Assembly: GCA_006226775.1 (NCBI GenBank)
Contig: SBGD01000065.1
Span: 1-58,287 of the forward strand
Direction of reading: 5' to 3'
Source: Paracoccaceae bacterium
GTDB lineage: Bacteria; Pseudomonadota; Alphaproteobacteria; Rhodobacterales; Rhodobacteraceae
DNA length: 58,287 bases
Position 1 is the stretch's first letter, and the number at the start of each line of letters is the position of its first letter. Made by a program: the position numbers and the translations under genes. Positions 1 to 58,287 of the stretch are shown piece after piece. Below the pieces are notes generated by a model. The model was given only the letters and a program-made list of their open reading frames with translations, was not told the DNA's origin and did not search any database.

Positions 1-1
1 G

Positions 2-1198
2 GCCGTCAACCAGGACGAGGTCGAGGCGCTGGCGGCGCTGATGACCTACAAATGCGCGCTGGTCGAGGCGCCGTTCGGCGGCTCGAAGGGCGGGCTGTGC
101 ATCGATCCGCGGCAATACGACGAATACGAGCTTGAGCTGATCACCCGCCGTTTCGCCTATGAATTGATCAAGCGCGACCTGATCAACCCGTCCCAGAACG
201 TGCCCGCCCCCGACATGGGCACCTCCGAGCGCGAGATGGCCTGGATCTCGGATCAATACGCGCGGATGAACACCACCGACATCAACGCGCGCGCCTGCGT
301 CACCGGCAAGCCGCTCAATGCCGGCGGCATCTCGGGGCGGGTCGAGGCGACGGGCCGGGGCGTGCAATATGCCCTGCGCGAGTTCTTCCGCGATGCCCGC
401 GACGTGGAGAAGGCCAAACTGACCGGCAAGCTCGACGGCAAGCGCGTCATCATCCAGGGGCTGGGCAATGTCGGCTATCACGCCGCCAAGTTCCTGCAGG
501 AGGAAGACGGCTGCATCATCACCGGCATCATCGAGCGCGACGGCGCGCTGTTCAATCCCCAGGGGCTGAGCGTCGAGAACGTGCGCGACTGGATCGTCAA
601 GCATGGCGGCGTCACCGGCTTTCCCGATGCCGCGCATCACGCCGAGGGCGCGGGCGTGCTGGAGGAGGAGTGCGACATCCTCATCCCCGCCGCGCTGGAG
701 GGGGTGATCAACATGTCCAATGCCGAGCGTATCCAGGCGCCGCTGATCATCGAGGCGGCCAACGGGCCGGTGACGGCGGGGGCCGACGACATCCTGCGCA
801 AGAAGGGCACCGTCATCATTCCCGACATGTATGCCAATGCCGGCGGCGTCACGGTGTCCTATTTCGAATGGGTCAAGAACCTGTCGCACATCCGCTTCGG
901 CCGGATGCAGCGCCGCCAGGAAGAGGCGCGGCACGAGTTGATCGTCAATGAACTCGAGCGGCTGGACCGCCACCTCGGCGATGCCTGGTCGATGACGCCG
1001 GACTTCAAGGCCAAGTACCTGCGCGGCGCCGACGAGCTGGAGCTGGTGCGCTCGGGGCTCGATGACACCATGCGCATCGCCTACCAGTCGATGCGCGATG
1101 TCTGGCACGCGCGCGAGGACGTGGAAGACCTGCGCACCGCGGCCTATCTTGTGGCGATCAACAAGGTGGCGGCGAGCTACCGCGCAAAAGGGCTCTGA
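2..1198 (+). CDS. Glu/Leu/Phe/Val dehydrogenase family protein (5'-truncated by window edge)
   Basis: Probable NAD(P)-dependent glutamate dehydrogenase, catalysing the reversible oxidative deamination of glutamate to 2-oxoglutarate. The frame is already open at base 2, thirteen codons before the first visible ATG at 41, so the true start lies outside the window. Counting from that ATG, the substrate-binding loop GGSKGG (residues 13-18) is followed by PAPDMGT (about 56-62). A Rossmann fingerprint GLGNVG sits near residue 140 and an EAANGP segment follows. About 400 residues are visible; the family usually has 420-480, so roughly the first 50-80 are missing. A hairpin terminator follows. Glutamate is the likeliest substrate, but other members act on branched-chain or aromatic amino acids. 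Confidence 0.9.
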   Translation, partial: AVNQDEVEALAALMTYKCALVEAPFGGSKGGLCIDPRQYDEYELELITRRFAYELIKRDLINPSQNVPAPDMGTSEREMAWISDQYARMNTTDINARACVTGKPLNAGGISGRVEATGRGVQYALREFFRDARDVEKAKLTGKLDGKRVIIQGLGNVGYHAAKFLQEEDGCIITGIIERDGALFNPQGLSVENVRDWIVKHGGVTGFPDAAHHAEGAGVLEEECDILIPAALEGVINMSNAERIQAPLIIEAANGPVTAGADDILRKKGTVIIPDMYANAGGVTVSYFEWVKNLSHIRFGRMQRRQEEARHELIVNELERLDRHLGDAWSMTPDFKAKYLRGADELELVRSGLDDTMRIAYQSMRDVWHAREDVEDLRTAAYLVAINKVAASYRAKGL

Positions 1199-1230
1199 GC
1201 CGCGGCGCAAGACATTGCCTTAATTCGACC

Positions 1231-1262
1231 TCGGCGGCCTGCGGGCCGCCGATGGTGTTTTT
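1231..1262 (+). terminator. Rho-independent terminator after the dehydrogenase gene
   Basis: A 9-bp perfect stem (tcggcggcc / ggccgccga) with the 4-base loop tgcg is followed by a run ending in ttttt. It lies 33 bases after the stop codon, so it should end the dehydrogenase transcript ahead of the pilus genes. Confidence 0.75.
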
Positions 1263-1472
1263 GCCCTGCAAAAGACCGCGAAACCACGCCCAAACCCCGC
1301 TGTCACAGGCCCCGGGGCCGCGGCGGAAATATGGCAGCTGCCGTTAACTTTCCTTAATTCCCGTTCAAAATCCATTATCTGGCCGCGATTGCGCCCCGCT
1401 CCGGCGCGATTTCCCCCTCAAAGGTAAACATTGCGCAGATGTGTGTTCTGCGTCCGAAGAGGGAAAACCGAG

Positions 1473-3383
1473 ATGACTGGATTTGACAAACGATCCGCCG
1501 CCGCCCTCCGCCAATTCTGGCGGTCCGAGGACGGGAACACCACGATCGTCTGCATCTATATGAGCCTCGCGATTCTCCTGGTTACCGGTGGCGCGATCGA
1601 TGTGATGCGTTACGAGTCCGTGCGCACCAAGATGCAGCACGTTCTGGACCGCGCGGTTCTGGCCGCCGCCGATCTCGACCAGGAAGCGGATCCGAGCGAT
1701 GTTGCACTCGATTATGTCGCCACCGCGGGGCTGGGCGCCGCCCTGACCGGCGTGACGGTGGACGACGGCGCGAACTATCGCACCGTGTCTGCCGCGGGCC
1801 AATCCGACGTGGACACGTTCTTCATGCGCATGACCGGGATCGACAAGCTGACCGCGCCCGCGCTGAGCACCGCCGAGGAAAAGATCTCCAACGTGGAGAT
1901 TTCCCTGGTCTTGGATATATCCGGGTCGATGCGGTGGAACGACCGGATGAACAATCTGAAACCCGCCGCCAAGAATTTTGTCGACAAGGTGATGACCGAC
2001 GAATCCAACGGCATCACCACGCTCAATCTCGTGCCCTATGCCGGCCATGTGAACCCGGGCAAGGACATGTACCTGTACTTCCAGGGCAAGCGCCCGAAGG
2101 TCTGGGAAAACAATGGCTGGGGCAATGGCGACCAGGATGCGCCCGGCAACTCGCTGTGCCACAACAACGCCGAGAACGCCGAGGAGGGCGCCGAGGACCC
2201 GAATTGCGCCGAGGGCCTGCCGACCAACCAGCCCGGCGGGCGGTTTACCCCCTGGCCGCAGGCGATCTCGAACGTGGTCTACTACTTCGATCTCGACGAC
2301 GACGATCTTTATGATGTCGCGCACAAGTTCGAGGATTTCCCGGAGACTGCGCCGCGCGACGCCGACGACTTCTTCAAGGGGCAGGTGGCCTATCTGTTTT
2401 CCCTCCACCCGGAATTGTCGGACCCCGACATGTTCCTCGGCGCCTCGATCAAGGGCGGCGGGTCCAAGAACAAGTATTTCCAGGTGAAGGGTGATCAGAA
2501 CGGCCCGGACAGCGACATCGGTCCCACCAAGAACCAGGGCAAGATCCCCGGCAAGACCTATTCCTACAGCGCAACCCTCAATGCCCTCTGGGAACCTCTC
2601 TATGTCGCCCCCAAGGGCAAGACCACCAACAACTCGGAAACCAATACCAAGGCACCGAACCAGAAGGTGAACATGACCTCGTCCTGCGTCGAGATCTATG
2701 ACGCCGATTTCAACACCACCGACATGCCGGCCTCGGACGATTACGTGCCCCACTTCATGTATTGGGACATCGACCTGGCGGTGATGGATTGGGGCTGGTG
2801 CCCGGAAGACGATACCCAGATCCAGTATTATTCCGATGATGCGGTGGCGCTGAAAGCCTTCATCGACAACATGCGGATGCACGACGGGACCGGAACGCAA
2901 TACGGCATGAAATATGCCCTGTCGCTGCTCGATCCGGCAACCAGCGATGCCGTCAGCTTCATGATCGAAGAGGGTGTCGTCGCCTCCAAGTTCGAGGGCC
3001 GCCCGATCGCCTGGGAAGACCCCGAGACCGAGAAGTTCATCATCCTGATGTCCGACGGGATCGTGACCGACCAGTTCCGGCCCGACGATCCGCGCGCCGC
3101 TATCAACGGCGAGGTGGAACTCGACAACCAGAGCTCCGACAAGTCCTACAACTTCTCGAACCGCAACACCAACATCGCCAACCTGCACAAGCAATGCACC
3201 CTGGCCAAGTCGAAAGGCGTCAAGATATTCACTGTGGCCTATGAGACCGACAATTGGGCCGCCGACGTCCTGCGCACCTGCGCCTCCTCCGACAGCCACT
3301 TCTTCCGCACCGAAGGCACGGAGATCGCCGATACCTTCGACGTCATCGCACGCCAAATCAACAACCTGAGGCTGATCCAATGA
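1473..3383 (+). CDS. TadG-like pilus assembly protein with von Willebrand A domain
   Basis: Probable Tad (Flp) pilus-associated protein, anchored in the inner membrane with a large periplasmic part. The 636-residue product begins with a short basic stretch and a TadE/TadG-type N-terminal membrane helix (about residues 21-45; SEDGNTTIV precedes it). A vWA domain follows with a MIDAS motif DISGSMRW and, near the C-terminus, a second typical strand FIILMSDGIV. A TTG at 1431 extends the frame, but ATG 1473 has a purine-rich agaggg upstream and gives a normal TadG N-terminus. The stop overlaps the next start as ATGA, so the two are probably translationally coupled. The rest of the tad locus (flp, cpaB-F) is not here. 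Confidence 0.85.
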   Translation: MTGFDKRSAAALRQFWRSEDGNTTIVCIYMSLAILLVTGGAIDVMRYESVRTKMQHVLDRAVLAAADLDQEADPSDVALDYVATAGLGAALTGVTVDDGANYRTVSAAGQSDVDTFFMRMTGIDKLTAPALSTAEEKISNVEISLVLDISGSMRWNDRMNNLKPAAKNFVDKVMTDESNGITTLNLVPYAGHVNPGKDMYLYFQGKRPKVWENNGWGNGDQDAPGNSLCHNNAENAEEGAEDPNCAEGLPTNQPGGRFTPWPQAISNVVYYFDLDDDDLYDVAHKFEDFPETAPRDADDFFKGQVAYLFSLHPELSDPDMFLGASIKGGGSKNKYFQVKGDQNGPDSDIGPTKNQGKIPGKTYSYSATLNALWEPLYVAPKGKTTNNSETNTKAPNQKVNMTSSCVEIYDADFNTTDMPASDDYVPHFMYWDIDLAVMDWGWCPEDDTQIQYYSDDAVALKAFIDNMRMHDGTGTQYGMKYALSLLDPATSDAVSFMIEEGVVASKFEGRPIAWEDPETEKFIILMSDGIVTDQFRPDDPRAAINGEVELDNQSSDKSYNFSNRNTNIANLHKQCTLAKSKGVKIFTVAYETDNWAADVLRTCASSDSHFFRTEGTEIADTFDVIARQINNLRLIQ

Positions 3384-3916
3384 TAGGTTTTCTGAAAAAC
3401 ACGGTCTCCCGCTTTGCCAAGGATGAAAGCGGCGTCATCACCGTCGACTTCGTGATCGTCATGTCGGCCATGGCCCTGATCCTGGGCGGCAGCGTGGAAA
3501 TGGGCTACATGAACGTCCGCCATGGGATGCTCGAGCGCGGGCTTGACATGGCGGTGCGCGACATCCGCCTGTCGACCGGAACCGTGCCCGACTACGACGA
3601 CCTGCGGGCCTCGATCTGCGAGCGCGCCTCGATCATCGGCAACTGCCAGGAGAACCTGCGGCTCGAGATGAAGGTGGTCGATCCGCGTGATTTCGACCCG
3701 ATCCCCGCCGGCGCCGATTGCCAGAACGCGGTGCAGGTGCCGCGCCCGCTGCGCAGCTTTCAGTCCGGCGCGGACAACGAGATGATGCTGATCCGCGCCT
3801 GCCTGATGTTCGAGCCGCTCTTTCCCACCACCGGGCTGGCGGCGCATCTGCCGGCGGATGGCGATGGCTACATTCCCATGGTCGCCACGTCGGCCTTTGT
3901 CCAGGAACCGAGGTAA
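3380..3916 (+). CDS. TadE/TadG-family minor pseudopilin
   Basis: A 178-residue protein starting at an ATGA overlap with the vWA gene. After a short basic N-terminus it has the motif DESGVITVDFVIVMSAMAL, in which the Glu-containing segment precedes one hydrophobic helix. That is the pattern of TadE-like pseudopilins processed by a prepilin peptidase. The remainder is predicted periplasmic and carries several cysteines (near residues 79, 89 and 116). It is likely a minor pilin or initiation component of a Tad pilus, working with its two neighbours. The exact role is inferred from family and context. Confidence 0.8.
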   Translation: MIGFLKNTVSRFAKDESGVITVDFVIVMSAMALILGGSVEMGYMNVRHGMLERGLDMAVRDIRLSTGTVPDYDDLRASICERASIIGNCQENLRLEMKVVDPRDFDPIPAGADCQNAVQVPRPLRSFQSGADNEMMLIRACLMFEPLFPTTGLAAHLPADGDGYIPMVATSAFVQEPR

Positions 3917-3921
3917 CAGAC

Positions 3922-4479
3922 ATGCTGAATGGACTACGCAAAACACTGCGCCGCTTCGCCCGGGACACCGGCGGGCAGGCCTCGATCGAACTGGCGATCT
4001 TCACCCCGCTTCTGCTGTCCCTGCTGGCCGCCGGCTATGTCTATTTCGACGCCTTTCGGCAGAAGGCGGTGAACATCAATGCCGCCTACACGATCTCGGA
4101 CGCGCTGTCGCGCGAGACCGACGAGATCAATCCGAACTACCTCGACGGGCTGCATGAGATGCTGGAGTTCCTGACCCATTCCACCGACCAGGTCGGTCTG
4201 CGGGTGACGATGGTGCACTGGAACGAACCCAACGCGGAATATCGCATCGACTGGTCCAAGACCCGCGGGCCGCTCTATCCGCTGAAGGACCGCGACGTGA
4301 ACAGCGCGCTGGCCGACAACCTGCCGACGCTTTTGCACAACGAGCGGGTGATCGTGGTCGAGACCTCGACCACCTATAACCCGATCTTCAAGGTCCCGGG
4401 GCTGAGCGAGCAGGAGATGTACAACTTCGCCTTCACCCGGCCGCGCTTTGCGCCAAAGCTGGTCTGGGCGGATTACTGA
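3922..4479 (+). CDS. TadE-family minor pseudopilin
   Basis: A 185-residue TadE-like protein, third in the pilus operon and 5 bases after the previous stop. The N-terminal motif DTGGQASIELAIFTPLLLSL (about residues 14-33) combines the Glu+5-like residue with a single membrane helix, typical for TadE. The rest (YFDAFRQKAVNINAAYTISD and onward) is the usual alpha-helical periplasmic stalk and globular tail. The start at ATG 3922 has gaggtaaca just upstream. A strong terminator lies 22 bases after the stop, so the operon appears to be just these three genes. Confidence 0.8.
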   Translation: MLNGLRKTLRRFARDTGGQASIELAIFTPLLLSLLAAGYVYFDAFRQKAVNINAAYTISDALSRETDEINPNYLDGLHEMLEFLTHSTDQVGLRVTMVHWNEPNAEYRIDWSKTRGPLYPLKDRDVNSALADNLPTLLHNERVIVVETSTTYNPIFKVPGLSEQEMYNFAFTRPRFAPKLVWADY

Positions 4480-4500
4480 GCCGCCCTCCCGCAGGTCGGA

Positions 4501-4526
4501 AAGGGCGCCCCTCGGGGTGCCTTTTT
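4501..4526 (+). terminator. Rho-independent terminator of the tad-like operon
   Basis: Stem ggcgcccc / ggggtgcc (one G-T pair) with a 2-base loop, flanked by aa(g) on the left and a run of five T on the right. It follows the third pilus gene directly. Confidence 0.8.
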
Positions 4527-4627
4527 CCTGTGCGCCTTTCGCGCCGATCACGCGGTCGTGCATCATCCGGGGGCTGGAGGATTGCGCGGTGATGCCCTAT
4601 CTGGGGACGCAATACGGGAGATCTGAC

Positions 4628-4924
4628 ATGCGCATCCTTCTGGCAAGCTGCCTTTGCCTTCTGCCCGCCGCTTCCTTCGCGGCCAACCAGGGCTGTGCCC
4701 TCGCCGGGGAAATCGCCGACAAGCTGGTCGCCGAGCGGCAGAACGGCACCGCGCTTTACACCGCGATGGAGACCGTGGCGGGCGCTTACACCGGCAAGCA
4801 GAAGGCCTATGTCGAGATCATTCCGGGCTTTGCCGACTGGATCTATTCGCTGCCCGAGGACGAGCTTGGGCCGATGATCGGCAAGGCCGTGCTGGAACAA
4901 TGCGAGGCCAAGGCCGGGCAATAG
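4628..4924 (+). CDS. Small exported hypothetical protein
   Basis: A 98-residue product with a clear Sec signal peptide: MRILLASCLCLLPAASFA, with predicted cleavage after ASFA near residue 18. The mature part of about 80 residues has two cysteines (GCALAG and EQCEAK) that could form one disulfide. ATG 4628 has ggagatct upstream. It lies between the pilus terminator and dnaG on the same strand. I do not recognise the family, so only export to the periplasm can be inferred. Confidence 0.65.
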   Translation: MRILLASCLCLLPAASFAANQGCALAGEIADKLVAERQNGTALYTAMETVAGAYTGKQKAYVEIIPGFADWIYSLPEDELGPMIGKAVLEQCEAKAGQ

Positions 4925-4967
4925 CCGGGACTCGACTCTTGCCGCCCGCGGGCCGATATTGGCGCCC

Positions 4968-6959
4968 ATGAGCTTGCCCCCCGGTTTCCTTGACGAATTG
5001 CGCACCCGGCTGTCGCTTGTCGACGTGGTCGGGCGCAAGGTCATGTGGGATGCGCGCAAGTCCAACCAGGGCAAGGGCGACATGTGGGCGCCATGCCCCT
5101 TCCACCACGAGAAAACCGCGTCTTTTCATGTGGATGACCGCAAGGGCTTCTACTATTGCTTCGGCTGTCACGCCAAGGGCGACGCGATATCCTTCGTCAA
5201 GGACACCGAGAACGTGGGCTTCATGGAGGCGGTCGAGATCCTCGCCGGCGAGGCCGGGATGCCGATGCCCGCGCGCGACCCGCGCGCGCAGGAAAAGGCC
5301 GACCGCCGCACGCTGCTGGCGCAGGTGATGGAGCAGGCGGTGCAGTTCTTCCGCCTGCAGTTGCGCACCGGCCCCGCAGCGCCGGCGCGCGCCTACCTTG
5401 CCCGCCGCGGGCTGGAGCCGCCGGCGCTCGAACGCTTCGAGATCGGCTTTGCGCCCGACGCCTGGCAGGGGCTCTGGGACCACCTGCGCGCCAAGGAGGT
5501 GCCCGAGGATCTGATCCTTGCCGCGGGCCTCGCCCGACCCAGCCAGAAGGGCGGGCGGCCCTATGACACCTTCCGCGGCCGCATCATGTTCCCGATCCGC
5601 GATGGCCGCGGCCAGTGCATCGCCTTCGGCGGGCGGGCGATGGACCCGGGCGACAATGCGAAATACCTCAACTCGCCCGAGACCGAGCTTTTCGACAAGG
5701 GCCGCAACCTCTACAACCTCGGCCCCGCGCGCGAGGCCTGTGGCAAGGGCCAGCCGCTGATCGTGGCCGAGGGCTACATGGATGTCATCGCGCTGTCCGA
5801 AGCCGGCTTCGGCGCCGCGGTCGCCCCCCTGGGCACCGCCGTCACCGAAGAGCAGTTGCGGCTGATGTGGCGGATCTGCGACGAGCCGATTGTCGCACTC
5901 GACGGCGATACCGCGGGCCTGCGCGCCGCGCACCGGGTGATCGACCTGGCGCTGCCGCTCCTGGAGGCGGGCAAGAGCCTGCGCTTTGCGCTGATGCCCG
6001 AAGGCCAGGACCCCGACGACCTGCTCCGCGCCAAGGGGCCCAAGGCGGTGCAGGCGCTCCTGGACCAGGCCTGGCCCATGGTCCGCCTGCTCTGGCGGCG
6101 CGAGACCGAGGGCAAGGTGCTGGACAGTCCCGAGCGCAAGGCAGCGCTGGACAAGGCGCTGCGCGCGCGGATCGCCACCATTCAGGACCCCTCGATCCGC
6201 AGCCATTATGGACAGGAAATCAAGGAGTTGCGCTGGCAGCTCTTTACCGCCGGGCGACGCAAGGCCCCGGCGCGGCAAGGCGCGGGCGCCTTTCGCCGGG
6301 CGCCCGGCAGGTTCAGCAGGTTCGGGGCGCCACCCTGGCAGGTCGAGAAGGGCGCCAAGGACGAAGCCCGCCAGTCGACGCTGGTGGCCGCGGGCGACGG
6401 CGTCGAGGCCGTGATGCGCGAGGCGGTGATCCTGGCCACCGCCGCCACCACGCCCGACGTGGTCGCCGATTTCGAGGACGCGCTCGAGCGGCTGGACTGC
6501 GCCGACCCCGATCACGCCCGCCTGCGCGACCTGTTGTTGCGCCATGCCGGCGCCGATCCCGAGGTGCTGCGGCGCGAAATAGACCATGCTCTCGGGCCGG
6601 ATGCCCTTGAAAACCTGCTGTCCTTGCGCCATGTGGCAATCACTCCCTGCGTCCGACGACCCGGCGATATCGACATGGCCCGCATGACACTGGCCGCGGA
6701 ATTCGCAAAACTCACCGCGCACCAGGGATTGCAGGCCGAGATCGAAGAGGCCGCCGAGGACCTGAGCGATGTCGCCGACGAAGCGGTGACCTGGCGTCTG
6801 GGACAGGCGGCCCAGGCGCGCAATCTTGCCGCCCATGGATCACACGAAGACAGGACGGAATATGAGACCGGACCAAATGGAGCGCGAATCAATCGGGACG
6901 AACGTAACGCCCTGGACGCGCTTTTGGGCCGAATCAGCTATGACAAGCGGCGAAAGTAG
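4968..6959 (+). CDS. dnaG: DNA primase DnaG
   Basis: Synthesises RNA primers for the replication fork. The 663-residue length is normal for the family. The N-terminal CHC2 zinc site is C43-x2-H46-x17-C64-x2-C67 (PCPFHHEK and YYCFGCHAKGDA). The catalytic core has EGYMD near residue 270 and the Toprim acidic motif LDGDTAG near 310. The C-terminal third is the DnaB-interaction region and ends in an RxxxDALLG-like tail. ATG 4968 is preferred over an in-frame TTG at 4959 because the N-terminus MSLPPGFLDELRTRLSL matches alphaproteobacterial primases. rpoD follows on the same strand, the common dnaG-rpoD arrangement and a strong chromosomal marker. Confidence 0.97.
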   Translation: MSLPPGFLDELRTRLSLVDVVGRKVMWDARKSNQGKGDMWAPCPFHHEKTASFHVDDRKGFYYCFGCHAKGDAISFVKDTENVGFMEAVEILAGEAGMPMPARDPRAQEKADRRTLLAQVMEQAVQFFRLQLRTGPAAPARAYLARRGLEPPALERFEIGFAPDAWQGLWDHLRAKEVPEDLILAAGLARPSQKGGRPYDTFRGRIMFPIRDGRGQCIAFGGRAMDPGDNAKYLNSPETELFDKGRNLYNLGPAREACGKGQPLIVAEGYMDVIALSEAGFGAAVAPLGTAVTEEQLRLMWRICDEPIVALDGDTAGLRAAHRVIDLALPLLEAGKSLRFALMPEGQDPDDLLRAKGPKAVQALLDQAWPMVRLLWRRETEGKVLDSPERKAALDKALRARIATIQDPSIRSHYGQEIKELRWQLFTAGRRKAPARQGAGAFRRAPGRFSRFGAPPWQVEKGAKDEARQSTLVAAGDGVEAVMREAVILATAATTPDVVADFEDALERLDCADPDHARLRDLLLRHAGADPEVLRREIDHALGPDALENLLSLRHVAITPCVRRPGDIDMARMTLAAEFAKLTAHQGLQAEIEEAAEDLSDVADEAVTWRLGQAAQARNLAAHGSHEDRTEYETGPNGARINRDERNALDALLGRISYDKRRK

Positions 6960-7074
6960 CGCGCTTTGGTGAGGAATTGGTAGAAAATTCCCGGTAAACC
7001 ACTGCACGAATCGCATTGATCCGATATTGATTCGTCACTTCGAATCACCGCCGCGCCTTGATGAGGAGCCCCGC

Positions 7075-9060
<1,986 letters not shown>

Positions 9061-9072
9061 GAGCGGCCGGGC

Positions 9073-9465
9073 GTGGAACCAGCGGTCATCTTTCGGCGGC
9101 GGCTCCACAAGATGTTGGAGCCGCGCCCGGCGCGCTACAAGATAAGCGATGGTGACGATGCCTGGGGCCTTGTCATCACCCGCACCGCGATCGACGGCGT
9201 CCAGGTCTGGTACGCGGCGCACAAGGGGCTGCTGACCCTCGGCCTGACCACGCCGGGAACCCGGGCGCTGGTGCCCGACGGCGACGTGCCGGAGGGGGCG
9301 GAATGCGAGGTCTCGAAGACCGGCTGGCGCATGTACCGCTGGCCGGCGCCGGTGATGGCGCTCGACCTGCCGCCCGAGGACCAGCCGGGGGCGGATCACC
9401 TGGTGGCACAGATCCGCGGCGCCTTTGACTGGTTCAACGCGGTGAGACGCGACCTGGCGCGGTGA
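9073..9465 (+). CDS. Conserved-looking hypothetical protein downstream of rpoD
   Basis: A 130-residue frame beginning with GTG 12 bases after the rpoD stop. An ATG at 9112 is the alternative start and would give 117 residues. There is no signal peptide or membrane helix. The protein mixes beta-like stretches (AWGLVITRTAIDGVQVWYAA) with a C-terminal helix (ADHLVAQIRGAFDWFNAVRRDL). Codon use and frame integrity look like a real gene, and close spacing suggests co-transcription with rpoD. I do not recognise the family. Confidence 0.6.
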   Translation: MEPAVIFRRRLHKMLEPRPARYKISDGDDAWGLVITRTAIDGVQVWYAAHKGLLTLGLTTPGTRALVPDGDVPEGAECEVSKTGWRMYRWPAPVMALDLPPEDQPGADHLVAQIRGAFDWFNAVRRDLAR

Positions 9466-9486
9466 AGCGGCGGGGCTTGAAGTGGC

Positions 9487-9502
9487 GTACGCCTTCGCGT
9501 AC
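9487..9502. promoter_or_regulatory. Palindrome at the yefM promoter (candidate autoregulatory operator)
   Basis: An inverted repeat gtacgc-cttc-gcgtac ends 9 bases before the yefM ATG. YefM-YoeB complexes of Escherichia coli bind palindromes with a TGTACA core. This site keeps the GTAC centre in both arms, so autoregulation through it is a reasonable inference. Confidence 0.5.
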
Positions 9503-9511
9503 ATTACCCCC

Positions 9512-9784
9512 ATGAAACACACCTCCTCCACCGACCTGCGCAAGAACCTGTCCACCCTGATGGATCAGGTCAACGACGATCACGAGCCGCTGCTGGTCAC
9601 CCGCGCCAGCGGCAAGGCAGTCGTCATGCTCTCGGTCGAGGATTACCAGGCGATGGACGAAACCGCCTATCTTCTGGCCAGTCCCGAGAACGCCCGCCGC
9701 CTGCGCCTGTCCATCGATCAGATCGAACAGGGCCAGGTCGTCCAGACCTCTGCCGACGCGCTCGACAGCCTGTCGGAGGAATGA
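9512..9784 (+). CDS. yefM: YefM-type antitoxin (Phd/YefM family)
   Basis: Antitoxin that neutralises the downstream YoeB RNase and, with it, represses their own promoter. The 90-residue product has the family start TDLRKNLSTLMDQVNDDHEPLLVTR and the core GKAVVMLSVEDYQAMDET, then a helical, acidic C-terminal tail that would bind the toxin. ATG 9512 fits the family start. An upstream in-frame codon at 9482 would run through the palindromic operator. The stop overlaps the toxin start as ATGA, giving translational coupling. Confidence 0.92.
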   Translation: MKHTSSTDLRKNLSTLMDQVNDDHEPLLVTRASGKAVVMLSVEDYQAMDETAYLLASPENARRLRLSIDQIEQGQVVQTSADALDSLSEE

Positions 9785-10035
9785 ATGTCGCCTTTTCCGC
9801 CGAGGCCTGGGCGCAATACCAGCACTGGCAGACCCGCGACAGGAAAATCCTCAAGAAAATCAATGCTCTGATCCGGGAATGCCAGCGCCATCCCTTTGCC
9901 GGCACCGGCAAGCCCGAACCGCTTCGGGGCGATCTTGCGGGCTATTGGTCGCGCCGGATCAGCCATGAACATCGGCTGGTCTACAAGGCGACAGAAACCG
10001 AACTGGTGATCGTCGCCTGCCGCTATCATTACTGA
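9781..10035 (+). CDS. yoeB: YoeB toxin, ribosome-dependent mRNA endonuclease
   Basis: Type II toxin that cleaves mRNA in the ribosomal A site. It has exactly the 84 residues of Escherichia coli YoeB, and the catalytic positions align without gaps: E46 (GKPEPL), R65 (EHRLVY) and H83 in the terminal CRYHY. All key residues are present, so the toxin is predicted active. It starts inside the yefM stop (ATGA). The pair sits directly beside rpoD, an unusual place for a mobile addiction module. Confidence 0.95.
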   Translation: MNVAFSAEAWAQYQHWQTRDRKILKKINALIRECQRHPFAGTGKPEPLRGDLAGYWSRRISHEHRLVYKATETELVIVACRYHY

Positions 10036-10108
10036 CCATCCCCGTCATCCAGATGGAATTTCCCCTCCGCCCGTGCTAGGAGGGCGCCCGATGCAAGGGA
10101 GCGCGCGC

Positions 10109-10387
10109 ATGTCACTGTTTTCCAAACTCTTCGGCGGCGGATCGAAACAGGCCGACCCGGGCCCCGATCCGGTCGAATACGAAGGCTTCGTGATCCATCC
10201 GACCCCCGTCAAGCAATCCGGCGGCTACCGGATCGGCGCGCGGATCGAAAAAGAGATCGGCGGCGAGGTGAAGGACTACGAGCTGATCCGCGCCGACGTG
10301 GTCAGCGATGCGGATGAGGCGGCGCAGATGTCTGTACGCAAGGCCGAGCAGATGATCCGCGAACAGGGCGAGAAGCTCTTCGACTGA
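10109..10387 (+). CDS. HlyU-family protein
   Basis: A 92-residue protein of the short alphaproteobacterial HlyU family (DUF-type, PF10115-like), named for similarity to a Vibrio transcription activator. The N-terminus MSLFSKLFGGG is followed by EYEGFVIHPTPVKQSGGYRI and a C-terminal helix KAEQMIREQGEKLFD. The start at 10109 has aaggga 8 bases upstream, better than the in-frame ATG at 10091. No DNA-binding motif is evident, so calling it a regulator would be family transfer only. Confidence 0.75.
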   Translation: MSLFSKLFGGGSKQADPGPDPVEYEGFVIHPTPVKQSGGYRIGARIEKEIGGEVKDYELIRADVVSDADEAAQMSVRKAEQMIREQGEKLFD

Positions 10388-10468
10388 GCGCCCCGAGGCG
10401 CCCTCGACGCTCTTGCCCGGACCGCCGCGCTGCGCCATGCTGTGGCCAGCACAGCGAGGATCCGCCCC

Positions 10469-10960
10469 ATGAAAACCCTTGTCGCCGCCCTTTGCCTGAT
10501 CGCGCCCGCCCCGGCGCTGGCCTGTTTCGGCGCGGTGGGCGAGACGCTGTTCCACTGCACCTTCAAGGGCGGGCGATCCGAGGCGCGGGTCTGCCTGCAG
10601 GACGGCGCCGCCTATTACGCCTTCGGCCCGAAGGGGTCCGCCCCCGAGGTGGTGCTGGCGCGCGACGTGGCCGCCGTGGGCATGGCGCCCTGGCCCGGCA
10701 TCGGCCGCACGATCTGGGAGGAGGTCGCGTTTGGCAATGGCGCCTATGGCTACCGGCTGTCCTATGCGATCGACAAGATGGCCCCGAACGAGCCGGTCGT
10801 CGGCACGCTGGTGGTCACCCGCAACGGCGAGGAGATCTCGGCGCTGACCTGCGACCGGGGCAGCGTGTCGGCGCATGACTTCTATCCGCTGTTCGAGGCG
10901 AAGGAGGCCGCCGGCGCCTGTTTCACGCCGGGACAGGGCTGGTCGCGCAGCTGCAACTGA
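10469..10960 (+). CDS. Exported hypothetical protein
   Basis: A 163-residue product with a Sec signal peptide (MKTLVAALCLIAPAPALA, cleavage about residue 18) and a mature domain with five cysteines (ACFGAV, FHCTFK, RVCLQD, LTCDRG and a C-terminal RSCN), suggesting disulfides in the periplasm. The motif TFKGGRSEARVCLQDG is reminiscent of small periplasmic domains found in Rhodobacterales. ATG 10469 has agcgagga upstream. Function is not known. Confidence 0.7.
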   Translation: MKTLVAALCLIAPAPALACFGAVGETLFHCTFKGGRSEARVCLQDGAAYYAFGPKGSAPEVVLARDVAAVGMAPWPGIGRTIWEEVAFGNGAYGYRLSYAIDKMAPNEPVVGTLVVTRNGEEISALTCDRGSVSAHDFYPLFEAKEAAGACFTPGQGWSRSCN

Positions 10961-11023
10961 GCGCAGGGCGGAACCTCTCGCGGGGCCGGGCGTTGGGGTG
11001 GCATGCTCGCGAAGGAGACTGCC

Positions 11024-11272
11024 ATGCCCCGCCTGATCGTTCTTGCCCTTGCCGCCATCTTTGCCGCTGCAGGCGTGATTGCCGCGACCGATGACGCCAT
11101 CTTCGGCGGCAATGATGTTGTGATGGAGATCGAGGTCTCTGCCGACCGGCTGGCCGAGTGCCGCCAGACCCTGCGCGATGTGGCCGGAATGCCGGTGGTC
11201 AACGACGAAGGCTCGGCCATGCTGTTTCACGACACCTCCGACCTGCCGCGAGTGGTCTGCGTCGTGCGGTGA
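11024..11272 (+). CDS. Small exported hypothetical protein
   Basis: An 82-residue product. Residues 1-20 (MPRLIVLALAAIFAAAGVIA) form a signal peptide or membrane anchor, followed by a short globular part with two cysteines (AECRQTL and VVCVVR). gaaggaga sits 6-13 bases before ATG 11024, making this start convincing over the in-frame ATG at 11003. It converges on the dienelactone hydrolase gene. The family is not recognised. Confidence 0.6.
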   Translation: MPRLIVLALAAIFAAAGVIAATDDAIFGGNDVVMEIEVSADRLAECRQTLRDVAGMPVVNDEGSAMLFHDTSDLPRVVCVVR

Positions 11273-11310
11273 CGCCCGGGGCGCGTGGGGATCGCCCCGG
11301 ACCCTGCGTC

Positions 11311-12216
11311 CTAGCGCAGGTGGGTGTCGAAATGCGCGATGGTGCGCTCCCATGCCAGGTCCGCCGCGGCGGCGTCATAGCGCGGCGTGCTGTCGTTGTG
11401 AAACCCGTGGTTCACGCCCGGATAGACATGCGCCTCATAGGTCTTGCCATGGTCCTTCAGCGCCGCCTCATAGGCCGGCCAGCCCTCGTTGATGCGGGTG
11501 TCAAGCTCGGCGTAGTGCAGCAATAGCGGCGCCTCGATCCTCGGCACATCGGCGGCGCTGGCCTGGCGGCCGTAGAAGGGCACCGAGGCGCCAAGCTCGG
11601 GGTAGGCCACCGCCATCGCGTTGCAGACCCCGCCGCCGTAGCAGAAGCCGACGCAGCCCACCTTGCCGGTGGTCATGTCGCTGCCCGCCAGATGCTCGAA
11701 GGCGGCGAAGAAGTCGTTCATCAGCCTGGTGCCATCCACCGTCTGCTGCAATGCGCGCCCGTCGGTATCATTGCCGGGATAGCCGCCGACGCTGGTCAGC
11801 CCGTCCGGCGCCAGCGCGATGAAGCCGGCCTTGGCGACCCGCCGGGCGACATCCTCGATATAGGGGTTCAGGCCGCGGTTCTCGTGCACCACCACCACCG
11901 CCGGGACCGGGCCGTCGATGCCGGTGGGCTTGACCAGGTAGCCGCGCACCTCGCCATGGCCGTTGGGCGAGGGATAGGTGACATACTCCGGGTCGATCTC
12001 GGGATCGGTGAATTTCACCTGTTCGGCCATGGCGTAATTCGGGCTGAGCATATTCAGCAGGGCCAGCGCCGTCACCCCGCCCACCGCGAATCTCCCCGCG
12101 CGGTCAAGGAATTCTCGCTTGGTGATCTTGCCGTGGGCATAGAAATCGTAAAGGTCCAGAAGGCCCTGATCGAAGTCCTTCGCCGTCATGCGGGGTTGCG
12201 GTGTCATTTCATTCAT
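11311..12216 (-). CDS. Dienelactone hydrolase family protein (YghX-like)
   Basis: An alpha/beta hydrolase with a cysteine nucleophile, of the carboxymethylenebutenolidase family, 301 residues. The N-terminal segment KREFLDRAGRFAVGGVTALALL with a downstream AMAEQ looks like a membrane or Tat-like leader seen in the YghX subgroup. The nucleophile elbow is GFCYGGG, the acid is in AELDTRIN, and the histidine is in GVNHGFHND, so the Cys-Asp-His triad is complete. ATG 12216 is preceded by gggagaga. It is transcribed alone, divergent from the SRPBCC gene. The natural substrate is unknown: many members do not act on dienelactone. Confidence 0.85.
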   Translation of the reverse strand: MNEMTPQPRMTAKDFDQGLLDLYDFYAHGKITKREFLDRAGRFAVGGVTALALLNMLSPNYAMAEQVKFTDPEIDPEYVTYPSPNGHGEVRGYLVKPTGIDGPVPAVVVVHENRGLNPYIEDVARRVAKAGFIALAPDGLTSVGGYPGNDTDGRALQQTVDGTRLMNDFFAAFEHLAGSDMTTGKVGCVGFCYGGGVCNAMAVAYPELGASVPFYGRQASAADVPRIEAPLLLHYAELDTRINEGWPAYEAALKDHGKTYEAHVYPGVNHGFHNDSTPRYDAAAADLAWERTIAHFDTHLR

Positions 12217-12406
12217 TGGCTGATCTCTCCCTGATCCGTCGGGCCGCGGGCCCGATCGGCCAAGGATACGCGCTGCCGGGCGGCTGGGAAGTCGGCAAAT
12301 ATGCACATCCGCGTGAGGCTTTGCGAGGGGCGCGCACCGCCGCCCGAGATGGCCGCTGGAAGCCCGCGGATTTGGTGCTATCGTGCGCGGGAAGGGGGAG
12401 AGTCCC

Positions 12407-12937
12407 ATGGCCGTCGTGAAAATCCTTGTCCGCATCATCGTGCTTCTGGTGGCCGTCTTCCTGCTGGGCGCCTTTCTCCTGCCGCGCGAGGTCAGGGTCG
12501 AACGCAGCACCACGGTGAATGCGCCCGCCGCGGAAATCTTTCCTTACGTGAATTCGATGCAGGAGACCGGGAAATGGTCGCCCTGGCTCGAGCTCGACCC
12601 CGATGTCGCGCTGAGCTATTCCGGCCCCGAGGCCGGTGTCGGCAACCGGATGGAGTGGCGTTCCGATCATCCGCAGGTGGGCAGCGGCAGCCAGGAAATC
12701 ATCGACTCCGAGCCCGACCGGCGCGTCGTCACCGCGCTGGATTTCGGCGAGATGGGCACGGCGCAGGCGCATGTCCTGCTCGCGCCGCACGACAGCGGCA
12801 CCGAGGTCACCTGGGGGTTTGTCACCGATACCGGCCGCAACCCGCTGTTGCGCTGGATGGGGCTGATGATGGATGGCTGGGTCGGGTCGGATTACGAAAA
12901 GGGTCTGGCGCGGCTCAAGACCCTGGCCGAAAGCTGA
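12407..12937 (+). CDS. SRPBCC (START-like) family protein with membrane anchor
   Basis: A 176-residue protein with an N-terminal membrane helix (about residues 3-24) followed by a SRPBCC/polyketide-cyclase-like ligand-binding fold. That fold begins at RSTTVNAPAAEIFPYVNSMQ and ends with the long helix LMMDGWVGSDYEKGLARLK. Such proteins bind hydrophobic ligands; none can be named here. ggggag lies 7-12 bases before ATG 12407. The next gene starts 3 bases after this stop, so they are almost certainly co-transcribed. Confidence 0.75.
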   Translation: MAVVKILVRIIVLLVAVFLLGAFLLPREVRVERSTTVNAPAAEIFPYVNSMQETGKWSPWLELDPDVALSYSGPEAGVGNRMEWRSDHPQVGSGSQEIIDSEPDRRVVTALDFGEMGTAQAHVLLAPHDSGTEVTWGFVTDTGRNPLLRWMGLMMDGWVGSDYEKGLARLKTLAES

Positions 12938-12939
12938 GG

Positions 12940-13368
12940 ATGCCCGTGCAGACCACATTCTCCATAGAGACCAATGGCCCCGGCCTGTACGAGTTCACCC
13001 GCAAGGTGGAAAGCTGGGTCGATGGCCTGGGCGGCGGGCTTTATACCGGGCTGGTCACGCTGCTGATCCGCCATACCTCGGCCAGCCTGCTGATCCAGGA
13101 AAACGCCTCGCCCGAGGTGCGCGCCGATCTTTGCGAGTTCTTTCACCGCATGGTGCCGCCTGCCGACGACCCGGTGATGGACTTCCTGACCCATACCCAG
13201 GAAGGCACGGACGACATGCCGGCGCATATCAAGGCGGCGCTGCTGCCGGTCTCGCTGTCGATCCCGATCGTCAACGGGCGGCTGCGCACCGGCACATGGC
13301 AGGGGATCTTCGTCTTCGAGCATCGCACCACGCCGCAGGTCCGCCAGGTCGCGGCGCATATGTCCTGA
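12940..13368 (+). CDS. YjbQ family protein (UPF0047)
   Basis: A 142-residue member of the YjbQ/UPF0047 family. The diagnostic features are LLIRHTSASLLIQENASPEVRADL, the central HTQEGTDDMPAHIKAAL and the C-terminal GTWQGIFVFEHR. The conserved histidines and the Gln/Glu of this trimeric fold are all present. Some family members have weak thiamine-phosphate synthase activity, but the physiological role is unsettled. The start at 12940 overlaps the Shine-Dalgarno-like gagg at the end of the SRPBCC gene. Confidence 0.9.
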   Translation: MPVQTTFSIETNGPGLYEFTRKVESWVDGLGGGLYTGLVTLLIRHTSASLLIQENASPEVRADLCEFFHRMVPPADDPVMDFLTHTQEGTDDMPAHIKAALLPVSLSIPIVNGRLRTGTWQGIFVFEHRTTPQVRQVAAHMS

Positions 13369-13437
13369 GCCGGGGCAGGGGTTTGGCGTTTCACGGGTCT
13401 TGCGAAATACGGTAGGCTCGGCGCAGGAGGTCCCGGC

Positions 13438-14169
13438 ATGACAGATCACCCGCACCGCCGCCGTCTTGTCGCCGGCCTTGCCGCGCTTGCCGCCGGGGCC
13501 GCCGCGCTGGGCTGGCTGGCCATGAGCCACGATGCCGAGGAGGTCTCCTGCCTCACGCTGGCCGGCACCGGCGAGGTCTGCCGCTTCATCGGCGGCCCGC
13601 TCGAGGTCGAGGGCGCGCCGGTTTTCGTCGCCGATCGCCCGCAGGCGCTGTTTCCCACGCGGGCGGAACTGGGCTTCGTCGATGCCCGCGGCACGCTCTG
13701 GACGGCGCCGCCGCAGACCCTGACCGATGGCGCCTCGATCCCGGCGATCTTTGCCGCGCTCATGGGCGACCGGCAGAGCCGCGAATACCTGCTCGCCGCC
13801 GCGCTGCACGACGCCTATTGCGGCATCGGCAACGAGCGGCGGGACAGCTACCACAGCCGGCCCTGGCCCGAGGTGCACCGGATGTTCTACGAGGCGCTTC
13901 TGGTCAACGGCACCGCGCCGCGCACCGCCCGGGTGATGTATGCCGCCGTCTACCTGGGCGGGCCGCGCTGGGACGATCCCGAGCGGTCGCTGGCCGATGT
14001 GCCCGGCGCCGCGCTGATGCAGGAACTGGAGTGGTGCCTGCGCTGGATCGAGGCCGTCGACCCCACGCCCGCCCAGATCGCCGCCTGGATGGAACGCCGC
14101 GAAACGGCGCTGCAGACCGGCCACCAGAGCGCCCCGGACTGGGACAGCCTGTTCGGCGACCGGGCGTGA
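13438..14169 (+). CDS. DUF1353 family protein with N-terminal anchor
   Basis: A 243-residue protein. An N-terminal Arg-rich stretch and hydrophobic helix (about residues 8-29) suggest a membrane anchor or uncleaved signal. The remainder matches DUF1353, with the hallmark TLTDGASIPAIFAALMG and a paired HDAYCG / YHSRPWPEVHRMFYEALL, which may form a metal or active site. ATG 13438 has aggaggtc upstream, an excellent ribosome site. DUF1353 is often found in phages and mobile DNA, although nothing else phage-like is nearby. Confidence 0.75.
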   Translation: MTDHPHRRRLVAGLAALAAGAAALGWLAMSHDAEEVSCLTLAGTGEVCRFIGGPLEVEGAPVFVADRPQALFPTRAELGFVDARGTLWTAPPQTLTDGASIPAIFAALMGDRQSREYLLAAALHDAYCGIGNERRDSYHSRPWPEVHRMFYEALLVNGTAPRTARVMYAAVYLGGPRWDDPERSLADVPGAALMQELEWCLRWIEAVDPTPAQIAAWMERRETALQTGHQSAPDWDSLFGDRA

Positions 14170-14423
14170 GGGTAGGTGGGCCCCGGATGCACGCCGGAAC
14201 GGCAGAAGAGCAATTATGTCAAATCGCCGCCCCCCGAATCGCCTGGCTCCACCGACCCGCTAAGCCCCCGACCCGCCGCGATTGCGCGGCGAATGGGGCA
14301 CAGGCGGGCCGAAAACGGGCGCCGATGCGCCGCTTGCGGCAAAAAAACACCGGATCTCTTCAATCCGCCGGGAACCCGTGGCATCAGGTGCGCGTTAAGG
14401 TCCAGTCATGAGGGGGATTTCAG

Positions 14424-15071
14424 ATGCTGACCCGACGCCATTTCATCGCCACCGGGGCGGCCTTCTTTTCGGTCCCGATCGCGGCCCAGGCCCAGGAGTC
14501 CAAGTGGGACGCCTGGGACCGACAGGTGACACCGGCGGGCTATGACCCGGCGACCACCAACCCCTGGGGCCTGCACCCGCGCCTGCTGCCACAGCGCGTC
14601 GAGCACAAGGAAGGGCTGACCCCCGGCGACATCCATGTCGACGCGGTGGCGCGCTATCTCTATCACATCGGCAATGACGGCACCGCGATGCGCTATGGCG
14701 TGGCGATCGCCAAGGGCAGCCTCTACGAGCCCGGCACCTATACCATCCGGCGCAAGGCGAAATGGCCGGGCTGGCGGCCCACCGACAACATGATCGCGCG
14801 CGAGCCCGAGCGCTATGCGAAATATGCCGATGGCCAGGATCCGGGCCCCCGCAACCCGCTGGGCGCGCGGGCGTTTTACCTCTTTGTCGGCAACCGCGAC
14901 ACCTATCTGCGCATCCATGGCACGCCGCTGCCGCAGTCGATCGGGGGCCGCGCAAGCTCGGGCTGCGTGCGCATGGTCATGGCGCATATCATCGACCTCT
15001 ACCCCAATGTCGCGACCGGGGTGACCGCCTATCTCTACGCCCCCGAAGAGCGGATCACCGCCACGAGCTGA
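14424..15071 (+). CDS. L,D-transpeptidase (YkuD domain)
   Basis: Periplasmic L,D-transpeptidase that forms 3-3 peptidoglycan cross-links or attaches proteins to the wall. 215 residues. An exported leader (TRRHFIATGAAFFSVPIAAQA, about residues 3-24) contains a Tat-like RRHFI. The catalytic motif HGTPLPQSIGGRASSGCVRM carries the conserved His, and the Cys nucleophile lies near residue 184. ATG 14424 follows agggggat. The 254 bases before it hold only a 7-bp GC hairpin (cgccgcg/cgcggcg near 14275) and no gene. Confidence 0.9.
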   Translation: MLTRRHFIATGAAFFSVPIAAQAQESKWDAWDRQVTPAGYDPATTNPWGLHPRLLPQRVEHKEGLTPGDIHVDAVARYLYHIGNDGTAMRYGVAIAKGSLYEPGTYTIRRKAKWPGWRPTDNMIAREPERYAKYADGQDPGPRNPLGARAFYLFVGNRDTYLRIHGTPLPQSIGGRASSGCVRMVMAHIIDLYPNVATGVTAYLYAPEERITATS

Positions 15072-15100
15072 CGCCGTGCGTCCCCCGTGGCGGCGCTGTC

Positions 15101-15394
15101 TCAGCCCGCCGCGGGGGCTTCGGCCACCTCGCGCGGGCGGGTGCAGATCGGCGCGCCGCCGGAGGTGCGCAGCGGCAGGTCGGTGACCTCGACCGGGCCG
15201 TCATAGCGATACCAGTAGCAGCCATCCTCGGTCCGGTAATAGGCCCGCGTCAGGTCCTGCGCCGGATCGGCAATCTCGCGCACCGCCTCGGGCAGCGTCG
15301 GGGCGATCACCGCCGGGCCCTGGCCGGCTCCGGGTTCGGTACAGGCGCCCAGCAGCAGCAGCCCGGCAGGCAGGATCAATGTGGTTCGGATCAT
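15101..15394 (-). CDS. Small predicted lipoprotein
   Basis: A 97-residue product with a signal sequence ending in the lipobox LLGAC (Cys about residue 18), so it should be lipid-anchored. The mature part contains EDGCYWYRYDGPVEVTDLPLR and a further Cys in PICTRP. ATG 15394 is preferred over 15403 because aaggga is then 6-8 bases upstream. It converges with the L,D-transpeptidase gene. No family recognised. Confidence 0.65.
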   Translation of the reverse strand: MIRTTLILPAGLLLLGACTEPGAGQGPAVIAPTLPEAVREIADPAQDLTRAYYRTEDGCYWYRYDGPVEVTDLPLRTSGGAPICTRPREVAEAPAAG

Positions 15395-15511
15395 CGGCAG
15401 CATCCCTTTGCGATTTCCGCCGAGATAGACACCACCCGCCCGCGAATCACAACGCCCCGGGCGGAATTCCGGCCCGGGCCATGGGCTTGCCGCAACAGTG
15501 AGCGCGGCGCG

Positions 15512-17023
15512 TCAGGCCGCCGTCGCGCCGCCGATGCCCGAGATCGCCTGGATCAGGTTGTCCTCGGTCACCTCCCCGGCGGTGAAGGTGCGCATGATCC
15601 GGCCCGAGTACATCGCCACGATCCGGTCCGAGACATGCAAGACCTCGGGCATCTCGGACGAGATCACCAGCACCGCGTAGCCCTGCGCCGCCAGGTCGCG
15701 GATCAGGTTGTGGATCTCGGATTTCGAGCCGACGTCGATGCCGCGCGTCGGCTCGTCCACGATCAGCACCTGCGGGTGCATCGACAGCCATTTGCCGATC
15801 ACGATCTTCTGCTGGTTGCCGCCCGAGAGGTTGCCGACAAGCTGTTTCCAACCCGGCGTGCGAATATCCAGCTTGTCGCGGTACTGGTCGAAGATCGCCA
15901 CCTCGGAGCCTTCCGCCACGAAGGGCCCGGCGGTGAGGTCGTCGACCTGCGGCAGGGTCATGTTGTCACGACAGTTCATTCCGAGGATCAGCCCCTGGCC
16001 CTTGCGGTCCTCGGGCACCAGCGAGATGCCGCGCGCGATGGCATCAGCGGGCGACTGGATGCGCACCTCTTCGCCACCCAGCAGGATCTGCCCGGCAGAG
16101 GGGTCGCGCAGCCCGAAAAGCGTTTCGGCAATCTCGGTGCGCCCGGCGCCGACCAGCCCGTAAAACCCCAGCACCTCGCCGGCGCGGACCTCGAAACTGA
16201 TGTCCTCGAAGAGCGGCTTGCAGCACAGCCCCCGCACCTCCAGCGCCACATCGCCCAGCTCGTGACGGCTGGCACTGCGGCTGAGGTCGAGCGTGCGGCC
16301 GATCATCAGCTGCGTCACCTCCTCCTCGCTGGTCTCGGCGGTGTCGAGCGTGCCGCGGTACTGCCCGTCGCGCAGCACGCTGATCCGATCGGTGATCTTG
16401 AAGATCTCCTCCATCCGGTGCGAGATGTAGATGATGCCCACCCCGGCCTTCTGCAGATCGGCGATCACGTCGAAGAGCACGGATTTCTCGGCATCGGTGA
16501 GCGAGGCAGTGGGCTCGTCGAAGATCACCGCCTTGGCATCGACGGTCAGCGCGCGGGCGATCTCGACCATCTGCTGGTTGGCAATCGACAGGTCGCCGAC
16601 GCGGGTCTTGGCGTCGAAACCCACCTTCAGCTTCTTCAGGATGACATTGGTCATCGCGTCCAGCTTGTGCCAGTCGACCAGCCCGAAGCGCTTGCGCGGC
16701 AATTCGCCGAGATAGATGTTCTCGGCCACGGTCAATTCCTCGGCGAGGCTCAACTCCTGGTGGATGAAGACGATGCCCTTGGCCTTGGCCTCGAGCGGGC
16801 CGGACATCACCACCGGCACCTCGTTGACGATGATCCGGCCCTCGTCGGGCTGGTGGATGCCGCCCAGCACCTTCATCAGGGTGGATTTGCCGGCGCCATT
16901 CTCGCCCATCAGGGCATGGACCTCGCCGGGCATGACGGAGAACGACACGCCGTCCAGCGCGCGCACGCCGGGGAAGGTCTTGACGATGCCTTCCAGCCGC
17001 AGGGCCGGGGTTTGATCGGTCAT
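15512..17023 (-). CDS. Sugar-type ABC transporter ATP-binding protein (RbsA-like, double ATPase)
   Basis: ATPase of a CUT2-type importer, 503 residues, with two fused nucleotide-binding domains. The first has Walker A GENGAGKST (about residues 40-48), signature LSIANQQMVEIARAL and Walker B VIFDEPTASL. The second has the usual degenerate P-loop GLVGAGRTE, LSGGNQQKIVIGKWL and LIVDEPTRGIDVG. It is the last gene of a leftward operon: binding protein, SDR, permease, permease, ATPase. Its start overlaps the stop of the preceding permease by 4 bases. The two different permeases resemble the LsrACDB and RhaSTPQ arrangement, but the substrate is unknown. Confidence 0.93.
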   Translation of the reverse strand: MTDQTPALRLEGIVKTFPGVRALDGVSFSVMPGEVHALMGENGAGKSTLMKVLGGIHQPDEGRIIVNEVPVVMSGPLEAKAKGIVFIHQELSLAEELTVAENIYLGELPRKRFGLVDWHKLDAMTNVILKKLKVGFDAKTRVGDLSIANQQMVEIARALTVDAKAVIFDEPTASLTDAEKSVLFDVIADLQKAGVGIIYISHRMEEIFKITDRISVLRDGQYRGTLDTAETSEEEVTQLMIGRTLDLSRSASRHELGDVALEVRGLCCKPLFEDISFEVRAGEVLGFYGLVGAGRTEIAETLFGLRDPSAGQILLGGEEVRIQSPADAIARGISLVPEDRKGQGLILGMNCRDNMTLPQVDDLTAGPFVAEGSEVAIFDQYRDKLDIRTPGWKQLVGNLSGGNQQKIVIGKWLSMHPQVLIVDEPTRGIDVGSKSEIHNLIRDLAAQGYAVLVISSEMPEVLHVSDRIVAMYSGRIMRTFTAGEVTEDNLIQAISGIGGATAA

Positions 17024-18027
17024 ATCTTCAGCTCCTCTTTGCCCTTCACGTTCAACTGCCGGTCGAGAAACAGCACCGCGATCAGGATCAGCCCGATCAC
17101 CAGGTTGACGGTCGAGGTATCGGCCCCGATATGCGCCAGCCCCTTGCGCAGCAGCTGGATCGCCACCACGCCGCCGAAGGTCGAGACGATCGACCCCGCC
17201 CCGCCGGTCAGCTTGGTGCCGCCCAGCACGACGGCGGTGATCACCCAGAGCTCGTAGAGCTCGCCGTCATTGGGATTGACCGAGCCCGACTCCGAGTAGA
17301 ACACCACCGCCGAGAGCGCGGCGAGAAAGCCGATGATCATGAAGTTGATCATCATGTGCGGCCCGACCCGGATGCCGGCATTGACCGCCGCCTCGCGGTT
17401 GTCGCCGATGGCATAGGCGTTGCGGCCATGCACCGTCTTGTTCATCAGGAACCAGATGGCGGCGGTGACCACCAGCAGGAACCATGTGGCGGTATGCAGG
17501 CCGAGAAACTGCGCCTCGGCGAAATCCACCAGCGTCCAGTTGAGATGGCTGGTGGGCTGTTCGCCGTTGTACATGAAGACCAGCCCCCGGTAGCCCAGCA
17601 TCGAGCCCAGCGTGACGATGAAGGCATCCACCCCGGTCTTCCAGACGATCAGCCCGTTCAGCGCCCCCAGCGCCACCCCGGTCAGAAGCGCCAGCGCCCA
17701 GGCCAGCGGGATCGCCGCATCGCCCAGCCCCGCAAGCATCGGCCAGGTCATGCTGTCCAGCAGGACGACGGCGCAAAGCGCGTAGATCGCCCCGACCGAA
17801 AGGTCGATATTGCCGTTGATCATCACGATGGTCATGCCCATGGCGATGATGCCGATGGGGGCGGACTGCTTGAACAGCAGCAGCATGTTGCCCGCGTCCA
17901 TGAAGGCTGTCTCGCTGAGCGAGAGAAACTCGCCCGCGACGGTGAAGAAGATCAGCTCGAGCACGATGAAGCCCCAGATGGCGCCGCGCTTGAGAAAGGT
18001 GGACAGGGTTCCGGCTTGCATTGTCAT
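17020..18027 (-). CDS. ABC transporter permease (RbsC-like), second copy
   Basis: An inner-membrane permease of the branched-chain/ribose family, 335 residues with about 8-10 hydrophobic segments. Family motifs are present: NGNIDLSVGAIYAL in the first third, DAFIVTLGSMLGYRGLVFM in the middle, and VITAVVLGGTKLTGGAGSI near the end. Ends in VKGKEELKI. It is clearly a paralogue of the preceding permease, and the two probably form a heterodimer. ATG 18027 has ggaggaat upstream; the gap to the previous stop is 9 bases. Confidence 0.92.
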   Translation of the reverse strand: MTMQAGTLSTFLKRGAIWGFIVLELIFFTVAGEFLSLSETAFMDAGNMLLLFKQSAPIGIIAMGMTIVMINGNIDLSVGAIYALCAVVLLDSMTWPMLAGLGDAAIPLAWALALLTGVALGALNGLIVWKTGVDAFIVTLGSMLGYRGLVFMYNGEQPTSHLNWTLVDFAEAQFLGLHTATWFLLVVTAAIWFLMNKTVHGRNAYAIGDNREAAVNAGIRVGPHMMINFMIIGFLAALSAVVFYSESGSVNPNDGELYELWVITAVVLGGTKLTGGAGSIVSTFGGVVAIQLLRKGLAHIGADTSTVNLVIGLILIAVLFLDRQLNVKGKEELKI

Positions 18028-18036
18028 TCCTCCGGG

Positions 18037-19011
18037 TTACGCGATGGGCGACAGAAGCTTGCCGCGCTTGGCCGCAACGTCGAGCCAGACCGCAAGGATG
18101 ATGATGACCCAGGTCACCACGTACTGGACGTAGAACTGCAACCCGACGAGCAGCAGGCCGTTCTGGATGAAGCCCAGGATCAGCACGCCGATCACCGTCT
18201 TGAAGATCGTCCCCGACCCGCCCAGCAGCGAGGCGCCGCCCAGGATCACCGCCGCCAGCACCTCGAGCTCCAGACCCTGGCCCACGGTGTTCTGCGAGCC
18301 GAGCGACCGGCTGGCCTGGATCAGCCCGGCAGTGGCGACGCAGAAGGCCGACATCAGGTAGCAGGTGAAGACCACCCGCGCCCGGCGGATGCCCGAGAAG
18401 GTCGCCGCCGTGCCATTGCCGCCCACCGCATAGACCTTGCGGCCAAAGGGTGTCCGGGCCAGCACCGTGCCCAGCACCGCCGCCAGCGCCAGAAAGATCA
18501 GGATCGGCACCGGGATGCCCAGCGCCTCGCCCTGGCCGAAGACCGAGAACCAGGTGCCCGCCTTGTCGTCGATGTCCATGTTCTGCCCGCCCGACCAGGT
18601 CAGCGTCAGCCCGTGGATCGCCGAGAGCATCCCCAGCGTGACGATCAGCGAATTCAGCTTCAGGTAGCCCACCAGGAAGCCGATGAAGGCGCCAAGGCAG
18701 AGCGTCATGGCAAACATCGCCGGAATGGCCAGCGTCGGGCCCAGCTTGTCGTGCAGGTCGAGCACCACGATGGTGGAAAACGACATCATCGAGCCGACCG
18801 AGAGGTCGAGATTGCCGCTGATCACCACGAAGGTGACCCCCAGCGCCATGACCCCGAGGATCGCCGAGGACCGGATGACCCCCATGATATTGTCGGGATC
18901 GACAAAGCGCTGGTTGGCCAGCGTGAAGCCGATCATGAAAAGCGCAAAGGCCACCAGGATGCCCTGGCGGGCCAGGAATCCCCCGATCCGTTGTTTCGAC
19001 AAGGCTGTCAT
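18037..19011 (-). CDS. ABC transporter permease (RbsC-like), first copy
   Basis: A 324-residue integral membrane permease with the family motifs SGNLDLSVGSMMSFST, NSLIVTLGMLSAIHGLTL and AAVILGGASLLGGSGTIF, and about 8-10 membrane helices. ATG 19011 has ggggagga upstream, so the long upstream extension of the open frame is not used. It lies 80 bases downstream of the SDR gene and is followed at once by the second permease. Two non-identical permeases suggest a heterodimeric channel. Confidence 0.92.
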   Translation of the reverse strand: MTALSKQRIGGFLARQGILVAFALFMIGFTLANQRFVDPDNIMGVIRSSAILGVMALGVTFVVISGNLDLSVGSMMSFSTIVVLDLHDKLGPTLAIPAMFAMTLCLGAFIGFLVGYLKLNSLIVTLGMLSAIHGLTLTWSGGQNMDIDDKAGTWFSVFGQGEALGIPVPILIFLALAAVLGTVLARTPFGRKVYAVGGNGTAATFSGIRRARVVFTCYLMSAFCVATAGLIQASRSLGSQNTVGQGLELEVLAAVILGGASLLGGSGTIFKTVIGVLILGFIQNGLLLVGLQFYVQYVVTWVIIILAVWLDVAAKRGKLLSPIA

Positions 19012-19091
19012 GCCGTCCTCCCCCTGCGGCGCGGGTGGCGCGCCGTGGCTGTGAATGTCTCCGCGCCTCCGCCCCCCCGCGGATTTGGCGC

Positions 19092-19889
19092 TCAGACCAA
19101 AGTCATGCCGCCGTCGATCATCACGATCTGGCCGGTCATGTAGTCGCTGTCGCGTGAGGCCAGGAAGGTCGTCGTGCCGGTGATATCCGCCGGGGTCGCC
19201 ACGCGGCCCCTGAGGATATCGGCGGCAAACTCCGCCATGGCCTGGCCCGGCCGTTGCGCCGCGCCGATGGCCAGCAGGTCGCGGTCGACCTCCTCCCACA
19301 TCTCGGTGGCCACCACGCCCGGCGCAAAGCCCGTCACGGTGATATCATGCCGCGCGAGATCCCGCGCCGCCGATTGGGTCAGCGCGACCACCCCGAATTT
19401 CGACGCGCAGTAAGGCGCGACATTGTCGAACCCCTGGCGACTGGCGATCGACGCGGTATTGACGATCTTGCCCGGCGTGCCCTGGCGGATGAATTGCCGC
19501 GCCGCCTCCTGCATCCCGATCAGGCAGCCCAAGCCGTTGACCCGCATGATGAAATTCCAGTTCTCCTCGGTCACGTCGAGGAAATTCATCGGCTTGTTGA
19601 CGCCGGCATTGTTGAACTTGACGTCGATCTTGCCGAAGGCCGCGACCGCCTTGTCGATCATGGCGCAGACCTGGGCGCGCTCGGCCACGTCGACCGCGGC
19701 GCCGATCACCCGGCCCCCGCCCGCCCTGGCGCGCGCGGCATTCGCCGCCGCCACCTCGTCGGCCAGCGCGCCGTTGATATCGGCGAAACAGACATCCGCG
19801 CCCTCGTCGAGCAGCGCTTCTCCGATGGCCCTGCCGATCCCGCGCGCGGCGCCGGTCACGATGCAGGAACGGCCCGACACTCGGCCCAT
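19092..19889 (-). CDS. SDR family NAD(P)-dependent oxidoreductase
   Basis: A classical short-chain dehydrogenase, 265 residues. The cofactor motif TGAARGIG is at 12-19, NNAG at 93-96 and the catalytic triad at S147, Y160 and K164 (YCASK). An Asp in CFADING after the second strand favours NAD(H). It sits inside the transporter operon between the binding protein and the permeases, so it probably oxidises a hydroxyl of the imported compound. It is a paralogue of the SDR at 22987 (both share an N-K-P segment and GMQE.AR). Substrate unknown. Confidence 0.9.
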   Translation of the reverse strand: MGRVSGRSCIVTGAARGIGRAIGEALLDEGADVCFADINGALADEVAAANAARARAGGGRVIGAAVDVAERAQVCAMIDKAVAAFGKIDVKFNNAGVNKPMNFLDVTEENWNFIMRVNGLGCLIGMQEAARQFIRQGTPGKIVNTASIASRQGFDNVAPYCASKFGVVALTQSAARDLARHDITVTGFAPGVVATEMWEEVDRDLLAIGAAQRPGQAMAEFAADILRGRVATPADITGTTTFLASRDSDYMTGQIVMIDGGMTLV

Positions 19890-19964
19890 GGTCGCCTCCC
19901 TGGTGGTTTGTCTCTCGGGGTCCGGGCGCGGAACGATGCCGCGCCCGGTCGCAGGGGCCCGGTC

Positions 19965-20924
19965 TCAGAAGACCGGCTTGGTGTAGTCGCCCATGTTGTC
20001 CTGGGTGATCTTCGGCGTGTCGAAGTAGTTCAGGAAGGGCACCTCCTTGCCTTCCAGCACGTCGATCGCGGTCTGCAGCGCGGCCTCGGCGTCATCCACC
20101 GGCGACTGGTAGATCGAGCCCCAGTATTCGCCGCGTTCCATCGCCTCGTAGCCGACCGAGAAATTGGTGGCGCCGACGAAGATGATGCCCTCGCGGTCGG
20201 CGGCCTTGGCGGCGTTCAGCGCACCCACGCCCATGTTGTCATCGCCGGCATAGACGCCGTCGATGTCATCGTACTTGACGAGGAAGGCCTCCATCACCTT
20301 CTGCGATTTCTCGCGGTTCCAGTCGCCGGGCTGGGTCTCGACCAGGGTCACCTCGGGGCAGACCTCGGGCAGGCGATCCTCGAAGCCCTTGGCGCGTTCG
20401 ATGGCGGTGGTATAGCCGGGCTGGCCGGAAATCTGCACCACGCGGGCCTCGGTTTCGATGCCCATGTCCTTGAACTTGTCGCACATGATCTCGGCGGCGC
20501 GCGAGCCTTGGGTGATATTGTCCGGCCCCGAGAAGGAGGCGACGAACTCGAAGCCCTGCTCGGCGATGTTGGAATTGGTGACGATCACCGGGATGCCGGC
20601 CTTGTGCGCCTTGCGCACCGCGGGGATCACCGCCTCGCCATTGGTCGGCCAGATGATGATGGCATCGACCTCCTGCTGGATCAGGTCTTCCACCTGGGCG
20701 ATCTGGCGGGCGACATCGCCGCCGGCGTCCAGCACCACGGTATCGACCATGTCATTGGCCTCGGCCGCGGCGATGAAGGCCTGTTCATAGGTGGTCTGGT
20801 AGCTGTCGACGCCCACGTTGTTCTGGGTGATGCCGATCTTGTAGCCGCCATGGCTTTCCGCGAATGCGGCGCCGGCAAGTGCGGTGCAGGCCACCGTCGC
20901 GGCGAGAGCGGTACGAAGTTTCAT
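19965..20924 (-). CDS. Periplasmic sugar-binding-type protein (RbsB-like)
   Basis: Solute-binding component of the ABC importer, 319 residues. The Sec signal peptide MKLRTALAATVACTALAGAAFA is cleaved about residue 22. The mature protein has the type-I periplasmic-binding fold: YKIGITQNNVGVDSY, DAIIIWPTNGEAVIPA, IPVIVTNSNI, DGVYAGDDNMGVGALNA and a final hinge. The start at 20924 has gaggagacc upstream. It is the first gene of the leftward operon and is transcribed from the control region shared with the regulator gene. Ligand unknown; a polyol or sugar-like compound is the family expectation. Confidence 0.92.
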   Translation of the reverse strand: MKLRTALAATVACTALAGAAFAESHGGYKIGITQNNVGVDSYQTTYEQAFIAAAEANDMVDTVVLDAGGDVARQIAQVEDLIQQEVDAIIIWPTNGEAVIPAVRKAHKAGIPVIVTNSNIAEQGFEFVASFSGPDNITQGSRAAEIMCDKFKDMGIETEARVVQISGQPGYTTAIERAKGFEDRLPEVCPEVTLVETQPGDWNREKSQKVMEAFLVKYDDIDGVYAGDDNMGVGALNAAKAADREGIIFVGATNFSVGYEAMERGEYWGSIYQSPVDDAEAALQTAIDVLEGKEVPFLNYFDTPKITQDNMGDYTKPVF

Positions 20925-21058
20925 TTGGGTCTCCTCCCGGGTTGTTCCTGGTCTTTCCGATCCCCCGCCTCCTTGGGGAATCATCCTCCGGCATGCCGGA
21001 CGACTGGGGACAGGGTGCGCTGCCTGCCGGTTTCGGAATGTATCGATTCTGTTCAATC

Positions 21059-21076
21059 TGGATAAACGATTATCCA
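21059..21076. promoter_or_regulatory. 18-bp palindrome in the divergent promoter region (candidate operator)
   Basis: Perfect inverted repeat tggataa-acga-ttatcca, in the 214-bp AT-richer space between the binding-protein gene (leftward) and the regulator gene (rightward). A partial copy, ggatat, follows at 21081. It is a plausible binding site for the winged-helix regulator encoded next door. The positions of the two promoters were not resolved. Confidence 0.55.
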
Positions 21077-21138
21077 TTTCGGATATTTCGGCGGTACGCT
21101 GCCCCGGTCAATCCGCAGATGCTTGAAGGAGCGATGAC

Positions 21139-22968
21139 ATGGGCACGTCCAGATCATCCAGATCGAATGAAACCGCAGCCAGCACGCCGCGACAGCCGGG
21201 AAAGGCGAGGCTCTCCGAGATGAATGCCATGGGCGCACACAAGGACGCAAGGATGCAGCCAGCGCTGGCCGCGGGCGAATCCTTGCAGATCCTGGCCTAT
21301 CTGGAGGAATGCAGCGACGAGCTGGAGGCCACCATCGAGCTTTGCGCCCCCAACCCGGTGCTGCGCATGGCGCTGCATGTGATCCGCGGCCATCTCGAGG
21401 CCAAGATCGTCACGCCGACCTCGCTGATCGCCGCCTCGACGGTGCCCTATGCCACCGCCAGTCGCCGCCTGAAGGACATGATCGACGCCGGGCTGATCGA
21501 CCAGCGCCCGCGCACCCGCTCGGGCAAGAGCTTCTCGATGCACCCCAGCGAGAAGCTGCTGGACCAATGGACCCGCGTGTCCGGCCGGGTGCGCCGCCTG
21601 GCCGAGACCCACCTGGCCACCGAGGCCGGGACCGACGAGGACCGCGACTATTATTTCGGCGGATCCTACATGACCGCGCGCTCGATCCCGCCGATGCAGG
21701 TGCTGCCCGAACCGCTGAAGGTGGCGGGCGGCATCCGGGTGCTGGTGCATGGCGATCCGACCTTCATGGTGATGGAAAACCTCAAGCGCCAGTTCGAACA
21801 GGTGATCGGCACCCAGATCCACCAGCGCGCCTTTTCCATCGACCGGCTGCGCGACGAGGCGCTGCGCAATGCCGAGCGCAAGCTCAGCCGCTACGACATC
21901 ATCGCGCTCGACCTGCCCTGGGTGGGCGAGTTCGCCGACAAGGGCCTGTTGCTGCCGCTGGACGAGGTCACCGACCCCGAGCGGTTCGACCCGGCGGATT
22001 TCCACACCGCCGGCTGGAAGGCGACCCATTGGGGCGGGCGGCCCTACGGCGTGCCGGCCCAGACCACGCCGGAGCTGCTGTTCTATCGCCGCGATCTCTT
22101 TGCCGAGGCCGGGCTGGAGCCGCCGGCCACCACCGACCAGCTGCTCATGGCCGCGCGCCACATGCACCAGCCGCAGAAAGGCCGCTATGGCATCGCCTGG
22201 AACGCCGCGCGCGGCACCGCGCTGGGCCATACGGTGCTGATGACGCTGGCGGATTTCGGCCAGCCCGTGCTCGACCTGCCCGAGGCCGCGGGGGGCTTTG
22301 ACTGCGACGGCCTGTCCCGGCGCGACTACCGCGTCACCATCGACACCGACAGGGGGCTGATGGCGGCCGAGTACCTGCTGGAATTGCTGCAATATTCGCC
22401 GCCCGACATCCTGTCGATGTCCTGGTACGAGCGGGTGCGCCCCTATGCGGCGGGCAGGATCGCCATGGCCTATGGCTATACCCTGCTGGCGCCTTATTTC
22501 GAGCTTGACCCCTCGTCGCCCGCCCATGACCAGACCGGCTATCTGCCGCATCCGCATGGGCCGGGGGCGGGCAATGTCGCGCCGGTCGGCGGCTATGTCA
22601 TGGGCCTTCCCGCCAACCTCGCGCCCGAGCGCATTCCCGCCGCGGTGGAAGCCCTGCGGGTCTTTACCAGCGCCGAGGCGCAGAAGCTCTACGTCCAGAA
22701 CGGCAGCCGCACCAATCCGCGCTATTCCGTCGCCGCCGATGCCGAGGTGCGCCGCGCCTCGCCGATCTTCGAGGCGGTGGACGCCATGTCCTGGCGCGAC
22801 GAGTTGCAATTCTGGCCGCGCCCGCCGGTGCCCGAGATCACCGGCATCATCCAGGTCTGCGGCGAGGAATTCCACGACATGCTGCGCGGGCTGATATCCC
22901 CGCGCGACGCGCTGCGCCGCGCCCAGGACCGGGCCGAGGCGCTGCTCGAGACACCAGATCCATCATGA
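21139..22968 (+). CDS. Predicted one-component regulator: winged helix fused to an extracellular-type solute-binding domain
   Basis: A 609-residue soluble protein with no signal peptide. Residues 1-45 look disordered. About 50-145 form a helical winged-helix-like DNA-binding region (SLIAASTVPYATASRRLKDMIDAGLIDQR resembles a recognition helix and wing). From about residue 185 (IRVLVHGDPTFMVMENLKRQFEQVIG) to the end it is a family-1 extracellular solute-binding fold of about 400 residues, with PYGVPAQTTPELLFYRRDLFAEAGL and GGYVMGLPANL. A binding-protein fold kept in the cytoplasm and joined to a DNA-binding domain suggests direct sensing of an imported substrate. ATG 21139 has aaggag 7 bases upstream. 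It is divergent from the transporter operon and first in the catabolic operon. Confidence 0.8.
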   Translation: MGTSRSSRSNETAASTPRQPGKARLSEMNAMGAHKDARMQPALAAGESLQILAYLEECSDELEATIELCAPNPVLRMALHVIRGHLEAKIVTPTSLIAASTVPYATASRRLKDMIDAGLIDQRPRTRSGKSFSMHPSEKLLDQWTRVSGRVRRLAETHLATEAGTDEDRDYYFGGSYMTARSIPPMQVLPEPLKVAGGIRVLVHGDPTFMVMENLKRQFEQVIGTQIHQRAFSIDRLRDEALRNAERKLSRYDIIALDLPWVGEFADKGLLLPLDEVTDPERFDPADFHTAGWKATHWGGRPYGVPAQTTPELLFYRRDLFAEAGLEPPATTDQLLMAARHMHQPQKGRYGIAWNAARGTALGHTVLMTLADFGQPVLDLPEAAGGFDCDGLSRRDYRVTIDTDRGLMAAEYLLELLQYSPPDILSMSWYERVRPYAAGRIAMAYGYTLLAPYFELDPSSPAHDQTGYLPHPHGPGAGNVAPVGGYVMGLPANLAPERIPAAVEALRVFTSAEAQKLYVQNGSRTNPRYSVAADAEVRRASPIFEAVDAMSWRDELQFWPRPPVPEITGIIQVCGEEFHDMLRGLISPRDALRRAQDRAEALLETPDPS

Positions 22969-22986
22969 TCCGAGGAGGAGAGATCC

Positions 22987-23796
22987 ATGGACCCCACCCG
23001 CCTGCAAGGCAAGAACATCCTGATCACCGGCGCCGCCCGCGGCATGGGTGCCGCCAATGCCGAAGCCTTTGCCGCCCAGGGCGCCAATCTCTGCATTGCC
23101 GATCTCGACGGGGATGAGGCCGCAAAGATGGCCGAGCGGATCAACGCCGCCGGAAACGGCAAGGCGATTGCCGTCACCTGCGACGTGACCCGGCGCGAAG
23201 ACAATGCCGCCGCCGTCGCCGCCACGGTCGAGGCCTTCGGCTCGATCAACGTGGGGCTGTTCAATGCCGGTCTCAACAAGCCCCGGTTCTTCATGGATAT
23301 CGACGAAGACAACTGGGACATGATCATGACCGTCAATACCAAGGCGATGTGGCTGGGCATGCAGGAGGTCGCCCGCCAGATGATCGCGCAAGGGCCGATG
23401 GCGGATCACCCCTACAAGCTGGTCAACGTGGGCAGTATCGCCTCGCGCAAGCCCTTGGTCGACGTGACGGTCTATTGCACCTCGAAATACGGCTGTCTTG
23501 CGCTGACCCATTGCGGCGCGCTGGGGCTGGCCGAGCACAATATCACCGTCAACGGCTATGCGCCCGGCGTGGTGGTCACCCCGCTCTGGGAGCAACTCGA
23601 CAAGGACCTCGTGGATATCGGCTTCAAGCAGAAGGCAGGCCAGGCCTACGAGGACATCGTGCGCGACGCGCTGCAGATCAAGCGCGTCTCCTATCCCGAG
23701 GACATCACCGGCACCGCGTCCTTCCTTGTCAGCGACGACAGCGACTACATGACCGGCCAGATGATCCATATCGACGGCGGCTGGTGCATCCAGTGA
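22987..23796 (+). CDS. SDR family oxidoreductase (second copy)
   Basis: A classical short-chain dehydrogenase, 269 residues: TGAARGMG at 14-21, FNAG at 92-95, and catalytic S150, Y163 and K167 (YCTSK). CIADLDGDE after the second strand indicates NAD(H) preference. It starts 18 bases after the regulator stop with ggaggagag as ribosome site, so it is in the same operon. It is related to the transporter-linked SDR; having two suggests that two different hydroxyls, or the substrate and a later intermediate, are oxidised. Substrate unknown. Confidence 0.9.
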   Translation: MDPTRLQGKNILITGAARGMGAANAEAFAAQGANLCIADLDGDEAAKMAERINAAGNGKAIAVTCDVTRREDNAAAVAATVEAFGSINVGLFNAGLNKPRFFMDIDEDNWDMIMTVNTKAMWLGMQEVARQMIAQGPMADHPYKLVNVGSIASRKPLVDVTVYCTSKYGCLALTHCGALGLAEHNITVNGYAPGVVVTPLWEQLDKDLVDIGFKQKAGQAYEDIVRDALQIKRVSYPEDITGTASFLVSDDSDYMTGQMIHIDGGWCIQ

Positions 23797-23804
23797 CGCC
23801 GTAG

Positions 23805-23825
23805 GGTGCGCATTCACTGCGCACC
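23805..23825. repeat. Short hairpin repeat between the SDR and M24 genes
   Basis: Stem ggtgcgca / tgcgcacc with a 5-base loop (ttcac), preceded by gtag. Hairpins of this GTAGGGTGCGCA type are frequent intergenic repeats in Rhodobacterales by my recollection. No T-run follows, so it is probably a dispersed repeat or mRNA-stabilising hairpin, not a terminator. Confidence 0.55.
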
Positions 23826-23883
23826 ACCCCCCAGACCAACGTGAAACCCGGTGCCGATACCGCGCGCCCGACGGAGTAGTGCC

Positions 23884-25182
23884 ATGAACCGCGCCCTGAC
23901 CCCCAATCTTCTCACCCCGCAGGACCTCGAACCCAATTGGCAATGGGAGGGCCGCCTGCCCGCCTGGGGCTTTTCCTCGGTGGATTTCGAACGCCGGATC
24001 GACCATGACCGCCTGCGCCGCTACCGCCTTGGCCGCACGCAGCAGGCGCTGAAGAACAGCGACGCGGGTTCGCTCCTGCTCTTCGACGTCAACAACATCC
24101 GCTATGTCAGCGCCACCAAGATCGGCGAATGGGAGCGTGACAAGATGTGCCGCTTCTGCCTTTTGACCGGCGATGACGCGCCGCATGTCTGGGATTTCGG
24201 CTCGGCGGCGGTACATCACCGCAAGTTCTCGGACTGGCTGATCCCCGATCACTGCCACGCCGGCGTGGTGGGGATGCGCGGCACCATCCCGCCCAGCTTC
24301 GGGCTGATGAAGAAATACGCCGAGGAGATCGCCGGGCTGATCGAGGACGCGGGCATGAAGGACATGCCGGTGGGCGTCGACTATGCCGAAACCGCGATGT
24401 TCCATGCCCTCAAGGAAGCCGGGATCAACGTGGTCGACGGCCAGCAGATCATGCTGAGCGCCCGCGAGATCAAGAACTGGGACGAGATCCAGTTGCTGAC
24501 CCAGGCGGCCTCGATGGTCGATGGCGTCTACCACATGATCTACGAAGAACTGAAACCCGGCATCCGCGAGAATGACATCGTCGCGATGTCCAACAAGATG
24601 CTCTACGAGATGGGGTCGGACGACGTGGAGGCGATCAACGCCATCTCCGGCGAACGCTGCAACCCGCATCCGCACAATTTCACCGACCGCTATTTCCGCC
24701 CGGGCGACCAGGCGTTTTTCGACATCCTGCAAAGCTACCAGGGCTATCGCACCTGCTATTACCGGACCTTCAACATCGGCATGTCGACGCCGGCCCAGCA
24801 GGACGCCTATGTCAAAGCGCGCGAATGGATCGACGCCTCGATCGAGGCGATCAAGCCCGGCGTGACCACCGACCAGGTGGCGAAACTCTGGCCCAGGGCC
24901 GAGGAGTTCGGCTTTCCCGATGAGCTCAGCGCCTTCGGCCTGCAATTCGGCCACGGGCTGGGGCTGGCGCTGCACGAACGGCCGATCATCTCCCGCGCGG
25001 TGAGCCTCGACAACCCGATGGAGATCCGGACCGGCATGGTCTTTGCGCTGGAAACCTATTGCCCCGCCACCGACGGCTTTTCCGCCGCGCGGATCGAGGA
25101 GGAGGTGGTGGTGACCGACACCGGTTGCGAGGTGATCTCGCTGTTCCCGGCGCAGGATCTGCCGATTGCCAACCGCTATTGA
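23884..25182 (+). CDS. M24 (pita-bread fold) hydrolase family protein, creatinase/Xaa-Pro peptidase-like
   Basis: A 432-residue protein with an N-terminal creatinase-like domain (about 40-190) and a C-terminal pita-bread domain (about 200-430). Usual metal ligands are D, D, H, E, E. Here D280 (FFDILQSYQGY), H357 (FGHGLGLALHERP), E390 (FALETY) and an E in ARIEEEVVVT are kept, but the second Asp is Cys291 (YRTCYYRTF). Loss of a ligand is known in metal-free creatinase-like members, so the enzyme may cleave a C-N or other bond instead of a peptide. DddP-type DMSP lyases belong to the same superfamily, but the sequence lacks their ligand set. ATG 23884 has ggag upstream. Confidence 0.8.
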   Translation: MNRALTPNLLTPQDLEPNWQWEGRLPAWGFSSVDFERRIDHDRLRRYRLGRTQQALKNSDAGSLLLFDVNNIRYVSATKIGEWERDKMCRFCLLTGDDAPHVWDFGSAAVHHRKFSDWLIPDHCHAGVVGMRGTIPPSFGLMKKYAEEIAGLIEDAGMKDMPVGVDYAETAMFHALKEAGINVVDGQQIMLSAREIKNWDEIQLLTQAASMVDGVYHMIYEELKPGIRENDIVAMSNKMLYEMGSDDVEAINAISGERCNPHPHNFTDRYFRPGDQAFFDILQSYQGYRTCYYRTFNIGMSTPAQQDAYVKAREWIDASIEAIKPGVTTDQVAKLWPRAEEFGFPDELSAFGLQFGHGLGLALHERPIISRAVSLDNPMEIRTGMVFALETYCPATDGFSAARIEEEVVVTDTGCEVISLFPAQDLPIANRY

Positions 25183-25206
25183 GACGCGGGCCCATTCGCG
25201 AAACCC

Positions 25207-25261
25207 GTCCCGGGCCTGCCCCGGGACCTCACCCCAGGAGGCCCCGGATCACGTCCGGGGC
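25207..25261. repeat. Paired-hairpin dispersed repeat (CCCGGA...TCCGGG type)
   Basis: Two GC-rich hairpins, gtcccgggcctgccccgggac and ccccggatcacgtccgggg, separated by ctcaccccaggagg. Related copies lie at 39255, 41711, 48589 and 55003. It fills the gap between the M24 gene and E1 alpha and ends 9 bases before the E1 alpha ATG, where the ribosome binding site should be. Confidence 0.75.
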
Positions 25262-25270
25262 GCGCAGAGC

Positions 25271-26242
25271 ATGACGAAAACCAACACCGAAGATTATCTG
25301 CGCATGTACCGCCAGATGGTGCGCATCCGCACCTTCGAGGACCATGCCAACCAATTGTACCTCTCGGCCCGCATGCCCGGGCTGACCCATATGTATTCCG
25401 GCCAGGAGGCGGTGGCGGTGGGCATCTGCGAGGCGCTGACCGATGACGACAAGATCACCTCGACCCACCGCGGCCATGGCCATTGCGTCGCCAAGGGCGC
25501 GGAGTTCAGTCAGATGTTCTGCGAGCTTCTGGGCAAGGAAGAGGGCTATTGCCGCGGCAAGGGCGGCTCGATGCATATCGCCGACCAGAGCCACGGCAAC
25601 CTCGGCGCCAATGCCATTGTCGGCGGCTCGATGGGCATTGCCACCGGCTCGGCCCTGCGCGCGAAACTGCAGGGCAGCGATGACGTCACGGTCTGTTTCT
25701 TCGGCGACGGGGCGACCGCCCAGGGCCTGCTCTACGAGGTGATGAACATGGCCTCGCTGTGGAAGCTGCCGGTCATCTATGCCTGCGAGAACAACGGCTA
25801 TTCCGAGTACACCAAAACCGCGGAGATCGCCGCCGGGTCGATCACCGCCCGCGCCGAGGCCTTCGGCATCGAGGCGCACCAGGTCGATGGCCAGGACGTG
25901 CTGGCGGTCAACGGCCTGACCCAGAAGCTGGTGGCGCGGGCGCGCAAGGGCGAAGGCCCGTTCTTTCTCGAACTGATGACCTATCGCTATCACGGCCACC
26001 ACGTCGGCGACATCAACCGCGGCTATTACCGCGACAAGGCCGAGGAACAGGAGTGGAAGGACAACCGCGACCCGATCACCCTGTTCCGCGCCTGGCTGCT
26101 GGACCAGGGCATCGCCAGCGAGGACGAGATCGCCGCGATGACCGCCGAGATCGAGCAGGATGCCGCGGCGGCGGTGGCCCATGCCGAGGCCGCGCCCTAC
26201 CCCGACACCGCCGAGGTCGACATGCATGTTTACGCCGGTTGA
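25271..26242 (+). CDS. Thiamine-dependent dehydrogenase E1 component alpha subunit (acetoin/pyruvate type)
   Basis: The alpha subunit of a heterotetrameric E1 that decarboxylates a 2-oxoacid or cleaves an alpha-hydroxyketone/diketone using thiamine diphosphate. 323 residues, the short acetoin-dehydrogenase-like length. The TPP signature runs from GDG at 145-147 to NN at 174-175 (ACENNGYSEY). The active-site region STHRGHGHCVAKG and the phosphorylation-loop region YRYHGHHVGD are present. ATG 25271 has no Shine-Dalgarno because a hairpin repeat ends just upstream. It is followed by the beta subunit after 12 bases. The substrate cannot be told from sequence. Confidence 0.92.
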   Translation: MTKTNTEDYLRMYRQMVRIRTFEDHANQLYLSARMPGLTHMYSGQEAVAVGICEALTDDDKITSTHRGHGHCVAKGAEFSQMFCELLGKEEGYCRGKGGSMHIADQSHGNLGANAIVGGSMGIATGSALRAKLQGSDDVTVCFFGDGATAQGLLYEVMNMASLWKLPVIYACENNGYSEYTKTAEIAAGSITARAEAFGIEAHQVDGQDVLAVNGLTQKLVARARKGEGPFFLELMTYRYHGHHVGDINRGYYRDKAEEQEWKDNRDPITLFRAWLLDQGIASEDEIAAMTAEIEQDAAAAVAHAEAAPYPDTAEVDMHVYAG

Positions 26243-26254
26243 GGAGCGCATGAT

Positions 26255-27250
26255 ATGAGAGAGATTACCCTGTCCCAGGCCGTGAACGAGGCGATTGCCG
26301 AAGAGATGCGGCGCGACGAGACGGTCTTTTTGCTGGGCGAGGACGTGGCCGAGGCCGGCACCCCCTTCAAGGTGCTCTCCGGGCTGGTCGAGGAATTCGG
26401 CACCACCCGGGTGATCGACACGCCGATCGCCGAGCCGGGCTTCATGGGGCTGGCCGTGGGCGCCGCCATGACCGGCGCGCGGCCGATCGTCGACCTGATG
26501 TTCGGCGATTTCCTGTTCCTGGTCATGGACCAGCTCTGCAACCAGGCCGCCAAGATCCATTACATGTCCGGCGGCAAGCTCAAGGTGCCGCTGGTGCTGC
26601 GCACCAACCTCGGCGCGACCCGGCGTTCCGCGGCGCAGCATTCGCAGAGCCTGCAGGCGCTGGTGGCGCATGTCCCCGGGCTGAAGGTGGCGCTGCCCTC
26701 TTCGGCCTACGAGGCCAAGGGCCTGATGAAGACCGCGATCCGCGACAACAACCCGGTGGTGATCTTCGAGGACAAGCTGATGTACCAGGACAAGGCGCCG
26801 GTGCCGGAAGAGGAATACCTGATCCCCTTCGGTGTCGCCAATGTCCGCCGCGAAGGCTCGGACATCACGCTGATCGCCACCTCGTCGATGGTGCAGGTGG
26901 CCGAGAAGGCGGCGGAGATCCTCGCCGCCGAGGGGATCGAGGCCGAGGTGATCGACCCGCGCACCCTGGTGCCGCTGGACGAGGCCACCCTGGTGGCCAG
27001 CGTGAAGAAGACCAGCCGCGCCATCGTGCTTGACGAGGGCCATCAAAGCTACGGCGTGACCTCCGAGATCGCCAGCCGGTTGAACGAACAGGCCTTCTAT
27101 CACCTCGACGCGCCGGTTTTGCGCATGGGGGCGATGGATGTGCCGGTGCCCTTCTCGCCCGCGCTCGAGGATCTGACGGTGCCGACGCCCGAGGGCGTGG
27201 CGGCCCGGGCCCGCAAGCTCTGTTCGGGGGACCTGATCCATGCCGCATGA
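26255..27250 (+). CDS. Thiamine-dependent dehydrogenase E1 component beta subunit
   Basis: A 331-residue beta subunit completing the E1 active site. The N-terminal half has LGEDVAEAGTPFKVLSGL, the TPP-binding glutamate in DTPIAEPGFMGLAVGAAM, and QLCNQAAKIHYMSGG. The C-terminal transketolase-like domain has GSDITLIATSSMV, IDPRTLVPLD and VLDEGHQSYG. It starts just after a gaggagcg ribosome site and overlaps the lipoyl protein gene by 11 bases, so production of E1 and E2 components is coupled. Confidence 0.93.
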   Translation: MREITLSQAVNEAIAEEMRRDETVFLLGEDVAEAGTPFKVLSGLVEEFGTTRVIDTPIAEPGFMGLAVGAAMTGARPIVDLMFGDFLFLVMDQLCNQAAKIHYMSGGKLKVPLVLRTNLGATRRSAAQHSQSLQALVAHVPGLKVALPSSAYEAKGLMKTAIRDNNPVVIFEDKLMYQDKAPVPEEEYLIPFGVANVRREGSDITLIATSSMVQVAEKAAEILAAEGIEAEVIDPRTLVPLDEATLVASVKKTSRAIVLDEGHQSYGVTSEIASRLNEQAFYHLDAPVLRMGAMDVPVPFSPALEDLTVPTPEGVAARARKLCSGDLIHAA

Positions 27251-28541
27251 CGTGACGATGCCTCAGCTTGGCATGGCCCAGGACGCCGGGCGCCTGGTGG
27301 CCTGGCTCAAGGCGCCCGGCGCGCCGGTGACCCGCGGCGAGGCGCTCTTCGAGGTCGAGACCGACAAGGCAACCATGGAGGTCGAGGCCCAGGCCGACGG
27401 TTATCTGACCGCGGTTTCCGCCGCGGCGGGCGAGGATATCCCGGTCGGCGCGGTGATCGCCCGGATCAGCGAAAGCGTCGAGGAGGACGCGGCCCCGCCC
27501 GCCAAACCCGCACCCGCCGCCGAGACCTTGCCCATGGGCAAGCCGGTGACCATGCCGCAGCTTGGCATGGCGCAGGACAGCGGCATCCTGGTCAGTTGGC
27601 AGAAGGCGCCGGGCGAAGCGGTGGCGGCGGGGGATGTGCTCTTCGAGGTCGAGACCGACAAGGCCACCATGGAGGTCGAGGCCGGTCACGACGGCTGGCT
27701 CGCCGCGACCCTGGCCGAGGCGGGCGAGGCGGTGCCGGTCGGTGCCCCCGTGGCGATCATCAGTGCCGAAGCATCGGACGCCCCGGTGGCGCGGTCCATG
27801 GCGGAGGCGGCGAAGGCCGAGGCCCCGGCGGAAGAGCCCGACGCCAAACCCGACCCGAAACCCGCGCCCAAGCCTGCCCCGAAGACACCGCCGACCCCCG
27901 TGGCCAAACCCGCCCCGGGCGGCCCGGTGCTGGCCTCGCCCAAGGCGCGGCGGCTGGCGCTGGAACAGGGGCTGGATCTCGCGCGGCTGGTCGAGGCCGG
28001 CCATCCGCAGCCCTATCACGTCCGCGATCTCGAGGTGCTGCGCGCCCTGCCCGCGCCCTCCGCAGACACAAGCCCCACCCAAGCCAGCCGCCGCCTGCTG
28101 GCCGAGGTCGCCCGCGATGGCCTGCCGGAATTCGCCGCGTGGGCGGCAGAGACACACGGGCTGGAGGATGCCGACGCGCTGCTCGCCGGTCTTGCCGCGG
28201 CCTGCCTGCCGGACGCGGGGCTTGAGCCCGGCCCGGTGGCCGTCGAACGCCTGGGCCGGTCCCGCAGCTACCTGCTGCCCGCCAGCCGACAACTGGGCGC
28301 CATCACCGAAACCGACGCGCCCCCGGTGCTGGTGCTGCGCGACCTGCGCGGCACCGCGCTGCGCCAGGTCGAGATCGGCGGCGAGGCCACCCCGGTGCTG
28401 ACCCTGGCCCCCGGCGGGCCGGAGCGCGCGCTGACCCTCACCCTGGAATGCGCCGCCGCGGGGATGACGCCCGGCGCCGCGATCCAGCTTCTTTCCGACG
28501 TCGCGGGCCGGGTGGAGCAACCGCTCCGCCACCTGCTCTGA
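27240..28541 (+). CDS. Lipoyl-domain E2-like protein with two lipoyl domains and no catalytic motif
   Basis: A 433-residue scaffold and carrier subunit. Two lipoyl domains (about 4-78 and 102-175) each carry the lipoylation site ETDKATMEVEA (K43 and K141). A Pro/Ala/Lys-rich linker (about 185-228) leads to a peripheral-subunit-binding domain (about 231-268, LASPKARRLALEQGLDLARL). The last 160 residues keep the outline of an acyltransferase domain (PPVLVLRDLRGTALRQVEIG, TLTLECAAAGMTPGAAIQLL) but lack the HRxxxG active site. The acyltransferase itself seems to be supplied by the separate gene at 29995. The gene also contains one copy of the TTGCCCATGGGCAA palindrome. Confidence 0.88.
   Translation: MPHDVTMPQLGMAQDAGRLVAWLKAPGAPVTRGEALFEVETDKATMEVEAQADGYLTAVSAAAGEDIPVGAVIARISESVEEDAAPPAKPAPAAETLPMGKPVTMPQLGMAQDSGILVSWQKAPGEAVAAGDVLFEVETDKATMEVEAGHDGWLAATLAEAGEAVPVGAPVAIISAEASDAPVARSMAEAAKAEAPAEEPDAKPDPKPAPKPAPKTPPTPVAKPAPGGPVLASPKARRLALEQGLDLARLVEAGHPQPYHVRDLEVLRALPAPSADTSPTQASRRLLAEVARDGLPEFAAWAAETHGLEDADALLAGLAAACLPDAGLEPGPVAVERLGRSRSYLLPASRQLGAITETDAPPVLVLRDLRGTALRQVEIGGEATPVLTLAPGGPERALTLTLECAAAGMTPGAAIQLLSDVAGRVEQPLRHLL
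27527..27542. promoter_or_regulatory. Candidate parS site (palindrome copy 1, inside the lipoyl gene)
   Basis: CTTGCCCATGGGCAAG, a perfect 16-bp palindrome sharing the 14-bp core with copies at 33296, 39231 and 39290. It lies in the linker between the two lipoyl domains (codons for TLPMGK), about 10 kb from parB. ParB-type proteins often use several dispersed palindromes, so a partition site is the favoured reading. Confidence 0.45.
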
Positions 28542-28559
28542 CCCCTCCGGGAGACCGAC

Positions 28560-29984
28560 ATGGACCATACCGATCTCTATATCAACGGCGCCTGGCGCAA
28601 GACCGAAACGCGCTTCGACGTGATCAACCCCGCCACCGAGGCGGTGCTGGCCTCGGTTGCCTCGGCCGAGATCGCCGATGCCGATGCCGCGCTCGATGCC
28701 GCCGAGGCGGCGATGGCCGACTGGGCGGCGCGCAGCCCGCGCGCGCGCTCGGAGGTGCTGCGCCGCGCCTGGGAGTTGATGACCGCGCGGCTGGAGGATT
28801 TCGCCCGGCTGATCACCCTGGAAAACGGCAAGGCGCGCGCCGATGCCATGGGCGAGGCGACCTATGCCGCCGAGTTCTTTCGCTGGTTCGCCGAGGAGGC
28901 GGTGCGCGCCGATGGCCTGCTCACCCATGCCCCGGCCTCGGGCGCGCGCATCCTCGTGCAGCACAAGCCCGCCGGGCTTGCGGTGCTGATCACGCCCTGG
29001 AACTACCCCGCCGCCATGGGCACCCGCAAGATCGCCCCGGCGCTGGCCGCGGGCTGCGGCGTGATCATCAAGCCCGCCTCGGAGACGCCGCTGACCATGC
29101 TGGCGCTGATGCCGCTTCTCGAAGAGGCCGGCGTGCCGCCGGGGCTGGTCAACGTGCTGCCCTCGCGCCGGACCGGCGCGCTGGTCGATCACATGCTGCA
29201 TGATCCGCGGGTGCGGGTGGTCAGCTTCACCGGCTCGACCGGGGTGGGCCGCAAGCTGCTGAAAGGCGCCGCCGACCAGGTGCTGAAACCGGCGATGGAA
29301 CTGGGCGGCAATGCGCCCTGTATCGTCTTCGAGGATGCCGAGATGGAGACCGCCGTCGAGGGCACCATGCTGGCCAAGATGCGCAATCTCGGCGAGGCCT
29401 GCACCGCCGCCAACCGCATCTATGTCCATGCCGACATTGCCGAGGAGTTCACCCGGCGGCTGACCGGGCGGATGGCGGCGCTGAAGCTGGGCGATGGCAG
29501 CGACCCGGATGTCGATGTCGGCCCGCTGGTCAATGCCGAAACCCGCGACAAGGTGGCCGCTTTCGTCGCCGACGCGGTGGCCAGGGGCGCCCGGGTCGAA
29601 TGCGGCGGCACCACGCCCGAAGGCCCGGGGTTTTTCTACCCGCCGACGGTGCTGTCGAACGTGCCCGAGACCGCCGAGTGCGTGCATGACGAGATCTTCG
29701 GCCCGGTCGCCGCGATCCAGACCTTCACCGACCAGGAAGACGTGATCGCCCGTGCCAATGCCACCGAATACGGGCTGGTGGCCTATGTCTTCTCGGGCGA
29801 TTTCCGGCGCGCGCTGCAGGTCTGCGAGCGGCTGGATTACGGCATGGTGGGCCTCAACCGCGGGCTGGTCTCGGACCCGGCGGCGCCCTTCGGCGGCACC
29901 AAGCAATCCGGGCTGGGGCGCGAGGGCGGCCACGAGGGGATGCTGGAGTTCATGGAATCGCAATATATCTCGGCCAGCTGGTAA
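28560..29984 (+). CDS. NAD(P)-dependent aldehyde dehydrogenase (succinate-semialdehyde dehydrogenase-like)
   Basis: A 474-residue ALDH-superfamily enzyme that would oxidise an aldehyde to an acid. The general base E247 is in MELGGNAP and the nucleophile C281 in GEACTAANR. Cofactor motifs are TPWNYP (145-150) and FTGSTGVGRKL. It is closest by eye to GabD-like enzymes. It lies in the catabolic operon between the two halves of E2, 18 bases after the lipoyl protein gene. That position suits oxidation of the aldehyde released when E1 cleaves a hydroxyketone or diketone. Substrate is inferred, not shown. Confidence 0.92.
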   Translation: MDHTDLYINGAWRKTETRFDVINPATEAVLASVASAEIADADAALDAAEAAMADWAARSPRARSEVLRRAWELMTARLEDFARLITLENGKARADAMGEATYAAEFFRWFAEEAVRADGLLTHAPASGARILVQHKPAGLAVLITPWNYPAAMGTRKIAPALAAGCGVIIKPASETPLTMLALMPLLEEAGVPPGLVNVLPSRRTGALVDHMLHDPRVRVVSFTGSTGVGRKLLKGAADQVLKPAMELGGNAPCIVFEDAEMETAVEGTMLAKMRNLGEACTAANRIYVHADIAEEFTRRLTGRMAALKLGDGSDPDVDVGPLVNAETRDKVAAFVADAVARGARVECGGTTPEGPGFFYPPTVLSNVPETAECVHDEIFGPVAAIQTFTDQEDVIARANATEYGLVAYVFSGDFRRALQVCERLDYGMVGLNRGLVSDPAAPFGGTKQSGLGREGGHEGMLEFMESQYISASW

Positions 29985-29994
29985 GGAGGCAGAC

Positions 29995-30867
29995 ATGACA
30001 GACGTGATCGCCGCGCCCTCGGTCCGCGCGCTTGCCGCGCAAAAGGGCATCGACCTTGCCACCCTGGCGCGCGAGTTGGGACGCACCACCCTCGCCCGCG
30101 AGGATCTCGAGCGCAGCCCCGAGGCGCCCGCGGGCGACAGCGCCTTGTGGCAGGTCGACCACGGCGCCTTCGGCCCGGTCCGCGAGGAGGCGATGAGCCG
30201 CTTTGCCCGGCTTGCCGCGTCCAACCTGGCCGCCGCCAATGCGCTGATCCCGCAGGTCACCCACCACGACCAGGCCGAGATTGCCGCGCTCGAGGCGTTT
30301 CGCGCGTCCCTGCGCGCCGAGGCCGAGGCGCGCGGCGTCAAGCTTACCGCGCTGGCCTTTCACGTGCTGGCGCTGGCGCGCAGCCTGCGGGCCTTTGCAC
30401 GGTTCAATGCCTCGCTCAGCGCCGATGGCGCGACGCTGGTGCTGAAGGATTACGTGCACATCGGCATTGCCGTCGACACGCCGCACGGGCTGATGGTGCC
30501 GGTGATTCGCGACGTCGACCGCAAGGGGCTGTGGCAGATCGCCCGCGACATCGCCGACCTGGCCGCCCGCGCGCAGGCCCGCAAGATCGCGCCCGACGAG
30601 ATGGGCGGCGCCTCGATGACCGTCTCGTCGCTGGGCGGCATCGGCGGGCTGGGCTTCACGCCGATCGTCAACCCGCCGGAGGTCGCCATCCTCGGCATCA
30701 CCCGCGCGCAGGTCGTGACCCGCTGGGAGGGCGAGACGCCGCGCCCGGTGCCGGTGCTGCCGCTGGATCTGAGCTATGACCACCGCGTCATCAACGGCGC
30801 CGAGGCGGCGCGGTTCATGGCGCATTACGCCGGGCTGCTCGCCGATCCGCGCGGCCTCATGGTGTGA
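29995..30867 (+). CDS. E2-type acyltransferase lacking a lipoyl domain
   Basis: A 290-residue protein made of a peripheral-subunit-binding domain (about 6-40, APSVRALAAQKGIDLATLARELG) joined directly to a 2-oxoacid dehydrogenase acyltransferase domain (about 65-288). The active site is intact: LSYDHRVINGAEAARF with H263 and N267, where Asn is also found in Azotobacter-type pyruvate E2. HIGIAVDTPHGLMVPVIRD is the CoA-side motif. No lipoyl domain exists, so it must use the lipoyl groups of the protein at 27240. aaggaggc precedes ATG 29995. Its end overlaps the convergent ScpB-like gene by 11 bases. Confidence 0.9.
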   Translation: MTDVIAAPSVRALAAQKGIDLATLARELGRTTLAREDLERSPEAPAGDSALWQVDHGAFGPVREEAMSRFARLAASNLAAANALIPQVTHHDQAEIAALEAFRASLRAEAEARGVKLTALAFHVLALARSLRAFARFNASLSADGATLVLKDYVHIGIAVDTPHGLMVPVIRDVDRKGLWQIARDIADLAARAQARKIAPDEMGGASMTVSSLGGIGGLGFTPIVNPPEVAILGITRAQVVTRWEGETPRPVPVLPLDLSYDHRVINGAEAARFMAHYAGLLADPRGLMV

Positions 30868-31480
30868 GCCGGGCGCCCTGCCCCGGCGCGCCGGCGCCGA
30901 TCAGCCCGGCATCTTCCAATTGCTCGCGGTCGGGCAGGTCGTTGAGGCTTTCCAGCCCGAAGGCGGCGAGGAAGGCCTCGGTGGTGACAAAGGTATAGGG
31001 CGCGCCTCGGCGCGGTGCGCGCGGGCCGGTGCCGATCAGCCCGCGGGCATGCAGCCGCCCGATCAGGTCGCGGCTGATCTCCTTGCCGAAGACCTCCTTC
31101 AGCCCCTCGCGCGTGACCGGCTGGTAATAGGCGATGGCGGCCAGCACCGCGGTCTCATAGGATCCGAGGTCGAGCCCGAGGTCGCGCAGGTCCGCCGCCG
31201 CGCGGATCACCGGGCCATAGGCGGGCCGGGTGCGCAGGCCCCAGCCATCGTCGATGCGCGCCACCTCGTAGGGGCGATCGGCAAGGTCGGCGGCCAGGTC
31301 GTCGATCAGAAGGTCGACCGAGACCCCCTGCCCCACCACCCGCGCCAGATCGCGCCGCGCCACCGGCGTGGCCGAGGCAAAGAGCACCGCCTCGATCCGG
31401 CGCATCCATTCGCGCCAGCGCATCTCGGGCGGCAGATCGCCCAGCTCGCGGTCGAAATCTGCGCTGTCCTTCATGGTCAC
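30857..31480 (-). CDS. ScpB-like protein (SMC-ScpAB condensin subunit family)
   Basis: A 207-residue protein with the two winged-helix domains of ScpB: the first at about 25-95 (RIEAVLFASATPVARRDLARVVG), the second at about 105-175 (LGSYETAVLAAIAYYQPVTREGLKEVFGKEISRDLIGRL). Chromosomal ScpB binds ScpA and SMC in condensing DNA. This copy stands beside DUF1403, a tyrosine recombinase remnant and a plasmid-type Rep/Par module, with no smc or scpA, so it may be a replicon-specific paralogue. GTG 31480 overlaps the DUF1403 stop (GTGA); ATG 31474 is the alternative start. Confidence 0.85.
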   Translation of the reverse strand: MTMKDSADFDRELGDLPPEMRWREWMRRIEAVLFASATPVARRDLARVVGQGVSVDLLIDDLAADLADRPYEVARIDDGWGLRTRPAYGPVIRAAADLRDLGLDLGSYETAVLAAIAYYQPVTREGLKEVFGKEISRDLIGRLHARGLIGTGPRAPRRGAPYTFVTTEAFLAAFGLESLNDLPDREQLEDAGLIGAGAPGQGARLTP

Positions 31481-32352
31481 AGACCGTAAAGCCGGAAGGT
31501 GTCGCGCCCGGTCAACTCGCGCACCGCGCCGAGGCCGACCAGCCGGTCGCAGAGCCGCCGCGCCGCCCGGCCCGACATCACCCCGCTCAGCGCCGCCGCC
31601 GCCAGCGCATCGCTGGACAGAAACAGCGCCAGCGCCGGCGCGGCCCCCCGGGCGCGCAGCTTCGGCGCCACCGCGCCCAGCCGCGCGGCGCGGCGGGTCA
31701 GGTCATCGGCCAGGGTCAGGACCTCGCGCACCGCGCCGACAAGCGCGCGGTGGCAGGCGCCTTGCAGGTCGTCGCCGGATTTGCCCAGGTCACGCGCGGT
31801 GAGCCCCAGCGCCAGCAGCGGCAGCACATGCGACCAGCCCAAGCCCCGCGCCAGCGCCGCATCGGCGAGGATCAGCGCCTCGGCCCCGGCCCGCGGCTGA
31901 TCGGCGCGCATCGCCTCGAACACCTGGGCGGCGCGCGCCACCGGCGACCCCTGCCCTGCCGCCAGCCAGGCGGTGATCTGCTCGGGCGCATGATCGGGCA
32001 GCGCGCGGTGCAGTGCCTTGGCCGAGATCGGCCGCTCGACCGCGCGCATCCAGGAAAGACAGACCGCGCCCGCCGGGCCGGGCCGGTCGCCAGGCCGCAG
32101 CAGGTGCACCGCGTCGCGCAGATCCGCCGCCCGCTCGGGCCGTCCGGCGCGGGCCAGCCCCGCCTCGGCCGCCCGGAGTGCCAGCCTTTGACGCAAGAGC
32201 GCCAGCGGCAGATCCGGCGCGCGCAACACCAGGTGCAGATGGCCCAGCGCCGCACCGGCGCCAAAGACCGCATCGCCCTGCGGACCGGGCCGGGCGATCC
32301 AGTCGGGCAGAGGCGGCAGGGCCTCGGGGAAAGCGGGCGGAGCATATGTCAT
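31477..32352 (-). CDS. DUF1403 family protein
   Basis: A 291-residue mostly helical protein of the DUF1403 family, which I know from rhizobial and roseobacter plasmids next to scpB-like and integrase genes. Ala/Leu/Arg-rich helices cover most of it. The C-terminus SGRAARRLCDRLVGLGAVRELT, followed by GRDTFRLYGL, looks like a winged-helix with wing, so DNA binding is possible. It is coupled to the ScpB-like gene by a GTGA overlap. ATG 32352 was chosen; in-frame starts at 32370 and 32388 are possible, and none has a strong ribosome site. Biochemical role unknown. Confidence 0.8.
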   Translation of the reverse strand: MTYAPPAFPEALPPLPDWIARPGPQGDAVFGAGAALGHLHLVLRAPDLPLALLRQRLALRAAEAGLARAGRPERAADLRDAVHLLRPGDRPGPAGAVCLSWMRAVERPISAKALHRALPDHAPEQITAWLAAGQGSPVARAAQVFEAMRADQPRAGAEALILADAALARGLGWSHVLPLLALGLTARDLGKSGDDLQGACHRALVGAVREVLTLADDLTRRAARLGAVAPKLRARGAAPALALFLSSDALAAAALSGVMSGRAARRLCDRLVGLGAVRELTGRDTFRLYGL

Positions 32353-32475
32353 CCCACTAGGATAGCGCATGGCGGCGCTTTGTGCCACAATATACTGTGC
32401 GCAGCGCCGCCCTGCTGTGGTTTTCGTGACGTCCGATAATTGCCAGGGCCGCGCAGGGGCGCTAGGCTGGTCGGC

Positions 32476-33285
32476 ATGAGCGCTTCACCCGATCCTCCCG
32501 CCGCCTCTGCCCGCAACACGCGCAAGGCCTACGCCGCCGACTGGGCGCATTTCACCCGCTGGTGCCGGATGCAGGGCGAGGCGCCGCTACCGCCGCGCCC
32601 CGATCTGATCGCGCGCTACCTCGCCGCGCTGGCCGCGCCCCCGCGCCCGCTGTCACGCGCCACGATCGAGCGGCGGCTCTCGGGCCTGGCCTGGAACCTC
32701 GCGCAGCGCGGCCTGCCGCTGGACCGCGGCGCGCCGGAGATTGCCGCCACCCTGCACGAGATCCGCCGCGCGCTCGACCGCCCGCCCGCGCGCAAGGAAG
32801 CGATCACGGACGCTGAGGTCCGCGCCATGGCGGGGACTCTGGCCTATGACCTGCGCGGGTTGCGCGACCGGGCGATCCTGTTGATCGGCCATGCCGCCGG
32901 GCTGCGGCGCTCCGAGATCGTCGGCCTTGACCTGCGCCAGGCCGAGGCTGCCGATGCGCAGGGCTGGGTCGAGATCGGCGCCACCGGCCTGCTGCTGCAC
33001 CTGGCCGGCGGGCGCGAGGTTTCGATCCCGCGCGAAGCGGTGAAAGCCACCTGCCCGGTCGAGACGCTCGAGCGCTGGCTGGGCTTTGCCCAGATCACCG
33101 CCGGCCCGGTGTTCCGCCGCACCACCCGCGACGGCAAGCGGGTGATGCCGGGGCGGCTGAACGACCGGCATGTCGCCCGGCTGGTCAAGAAGACGGTGCT
33201 GGCCTCGGGCATCCGCGCCGACCTGGCCGAGCCCGAGCGGCTGGCGCTGTTCTCGGGCCAGTCCCTGCGGGCAAGAAGGCGCTGA
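32476..33285 (+). pseudogene. Tyrosine recombinase, C-terminally truncated
   Basis: A 269-residue XerC/D-like integrase with a SAM-like N-terminal core-binding domain (about 10-105) and most of the catalytic domain. The first catalytic Arg is R144 (AAGLRRSEIVGL). The frame ends at LFSGQSLRARRR. In relatives this box reads GHSLRAG and is followed by about 50 residues carrying the His/Trp and the Tyr nucleophile. Here the box His is Gln262 and everything after R265 is missing, so strand cleavage is not expected. It is divergent from DUF1403. The reading frame stops 9 bases before a palindrome copy. Probably a decayed gene; a DNA-binding-only role remains possible. Confidence 0.8.
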
Positions 33286-33293
33286 GCGGCGAA

Positions 33294-33311
33294 AATTGCC
33301 CATGGGCAATT
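33294..33311. promoter_or_regulatory. Candidate parS site (palindrome copy 2)
   Basis: AATTGCCCATGGGCAATT, an 18-bp perfect palindrome, between the broken recombinase and the convergent sensor-kinase gene, 3.7 kb upstream of parA. Same 14-bp core as the copies at 27528, 39231 and 39290. Confidence 0.55.
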
Positions 33312-33316
33312 CCGGC

Positions 33317-35287
33317 TCAGGGTCCGGCCCGGTCCGGCTCCGCCAGCGGCAGCCAGACGGTGAATTCCGCGCCGCCGCGCGCCCGGTTGCGGACACTGAT
33401 GAGGCCCCCCGCCCGCTGGATCAGGGTCTGCGAGATCGACAGGCCCAGCCCGGTGCCCTCGCCCCGCTTGGTGGTGAAGAAGGGATCGAAGACGCTGTTG
33501 CGCACCGCCTCGGGCACCCCTGGCCCGGTGTCGGACACCCGCAGGCAGACGCCCGCCGCGCCGTCGCGCTCCTCTTCGCGCAGGCCGAGGGTCAGGCGCC
33601 CGCCCTGCCCCATCGCCTGAACCGCGTTGACGATCAGGTTGACGACCACCTGCTGCATCTCGCCCGGCGCAATCGCGACCGGCGGCACCGGCTCCAGCTG
33701 GGTTGCGACCGTCACCTCGGCCTTGCCGATCACGTGGTCGACCAGCACCAGGCAATCCTCGACCACCGATGCCAGGTCGGCGCCGCCATCAAGCGCCTCC
33801 ATCTCGCCGGGGGCGGCGAATTTCAACAGCTTGCCGACAATGGCCTGGATGCGCCCGACCTGGGCATCGATGAGGTTCAACTCGGTCTCGACCGGCTGCG
33901 CCGCCTCGCCCAGCAATTCGCGCACCAGGTCGAGATTGCCCTGGATCACCGCCACCGGGTTGTTGATCTCATGCGCGACCCCGGCGGTGATCTCGCCGAT
34001 CGAGGCCAGTTTCTCGCTCATCACCAACTGCCGGAAGGTCTGTTCCAGCTTGGCATTGGCCGCGCGCAGTTCGGCGGTGCGCGCATCAACACGGGTGTTG
34101 AGCTGGTCGGCATGATCGCGCAGCCGCCGGTCGCGGTCCTGCACCTGGTCGAGCAGGTCGTCGAGATGGCCGGCCACGGCGGCAATCTCGTCGCGCCGTT
34201 TCATCGGGCCGAGGCGGGCGGAAAGATCGCCCTGCCCGACCCGCGCCATGGTCTGGGTCATGCGTTCCAGCGGCGCGAAGATCCCCCCCGCCATCCACAG
34301 AAACACCGGCGCCGAGAGCAGGAGCACCGCGAAAAAGGCGCCGAGGCTCCACAGCAGGGCGGCGCGTTTGGCGGCGGTGAAGGGCGCCTCGAGAAAGCCG
34401 ACATAGAGCATCCCGACCCGCGCGCCGAAGCTGTCGCTCAGCGGCATGTAGGCGGAAATATACCAGTCGTTCACCACGAAGGCCCGGTCGAGCCAGGTCT
34501 GGCCCTGCCCCAGCACCGCGCCGCGCACCGCCGCCGAGACCCGCGTGCCCAGCGCGCGCACATCCTCGAACAGCCGGACATTGGTGCTGATCCGCACATC
34601 GTCCAGAAACAGCGTCGCCGTGCCCTGCCGCGCGCCGCCGGTGACGGCGTTGAGGTAGACCAGCGCGTTGATCTCGTCGATGAACCCGAGGTTGCGGTTG
34701 AGCAGGATGCCGCCCACCAACACGCCCTCGTGCCCGGGCAGCGTCACCGGGCTGGCCGAATGCACCACCATGCCGCGGTCTTCGACCTCGCGCATTGTGG
34801 GCACCGCGGCCTCGGTGGCGATCAGCGGAATGCGCGCCTGTGCGGCCAGGTCGCCGGGCAGCGCGGCGAGCCTCTCGGCGGGGAAGATGTCGATGCGGGT
34901 CTCGGGCCGGGCCAGCCCGGCGGCGATCACCGGCCAGCGCGCGGCTTCCGGCTCGGCCCTCTCGCGGGGCAGGTAGTAGAGAAAATCGAGCCCCAGCGCC
35001 GCCTGCCGCGCTCGGAAGAAAGCGGCGGGCTCACCCGCTTGCAGCACCTCGGCGAAGGCCACCGATCCGGCCAGCCCGTGCAATTCCTCGCCGGTGCCGG
35101 TCATCAGGCGGTTGAGGTATTGCTCGGCGATCCGCAGGTCGCTTTCGACATTGGCGATCAGCACCTTGTCGTAATCCGCGCTCCAGCGGGTGACACCCAG
35201 CACCAGCACAAGCGGCATCAGCACGATCAGCGGCGCCAGCGCCAGGATCAGCAGGCGCAGCCGCACGGATTCCATCGGGGATGTCAT
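33317..35287 (-). CDS. Membrane sensor histidine kinase (double-Cache, HAMP, HisKA, HATPase)
   Basis: A 656-residue sensor kinase. Membrane helix one is at about 11-32. A periplasmic Cache-like sensor (about 33-305) contains IARPLI-like and SASPVTLPGHEGVLVGGILL stretches. Helix two is at about 312-333, then HAMP (335-390) and a coiled coil. The H-box GVAHEINNP has phospho-acceptor H439. The ATPase has N-box NLIVNAVQAMG, G1 SDTGPGVP, F-box DPFFTTK and G2 GTGLGLSIS. No receiver domain. The nearest response regulator gene is at 56172 at the end of the formate dehydrogenase operon, a plausible partner although 21 kb away. ATG 35287 was taken; an internal ATG at 35275 is possible. Confidence 0.88.
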   Translation of the reverse strand: MTSPMESVRLRLLILALAPLIVLMPLVLVLGVTRWSADYDKVLIANVESDLRIAEQYLNRLMTGTGEELHGLAGSVAFAEVLQAGEPAAFFRARQAALGLDFLYYLPRERAEPEAARWPVIAAGLARPETRIDIFPAERLAALPGDLAAQARIPLIATEAAVPTMREVEDRGMVVHSASPVTLPGHEGVLVGGILLNRNLGFIDEINALVYLNAVTGGARQGTATLFLDDVRISTNVRLFEDVRALGTRVSAAVRGAVLGQGQTWLDRAFVVNDWYISAYMPLSDSFGARVGMLYVGFLEAPFTAAKRAALLWSLGAFFAVLLLSAPVFLWMAGGIFAPLERMTQTMARVGQGDLSARLGPMKRRDEIAAVAGHLDDLLDQVQDRDRRLRDHADQLNTRVDARTAELRAANAKLEQTFRQLVMSEKLASIGEITAGVAHEINNPVAVIQGNLDLVRELLGEAAQPVETELNLIDAQVGRIQAIVGKLLKFAAPGEMEALDGGADLASVVEDCLVLVDHVIGKAEVTVATQLEPVPPVAIAPGEMQQVVVNLIVNAVQAMGQGGRLTLGLREEERDGAAGVCLRVSDTGPGVPEAVRNSVFDPFFTTKRGEGTGLGLSISQTLIQRAGGLISVRNRARGGAEFTVWLPLAEPDRAGP

Positions 35288-35388
35288 ACGCCGACCCTAG
35301 CGAGGGCGCGCGGGGCTGTCACGCCGGACGCCCGCGCGAGATGAGCCCGGCCGGGAGGGGCGGGAACAGGGCGCCCTGCCCTGTCGGC

Positions 35389-36408
35389 TCAGATCGGGTT
35401 CTTCTCGGCAAAGCTGCGGAAGAACGCCAGGAACGCCCGGTCGGGATCGCGCGCCGGCTCCTTGCCCTTGGCCCAGTCGCGCCATTCGCCCTCGACGTGA
35501 TAGATGTCATAGCCGGGATGGCGCAGCCGCGCGGTCTCGTAGGTTTCCGAGCGCAGCGCCTCGCCCCGCGATTGCAGCCAGACCGGCCGCGGCTTGGCCT
35601 CGGGCACCAAGGGCTCGTCCTTGCCGGTCATCCGCGCCTTGCGCCCGACCTTGGAAAAGGTCAGTTCCCGCTCGGCCTGGGCACTTGTGCCGCTGTCCTT
35701 GCGCCACCAGCGCAGCTCGACATGGGTCACGCGGCGGCCGGTCTTGATCGGCTCGATCTCGACCATGTAGTCGCTCAGCGCATTGACCTCGACCACCGCC
35801 GGATCGATCGCCCGCAGCTTGAGGTTCGACCACGACGTCAGTTTGCCCTTGGCCACGCCGAGGATGCCGCGCAGGTCATCGAGGCTGAAGCGTTCCGACG
35901 AGCGATACCGCAGGTTCCCGCGCTTCTGGATCATCTCGTAAAGCGTCAGCGCGTATTTCGACGACAGCGCGAACATCACCTCGCGTTGCAGCCGCGCAAA
36001 GACCGTGCTGTCCTTGATGATCCGCCGCAGCCGCTGCGGGATCTCGTATTCCAGAAGCCCGTCGCGCCGCGTCGTCTCGATATTGCCGCCCAGAAGCTGC
36101 ACCCGCTCGATCGCCTCCTCGCCGTCGCGCGTCACCCGTACCTTGACGATCGACGACATCAGACGCTCGACGCTTTCGCCGACCCGGTCGTTGGAATTGT
36201 GCGAGCCGCGCAGGTCGGCCTTGGCGATCACATGGGTCACCGGCTTGTCGATGGCGTCCCAGGCGTTTTCCAGAAGCTGGTTGTAGATCCGCCGGTCGGC
36301 CAGGGTCAGCGGCGTGACCTCGACAAGGTCGACCAGCTCCCCGGGCTTGACGAGGCTTTCGGCATTTGGCCGCGCCTCGATGGTGCGGTATGGTTTTCCT
36401 GTGGCCAC
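35389..36408 (-). CDS. Plasmid-type replication initiator (Rep_3 / RepB-like winged-helix initiator)
   Basis: A 339-residue initiator with tandem winged-helix domains. The first (about 30-170) opens with LVEVTPLTLADRRIYNQLLENAW. The second (about 180-270) contains EVMFALSSKYALTLYEMIQKRG, ERFSLDDLRGILGV and LKLRAIDPAVVEVN, typical of Rep_3 iteron-binding initiators. The C-terminal 80 residues are charged. Translation begins at GTG 36408. It is transcribed away from a 620-bp region full of iterons and opposite to parAB, the classic layout of an iteron plasmid. Overlapping inverted iteron half-sites next to its start suggest autoregulation. The exact replicon type within Rhodobacterales is not assigned. 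Confidence 0.85.
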   Translation of the reverse strand: MATGKPYRTIEARPNAESLVKPGELVDLVEVTPLTLADRRIYNQLLENAWDAIDKPVTHVIAKADLRGSHNSNDRVGESVERLMSSIVKVRVTRDGEEAIERVQLLGGNIETTRRDGLLEYEIPQRLRRIIKDSTVFARLQREVMFALSSKYALTLYEMIQKRGNLRYRSSERFSLDDLRGILGVAKGKLTSWSNLKLRAIDPAVVEVNALSDYMVEIEPIKTGRRVTHVELRWWRKDSGTSAQAERELTFSKVGRKARMTGKDEPLVPEAKPRPVWLQSRGEALRSETYETARLRHPGYDIYHVEGEWRDWAKGKEPARDPDRAFLAFFRSFAEKNPI

Positions 36409-36426
36409 TTGCGTTACCTGACTGCT

Positions 36427-36440
36427 CTTACTTTTGTAGG
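36427..36440 (-). promoter_or_regulatory. Inverted iteron half-site at the rep start
   Basis: The minus-strand sequence caaaagtaag (36436-36427) resembles the iteron core cgaaacgtaag and lies about 20 bases upstream of the rep GTG. A degenerate forward copy, gggcgtaaggtatc, follows at 36446. Iteron-type initiators commonly bind such inverted half-sites as dimers to repress their own gene. Confidence 0.5.
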
Positions 36441-36480
36441 CCTTCGGGCGTAAGGTATCAAAGCCCGGCCCCCGCGTCCA

Positions 36481-36693
36481 TCACCCGAAACGTAAGGTTT
36501 GAGACCGGGGATCGCGGAGGGGTGATTCGCAACGCCCTGCCCTGCAAGGCTTTTTTCCGCGGTTTTTCCGCCCTGTGGCCCTCACCCGAAACGTAAGGTT
36601 TGAGCCCCGCCCGATTCGTAAGTCGAGCCGCCCCGAAGCGTAAGTCTTGCCATCCCCAAGCGTAGGCCAAGCCGTCCCGATAGGTAAGCGCAG
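36481..36693 (+). repeat. Iteron array
   Basis: Two identical 23-bp copies (tca + cccgaaacgtaaggtttgag) lie at 36481-36503 and 36582-36604. Four degenerate copies with the core cccga-NNcGTAaG follow, starting at 36610, 36632, 36654 and 36676, an exact 22-bp spacing that puts them on the same helical face. This is the expected binding array for a Rep_3 initiator. Confidence 0.85.
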
Positions 36694-36822
36694 GGGAGAA
36701 AAGCCCAAGGCTTCCAAGGGATTGTCCGGGCCGAACAGGGAATCCTAGAATCCAGAACATAGGGGTTTTTCATTTTTGGGTTTCGGGGGAGGTTTGCCCC
36801 CAAGAGACCGGCGCGCTTAAAG

Positions 36823-36851
36823 CCCCGAAGCGTTACACTTACTTTTGGGGT
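36823..36851. promoter_or_regulatory. Head-to-head iteron pair upstream of parA
   Basis: A forward degenerate iteron cccgaagcgttac (36824-36836) faces an inverted one (ccccaaaagtaag on the minus strand, 36850-36838). The pair lies about 180 bp upstream of parA. It mirrors the half-site next to rep and may let the initiator also repress parAB, or mark the origin boundary. Confidence 0.5.
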
Positions 36852-37030
36852 GGTTGGCCGCGCGCGAGCAAGGCAGAGTTCGGAAATCCCGGGACCAGGC
36901 GGCATATTCCCGGCATTTTGCAACATCCCGTCAAATTCCGCTTTTTTCGGTGCTCTGCGCAAAACTTCGCACTTGAGACCCCTGCCCGCAGGGTCCATGA
37001 TTCGCGCAAACCACCCTTGAGAGGTAGGAT

Positions 37031-38233
37031 ATGGAGCAGTCAGCCCTTCCCCCCGTGACATTGCGCGAGCTTGACCAATTGTCGACCCGCGCCTCGACCG
37101 TGATCGCGCGCCTGCGCGACCGGCTCTATGCGCCCGGCACCGAGAAGCAGCTTGAGCTGCGTTTCAACGTCCGCCGCGCCGCCGAGATGGTGGGCCGCAG
37201 CGAAAAGGCGATCCGCGATGCCGAGGCCGATGGCCGCCTGCCCGAACCCGAGAAAGACCCCGACACCGGGCGGCGCACCGGCTACAGCCTGACCGACGTC
37301 AACCGGATGCGCCAGGTCTTCGGCACCCTGCCGCACCGCGCGCCGGGCGATCCGGCGATGGTGCTGGCGGTGCAGAACTTCAAGGGCGGTGTCGGCAAGT
37401 CGACCACGGTCTGCCACCTGGCGCAATTCCTCGCGCTCAAGGGCTACCGGGTCTGCGTCATCGATTGCGACAGCCAGGCCTCGACCACCTCGATGTTCGG
37501 GCTGAACCCCGATGTCGACGTCGACGAGGACGAGGATACGCTTTATCCCTTCTTCCGCCATGGCGGGCCGCCCGATCTCAGCTATGCGCTGCGGGCGACC
37601 TATTGGCCGAATATCGCGCTGATCCCCGCCAACCTCGGGCTTTATGACGCCGAGTATGAATTCGCCGCCCGCATGGCGCGCGAGCAGGCCTTTGTGCTCG
37701 ACCGGCTGCGCCACGGCATCGAGACCATCAAGGACCGCTTCGACATCATCCTGCTCGATCCGCCCCCGGCGCTGGGGATGCTGTCGCTCTCGGTGCTGCG
37801 CGCGGCCGAGGCGCTGATCATCCCGGCCCCGCCGAACAACATCGATTTCGGCTCCACCGCGCATTTCCTCAAGATGCTGGGCGCGACGCTGAACGAACTG
37901 GCCGCCGCCGGCGGCGCGCGCGATTATGCTTTTGTTAAAATTCTCGCGACAAAGATGAACGACACGAAATCGGCGCATGTCGCCATCAAGCGGATGATGG
38001 ATGCGGTGTTCCCGATGGACATGTTGCTTGCCGTACAGAAGGACAGCGCCGAGATCGACAATGCCACCGCCAATCTTTCCACCGTCTACGAACTTACCGG
38101 CGCGGCCACGCGGACCGAGACGCACAAGCGCTGCCGCGCCTATCTCGATGCCGTGGGGCGCGAGATCGAGACGCTGATCCGCAAGACCTGGCCCAGCCAT
38201 CATGCGCAATTGCGCAAGGAAGGAGTGCTATGA
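37031..38233 (+). CDS. parA: ParA-type partition ATPase with N-terminal DNA-binding domain
   Basis: A 400-residue partition ATPase of the larger type Ia class. The N-terminal 105 residues include a MerR/HTH-like region (FNVRRAAEMVGRSEKAIRDAEADGRL) for operator binding. The deviant Walker A is NFKGGVGKSTT (116-126). CVIDCDSQASTT and IILLDPPPALGMLSLSVL are the A' and B motifs. A gaggtaggat site precedes ATG 37031. It is divergent from rep across the origin, and its stop overlaps the parB start (ATGA). It should segregate the replicon with ParB and parS. Confidence 0.93.
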   Translation: MEQSALPPVTLRELDQLSTRASTVIARLRDRLYAPGTEKQLELRFNVRRAAEMVGRSEKAIRDAEADGRLPEPEKDPDTGRRTGYSLTDVNRMRQVFGTLPHRAPGDPAMVLAVQNFKGGVGKSTTVCHLAQFLALKGYRVCVIDCDSQASTTSMFGLNPDVDVDEDEDTLYPFFRHGGPPDLSYALRATYWPNIALIPANLGLYDAEYEFAARMAREQAFVLDRLRHGIETIKDRFDIILLDPPPALGMLSLSVLRAAEALIIPAPPNNIDFGSTAHFLKMLGATLNELAAAGGARDYAFVKILATKMNDTKSAHVAIKRMMDAVFPMDMLLAVQKDSAEIDNATANLSTVYELTGAATRTETHKRCRAYLDAVGREIETLIRKTWPSHHAQLRKEGVL

Positions 38234-39219
38234 CCCGCAAACACGATGCGATCTTCGACGATGTCCTCTCGGGGCTCGACGCGCCTGCGCCCGCCGACGA
38301 ACGGGCCGGTGCCAGGTTTCTCAAACGCACCAGCGCGATTTCCGAGCGCATGTCGGGCGAGCTGGAGGAAAAGACACTGCGCTGGATCGACCCGGCGCGC
38401 TGCCGGATGTGGGACCGGCACAACCGCGAATACGCGCTGCTCAACGAAGAGAACTGCCGCGACCTGATCGACGGCATCCGCAGCCAGGGGCGGCAGGAAT
38501 TCGCCGCCATCGTGCGGGCCTCGGCGGACCCGGCCTACGATTACGAGGTGATCTGCGGCGCGCGGCGGCATTTCGCGGTCAGCTGGCTGCGCGCCAACAA
38601 TTACACCCAGTTCAAGTACCTGGTCGAGGTCCGCGATCTTTCCGACGAAGAGGCCTTTCGCCTGGCGGATATCGAGAACCGCGACCGCGAGGATATCTCC
38701 GACTACGAGCGCGCCATCGACTATGCTGACGCGGTCGAGCGCTATTACGGCGGCAAGCAGAAGGCCATGGCCGAGCGGCTGGAGGTCTCGCAGCCCTGGC
38801 TCTCGCGCTACCTGCAACTGGCGAAACTGCCCGCGGCGATTGTCGCGGCCTTCCCCACGGTGCGCGACATCCGCGAGCGCAATGCGCGCGAGTTGAAGCC
38901 GCTGCTGGCCGATGCCGAGGCCGCGGCGCGGATCACCGAGGAGGCCGGCGCCATCGCGCGCGAGCAGGCCCAGGCGCGGCAGGGGCGCGGCGCCTATCTC
39001 GACGGGGTGGCGGTGATGCGGCGGCTGCTGCGGGCAGGCAGACCCGCGCAGGCCAAGGCGCCGCCCGAGGGCAAGGTCTATCGCCGCAGCGGCGCCGAGC
39101 GCGGCATCGAGGTGCGCCAGAAGGGCCGCAAGGTGGTGATGGAATTCGAGGATTCCCTGTCGCGCCCGCAGCTCGAGGCGGCCTTCTTGGCCTACCTCAA
39201 GGACCGGTTCCCGGCCTGA
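38230..39219 (+). CDS. parB: ParB-type centromere-binding protein
   Basis: A 329-residue partition protein. After an N-terminal ParA-contact region, the ParB/Srx-like domain (about 70-150) includes LNEENCRDLIDGIRSQGRQE and VICGARRHFAVSWL, where GxRRH is the nucleotide-binding box. ENRDREDISDYERAIDYA leads into the helix-turn-helix QKAMAERLEVSQPWLSRYLQLAKLP (about 175-200). The C-terminal 50 residues would dimerise. Translationally coupled to parA. Two copies of a 14-bp palindrome lie within 85 bases of its stop and are the best parS candidates. Confidence 0.92.
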   Translation: MTRKHDAIFDDVLSGLDAPAPADERAGARFLKRTSAISERMSGELEEKTLRWIDPARCRMWDRHNREYALLNEENCRDLIDGIRSQGRQEFAAIVRASADPAYDYEVICGARRHFAVSWLRANNYTQFKYLVEVRDLSDEEAFRLADIENRDREDISDYERAIDYADAVERYYGGKQKAMAERLEVSQPWLSRYLQLAKLPAAIVAAFPTVRDIRERNARELKPLLADAEAAARITEEAGAIAREQAQARQGRGAYLDGVAVMRRLLRAGRPAQAKAPPEGKVYRRSGAERGIEVRQKGRKVVMEFEDSLSRPQLEAAFLAYLKDRFPA

Positions 39220-39230
39220 TCTCGGGGAAA

Positions 39231-39244
39231 TTGCCCATGGGCAA
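39231..39244. promoter_or_regulatory. Candidate parS site (palindrome copy 3)
   Basis: TTGCCCATGGGCAA, a perfect 14-bp palindrome 11 bases after the parB stop codon. Location next to parB is typical for centromere-like sites of type I partition systems. Confidence 0.6.
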
Positions 39245-39254
39245 GACCGCCGCC

Positions 39255-39276
39255 GTCCCGGCCTTGCGCCGGGACC
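39255..39276. repeat. Single-hairpin copy of the CCCGGA-type dispersed repeat
   Basis: Stem gtcccggc / gccgggac around cttgc, followed by ctcatgg. It matches one half of the paired repeat seen at 25207, 41711, 48589 and 55003, including the flanking acctcat motif. It lies between two parS candidates. Confidence 0.6.
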
Positions 39277-39289
39277 TCATGGCCGTCGC

Positions 39290-39303
39290 TTGCCCATGGG
39301 CAA
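39290..39303. promoter_or_regulatory. Candidate parS site (palindrome copy 4)
   Basis: TTGCCCATGGGCAA again, 59 bases after copy 3 (start to start), just ahead of the tup promoter region. Confidence 0.6.
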
Positions 39304-39314
39304 TTTTTGCCCCG

Positions 39315-39369
39315 GGTCATTCTGACCAGCCCATGCGCCGGCGGGCCCGCACACCCGGACAGAATGTCC
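39315..39369. promoter_or_regulatory. Paired palindromes upstream of tupB
   Basis: GGTCA-ttc-TGACC (39315-39327) and GGACA-gaa-TGTCC (39357-39369) have centres 42 bp apart, about four helical turns. The same GGACA-N3-TGTCC motif occurs twice, 41 bp apart, in the fdh divergent promoter region (47226-47279). They probably bind one dimeric regulator controlling both operons. The last half-site ends 85 bases before the tupB ATG. Confidence 0.55.
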
Positions 39370-39454
39370 CGACCCCCGCCAGAGGCAAAAAACGGGCTGG
39401 AAACCGTGACTTGCAGGTGGCAGGTTGCCCCGGGGCACGGGGGAGTAGCGGGCC

Positions 39455-40159
39455 ATGGTCGATATCTGGAGCGGTCTGGCCCAGGCCTTCTGGCTGGTCA
39501 TCACGCTCGACGCGGAACTGGTGGAAATCGCCCTGCGCTCGTTGCAGGTGACGCTGAGCGCGCTGGTGATCGCCAGCCTCATCGCCCTGCCGCTGGCCGC
39601 CTTGCTGGCGGTGCGCCGCTTTCGCCTCCGCCGCACGGTGATTGCACTCTTGAACGCGCTGATGGGGTTGCCGCCGGTGGTGGTGGGGCTGATCGTCTAT
39701 GTCTTCCTGTCGCGCTCGGGGCCCTTCGGCGTGCTCGGGCTGCTCTTTACCCCCACCGCGATGATCATCGCGCAGGTGATCATCATCGTGCCGCTCATCG
39801 CCTCGGTCGCGCATCAGTCGATCCGCGATCTCTGGCAGGAGTACCATGACCTGCTGATCTCGATGAACGTCACCCAGGGCCAGAAGATCCGCACCCTGCT
39901 CTGGGACAGCCGCCGCGCGCTGCTCACCGCCTCGCTCGCCGGCTTCGGCCGGGCGATCGGCGAGGTCGGCGCGATCATGATCGTCGGCGGCAATATCGAC
40001 CATGCCACCCGGGTGCTGACCACCGCCATCGCGCTGGAGACCGGCAAGGGCAATTTCGCCCTCGCGCTGGCGCTGGGCTTCGTGCTGATCGGGCTGGCCA
40101 TCGCCGTCAACCTCGCCATTCACGCCCTCGGCCAGACCGAGCGGGAGGGGCGCTGGTGA
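39455..40159 (+). CDS. tupB: Tungstate ABC transporter permease TupB
   Basis: The inner-membrane channel of a tungstate importer, 234 residues with five or six membrane helices. The permease loop FGRAIGEVGAIMIVGGNI (about 166-183) is the EAA-type ATPase contact and matches Tup permeases. LMGLPPVVVGLIVYVFLSRSGPFG is another family segment. It is first in a three-gene operon with overlapping starts and stops. Next to a molybdo/tungsto-formate dehydrogenase cluster the substrate is most likely tungstate; molybdate cannot be excluded from TupB alone. Confidence 0.9.
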   Translation: MVDIWSGLAQAFWLVITLDAELVEIALRSLQVTLSALVIASLIALPLAALLAVRRFRLRRTVIALLNALMGLPPVVVGLIVYVFLSRSGPFGVLGLLFTPTAMIIAQVIIIVPLIASVAHQSIRDLWQEYHDLLISMNVTQGQKIRTLLWDSRRALLTASLAGFGRAIGEVGAIMIVGGNIDHATRVLTTAIALETGKGNFALALALGFVLIGLAIAVNLAIHALGQTEREGRW

Positions 40160-40869
40160 TGCAATTGTTCCCCGTCAGGTTGACCGATGCGCGCGCCACG
40201 CGGCGCGGCAAGACGCTGGTCGGGCCGGTGGACCTGGTGCTGGGCGGGCAGGGGACGACGGTGGTGATCGGCCCCAATGGCGCCGGCAAGACCACCTTCC
40301 TGCGCATGCTGCACGGCACCGCGCGGCTGGGCTCGGGGCGCATCGACTGGCACTGCGGCACCGAGGAAGCGCGCCATCACCAGTGTTTCGTCTTCCAGCA
40401 GCCGGTGATGCTGCGGCGCACGGTGCTGCAGAACCTGGTCTATCCGCTGCGCCTGCGCGGCGTGGCGCGGGCCGAGGCCGAGGCGCGTGCGCGCGACTGG
40501 GCGGCGAAGGTGGGGCTGTCGGAGATGCTCGACCGCCAGGCGCCGGTGCTCTCGGGCGGCGAGCGGCAGAAGCTGGCGCTGGCCCGCGCCATGATCACCG
40601 CGCCGCAGCTCTTGTTTCTCGATGAGCCCTGTGCTTCGCTCGACGGGCGCGCCATGCGCGAGATCGAGGAGCATCTGCAAGAGGCCCGCGCCGCCGGAAT
40701 GCGGCTGATCCTGTCGACCCATGACATGGGCCAGGCGCGGCGGCTGGCCGACGAGGTGCTTTTCCTGCTGCACGGCAAGGTGCATGAACATGCCCCGGCC
40801 GAGCATTTCTTCACCCATCCTGCAACGGCCCAGGCACGGGCCTTTCTCAACGGAGATATCGTCGAATGA
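40156..40869 (+). CDS. tupC: Tungstate ABC transporter ATP-binding protein TupC
   Basis: A 237-residue ATPase: Walker A GPNGAGKTT (about 37-45), Q-loop in CFVFQQPVMLRR, signature LSGGERQKLALARAM (about 131-145), Walker B LLFLDEPCASLD and H-loop LSTHDMGQ. GTG 40156 overlaps the tupB stop (GTGA); ATG 40159 is the alternative one codon later. It ends with an ATGA overlap to tupA. It lacks the C-terminal TOBE/molybdate-binding domain of ModC, which fits Tup-type ATPases. Confidence 0.9.
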   Translation: MMQLFPVRLTDARATRRGKTLVGPVDLVLGGQGTTVVIGPNGAGKTTFLRMLHGTARLGSGRIDWHCGTEEARHHQCFVFQQPVMLRRTVLQNLVYPLRLRGVARAEAEARARDWAAKVGLSEMLDRQAPVLSGGERQKLALARAMITAPQLLFLDEPCASLDGRAMREIEEHLQEARAAGMRLILSTHDMGQARRLADEVLFLLHGKVHEHAPAEHFFTHPATAQARAFLNGDIVE

Positions 40870-41675
40870 AACACCTGATCCTGAGTATCGCACTCGCCCT
40901 CGGCGGCACCGCCGTCGCGGCGGCGGAGACCATGAAGATGGCGGTCACCACCTCGTTCCACAACTCCGGCCTCTCGGAGGTGCTGCTGCCGCAGATCGCC
41001 GAGGACCTGGGCATCGAGGTGCAATTGCTGGTGGTCGGCACCGGCCAGGCGCTGCGGCTGGGCGAGGCGGGCGATGTCGATGCCATCCTGGTGCATTCCC
41101 GCGCCGCCGAGGAGGCCTTCGTCGCGGGCGGCTACGGCACCCATCGGCGCGAGATCATGTACAACGATTTCGTCTTTGTCGGCCCCGAGGACGACCCGGC
41201 AGAGACCGCCAGTGCCGCCAGCGCCACCGAGGCGCTGCAGAAGATTGCCGAGGCCGAGGCCGATTTCGTCTCGCGCGGGGATGACAGCGGCACCCACAAG
41301 AAGGAGCTGAGCCTCTGGACCGAGGCCGGCCTCGATCCGACCGCCCTGGGCGACTGGTACAAGCCGGTCGGCGCGGGCATGGGGGCCGCGCTCAATACCG
41401 CGGCGGGCATGGGGGCCTATATCCTGTCGGACCGGGCCAGCTGGCTGAACTTCGGCAACAAGACCGGGATGGCGCTGACCTATGCCGGCGATCCGGTGCT
41501 GTTCAACCAGTATGCCTATCTGCCGGTGAACCCGGATCTGCACGCCCATGTGAAGACCGACCTGGCGATGCAGCTGGAGGAGTGGCTGGTGTCGGACACC
41601 GCCAGGGCGCTGATCGACGGCTACAGGATCAATGGCGAGACGCTGTTTGTCTTCAATGCCGAGGCGGGGGAATAG
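40866..41675 (+). CDS. tupA: Tungstate-binding periplasmic protein TupA
   Basis: A 269-residue binding protein with a signal peptide (MKHLILSIALALGGTAVAAA, cleavage about residue 20). Family features are VTTSFHNSGLSEVLLPQIAED, where the T-T-S loop contacts the oxyanion, GTGQALRLGEAGDVDAILVHS, MYNDFVFVGP and SRGDDSGTHKKELSLW. These separate TupA from ModA. It delivers tungstate to TupBC. The repeat pair after its stop may act as a bidirectional terminator toward the convergent gene at 41835. Confidence 0.92.
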   Translation: MKHLILSIALALGGTAVAAAETMKMAVTTSFHNSGLSEVLLPQIAEDLGIEVQLLVVGTGQALRLGEAGDVDAILVHSRAAEEAFVAGGYGTHRREIMYNDFVFVGPEDDPAETASAASATEALQKIAEAEADFVSRGDDSGTHKKELSLWTEAGLDPTALGDWYKPVGAGMGAALNTAAGMGAYILSDRASWLNFGNKTGMALTYAGDPVLFNQYAYLPVNPDLHAHVKTDLAMQLEEWLVSDTARALIDGYRINGETLFVFNAEAGE

Positions 41676-41710
41676 CGGGGCAGGGCATCCCGATAAGTAA
41701 GAGACGCCGA

Positions 41711-41777
41711 AGCCCCGGACTTGCTCTGGGGCCTCACGGCCCACGTCGCCCAGGAGGCCCCGGATCAGGTCCGGGGC
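41711..41777. repeat. Paired-hairpin dispersed repeat between convergent genes
   Basis: gccccggacttgctctggggc and gccccggatcaggtccggggc in inverted relation, separated by ctcacggcccacgtcgcccaggag. It occupies the space between tupA and the convergent DUF6505 gene, where it could stop transcription from both sides. Other copies are at 25207, 39255, 48589 and 55003. Confidence 0.75.
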
Positions 41778-41834
41778 GAATGTCGCGCGGATGCTCGCGT
41801 CGGGTCGGAACCGGACATCCGCGGTCCGCGAGGC

Positions 41835-42341
41835 TCACCCCTCGTCCAGCGACCCATGGATGGCGAATTGCTCCAGCCCCGCCTCCTGCGCCTCGATCAC
41901 GCGAAACGTCTCGCGCACCCCGGCCTCGGTCAATTCCCGCGCGACGGTCAAGAGCGTGTTGGGTGCGTGGTCCTCGCAGAGCTCTGCCATATGGGCGATT
42001 TCCTCGGCGGCCACGGGCGTCGCGGCCTCCACCGAGGGCGCGCCGTAGTAGCTGACGAAATGCGCCGCAAGCGCCTCGGTCAGCCGCGCCACTTCCTCGG
42101 GCTGCGCCTCGGTCACGGCGACAAAGGTCACCCGGCCGAAGGTCTCCAGCCCCAGCCAGCCATTGGCAAAGGCCTGCCGCGCCTTGCCGGTCAGGTCGCC
42201 GCCGGACCAGTTGGAAAACTCGAATCCGCCCGAGACGCACCATTCGCCGGTGCGCGCGGGCGAGGCATAGACGCGCATGTCGCTTTCATCGAAATGGATC
42301 GCGCGCGCCAGTTTCGTGGCCAATTCCGTGGCCTGTGTCAT
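41835..42341 (-). CDS. DUF6505 family protein
   Basis: A 168-residue soluble protein that I match to the DUF6505 family, seen beside formate dehydrogenase and Mrp genes in Rhodobacterales. It contains AIHFDESDMRVYASPARTGEWCVSGGFEFSNW and EEIAHMAELCEDHAPNTLLTVARELT. No known catalytic motif. It is last in a four-gene leftward operon (DUF6494, mrp, DUF4444, DUF6505), coupled to the previous gene by ATGA. Association with Fe-S and cofactor genes suggests an accessory role in enzyme maturation, which is inference. Confidence 0.75.
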   Translation of the reverse strand: MTQATELATKLARAIHFDESDMRVYASPARTGEWCVSGGFEFSNWSGGDLTGKARQAFANGWLGLETFGRVTFVAVTEAQPEEVARLTEALAAHFVSYYGAPSVEAATPVAAEEIAHMAELCEDHAPNTLLTVARELTEAGVRETFRVIEAQEAGLEQFAIHGSLDEG

Positions 42342-43042
42342 GGTGCCTCCTCCAGCAGTTCGGTCAGCGGGATCAGGCGCGTCTCCTCGCCCAGGCGCAG
42401 CAGGGCGCCGAAATCCTCGTCGGCGCCGAGAAAGGTGCCGGTGACACCGCAGAGCGTCACCTCCTCGCCGATCCCGTGCACCAGCCCGCGCCATTCGGTG
42501 TGCAGCGGGCGGGGGCCGTCGCTCTCCCACCGGGTGAGGGCGTTGAGCGTGTGCCGCGCCCAGGCTTCCAGCAGGGCAGGGGGGGTGACATCGGCGCAGC
42601 CCTCGGCGTAAAGCGCGGTGATCTCGGGGGTCTCGCCCATCTCGGCCACCCCGGGCAGCAGTTGCAGGGTGAAGCCCACCACCAGCCAGTCGGGCACCGC
42701 CGAAGGATCGGCCCCGGCGGCCATCACCCGGAACCCGCCGCAGCCCGCGCCATTGACGCGGATGCCGCCGTCCCAGTCGAGATGCACCGCCACCTCGGGC
42801 GGGGCCAGCGCGCCAAGCGCGTTCTGCAGGCCCACCGCGCAGGCCGGCAGCATCGCCATGGCGCGCGCCAGCGGCACCTCGGGGGCCAGCACCAGCGCGG
42901 CCTCCATCGCCTCGGGCATCAGCCGATGGGCGATCAGCCCGGCGTCGCATCCCGTCACCGCCCGCATCACCGCGTGGTCGAAGGCCGGGCCATTGGCGGC
43001 TTCGCCCCACATCAGCGGCGGGAAGCACGGGGTCTCGCTCAT
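42338..43042 (-). CDS. Biotin/lipoate protein ligase-like protein (DUF4444)
   Basis: A 234-residue protein resembling the BPL/LPL ligase fold with a C-terminal DUF4444 domain (about 175-234, EWRGLVHGIGEEVTLCGVTGTFLGADEDFGALLRL). The central part VAVHLDWDGGIRVNGAGCGGFRVM corresponds to the ligase core, but the Lys of the usual ligase loop (typically GxKxxG) is not evident, so ligase activity is doubtful. Starts at an ATGA overlap with the mrp stop and ends at another with DUF6505. It may bind a cofactor or act in cluster assembly; unproven. Confidence 0.75.
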   Translation of the reverse strand: MSETPCFPPLMWGEAANGPAFDHAVMRAVTGCDAGLIAHRLMPEAMEAALVLAPEVPLARAMAMLPACAVGLQNALGALAPPEVAVHLDWDGGIRVNGAGCGGFRVMAAGADPSAVPDWLVVGFTLQLLPGVAEMGETPEITALYAEGCADVTPPALLEAWARHTLNALTRWESDGPRPLHTEWRGLVHGIGEEVTLCGVTGTFLGADEDFGALLRLGEETRLIPLTELLEEAP

Positions 43043-44094
43043 GCCACCCCCTCGGCGACCAGCGCATTGGCCAGGTCGCGAAAGGCGCGGGCCTGGGCGC
43101 TGTCGGGCTGGCTCACCACGATCGGCGCGCCGCCGTCCGCCGCCAGCCGGATGTCGATGTGCAAGGGCACCTCGGCCAGCAGCGGCACGCCGAGCTTGCG
43201 CGCCTCTGCCGCGACGCCGCCATGGCCGAAGACATGTTCCTCGTGGCCGCAGGAGGAACAGATATGCGTCGACATGTTCTCGATCATGCCGAGGATCGGC
43301 ACTTTCAACTGCTTGAACATGTCGATCCCCTTGCGCGCATCCAGAAGGGCCACGTCCTGCGGCGTCGAGACGATCAGCGCGCCGTCCACATGGGTTTTCT
43401 GCGCCAGCGTCATCTGCACATCCCCCGTGCCGGGCGGCAGATCGACGATCAGCACATCCAAAGCCCCCCATTGCACCTGGAACAGCATCTGCTGCAACGC
43501 GCCCATCAGCATCGGGCCGCGCCAGACCACCGCCTGGTCGTCGTTGGTCATCAGCCCCAGCGACATCAGCGTCACGCCGTGGTTGCGCAGGGGCAGGATG
43601 GTCTTGCCATCGGGGCTGGCAGGCCGCCCCGAGATGCCCAGCATCCGCGGCTGCGACGGGCCGTAGACATCGGCATCCAAGAGCCCCACCTTGCGCCCCT
43701 GCTGCGCCAGTGCGCAGGCGAGGTTGGCGGCGACGGTGGACTTGCCCACCCCGCCCTTGCCCGAGGCAATGGCGAGGATATGCGCCACGCCCGGCACCCG
43801 CTCCTGCCCGGCGGGCTTGGGCGCCTGGGGCTTGAGGCTGGGCGGGGCCTTCTCCTCATGCGCGGTCAGCACGATGGAGACGCTCTCGACCCCCGCCGCC
43901 TTCAGCGCCGTCTCGGCCTCGGCCTTGGCGCGGCCATAGGCTTCGGCCCGGGCGGGCGGGATCTCCATGACAAAGCGCACCGCGCCGCCCTCGACGCTGA
44001 GCGCGCGCACCACGCCCGAGGCCATCAGGTCGCCGCCCGAGACCGGGTCGGTGACGGTCTTCAGCGCGGCCAGTACCGCTTCGCGATCCGGCAA
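43039..44094 (-). CDS. mrp: Mrp/NBP35-type iron-sulfur carrier ATPase
   Basis: A 351-residue ApbC/Mrp P-loop protein that binds and transfers Fe-S clusters. An N-terminal DUF59-like domain (about 1-75) is followed by a Pro-rich linker, the deviant Walker A SGKGGVGKST (111-120), DADVYGPSQPRMLG, PPGTGDVQMTL and the cluster-binding C-x2-C in ICSSCGHEEHVFG. Translation appears to begin at TTG 44094, since caggag lies 8 bases upstream at the end of the DUF6494 gene and no ATG fits. It could supply clusters to the formate dehydrogenase subunits nearby. Confidence 0.93.
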   Translation of the reverse strand: MPDREAVLAALKTVTDPVSGGDLMASGVVRALSVEGGAVRFVMEIPPARAEAYGRAKAEAETALKAAGVESVSIVLTAHEEKAPPSLKPQAPKPAGQERVPGVAHILAIASGKGGVGKSTVAANLACALAQQGRKVGLLDADVYGPSQPRMLGISGRPASPDGKTILPLRNHGVTLMSLGLMTNDDQAVVWRGPMLMGALQQMLFQVQWGALDVLIVDLPPGTGDVQMTLAQKTHVDGALIVSTPQDVALLDARKGIDMFKQLKVPILGMIENMSTHICSSCGHEEHVFGHGGVAAEARKLGVPLLAEVPLHIDIRLAADGGAPIVVSQPDSAQARAFRDLANALVAEGVA

Positions 44095-44097
44095 GGT

Positions 44098-44289
44098 CTA
44101 CTCCTGTCCCTTGATGGTGCCCGTGACCTCGTGGGTCAGGTCAAGCTCCTCGATGGTGACGACCGCCTTGACCGCATAGGTCTTGCCCGCAGTTTCGGCG
44201 TCGCGCATCGCGTCCTCGATGGCCTGTTGCGAGGTGACGCCGACCTGCTTGAGGAACTTGCGCATCGACATGTTGAAATCATCCGACAT
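44098..44289 (-). CDS. DUF6494 family small protein
   Basis: A 63-residue protein, MSDDFNMSMRKFLKQVGVTS at the start, ending HEVTGTIKGQE. I match it to DUF6494, a small family found beside mrp and formate dehydrogenase genes. Helical N-terminal half, beta-like C-terminal half, no cysteine. aggagat precedes ATG 44289. First gene of the leftward accessory operon, divergent from the cytochrome gene at 44344. Role unknown. Confidence 0.8.
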   Translation of the reverse strand: MSDDFNMSMRKFLKQVGVTSQQAIEDAMRDAETAGKTYAVKAVVTIEELDLTHEVTGTIKGQE

Positions 44290-44343
44290 GGGATCTCCTT
44301 TCTGGGGTTTGACCTGCGGGCAGGGGTAGGCTTAGCATGGCAC

Positions 44344-45087
44344 ATGGTCCACCGCCTGCCGATAATGTGTCTGGTGCTGGCGCTTTTGCCCCTCGGGGCA
44401 GGGGCCGAGGATCGTCTGCTGCGGCTCAACGCGCCAGCGGCGCTGCGCGACACCGGGCTGCTGGACTATATCCTGCCGCGCTTCACGCTCAAGACCCGGG
44501 TCAAGGTGGAACAGGTGCCCGAGCCGGGTGCCGCCGACCTGGTGCTGGGCGACGAGGGCCGCGCGCTCTTCGAGGGCGCGGGGCAGGTCTGGCACATGGC
44601 GCTGGCGACCGACGATGTCGACGCCGCGCGCTTTGCCGACTGGCTGGCGGGCGAGGTCGGGCGCCGCACCGTGCTGGCCTATGCGCCCGAGGGCACGCCG
44701 CTTTTCGCGCCGCCGCGCGAGGTGGCGAAAGCGCCCGTCGAGGTCCGTTTCGACGGCGATGCCGAACGCGGGCACGAGGTGTCGCGCGCCAAGTGCCGCC
44801 GCTGTCACGCGGTGGATGACGCCAGCCACATGTCCTCGATCGGCTCGACCCCCTCCTTCGGCGTGCTGCGCAGCCTGACCGACTGGAGCACGCGATTCGC
44901 CGGCTTCTACCTGCTCAACCCGCATCCCTCCTTCATGATCATCGACGGCGTCACCGATCCCTTCAGCGACCAGAGCCCGCCGCCCATCGTGCCCATTGAA
45001 CTGACGCTGGACGAGCTTGAGGCGATGCTCGCCTATGTCTCGCGGATCCCCGCCGCCGACCTGGGGGCGCCGATCGAACATCAGTGA
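44344..45087 (+). CDS. Exported cytochrome c with a TupA-like N-terminal fragment
   Basis: A 247-residue periplasmic protein. Residues 1-20 (MVHRLPIMCLVLALLPLGAG) form a signal peptide. Residues about 25-125 resemble the first half of oxyanion-binding proteins: DTGLLDYILPRFTLKTRVKVE and ADLVLGDEG parallel SGLSEVLLPQIAEDLGIEVQ and VDAILVHS in the nearby TupA. A single c-type haem site CRRCH (about residue 155) follows, then a cytochrome fold to the end; the axial Met is probably in PSFMIIDG. It may pass electrons from formate dehydrogenase. It is convergent with the polyferredoxin gene, overlapping by 7 bases. ATG 44344 chosen; 44365 is possible. Confidence 0.75.
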   Translation: MVHRLPIMCLVLALLPLGAGAEDRLLRLNAPAALRDTGLLDYILPRFTLKTRVKVEQVPEPGAADLVLGDEGRALFEGAGQVWHMALATDDVDAARFADWLAGEVGRRTVLAYAPEGTPLFAPPREVAKAPVEVRFDGDAERGHEVSRAKCRRCHAVDDASHMSSIGSTPSFGVLRSLTDWSTRFAGFYLLNPHPSFMIIDGVTDPFSDQSPPPIVPIELTLDELEAMLAYVSRIPAADLGAPIEHQ

Positions 45088-47027
45088 TCGCGCCGTTTCG
45101 ACAGGTAATCGTCGGTGGTGCGCACCCTGGGTCTTTCGCCGGCGGCAAAGGGGTTGTCGGCGCTGTGAAACTGCGCCTGCACCCGGCAATTGTCGCACAT
45201 CTGGATCATCCGCAGCTTGTCGCCGGCAAACATGGCATGGCCTTCCAGCTTGGCCATGATCCGCTCGACCGAGGATTTCACCCCGAAGAGCGCGCCGCAG
45301 TCGACGCAGGCAAAGGGTTCCTCCTCGTGCAGCACCCGCTGCGACAGCGCCGCATCGGTCAGGTCGAGGCGCGGCGCATAGGTGATGGCATCCTCGGGGC
45401 AGATATGGGCGCAGATCCCGCATTGCAGGCAGGCATCCTCCTGAAAGCGCAGTTGCGGCATGTCGGGATTGTCGCCAAGCGCGCCCGAGGGGCAGAGCGA
45501 GACGCAGGAGAGGCAGAGCGTGCAGGCCTCGGTATCGACCAGCACCGCGCCATAGGGCGCGCCTTCCGGCAGCGGCAGCACCTCGGCGCCGGGGTTGAGC
45601 GCGCGGGCGGCCTGGCGGGTGATCTGGCGGCGGGTGCCCATGGGCCGGACCGGGCGGGCCAGCGGCGCCGGGGGCGTGCCGGCGTAAAGCGTGTCGGCCA
45701 TGGCGTCGGGGTCGGGCGTGTCGAGGATCGTCATCGCGCCCTCGCTGGTCAGCGCGCGGGCCAGCGCCACCTGCGCCTCGAGCGGCGGCAGGTCGGCCTT
45801 GGGCCCGGGCAGCAGCGTCACATCGGCAAAGCCCGCGGCCAGCGCGGCCAGCGCCTCGGCATGGCCAAAGGCGCCCAGGGCGGGCAATTCCAGCGGGATC
45901 ACGTTGGCGGGCAGGCCGCGGCCATGGCGGGCGGCAAGGCGGATCATCTCGGCGCCGTGGCTGTCGTGGACCAGCAGGCGCGGGCATTCTCCCCCGGCGT
46001 CCAGGTAGGCGCGCGCCAGGGTCTGCACCCGCGCCATCACCATGTCCACCGGCGGCGCGTCATAGCTGATCGCGCCGGAAGGGCAGACCGCGGAACAGGC
46101 GCCGCACCCAGCGCAGATCATCGGATCGACGGTGACGAACTCGCCCGCGGGGCTGATCGCGCCGGTGGGGCAGAGGTCGAGACAGCGGGTGCAGCCGGTC
46201 TGCTCGGCCCGGGAATGGGCGCAGAGCAGGGGCTCGGTGCGCACATGCAGCAGCTTCTCGAAGGTGCCGACGAGGTGTGAAGCGGCCAGCACCGCAGCGG
46301 CGACCGAAGGCGGATGGGCGGGATCGGCGCGCAGGTAGCCTTCGCGTTTTTCATGCGCCGGAAACAGCGGCGTGGCGCCGCGCAGGTCCAGCAGGATGTC
46401 GCAGGCGCTGGCGCCGCCGTCGCGCGGGGGCGTGAGGGTGAGGGCGCCGCGCCCGCCGGGCTCGATCATCTGCAGCGCGTCGATCCTGACCTCGAACTGC
46501 CCCAGTGCGCCGGTGGCGCGGCGCAATTGCCCGACCACCACGTCGAAATCCCGGCTGTCGGGCAGGTCTTCGGGGGTTTCCAGAAGCACCGTCACCCCGA
46601 GGTAGGGCGCAAGCCGTGCCGCGGCCTCCAGCGCCACCTCTGCCGGGCCGAGGATCAGGCAGAGCCCTTCCGAGATCACGTCGATGGTGCGGTCGGGGCG
46701 CGCGGGCAGCAGCGCCTCGGCCAGCAGCGCGGACATTTTGGGCAGTTTGTCGGTGGCATCGTCGCTCCATCCGGCCCGGTCGCGCAGGTCGAGCAGGGGG
46801 GCGGGATCGGTGCCCAACTCCTCGGCCAGGGCCTCGAAGGTGCGCGCCTCCTGGGTACAGCACAAAATCGTGTCCCCCCCTGTCAAGGCCTCTGCAGCGC
46901 GGTCGATCTGGCTGGTGCAGAGCGCCGAACAGGGCGGCGTGGGGGTCAGGCCGGCGGATTTGGCCAGGGCTTGCGAATCGAGTGTCATCGACCCCTGACA
47001 ATCGCAGGTTATCAAACGCTTGGACAT
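45081..47027 (-). CDS. Polyferredoxin: large 4Fe-4S binding protein
   Basis: A 648-residue soluble iron-sulfur protein with four 4Fe-4S motifs in two pairs: CTRCLDLC (about 277-284) with CAGCGACSAVC (about 305-315), then CTLCLSCVSLC (about 505-515) with CLQCGICAHIC (about 537-547). Further pairs CDCQG, CVDCG and CDNCR may bind another centre. The N-terminal region has Cys-rich SALCTSQID and LCCTQEA. In Rhodobacterales such a gene commonly faces the formate dehydrogenase operon. It may carry electrons or sulfur/cluster for the enzyme. ATG 47027 has gaggggaga upstream. It is divergent from DUF3305 across the shared control region. Confidence 0.85.
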   Translation of the reverse strand: MSKRLITCDCQGSMTLDSQALAKSAGLTPTPPCSALCTSQIDRAAEALTGGDTILCCTQEARTFEALAEELGTDPAPLLDLRDRAGWSDDATDKLPKMSALLAEALLPARPDRTIDVISEGLCLILGPAEVALEAAARLAPYLGVTVLLETPEDLPDSRDFDVVVGQLRRATGALGQFEVRIDALQMIEPGGRGALTLTPPRDGGASACDILLDLRGATPLFPAHEKREGYLRADPAHPPSVAAAVLAASHLVGTFEKLLHVRTEPLLCAHSRAEQTGCTRCLDLCPTGAISPAGEFVTVDPMICAGCGACSAVCPSGAISYDAPPVDMVMARVQTLARAYLDAGGECPRLLVHDSHGAEMIRLAARHGRGLPANVIPLELPALGAFGHAEALAALAAGFADVTLLPGPKADLPPLEAQVALARALTSEGAMTILDTPDPDAMADTLYAGTPPAPLARPVRPMGTRRQITRQAARALNPGAEVLPLPEGAPYGAVLVDTEACTLCLSCVSLCPSGALGDNPDMPQLRFQEDACLQCGICAHICPEDAITYAPRLDLTDAALSQRVLHEEEPFACVDCGALFGVKSSVERIMAKLEGHAMFAGDKLRMIQMCDNCRVQAQFHSADNPFAAGERPRVRTTDDYLSKRRDH

Positions 47028-47225
47028 GAATTCTCCCCTCGGATGCGGGCCCTGTCCATCCCCGTCGAGGGCCATGCGCGGACTTACGCTAAACGCGATG
47101 CGCCGGCCACGGCAACCGGTTTTCTGACGCACCCCGCCCGGCGCACCTGTGCTGCAGGGCAGCAATCGCGCCGGGTGATTCGCCGCATCGCCATGGTGGC
47201 GGATGCCGAGTGAAATCGTCGGGTT

Positions 47226-47279
47226 GGACAAAACGTCCCGGCGTCGCACCGGGCCCCGAATTGCCCGGACAAAATGTCC
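47226..47279. promoter_or_regulatory. Paired palindromes in the divergent fdh control region
   Basis: GGACA-aaa-CGTCC (47226-47238, one mismatch) and GGACA-aaa-TGTCC (47267-47279), centres 41 bp apart, lie in the 343-bp gene-free space between the polyferredoxin gene (leftward) and DUF3305 (rightward). The match in sequence and spacing to the sites before tupB indicates a shared regulator. The rest of this space holds no convincing sigma-54 box or gene. Confidence 0.55.
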
Positions 47280-47370
47280 GCGGGCGGGGGAAAAACCGGG
47301 TTGGCGAAGAAAGCGCTTGGCGGCACGGGGGTCGGCGTACCAATCTGGGGTCGGGGAGGCAGACGTCAAA

Positions 47371-47934
47371 GTGATCCACAATCCGGACATGTATCGAACG
47401 ATGCCGGTCGGCGTCGTGCTGCGGAAAACGCCCGGCGTGACCCGCTGGGCGAAATGGCACTGGACCGCCAGCGCGGTGCTGCCCGGCGCCGGGCCGGCCG
47501 ACTGGCGGGTGCTGCGCCAGGAGGGCGAGGCGGTGGAATACCACGCCGCGACCTGCACGCTGGAACTGCACGGCGCCGAGACCGAGGCCTATCTGCACGG
47601 CATCACCGCCCGGGTGCCCAGCCTCTACGTGGTGATGCGGCATGTGGCGGGCGATCCGCCGCTGGCGGTCGACCTGGTCACCGCCTCGCCCTACGAGGCG
47701 CAGGATTATTCCGACAGCGGCGAGGACCTGGTGGAGAAGGTGCCGATGCCGCCCGGTCTGCTGGGCTGGGTGGCGGCGTTCGTCGAGGATTTCCACCAGG
47801 ACGAGGTTTTCGTGAAGCGCCGCCGCGACAAGGAGCGGATCGACCGGGTGCAGGACGGCATCGGCGACCCGCGGATCGGCAAGGCGGGGGATATCTATGC
47901 CTCGCCGGCGTTGAAGCGGAGGCGGTTGTCATGA
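47371..47934 (+). CDS. DUF3305 family protein
   Basis: A 187-residue soluble protein of DUF3305, a family tied to formate dehydrogenase clusters of Rhodobacterales and Burkholderiales. The typical opening TMPVGVVLRKTPGVTRWAKWHW and the motif LHGAETEAYLHGI are present. The C-terminus is basic (KRRRDKERIDRV, LKRRR). GTG 47371 is taken because ggggagg lies about 11 bases upstream; ATG 47389 and 47401 are alternatives. First gene of the operon. Its stop overlaps the next start as ATGA. Function unknown, presumably maturation of the enzyme. Confidence 0.82.
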   Translation: MIHNPDMYRTMPVGVVLRKTPGVTRWAKWHWTASAVLPGAGPADWRVLRQEGEAVEYHAATCTLELHGAETEAYLHGITARVPSLYVVMRHVAGDPPLAVDLVTASPYEAQDYSDSGEDLVEKVPMPPGLLGWVAAFVEDFHQDEVFVKRRRDKERIDRVQDGIGDPRIGKAGDIYASPALKRRRLS

Positions 47935-48152
47935 GCGCAGCCAGCAAAAGTGGGCAGCGGTTTTGCGTCCGGCTGCGCGACAGGCAAACCAGCGCAGCCA
48001 GCAAAAGTGGACACCGGTTTTGCGTCCGGCTGCGCGACAGTCAAACCGGCGCAGCCAGCAGAAGTGGGCACCGGTCTTGCGTCCGGCTGCGCGACGGACA
48101 AACCGGCGCACCCGGCAGAAGTGGGCAGCGGTTCAGCGGGAGGGCGGCATGA
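47931..48152 (+). CDS. Repeat-peptide ORF bridging DUF3305 and DUF3306
   Basis: A 73-codon frame with ATGA overlaps at both ends: its ATG lies in the DUF3305 stop and its TGA in the DUF3306 start. It encodes three and a half near-identical 19-residue units (SAASKSGQRFCVRLRDRQT type), rich in Arg and Ser with one Cys per unit. The DNA is a 57-bp tandem repeat, so the lack of stops follows from 57 being divisible by three. It may be translated simply to carry ribosomes to DUF3306, or give a real peptide. No homologue is recognised. Confidence 0.4.
   Translation: MSAASKSGQRFCVRLRDRQTSAASKSGHRFCVRLRDSQTGAASRSGHRSCVRLRDGQTGAPGRSGQRFSGRAA
47935..48140. repeat. 57-bp tandem palindromic repeat, 3.6 copies
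   Basis: Units begin at 47935, 47992, 48049 and 48106 (exact 57-bp period; the last is partial). Each full unit is a nested hairpin: outer arms gcgcagcc / ggctgcgc and inner arms gcaaaa / ttttgc (with small changes in unit three) around gtgggcaccgg. In mRNA this would form a row of three hairpins between two co-transcribed genes. Confidence 0.9.
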
Positions 48153-48775
48153 CTCTCTGGTCAAAGCGCAAGGCGGCGGTGGCGGCGGAGGCCGAGGCCG
48201 AGGCAAAAGCCCGGACCGAGGCCGCGCGGCAGGCCGAGGACCGGGCGCTGGCCGAGCGCTCGGACGAGGAGCTTCTGGCCGAGGCCGGGGTCAAGGCGCC
48301 CGAGGACCTGGTCGATGCCGCCGAGATCCGCGATTTCCTGCGCCACGCGCTGCCCGAGCGGCTGAAGCGCCGGGCGCTGCGGCGGCTTTGGGGTACGAAC
48401 CCGGTGCTGGCCTGTCTTGACGGGCTGAACGATTACGACGACGATTACACCGATGCGGCAGGCGGCGGTCCGGTACAGACCGCCTATGTGGTGGGCAAGG
48501 GCATGGCGGCGCAGTTCAAGGCCTTCGTGGAACCGGAGAAGGTGGAGGAGGCGTCTGACGCGGTGACATCCGAGGTCGGGACAACGCAGTCCCGGACTTG
48601 CTCCGGGACCTCCACGCCCGAGGATTGCGATGAGGTCCCCCCGGATCAAGTCCGGGACAGGCAGGAGCAGGTCCGGGACGCGGAGCACCAGGTTGCCGAG
48701 ACAGCGCCCGAGCCAGAGGCCGACCCGCCCGCCACCACCCGCCGGATGCGTTTCACCTTCGAGGAAGCCAGATGA
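48149..48775 (+). CDS. DUF3306 family protein with an in-frame repeat insertion
   Basis: A 208-residue protein of DUF3306, always paired with DUF3305 in these clusters. The core is SDEELLAEAGVKAPEDLVDA, FLRHALPERLKRRALRRLW and NPVLACLDGLNDYDDDYTDA (about 35-110). After the core, residues about 145-178 (TTQSRTCSGTS to EVPPDQVRDRQEQVRD) are encoded by a copy of the dispersed palindromic repeat, inserted without breaking the frame, before the normal tail RRMRFTFEEAR. The N-terminus is Ala/Glu-rich and coiled. Coupled to the chaperone gene by ATGA. Confidence 0.8.
   Translation: MTLWSKRKAAVAAEAEAEAKARTEAARQAEDRALAERSDEELLAEAGVKAPEDLVDAAEIRDFLRHALPERLKRRALRRLWGTNPVLACLDGLNDYDDDYTDAAGGGPVQTAYVVGKGMAAQFKAFVEPEKVEEASDAVTSEVGTTQSRTCSGTSTPEDCDEVPPDQVRDRQEQVRDAEHQVAETAPEPEADPPATTRRMRFTFEEAR
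48589..48680. repeat. Dispersed palindromic repeat inside DUF3306
   Basis: gtcccggacttgctccgggac, then atgaggtcccc joined to ccggatcaagtccggg, plus a further gcaggtccggga. The units match the intergenic copies at 25207 and 41711. Here the element is read as protein, giving EVPPDQVRD, the same peptide as in the WD40 gene copy at 55003. Confidence 0.8.
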
Positions 48776-49371
48776 CCCCAGCCCCCGCCCCCACGATCCC
48801 CGAAGAAGACCGCCTGCGCGCGGATCTCTACAATTTCCTCGGGCTGATCCTCTCGGCGCCGCCCGACGAGATGCTGCTGGCGCAGACCGCCGGGCTCTCG
48901 GGCGATGCCAGCGAGCTGGGAAAGGCGATCTCCACCCTGGCCAGGCTGGCCAAGGTCAGCAAGCCCCGGGCGGTGCAAAGCGAGTACAACAAGCTCTTCA
49001 TCGGCCTCGGGCGGGGCGAGCTTCTGCCCTATGCCTCCTATTACCTGACCGGCTTTCTCAACGAGAAGCCCTTGGCGCTGCTGCGCCAGGACATGGGCCG
49101 GCTGGGCCTCGAGCGGGCCGACGATGTCTTCGAGCCGGAGGACAATATCGCCAGCCTGATGGAGATGATGGGCGCGGTGATCGCCGGGCGGTTCCGCGCG
49201 CCGGCCGATCTGGGCCAGCAGAAGGAGTTCTTTGCCAGGCACATCGCCCCCTGGGCGAGCCATTTCTTTGCCGACCTGGAGGGCGCCAGGAACAGCGTCT
49301 TCTATGCCCCCGTGGGCACGGTGGGCCGGGCCTTCATGGGCGTCGAGGCGGAAGCCTTTCGCCTGGGATGA
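48772..49371 (+). CDS. TorD/DmsD-family chaperone for formate dehydrogenase
   Basis: A 199-residue all-helical TorD-family chaperone that binds a molybdo/tungsto-enzyme until its cofactor is inserted and it can be exported by the Tat system. Family motif: SEYNKLFIGLGRGELLPYAS followed by YYLTGF (about 71-95), then EPEDNIASLMEMMG and the tail FFARHIAPWASHFFADLEGA. It lies directly upstream of the Tat peptide and the catalytic subunit, whose leader it probably guards. Starts in the DUF3306 stop (ATGA). Confidence 0.88.
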   Translation: MTPAPAPTIPEEDRLRADLYNFLGLILSAPPDEMLLAQTAGLSGDASELGKAISTLARLAKVSKPRAVQSEYNKLFIGLGRGELLPYASYYLTGFLNEKPLALLRQDMGRLGLERADDVFEPEDNIASLMEMMGAVIAGRFRAPADLGQQKEFFARHIAPWASHFFADLEGARNSVFYAPVGTVGRAFMGVEAEAFRLG

Positions 49372-49440
49372 ACCGGGGCCCGCGAGGGGCCCCAGACGAG
49401 CGGCGCGCAATCGCCGGAACACGATCAGGGAGAGACACAC

Positions 49441-49626
49441 ATGTCCGAGGAAAAAGAGGCCAGCCGCCGCGATTTCCTGAAACTGGCCGGAACCACGGCG
49501 CCGCTTGCGGCGGTTGCGGTGGCGGTCGGCGGGACGGAAGCGGAAGCCTCCGAGCCCGACCTGGCATCCGAGCGGATGCAGGACACGGCCCATACCCGGG
49601 CCTACTTCGCCAGCGCGAAGTTCTGA
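49441..49626 (+). CDS. Formate dehydrogenase region Tat-target small protein
   Basis: A 61-residue peptide whose first half is a twin-arginine leader (SRRDFLKLAGTTAPLAAVAVAV). The mature part of about 25 residues ends in THTRAYFASAKF-like YF-A-SAKF. This matches the 'formate dehydrogenase region TAT target' family found before the alpha subunit. agggagag precedes ATG 49441. Role unknown; perhaps a small periplasmic subunit. The 143 bases that follow contain no gene. Confidence 0.85.
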   Translation: MSEEKEASRRDFLKLAGTTAPLAAVAVAVGGTEAEASEPDLASERMQDTAHTRAYFASAKF

Positions 49627-49769
49627 CACCACGGCGCGGCCCGGGACACCGGGCCGGCGAGAGGCCATGAGCGACTGGTTGCGTGACGCCCGACTGCCCC
49701 TGGCCATGAGCGTACCAAGCGAGCGGATCGCCCCGAGGGGCCAGGCCGCGAGCCAAGGGAGGAAGACCC

Positions 49770-52757
49770 ATGTTAAGGAAAAAGACCAACGGGGTTGCGC
49801 GACGCCCCCAGCGGACTTCGATCCTGTCTGACGTGGCCCGGGCATCGGTGGACCGCCGCGCGTTCCTGCGCGGATCCGGCCTGGCCATCGGCGGCCTGGC
49901 CGCCATTGCCGCCACCGGCGGCACCGTCAAGCCCGCCTCGGCCCAGACCGCGCCGATGGGCAAGGTCGACATCAGGAAATCCGTCTGCACCCATTGTTCG
50001 GTCGGCTGCACCGTCATCGCCGAAGTCAGCGACGGCGTCTGGATCGGGCAGGAGCCCGGCTGGGACAGCCCGTTCAACCTCGGCGCCCATTGCGCCAAGG
50101 GGGCCAGCGTGCGCGAACACGCGCATGGCGAGCGGCGGCTGAAGTACCCGATGAAGAAAGAGGGCGGCGAATGGGTCCGCATCTCCTGGGACCAGGCGAT
50201 CAACGAGATCGGCGACAAGATGATGCAGATCCGCGACGAGAGCGGACCCGACAGCGTCTACTGGCTGGGCTCGGCCAAGCATTCCAACGAACAGGCCTAC
50301 CTGTTCCGCAAGTTCGCCGCCTACTGGGGCACCAACAACGTCGATCACCAGGCGCGGATCTGCCATTCGACGACGGTGGCCGGCGTGGCGAATACATGGG
50401 GCTACGGCGCCATGACCAACAGCTACAACGACATCCACAACAGCCAGGCGATGTTCCTGATCGGGTCGAACCCGGCCGAGGCGCATCCGGTCTCGCTGAT
50501 GCATCTGCTCAGGGCCAAGGAGCGCAACAATGCGCCGCTGATCGTCTGCGATCCGCGGTTCACCCGCACCGCCGCCCATGCGGATGAATATGTCCGCTTC
50601 CGGCCCGGCACCGACGTGGCGCTGATCTGGGGCATCCTGTGGCACATCTTCGACAACAGCTGGGAAGACCGCGAGTTCATCCGCACCCGGGTCTGGGGCA
50701 TGGATCAGATCCGCACCGAGGTGGCCAAGTGGACCCCCGAGGAGACCGAGCGCGTGACCGGCACCCCGGCCGCCCAGCTCAAGCGGGTGGCGCGCACCCT
50801 GGCCAACAACCGCCCCGGCACGCTGATCTGGTGCATGGGCGGCACCCAGCACAGCAACGGCAACAACAACACCCGCGCCTATTGCGCGCTGCAGCTGGCG
50901 CTCGGCAATATCGGCCGCTCGGGCGGCGGGGCCAATATCTTCCGCGGCCATGACAACGTGCAGGGCGCCACCGACCTTGGCGTTCTGGCCGATACGCTGC
51001 CGGGCTACTATGGCCTCTCGGCGGGAAGCTGGGCCCATTGGGCGCGCGTCTGGGAAGAGGATCTCGACTGGCTCAAGGGCCGTTTCGACAGCCATACCGG
51101 CAAGGACGGCAAGCAGAAGGAGATGATGACCCTGACCGGCATCCCGGTCTCGCGCTGGATCGACGGCGTGCTCGAGGACAAGGAGAACCTCGATCAGCCC
51201 GACAACACCCGCGCCATGGTGCTCTGGGGCCACGCGCCCAACTCGCAGACCCGCATGGCCGAGATGAAGGGCGCGATGGAAAAGCTCGACGTGCTGGTGG
51301 TGGTCGATCCCTATCCGACCGTCTCGGCGGTGCTGCACGACCGGACCGACGGGGTCTACCTGCTGCCCGCCGCGACGCAGTTCGAGACCCGCGGTTCGGT
51401 GACCGCCTCGAACCGCTCGCTGCAATGGCGCGACCAGGTGGTCAAGCCGCTGTTCGAGAGCCTGCCGGACCATACGATCATGGCCAAGTTCGCCGAGAAG
51501 TTCGGCTTCCATGACCGGATGTTCCGCAATATCGCCATCGACGACGGCGGCGAGCCCAATGTCGAGGACATCACCCGCGAGTTCAACCGCGGCATGTGGA
51601 CGGTGGGCTATACCGGCCAGAGCCCGGAACGGCTCAAGATGCACATGGCCAACCAGCATACCTTCGACCGCACCACCCTGCGCGCCAATGGCGGGCCGGC
51701 GGATGGCGATACCTATGGTCTGCCCTGGCCCTGCTGGGGCACGCCCGAGATGAACCATCCGGGCACCCATGTGCTTTACGACATGTCCAAGCCGGTGGCC
51801 GAGGGCGGGCTGACCTTCCGCGCCCGGTTCGGGGTCGAGCACAATGGCGACAACCTGCTGGCCGATGGCGTCTTCAGCGCGGGGTCCGAGATCCAGGACG
51901 GATACCCGGAATTCACCATGCAGATGCTGATGGACCTGGGCTGGGACGGCGACCTGACCGACGAGGAACGCGCGGTGATCGAATCCGTCGCGGGCTATCA
52001 GCCGGTGGAAACCGCCGATGACGGTGGCCAGGAGGTGGGCGAAACCTCGCAGACCGGCGAACGGCCTTCGGATTATGCCGAGAAGGTCGGCGGCGTGAAC
52101 TGGAAGACCGACCTTTCGGGCGGCATCCAGCGGGTGGCCATCGCCCATGGCTGCGCGCCCTTCGGCAATGCCAAGGCGCGCACCGTGGTCTGGACCTTCC
52201 CCGACCCGGTGCCGATCCACCGCGAGCCGCTCTATACCAACCGGCGCGACCTGGTGGCGGATTATCCGACCTACGAGGACAAGCACTTCTGGCGGGTTCC
52301 GACGCTCTATGCCTCGATCCAGAAGAACGACTTCTCGAAGGACTACCCGATGATCCTGACCTCGGGCCGGCTGGTCGAATACGAGGGCGGCGGCGAGGAG
52401 ACCCGGTCGAACCCCTGGCTGGCCGAGTTGCAGCAGGACATGTTCGTCGAGATCAACCCGCGCGACGCCAACAACCTGGGCGTGCGCGACGGGTCGCAGG
52501 TCTGGGTCGAGGGCGCCGAGGGCGCCAAGGTCAAGGTCATGGCGATGGTGACCCAGCGGGTGGGCGAGGGCGTGGCCTTCATGCCCTTCCACTTCGGCGG
52601 GCACTTCCAGGGCGCGGACCTGAGGTCGAAATACCCCGACGGGGCCGACCCCTATGTGCTGGGCGAGTCGTCCAACACTGCCCAGACCTATGGCTATGAC
52701 AGCGTGACCCAGATGCAGGAGACCAAAGCGACTCTCTGCAAGATCATGCCAGCGTAA
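49770..52757 (+). CDS. fdhA: Formate dehydrogenase catalytic alpha subunit (Mo/W-bis-MGD)
   Basis: A 995-residue periplasmic formate dehydrogenase oxidising formate to CO2. Tat leader DRRAFLRGSGLAI (RR at 29-30). The proximal 4Fe-4S site is C73, C76, C80 and C108 (CTHCSVGC ... HCAKG). The metal ligand is Cys198 followed by His199 (DHQARICHSTTVAG): a Cys enzyme, not selenocysteine. Further pterin motifs are IGSNPAEAHPVS, CDPRFTRTA and LTSGRLVEYEGGGEETRSN. Adjacent tupBCA suggests tungsten. agggagga precedes ATG 49770. Beta follows after 12 bases. Confidence 0.95.
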   Translation: MLRKKTNGVARRPQRTSILSDVARASVDRRAFLRGSGLAIGGLAAIAATGGTVKPASAQTAPMGKVDIRKSVCTHCSVGCTVIAEVSDGVWIGQEPGWDSPFNLGAHCAKGASVREHAHGERRLKYPMKKEGGEWVRISWDQAINEIGDKMMQIRDESGPDSVYWLGSAKHSNEQAYLFRKFAAYWGTNNVDHQARICHSTTVAGVANTWGYGAMTNSYNDIHNSQAMFLIGSNPAEAHPVSLMHLLRAKERNNAPLIVCDPRFTRTAAHADEYVRFRPGTDVALIWGILWHIFDNSWEDREFIRTRVWGMDQIRTEVAKWTPEETERVTGTPAAQLKRVARTLANNRPGTLIWCMGGTQHSNGNNNTRAYCALQLALGNIGRSGGGANIFRGHDNVQGATDLGVLADTLPGYYGLSAGSWAHWARVWEEDLDWLKGRFDSHTGKDGKQKEMMTLTGIPVSRWIDGVLEDKENLDQPDNTRAMVLWGHAPNSQTRMAEMKGAMEKLDVLVVVDPYPTVSAVLHDRTDGVYLLPAATQFETRGSVTASNRSLQWRDQVVKPLFESLPDHTIMAKFAEKFGFHDRMFRNIAIDDGGEPNVEDITREFNRGMWTVGYTGQSPERLKMHMANQHTFDRTTLRANGGPADGDTYGLPWPCWGTPEMNHPGTHVLYDMSKPVAEGGLTFRARFGVEHNGDNLLADGVFSAGSEIQDGYPEFTMQMLMDLGWDGDLTDEERAVIESVAGYQPVETADDGGQEVGETSQTGERPSDYAEKVGGVNWKTDLSGGIQRVAIAHGCAPFGNAKARTVVWTFPDPVPIHREPLYTNRRDLVADYPTYEDKHFWRVPTLYASIQKNDFSKDYPMILTSGRLVEYEGGGEETRSNPWLAELQQDMFVEINPRDANNLGVRDGSQVWVEGAEGAKVKVMAMVTQRVGEGVAFMPFHFGGHFQGADLRSKYPDGADPYVLGESSNTAQTYGYDSVTQMQETKATLCKIMPA

Positions 52758-52769
52758 GGAGAAAAGGAT

Positions 52770-53363
52770 ATGGCCAGAGCTAAATTCCTCTGTGACGCCG
52801 AGCGCTGCATCGAATGCAACGCCTGCGTCACCGCGTGCAAGAACGAGCACGAGGTGCCCTGGGGCATCAACCGACGAAGGGTGGTGACCATCCAGGACGG
52901 CCAGCCGGGCGAACGCTCGATCTCGGTGGCCTGCATGCATTGCTCGGATGCGCCCTGCATGGCGGTCTGCCCGGTGGATTGCTTCTACCAGAACGAGGAG
53001 GGCATCGTGCTGCACTCCAAGGACCTGTGCATCGGCTGCGGCTATTGCTTCTATGCCTGCCCCTTCGGCGCGCCGCAGTACCCGCAGGCCGGCAACTTCG
53101 GCTCGCGCGGCAAGATGGACAAGTGTACCTTCTGCGCCGGCGGCCCGGAGGAGAACCACAGCCAGGCGGAGTTCGTCAAATACGGGCGCAACCGGATCGC
53201 GGAAGGCAAGCTGCCGCTCTGCGCCGAGATGTGTTCGACCAAGGCGCTGCTGGCGGGGGATGGCGACGTGGTGTCGGGCATCTACCGCGAGCGGGTCGTG
53301 GCGCGCGGCTTCGGCTCGGGCGCCTGGGGCTGGGGCACCGCCTACGACCAGAAGGGCGGCTGA
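52770..53363 (+). CDS. fdh3B: Formate dehydrogenase iron-sulfur beta subunit (FDH3 type)
   Basis: A 197-residue electron-transfer subunit with four 4Fe-4S motifs: CIECNACVTAC (13-23), CMHCSDAPCMAVC (about 55-67), CIGCGYCFYAC (about 88-98) and a split fourth from CTFC plus CAEMC. Clusters pass electrons from alpha to the cytochrome b gamma subunit. It has no C-terminal membrane helix, unlike FdnH. aaggagaaaagg precedes ATG 52770. It lacks its own signal, so it should be co-exported with alpha. Confidence 0.94.
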   Translation: MARAKFLCDAERCIECNACVTACKNEHEVPWGINRRRVVTIQDGQPGERSISVACMHCSDAPCMAVCPVDCFYQNEEGIVLHSKDLCIGCGYCFYACPFGAPQYPQAGNFGSRGKMDKCTFCAGGPEENHSQAEFVKYGRNRIAEGKLPLCAEMCSTKALLAGDGDVVSGIYRERVVARGFGSGAWGWGTAYDQKGG

Positions 53364-53498
53364 CCGGTGCGTGCGGGCCCGTCCCCTGCGGTTGCGGCCG
53401 CGGGGGGCGGGCGCGTGCCGCACCTTGCCCTCACCGACAAGGCGCGGGGCGCGCAGGCGATGCGCGTCCCGTCCCCCGATTTCCGATGGAGACCCTCA

Positions 53499-54710
53499 AT
53501 GCTGCGCCATCTGATGGCCCTTTTCCTGCTTGTCCTGCCGCTGTCGCTTGCCGCCCAGGACGCCGGCGCACCGGAGCCGGGCGCGGTCCCGGCGATCGAC
53601 CGTTCCGCCACCGGCGGCGCGCAGACGCTCGAGGACATCCTGCGCCGCCAGAAGGGCCTGCCGGTCGACGACACCTTCCGGCGCGGCAACCTCGGCGCGC
53701 CGCCGCCGGGGGTGCCGCAGCTTGGCACCCTGGGCGGGGCTTCGGACCCCGACCTGTGGCGCGCGCTGCGCTATAACGAGGCCGAGATGACCGTCAGCAA
53801 TGCCCAGCCCGGCGGCGCGGTGCTGATCCAGGACGGCGGCATCTGGTGGCTCGAGTTCCGCCGCGGGCCGCTGGCCACCTATGGCGGCTGGCTGCTGCTG
53901 GGCACGCTGGGGCTGCTGGCGCTGTTCTTTGTGCTGCGCGGCCGCATCCGCATCGAGGGCGGCAAGACCGGGCGCACCGTCACGCGCTTCAGGTTCATCG
54001 AGCGTTTTGCCCATTGGATGATGGGCGGGGCCTTCATCCTGCTGGCGCTGACCGGGTTGATGACGCTCTTCGGGCGCAAGTATTTCATCGACTGGTTCGG
54101 GCTGGAGTTCAACGCGCAGCTGCTGATCGTGTCGAAGCTGATCCACAACAATGTCGCCTGGGCCTTCATGCTGGGGCTGGTGATGGTTTTCGTGATGTGG
54201 GTCTGGCACAACCTGCCCGACCGCACAGACTTGACCTGGTTCGCCCAGGCCGGGGGCATCTTCGGCAAGAAGCACCCGCCGGCCAAGAAGTTCAACGCCG
54301 GGCAGAAGCTGATCTTCTGGTCGGTGATCCTGCTGGGCGGGTCGATCTCGGTGTCGGGGCTGTCGCTGCTCTTTCCCTTCCAGCTGCCGCTGTTCGATGC
54401 CACCTTCCAGGTGCTGAACGGCTGGGGCGTGAACGACTGGTTCGGGATGCGGCCCTTCCCCACCGGGCTGTCGCCGCAGGAGGAGATGCAGTTCGCCCAG
54501 CTCTGGCACGCCATTGTCAGCTTCGGGCTGATGGCGGTGATCCTGGCGCATATCTACATCGGCTCGCTGGGGATGGAGGGCGCCTATGACGCCATGGGCT
54601 CGGGCGAGGTCGACGAGGCCTGGGCCGAGCAGCACCATTCGATCTGGTACGAGAAGGTCAAGGCGCGCGAGGCGGAGGCCGGGGGCGCCGAGGCCCATCC
54701 GGCGGAATAA
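53499..54710 (+). CDS. fdhC: Formate dehydrogenase cytochrome b gamma subunit
   Basis: A 403-residue membrane subunit. Signal peptide (MLRHLMALFLLVLPLSLAAQ) and a periplasmic extension (about 20-125) precede the di-haem cytochrome b part. Membrane helices are at about 128-148, 170-190, 215-240, 275-300 and 340-365. Conserved His for haem lie in RFIERFAHWMMGG, SKLIHNNVAW, VWVWHNL-like MWVWHN and LWHAIVSFGLMAVILAHIYIG. It takes electrons from beta to the quinone pool. ATG 53499 has tggaga upstream. Its TAA overlaps the next ATG (TAATG). Confidence 0.92.
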   Translation: MLRHLMALFLLVLPLSLAAQDAGAPEPGAVPAIDRSATGGAQTLEDILRRQKGLPVDDTFRRGNLGAPPPGVPQLGTLGGASDPDLWRALRYNEAEMTVSNAQPGGAVLIQDGGIWWLEFRRGPLATYGGWLLLGTLGLLALFFVLRGRIRIEGGKTGRTVTRFRFIERFAHWMMGGAFILLALTGLMTLFGRKYFIDWFGLEFNAQLLIVSKLIHNNVAWAFMLGLVMVFVMWVWHNLPDRTDLTWFAQAGGIFGKKHPPAKKFNAGQKLIFWSVILLGGSISVSGLSLLFPFQLPLFDATFQVLNGWGVNDWFGMRPFPTGLSPQEEMQFAQLWHAIVSFGLMAVILAHIYIGSLGMEGAYDAMGSGEVDEAWAEQHHSIWYEKVKAREAEAGGAEAHPAE

Positions 54711-56050
54711 TGCGCGCCGGGCTGACAGCGCTGCTGCTCTGGGCCGGGCTGGCCCAGGCGCAGGAGTTCACCACGCTGAAGGGCCATGGCGGGCCGATCA
54801 TGGATATTGCCGTCTCGGCCCGGGGCCAGGTGGCCAGCGCCAGTTTCGACAATTCGGTCGGGCTCTGGCAGGGCCGGGTGCCGCGCTGGCTGGAAGGCCA
54901 CGCGGCGGCGGTGACGGTGCTGGCCTGGGGGCCGGGCGGGATGCTGGCCTCGGGCGGGGACGATTTCGCGGTGCGGGTTTGGGATGTGGGGGAAGTTGGC
55001 CATGAGGTCCCCCCGGATCAAGTCCGGGGCAAGCTCAATCAAGTCCGGGACGACGTTGGAAGGGAAGTCGGGCGGCATCTGGGGAAAGTCGCGGCCCTGG
55101 CCTTTGCGCCCTCGGGGCGCTGGCTGGCGAGTGGAAGCTGGGACGGCAGCATCCGGCTCTGGCCGCTGGAGGGCGGCGCGGCGCGGGACCTGGCGGCGCC
55201 GGGGGCGGCGGTGAACGCGCTGGCCTTCGATGGCGAGGACCGGCTCCTGGCGGCGACCGCGGCGGGCGAGGTGCTGGTGTTCGACCTGACCGGGGACGGC
55301 CCGCCGGTGCGGCTGGTCCGGCATGGCTTCGGGGTCAATACGCTGGCCCTGGGCGATGGCTGGATCGCCTATGGCGCGGTGGATGGCGGCACGCGGGTTG
55401 TCGACCGCGAGGGCCGCGAGATCGCCGATTTCACCCTCGACCGGCGGCCGATCCTGGCGATGGACTGGCACCGCGGCACCCAGAGGCTCGCCGTGGGCGA
55501 CGGCCAGGGCTATATCATGCTCGTCGACACCCAGGACTGGCGGATCGCCCGCGATTTCCGCGCCACCCGCAACGGGCCGGTCTGGGCGCTGGGCTTCGGG
55601 CCGGAGGGCGCGATGATCTATGCCGGGGGGATCGACGACGTGGCCTACGGCTGGCCGGTCGAGAGCCTTGACAGGTACGCGCCGGGCATCACCGGCGAGC
55701 GGTCCTTCCTGCGCGCGGCAAACGAGATGGGCAACGGAGAGCGGCAATTCATGCGCAAATGCTCGATCTGCCACAGTCTCGATCCCGGCCCCTCGCGCAA
55801 GGCCGGGCCGACGCTGCACGGGGTCTTCGGGCGGCGTGCGGGGACGGTGCCGGGCTATCCCTATTCCGGCATCCTCGACGGCTCGGAGATCACCTGGAGC
55901 GCCGCGACCATTGATGCCCTGTTCGACGCGGGCCCGGACCATTACATTCCGGGGTCCAAGATGCCGATGCAGGTGATCGCGGCGGCGGCGGATCGCGCCG
56001 ACCTGATCGCCTTTCTGAAAACCGCCACCAAAGGGGAGGCAGACCAATGA
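54710..56050 (+). CDS. Exported WD40-repeat protein fused to a cytochrome c domain
   Basis: A 446-residue periplasmic protein: signal peptide MRAGLTALLLWAGLAQAQ, a seven-bladed WD40 propeller (about 20-325, GHGGPIMDIAVS, SASFDNSVGLW, LASGSWDGSIRLW and others), and a C-terminal monohaem cytochrome c (about 340-440). The haem site is CSICH (about 355) and the probable axial Met is in PGSKMPMQ. The second and third blades are separated by about 28 extra residues (EVGHEVPPDQVRG to GREVGR) coming from a palindromic repeat. Translationally coupled to gamma. It may dock an electron acceptor or sense enzyme status. Confidence 0.88.
   Translation: MRAGLTALLLWAGLAQAQEFTTLKGHGGPIMDIAVSARGQVASASFDNSVGLWQGRVPRWLEGHAAAVTVLAWGPGGMLASGGDDFAVRVWDVGEVGHEVPPDQVRGKLNQVRDDVGREVGRHLGKVAALAFAPSGRWLASGSWDGSIRLWPLEGGAARDLAAPGAAVNALAFDGEDRLLAATAAGEVLVFDLTGDGPPVRLVRHGFGVNTLALGDGWIAYGAVDGGTRVVDREGREIADFTLDRRPILAMDWHRGTQRLAVGDGQGYIMLVDTQDWRIARDFRATRNGPVWALGFGPEGAMIYAGGIDDVAYGWPVESLDRYAPGITGERSFLRAANEMGNGERQFMRKCSICHSLDPGPSRKAGPTLHGVFGRRAGTVPGYPYSGILDGSEITWSAATIDALFDAGPDHYIPGSKMPMQVIAAAADRADLIAFLKTATKGEADQ
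55003..55052. repeat. Dispersed palindromic repeat inside the WD40-cytochrome c gene
   Basis: atgaggtcccccc plus ccggatcaagtccgggg, then aatcaagtccgggacg: a half copy of the element at 25207, 41711 and 48589. It is read in frame as HEVPPDQVRG plus NQVRDD, between two propeller blades. Confidence 0.8.
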
Positions 56051-56172
56051 AAGCCATGCTGGCCGGCTTTGCCGCCATTGTCCTGATCGCGGTGGGGGCC
56101 TTTGTCGGGCTGCACCAGCTCGGGTTTTCCGCGCAGGAGGCCTATTCCGGGGCGAACGTCCGTCTGAACTGA
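56047..56172 (+). CDS. 41-residue single-helix membrane protein
   Basis: A short gene between the WD40-cytochrome c and response regulator genes, sharing ATGA with the first and TGATG with the second. The product has one hydrophobic helix (MLAGFAAIVLIAVGAFVGLH, about residues 4-23) and a short tail QLGFSAQEAYSGANVRLN. The overlaps on both sides argue for real translation. It may stabilise the membrane-bound dehydrogenase as a small subunit; family not recognised. Confidence 0.7.
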   Translation: MKAMLAGFAAIVLIAVGAFVGLHQLGFSAQEAYSGANVRLN

Positions 56173-57524
56173 TGACAGCGCGGGACGAATACGGCGGCCG
56201 CCTTGCCGGGGCGCAGGTCCTGGTGATCGACGACGAGCCGGGGATGCGCAATTTCCTGGTCAAGACCCTGGGGCCGCGGGTCAAGCGGGTGGCCGAGGCG
56301 GCTTCGCCGGCCGAGGCCACAAGGGCGCTGGACGCGGCGCATTTCGACCTGGTGATCCTCGACAATATCATGCCGGGCGGCACCGGGCTCGACTGGGTGT
56401 GCGAGCAGCGGCGCAAGGGGTTCTTTGCCGATACCATCCTGATCACCGCCTATGCGGACCTCGAGACCGCGATTGCCGCGCTGCGCGCCGGGGTGTCGGA
56501 TTTCGTGCTGAAACCCTTTCGCACCAACCAGATCCTCGGCGCCATGGCGCGCACGCTCGACCGCACCCACCTGCGCCGCGACAATGTGCTGTTGCGCCGC
56601 GAGTTGCACGCGGGCGCGGGGCTGGGCAAGCTGCTCGGCGCCTCGCCGGCGCTGGGGCGGGTGCGCGGGCTGCTGGACCGGCTGGCACCGCTGCCGACGC
56701 CGGTGCTGTTCACCGGCGAAAGCGGCACCGGCAAGGAGTTGGCGGCGCGGCAGTTGCACGCCCTGTCGGACCGGGCCGAGAAACCCTTTGTCGCGGTCAA
56801 TTGCGCCGCCATCGCGGTCGACCGCATCGTGCGCGAATTGTTCGGCGCGGTCGAGGGCGACGGGCGGCTGAAACCGGGGCTCCTGCTGCTGGCCGATGGC
56901 GGCACGCTGTTTCTGGACGAGGTGGCGCAGATGCCCGAGGTCTTGCAGGCGGCGCTTCTGCGGGTGCTGGAGGATCAGCGCATCCGCCCCGAGGGCGCCG
57001 AGCGCGAGATCCCGCTGAACCTGCGGTTCCTGTTCGCCACCAATGCCGATCTGCCGCGCGCGGTGGACGAGGGGCGGTTTCGCGCCGACCTCTTTCACCG
57101 CATCAACGTGATGCAGATCGAGATGCCGCCGCTGCGCGACCGCTCGGAGGATATCGTCGAGCTTGCCGCGCTGTTCATGGCGCAGTTCTCGACCCTGCTG
57201 GGGATGCCCGGGCTGGCGCTGGACGCCGAGACGCTGCTGAAGCTGCGCCGCTACGCCTGGCCCGGCAACGTGCGCGAGTTGAAGAACCTGATCGAACGCT
57301 CGGTCATCCTCGGCGCCTTTCCCGAGGAATTCGCCGGCCAGGGGGCGGTGACCGGCCCGCGCGCCATCGAGGACCTCGACCTGGTGGTGCAGCGGCATGT
57401 GCTGCATGTGCTCGACCTCTGCGGCGGCAACCGGGCCGAGGCGGCGCGCCGGCTGGGCGTGTCGCGCAAGACCATCGACCGCAAGGTCGCGGCCTGGTCG
57501 GACAGGGCGGAAGAAGCGGGCTGA
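56172..57524 (+). CDS. NtrC-type response regulator lacking the GAFTGA loop
   Basis: A 450-residue regulator. Receiver domain (about 12-130) with DDE at 20-22, phospho-acceptor D64 (VILDNIMPGG) and K114 (LKPF). AAA+ domain (about 150-375): Walker A GESGTGKE (182-189), Walker B GGTLFLDE (243-250), and RFRADLFHRINVMQIEMPPLRDR. Fis-type helix-turn-helix at the end (NRAEAARRLGVSRKTIDRKV). Between ELFG (222-225) and GGTLFLDE the sequence is AVEGDGRLKPGLLLLAD: the sigma-54-contacting GAFTGA loop is missing. It probably activates sigma-70 transcription, as known for Rhodobacter capsulatus NtrC. Last gene of the fdh operon. Confidence 0.9.
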   Translation: MTARDEYGGRLAGAQVLVIDDEPGMRNFLVKTLGPRVKRVAEAASPAEATRALDAAHFDLVILDNIMPGGTGLDWVCEQRRKGFFADTILITAYADLETAIAALRAGVSDFVLKPFRTNQILGAMARTLDRTHLRRDNVLLRRELHAGAGLGKLLGASPALGRVRGLLDRLAPLPTPVLFTGESGTGKELAARQLHALSDRAEKPFVAVNCAAIAVDRIVRELFGAVEGDGRLKPGLLLLADGGTLFLDEVAQMPEVLQAALLRVLEDQRIRPEGAEREIPLNLRFLFATNADLPRAVDEGRFRADLFHRINVMQIEMPPLRDRSEDIVELAALFMAQFSTLLGMPGLALDAETLLKLRRYAWPGNVRELKNLIERSVILGAFPEEFAGQGAVTGPRAIEDLDLVVQRHVLHVLDLCGGNRAEAARRLGVSRKTIDRKVAAWSDRAEEAG

Positions 57525-57555
57525 GCCGCCCGGGCCCAAGCGGCGGGGAGGCCCG

Positions 57556-57954
57556 TCACTCCAGCGTCATGTCGACCTGGAGCCGGGTCACGCAGGCCTC
57601 GTGACAGCGGGTCGAGACCGCCTGGCCATTGAGCACCGCCTCGCCCTCGAACTCGAAACTGGGCTGGCCGTGGTTGCTGGGGTTCCAGTCGACGGTATAG
57701 CCCGCGGCCTCGAGCCGGTCGGCCCAGTCCTTGAGCAGGGTCTCGGCGTCCTGGTCGGTGCGAAAGGCCAGCATCCTGATTCGCGATCCGATCTCGCGGA
57801 CATCGTCGATCTGGCTGTCCTCGGGCATGACCATCTGCGCGGGCCACCAGTCGGGCATGTCGGCGGCCAGGACCGGCAGGGCAAGCAGGCAAAGCGCCAG
57901 CGCCAGCACGGGCCGGGCAGGGGGGCGGGTGGTTGGCAAAGCTCCGCGGGGCAT
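57556..57954 (-). CDS. Exported hypothetical protein
   Basis: A 132-residue product with a signal peptide (RPVLALALCLLALPVLA, cleavage about residue 31, ADMPDWW after it). The mature region has EDSQIDDVREIGSRIRMLAF and ETLLKDWADRLEAAGYTVDW, an alpha/beta pattern, and two cysteines near the end (TRCHEACVTRL) that could bind a metal or form a disulfide. Convergent with the response regulator gene. aagga lies upstream of ATG 57954. Family not recognised. Confidence 0.65.
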   Translation of the reverse strand: MPRGALPTTRPPARPVLALALCLLALPVLAADMPDWWPAQMVMPEDSQIDDVREIGSRIRMLAFRTDQDAETLLKDWADRLEAAGYTVDWNPSNHGQPSFEFEGEAVLNGQAVSTRCHEACVTRLQVDMTLE

Positions 57955-58034
57955 GGGGTATCCTTGTGCGATAGGCGCCGGGGCGCCGAAGGGGGAAGGG
58001 CCGCGGCGCCTGTGCCGCGGCCGCAAGAGACCTG

Positions 58035-58139
58035 TCAGAGAACGTGCAGGACGAGGTAGCCGATCCCGACCAGGACGGCCGTCACCCCGATGGTGAGGAT
58101 CCAGGACGCCACCACATGCGCCAGGGAATTGTCTTTCAT
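58035..58139 (-). CDS. 34-residue single-helix membrane peptide
   Basis: Reads MKDNSLAHVVASWILTIGVT, then AVLVGIGYLVLHVL: a short polar start and one membrane helix (about residues 8-33). ggaag lies about 11 bases before ATG 58139. The composition resembles small subunits of respiratory complexes. It is followed 80 bases on by the exported protein gene on the same strand. Small size limits confidence. No gene is assigned in the 148 bases to its right. Confidence 0.5.
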   Translation of the reverse strand: MKDNSLAHVVASWILTIGVTAVLVGIGYLVLHVL

Positions 58140-58287
58140 CTGCGTGCTTCCAGCTTTGCAAACCGAACCGGGCCGGAGACGTGATTGCTCCGGCCATATG
58201 TGTCGCGGGGCGTTTCACAGGGCGCGGGGCGGTGCGCGGATCGGGGTGCCGCGCGATGCGGGGCTGCCGCGCAGGGTGGCCCGGGCC

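Follow-up and report, generated by a model that had tools for sequence, protein, structure and literature searches.

In the Rhodobacterales, RepB-III typing has been published, according to excerpts of that work, for the photosynthesis plasmid of S. guttiformis and for pDSM107133_h. Both on pSD118, where photosynthesis genes lie beside rep, and on pDSM107133_h (both RepB-III, Roseobacteraceae), rep is divergent from parAB, and the same holds for the contig studied here; however, these two are closed circular replicons, whereas our core shares one contig with dnaG-rpoD. The integration of a large plasmid into a chromosome is already documented in a relative, since excerpts of the report on Sulfitobacter pontiacus CB2047 (PMC13386836) describe a nanopore-verified 280-kb plasmid within the chromosome. 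The likeness, as far as those excerpts go, lies in a large plasmid with partition genes that is continuous with the chromosome of a plasmid-rich Roseobacteraceae strain (PMC13386836); the site there is a nanopore-verified, rrn-associated locus, whereas the putative border described below adjoins a DUF1353 gene in a draft contig. Large replicons of Paracoccus and Pseudorhodobacter resemble our contig in that dnaG-rpoD sits on molecules filed as plasmids, but they are of megabase size and this Rep type occurs in none of the five searched.

The window, i.e., the whole stretch of 58,287 bp that was analysed, is one entire contig (G000:C86) of a 104-contig draft genome of 4.58 Mb (G000) from a marine Roseobacter-group bacterium related to Marinovum. 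It contains no N bases, no tRNA genes were found in it, and there was no transposase among its scanned proteins. A 16S rRNA gene was not found in G000, by a search that was positive in just 9 of 14 genomes, and no weight is placed on this absence. A 116-kb contig of M. algicola FF3 (NZ_FNYY01000016.1) shares the backbone of parS, histidine kinase, rep, parAB, tup and formate dehydrogenase genes. That contig, which is draft and not closed, lacks dnaG and, down to 45% identity, any match to rpoD, whereas ours has both; it also holds about 19.5 kb extra between tup and the formate dehydrogenase cluster.

Replication and partition genes

The sequence-only reading had placed rep, iterons, parA, parB and parS-like palindromes on the same DNA as dnaG and rpoD, and every part that it named is present by profile matches and repeat counts, listed here together with the neighbouring histidine kinase gene and a further palindrome copy:

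27528-27541, parS-like palindrome (TTGCCCATGGGCAA) within a lipoyl-protein gene; function uncertain
33296-33309, candidate parS copy (TTGCCCATGGGCAA) at the left edge of block C
33317-35275, minus strand, Cache-HAMP histidine kinase beside rep (Pfam)
35389-36408, minus strand, Rep_3-family initiator of RepB-III type (Rep3_N and Rep3_C over cut-off)
36427-36840, iteron origin region between rep and parA, with a 22-bp array at 36610-36697 and outlying copies at 36484, 36585 and 36824
37031-38233, plus strand, ParA, a RepA/SopA-like partition ATPase (NCBIfam)
38230-39219, plus strand, ParB (TIGR00180 over cut-off; SopB-type HTH, SoPB_HTH)
39231-39244 and 39290-39303, two candidate parS copies (TTGCCCATGGGCAA) 3' of parB

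Rep is 93.5% identical to that of M. algicola FF3 and 84.5% to that of S. guttiformis pSD118. On sequence grounds, the replicon core belongs to RepB-III of the Rhodobacterales typing, its Rep_3 initiator being close to a typed RepB-III Rep, and the RepB-III layout is present, with rep divergent from parA-parB and the origin region between them. For comparison we used the loci of the best 80 of 174 confirmed Rep relatives, all of them found via two short peptide patterns and therefore no census. The divergent arrangement recurs in 77 of the 77 loci among these 80 that have all three genes; 12 of the 80 also carry such a histidine kinase gene, and one has a tRNA.

Matches to CCCGANNCGTAAG with at most one mismatch number six in the whole contig, five of them at 36484-36688; the expectation from whole-contig shuffles is 0.85, and none of 100 shuffles reached six. 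The repeats keep a 22-bp register (36610, 36632 and 36654, with a fourth CCCG at 36676), and the GTAAG register is conserved in FF3 and in G035. The predicted origin between rep and parA therefore shows the feature by which iteron plasmids are recognised, namely helically phased direct repeats close to rep. GC skew was set aside as an origin marker: its cumulative minimum lies at 45 kb in our contig, away from the origin, and at 37 kb in FF3 contig C54, where rep is at 55-56 kb.

The best NCBIfam match of ParA, TIGR03453, reaches 277 bits, under the model cut-off of 348; the protein has 400 aa, and its ATPase domain starts at residue 111. ParB is 65.0% identical to the ParB of pDSM107133_h. 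TTGCCCATGGGCAA has four exact copies within the 4.58 Mb of G000, all on the studied contig. For TTGCCNNNNGGCAA, 0.08 matches would be expected by chance, and there are four. Of the 72 eligible Rep loci (from the best 80 of 174 relatives), 69 have TTGCC-N4-GGCAA no more than 400 bp beyond the 3' end of parB, and this sequence was absent from 319,318 bp of other DNA in the same comparison. With an N-terminal extension on ParA, an HTH in ParB and a candidate cognate parS, the predicted partition genes fit an architecture that we take to be the one named type Ia. The palindrome at 27528 may have arisen by chance: it is absent from the 46 kb examined of plasmid pMaD4, where, counted by eye, the corresponding site has 4 of the 14 positions different and already matches at the other 10.

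Relative to FF3, the Rep, ParA and ParB genes are under purifying selection without acceleration (dN/dS about 0.055 for ParA and about 0.14 for ParB, the FF3 ParB in this comparison ending before its stop codon), and the sequence of the rep-par module shows no decay. Such intact and constrained genes fit a free replicon as well as they fit a recent insertion, a point that counts against integration.

From chromosomal to plasmid-type DNA

Around this module, the contig is divided as follows:

1-14169, block A, chromosomal: gdh (truncated at its 5' end by the contig boundary), TadG-like, dnaG, rpoD, DLH (minus strand), UPF0047 and DUF1353 genes
4998-6959, dnaG (profile match)
7075-9060, rpoD (profile match)
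14170-14423, border between chromosomal and plasmid-type DNA, a 254-bp intergenic stretch, with chromosomal homology ending to its left and plasmid homology starting at its right end
14424-15403, YkuD L,D-transpeptidase gene (plus strand) and a small gene (minus strand), matching pMaD9
15507-30883, block B: sugar ABC operon, SDRs, M24 peptidase, PDH-like E1 alpha and beta, lipoyl protein, aldehyde dehydrogenase and E2
30857-31480, minus strand, scpB (accessory module; Pfam)
31477-32388, minus strand, DUF1403 (accessory module; Pfam)
32440-33285, plus strand, weakly matching tyrosine recombinase (accessory module; under the Pfam cut-off)
39455-57524, replicon cargo: tungstate-type ABC transporter tupBCA, and DUF6505-BPL-Mrp-Fer4 with a formate dehydrogenase cluster and sigma-54 response regulator

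Block A is collinear, with gaps, with contigs G001:C2 and G002:C3; its gdh, dnaG and rpoD are collinear with a 3.56-Mb contig (G012:C3), and dnaG-rpoD plus a short downstream stretch with G003:C43. To the right of its counterpart lies a class I tRNA synthetase gene in G002, probably ileS, and a ThrRS-type gene in G003. DNA homology stops at 14121 (G001:C2) and 14102 (G002:C3), and homology to pMaD9 begins at about 14423. The change from chromosome to plasmid had been placed at about 30.9 kb by the sequence-only reading; homology shifts the border some 16.5 kb further left, near 14.2-14.4 kb. That reading had also counted 30857-33285 as part of the replication core, and what this stretch holds instead is scpB, DUF1403 and a weakly matching tyrosine recombinase. 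The border has no tRNA beside it and no transposase among the proteins scanned, which counts against integration.

M. algicola DG 898 carries a closed plasmid, pMaD9 (CP010864.1), to which the region from 14423 to 15297 is 80.7% identical, and the YkuD pair region is 81% identical to G003:C18. From 24800 to 30867, block B has 79.0% DNA identity over 98% of the query to pMaD4 (CP010859.1), a closed plasmid of the same strain; for the rest of the block, the gene order is the same by annotation, without alignment. Block B is also collinear over its whole length with G002:C7, and because this 274-kb contig has no RepABC-type RepA over the cut-off, the block may be chromosomal in G002, which again counts against integration.

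Relatives of the accessory module occur near RepABC-type RepA on four M. algicola FF3 contigs, pPABY2 carries repC-DUF1403-scpB, and in loci L117 and L122 scpB, DUF1403 and the recombinase all lie on the parB side of parB-parA-rep. We also weighed, and rejected, the idea that the tyrosine recombinase had brought about a site-specific integration: since its Pfam match is under the cut-off and the gene recurs near parB in L117, L122 and L126, it looks like plasmid backbone. Homology to FF3 contig C54 begins at 33293, beside the palindrome at 33296, and the cargo is collinear with two stretches of C54, one reaching to 61.3 kb and the other running from 80.9 to 96.6 kb. Tetranucleotide composition was of no use for separating chromosomal from plasmid parts, with correlations of 0.83-0.91 among six stretches of G000; core genes, which a chromid would be expected to carry, are represented by dnaG-rpoD.

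Merger, capture or misassembly

The closest counterparts found for the DNA before 14.17 kb are chromosomal; for the DNA between 14.42 and 57.5 kb, they belong to plasmids or to a contig that bears rep. Among the options raised by the sequence-only reading, plasmid integration is the best supported, with one side visible, a replicon with essential genes is less likely, and an assembly join is possible but disfavoured. We consider it probable that the chromosome runs without a break into a composite low-copy RepB-III plasmid, most simply explained by integration downstream of the dnaG-rpoD block. This is because collinearity ties block A to chromosomal contigs, including one of 3.56 Mb, and ties blocks B and C to DNA that is plasmid-borne or carries rep; because dnaG has a single match, the contig has no N and the junction stretches are single-copy; because the contig shares an exact 95-bp end overlap with C25, whose final stretch of about 3.5 kb matches, with gaps, the chromosomal contig G002:C3; and because a nanopore-verified plasmid integration is described in excerpts of the Sulfitobacter pontiacus CB2047 report (PMC13386836). 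A second dnaG on another molecule, which the earlier reading had set against a merger, was looked for, and the one match in G000 is on the dnaG-rpoD/rep contig. No partner contig was found for the final 101 bases; the merger is therefore visible on one side only, which, like the draft state of the assembly, counts against integration.

The single dnaG match would also be expected if the dnaG-rpoD segment had been captured by a RepB-III chromid and then been lost from the chromosome, leaving a separate replicon indispensable to the cell. This history also accommodates the intact and constrained rep-par genes, the confinement of all four exact palindromes of G000 to this contig, a plasmid-side composition similar to that of the chromosome, and the existence, in Paracoccus and Pseudorhodobacter turbinis, of replicons of 1.46-2.24 Mb that carry dnaG-rpoD. 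However, it requires both a capture and a loss, dnaG or rpoD is found in none of the best 80 of 174 Rep loci (at most 10 kb on each side, often less), and this Rep is on none of the five large dnaG-rpoD replicons searched, of six listed; the idea of Paracoccus chromids using this Rep was dropped on the same five records. We therefore regard capture as rather unlikely. An assembler's joining of chromosome and plasmid is more improbable still. The genome is a 104-contig draft, excerpts of the Sulfitobacter report note that drafts can misassign contigs in plasmid-rich lineages (PMC13386836), and FF3 has dnaG-rpoD, block C and the right-hand part of block B on three different contigs; the finer mosaic would take several joins. 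Yet the contig has no N, block edges fall at or near gene ends, the accessory triad adjoining parB-parA-rep recurs in L117 and L122, and the two junction stretches searched, including 14170-14423, have no near-identical second copy in G000; moreover, the exact 95-bp overlap suggests contigs from a k-mer graph, whose false joins would need a repeat.

If the plasmid has indeed merged with the chromosome, Rep would bind the 22-bp iterons that separate rep from parA and could fire there, ParB would load on TTGCC-N4-GGCAA, and ParA would move the ParB-bound DNA site, such that the module would amount to a second origin and centromere within the chromosome. In the sequence-only reading, such a second initiation system would have to be silenced or tolerated. 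Iteron plasmids restrict their own firing through Rep-mediated pairing of iterons, and because of this self-limitation a second origin would probably be tolerated. More tentatively, and with some doubt on our part, the cell's only dnaG and rpoD may lie on a molecule for which the module serves as an active origin and centromere: either the main chromosome, on which two initiation systems would then work, or a replicon of plasmid type that alone houses primase and the housekeeping sigma factor.

Mergers of plasmids and chromosomes are one possible route to chromids and to chromosomes with multiple origins. If the merger is real, the strain keeps the plasmid origin and centromere intact, which would allow the firing of a plasmid origin inside a chromosome to be asked about directly; and even if it is not, the comparison yields a candidate centromere sequence that is conserved within the RepB-III group.

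Replication and partition genes on the dnaG-rpoD contig

In the draft genome that contains the window as a complete contig, C86 (4,581,071 bp in 104 contigs; listed completeness 100%, contamination 1.29), genes were called with a self-trained codon score and products were assigned by Pfam and NCBIfam scans. These bore out the dnaG, rpoD, Rep_3 initiator, ParA and ParB genes proposed by the sequence-only reading, and the iterons and palindromes that it described each exceed chance expectation (100 shuffles each). The iterons lie between rep and parA, which are divergent. The two chromosomal-type genes, each supported by a gene call and profile scans, are:

4998-6959, dnaG
7075-9060, rpoD

The sole DnaA match above the cut-off in this genome is on another contig, C1. 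A Rep search of 61 genomes (the window's own and 60 others) returned matches at E 0.001 or better in 15, with close copies only in Marinovum algicola FF3 (93%) and genome G035 (71%); among other members of the genus, taken as Marinovum or its group, G001 has weak matches (best 28%) and G002 has none at this threshold. Two further weak matches occur in the window's own genome, on contigs C67 and C59. The photosynthesis plasmid of S. guttiformis appears as RepB-III in text from PMC6052148 and PMC6739100; pSD118 (NC_019364.1), which carries photosynthesis genes beside Rep, has a Rep 84.5% identical to that of the window, and pDSM107133_h, a RepB-III chromid in a table of PMC9025767, shares the rep-parAB order.

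There is no sign of decay in rep-par, either in dN/dS relative to FF3 (Rep ~0.12, ParA ~0.055, ParB ~0.14; rpoD 0.086, dnaG 0.19) or in the unique amino-acid changes counted with four outgroups (window vs. FF3: Rep 1 vs. 2, ParA 4 vs. 4, ParB 2 vs. 3), although a recent merger would leave the same picture. Because dS is similar for rep, parA and parB (0.37-0.72) and for rpoD and dnaG (0.47-0.66), the replicon and the chromosome seem to have diverged about equally long ago. The pattern suggests common descent, not a recent acquisition.

The border between chromosomal and plasmid-type DNA

On the dnaG-rpoD side of the window, block A (1-14.1 kb) follows contigs G001:C2 and G002:C3 in collinear order, interrupted by gaps. 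The 3.56-Mb contig G012:C3, which, judged by its size, is plain chromosome, has matches to the gdh, dnaG and rpoD of this block. In FF3, the match on a 534-kb contig (C43) comprises dnaG-rpoD and a short downstream stretch. To the right of their block A counterparts, G002 carries the gene of a class I tRNA synthetase (probably ileS) and FF3 a ThrRS-type gene.

The next genes, an L,D-transpeptidase (YkuD) gene and a small companion, are 80.7% identical to the closed plasmid pMaD9 (98,626 bp). Collinear counterparts of block B (sugar ABC and PDH-like genes, 15,507-30,883) lie on G002:C7 and, in three pieces, on G018:C2; the right-hand portion of the block has a match at the end of FF3 contig C50, which carries a RepABC-type RepA. 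Against the closed plasmid pMaD4 of M. algicola DG 898 (187,673 bp), positions 24,800-30,867 show 79.0% identity, and the annotated gene order agrees over the remainder of the block. Block C (33,293-57,502), from a Cache-HAMP histidine kinase gene through rep-parAB to formate dehydrogenase, matches FF3 draft contig C54 (116,025 bp; Rep at 54973-55989) in two stretches, and positions 57,525-58,287 have no counterpart among the stretches compared. From these matches, the switch from chromosomal to plasmid-type DNA falls within 254 bp (14,169 to 14,424). Since no RepA-type ParA was found on G002:C7 (274 kb), block B may be chromosomal in G002. The PDH-like/aldehyde dehydrogenase block (24800-30900) is also recurrent on Roseobacter plasmids, with at least 80% of it present in 18 plasmid records.

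Integration, capture or misassembly

A wrongly joined contig is improbable. The assembly is a draft, and no partner for the window's right end was found in the same genome; against an artefact, the window is free of N, and neither junction stretch (14,100-15,560 or 30,600-33,500) is repeated in near-identical form elsewhere in the genome, the longest other matches spanning 180 bases (69%) and 209 bases (74%). Block edges also coincide with, or fall near, gene ends. At the left, the end of contig C25 (5,183 bp) overlaps the window start exactly for 95 bp (1-95, inside gdh), in the style of a k-mer-graph contig end, and its last ~3.5 kb match, with gaps, the chromosomal contig G002:C3.

The sequence-only reading had allowed that a second dnaG-rpoD on another molecule might mark this contig as a plasmid with duplicate copies, but the dnaG search of the genome gave one match, that in the window. 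Integration of a plasmid into the chromosome, which would cover the data with one event, is the explanation we consider probable. Such an event is known from S. pontiacus CB2047, for which text in PMC13386836 describes how a 280-kb plasmid had entered the chromosome at an rrn-associated locus, as nanopore reads confirmed. Capture of dnaG-rpoD by a chromid is rather unlikely and would require both transfer and loss; large replicons with these genes are on record, six of them matching along at least 80% of DnaG (five from Paracoccus and one from Pseudorhodobacter turbinis), but this Rep was found in none of the five that were searched. The event looks real, is of a type already known and is caught in an informative condition, with a second origin and a candidate centromere intact on DNA with the only dnaG found.

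Paracoccus ferrooxidans pFER4 is a 1.46-Mb 'plasmid' with dnaG, rpoD, ligA, recG and cysteine-tRNA ligase. A 419,840-bp Fluviibacterium contig apparently has two Rep_3-like genes (112007 and 307222; 79% and 33% to the window Rep) and could be a cointegrate.

Candidate centromere, accessory module and cargo

Four copies of the palindrome TTGCCCATGGGCAA are present in the window's genome, all within the window (27,528; 33,296; 39,231; 39,290), and three in FF3, all on C54; G001, G002, G012 and G035 have no copies, and a reversed control pattern is absent from all six genomes. Among the best 80 of 174 Rep loci, 72 were eligible for a search 3' of parB and 78 for one 3' of rep (8 and 2 loci, respectively, were ineligible). 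The general form TTGCC-N4-GGCAA is present in 69 of the former, no more than 400 bp 3' of parB, and in 45 of the latter, no more than 150 bp 3' of rep. Some loci have additional sites elsewhere; the commonest cores are AATT (62) and CATG (39). Seven other stretches, 319,318 bp in all and chosen without those of C54 and G035, served as background and contain no copy of the motif. We propose it as a computational candidate for the parS consensus of the RepB-III group. The copy at 27,528 lies within the linker joining two lipoyl domains in block B and, if functional, would tie that block to the replicon's partition system; a chance origin is possible, since the pMaD4 sequence would need no more than four point changes to yield it.

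Two further features flank or accompany the Rep region:

30,857-33,285, scpB-DUF1403-int (tyrosine recombinase) stretch
39455-57524, tungstate-type transporter tupBCA and formate dehydrogenase cluster, recurring cargo next to Rep

The likeliest reading of the first is a plasmid accessory module. DUF1403 has matches in 433 plasmid records, no match extending over 80% of the protein, and Salipiger abyssi pPABY2 has the order repA-repB-repC-DUF1403-scpB. Judged by coordinates, four FF3 contigs (C28, C47, C50 and C52) have a related copy and a RepABC-type RepA separated by ~3.6 to 7.9 kb, and in G001 the separation is ~21 kb; on FF3 C21 and C40 the copy is near the contig start, with no RepABC-type RepA listed nearby. 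All three genes stand on the parB side of parB-parA-rep in 2 of the 80 Rep loci (L117, L122), and the recombinase alone does so in L126. The DUF1403-ScpB pair (30857-32388) places a ScpB-like condensin part on plasmids.

At a cut-off of at least 40% identity over more than half of the protein, the histidine kinase recurs in at least 12 of the best 80 of 174 Rep loci, tupB in at least 11, tupC and tupA in at least 10, and DUF6505, BPL and Mrp in at least 9; these counts are lower bounds, as many loci end at contig ends or at the 10-kb flank. That a tungstate-type transporter is paired with the formate dehydrogenase cluster suggests that the enzyme uses tungsten.
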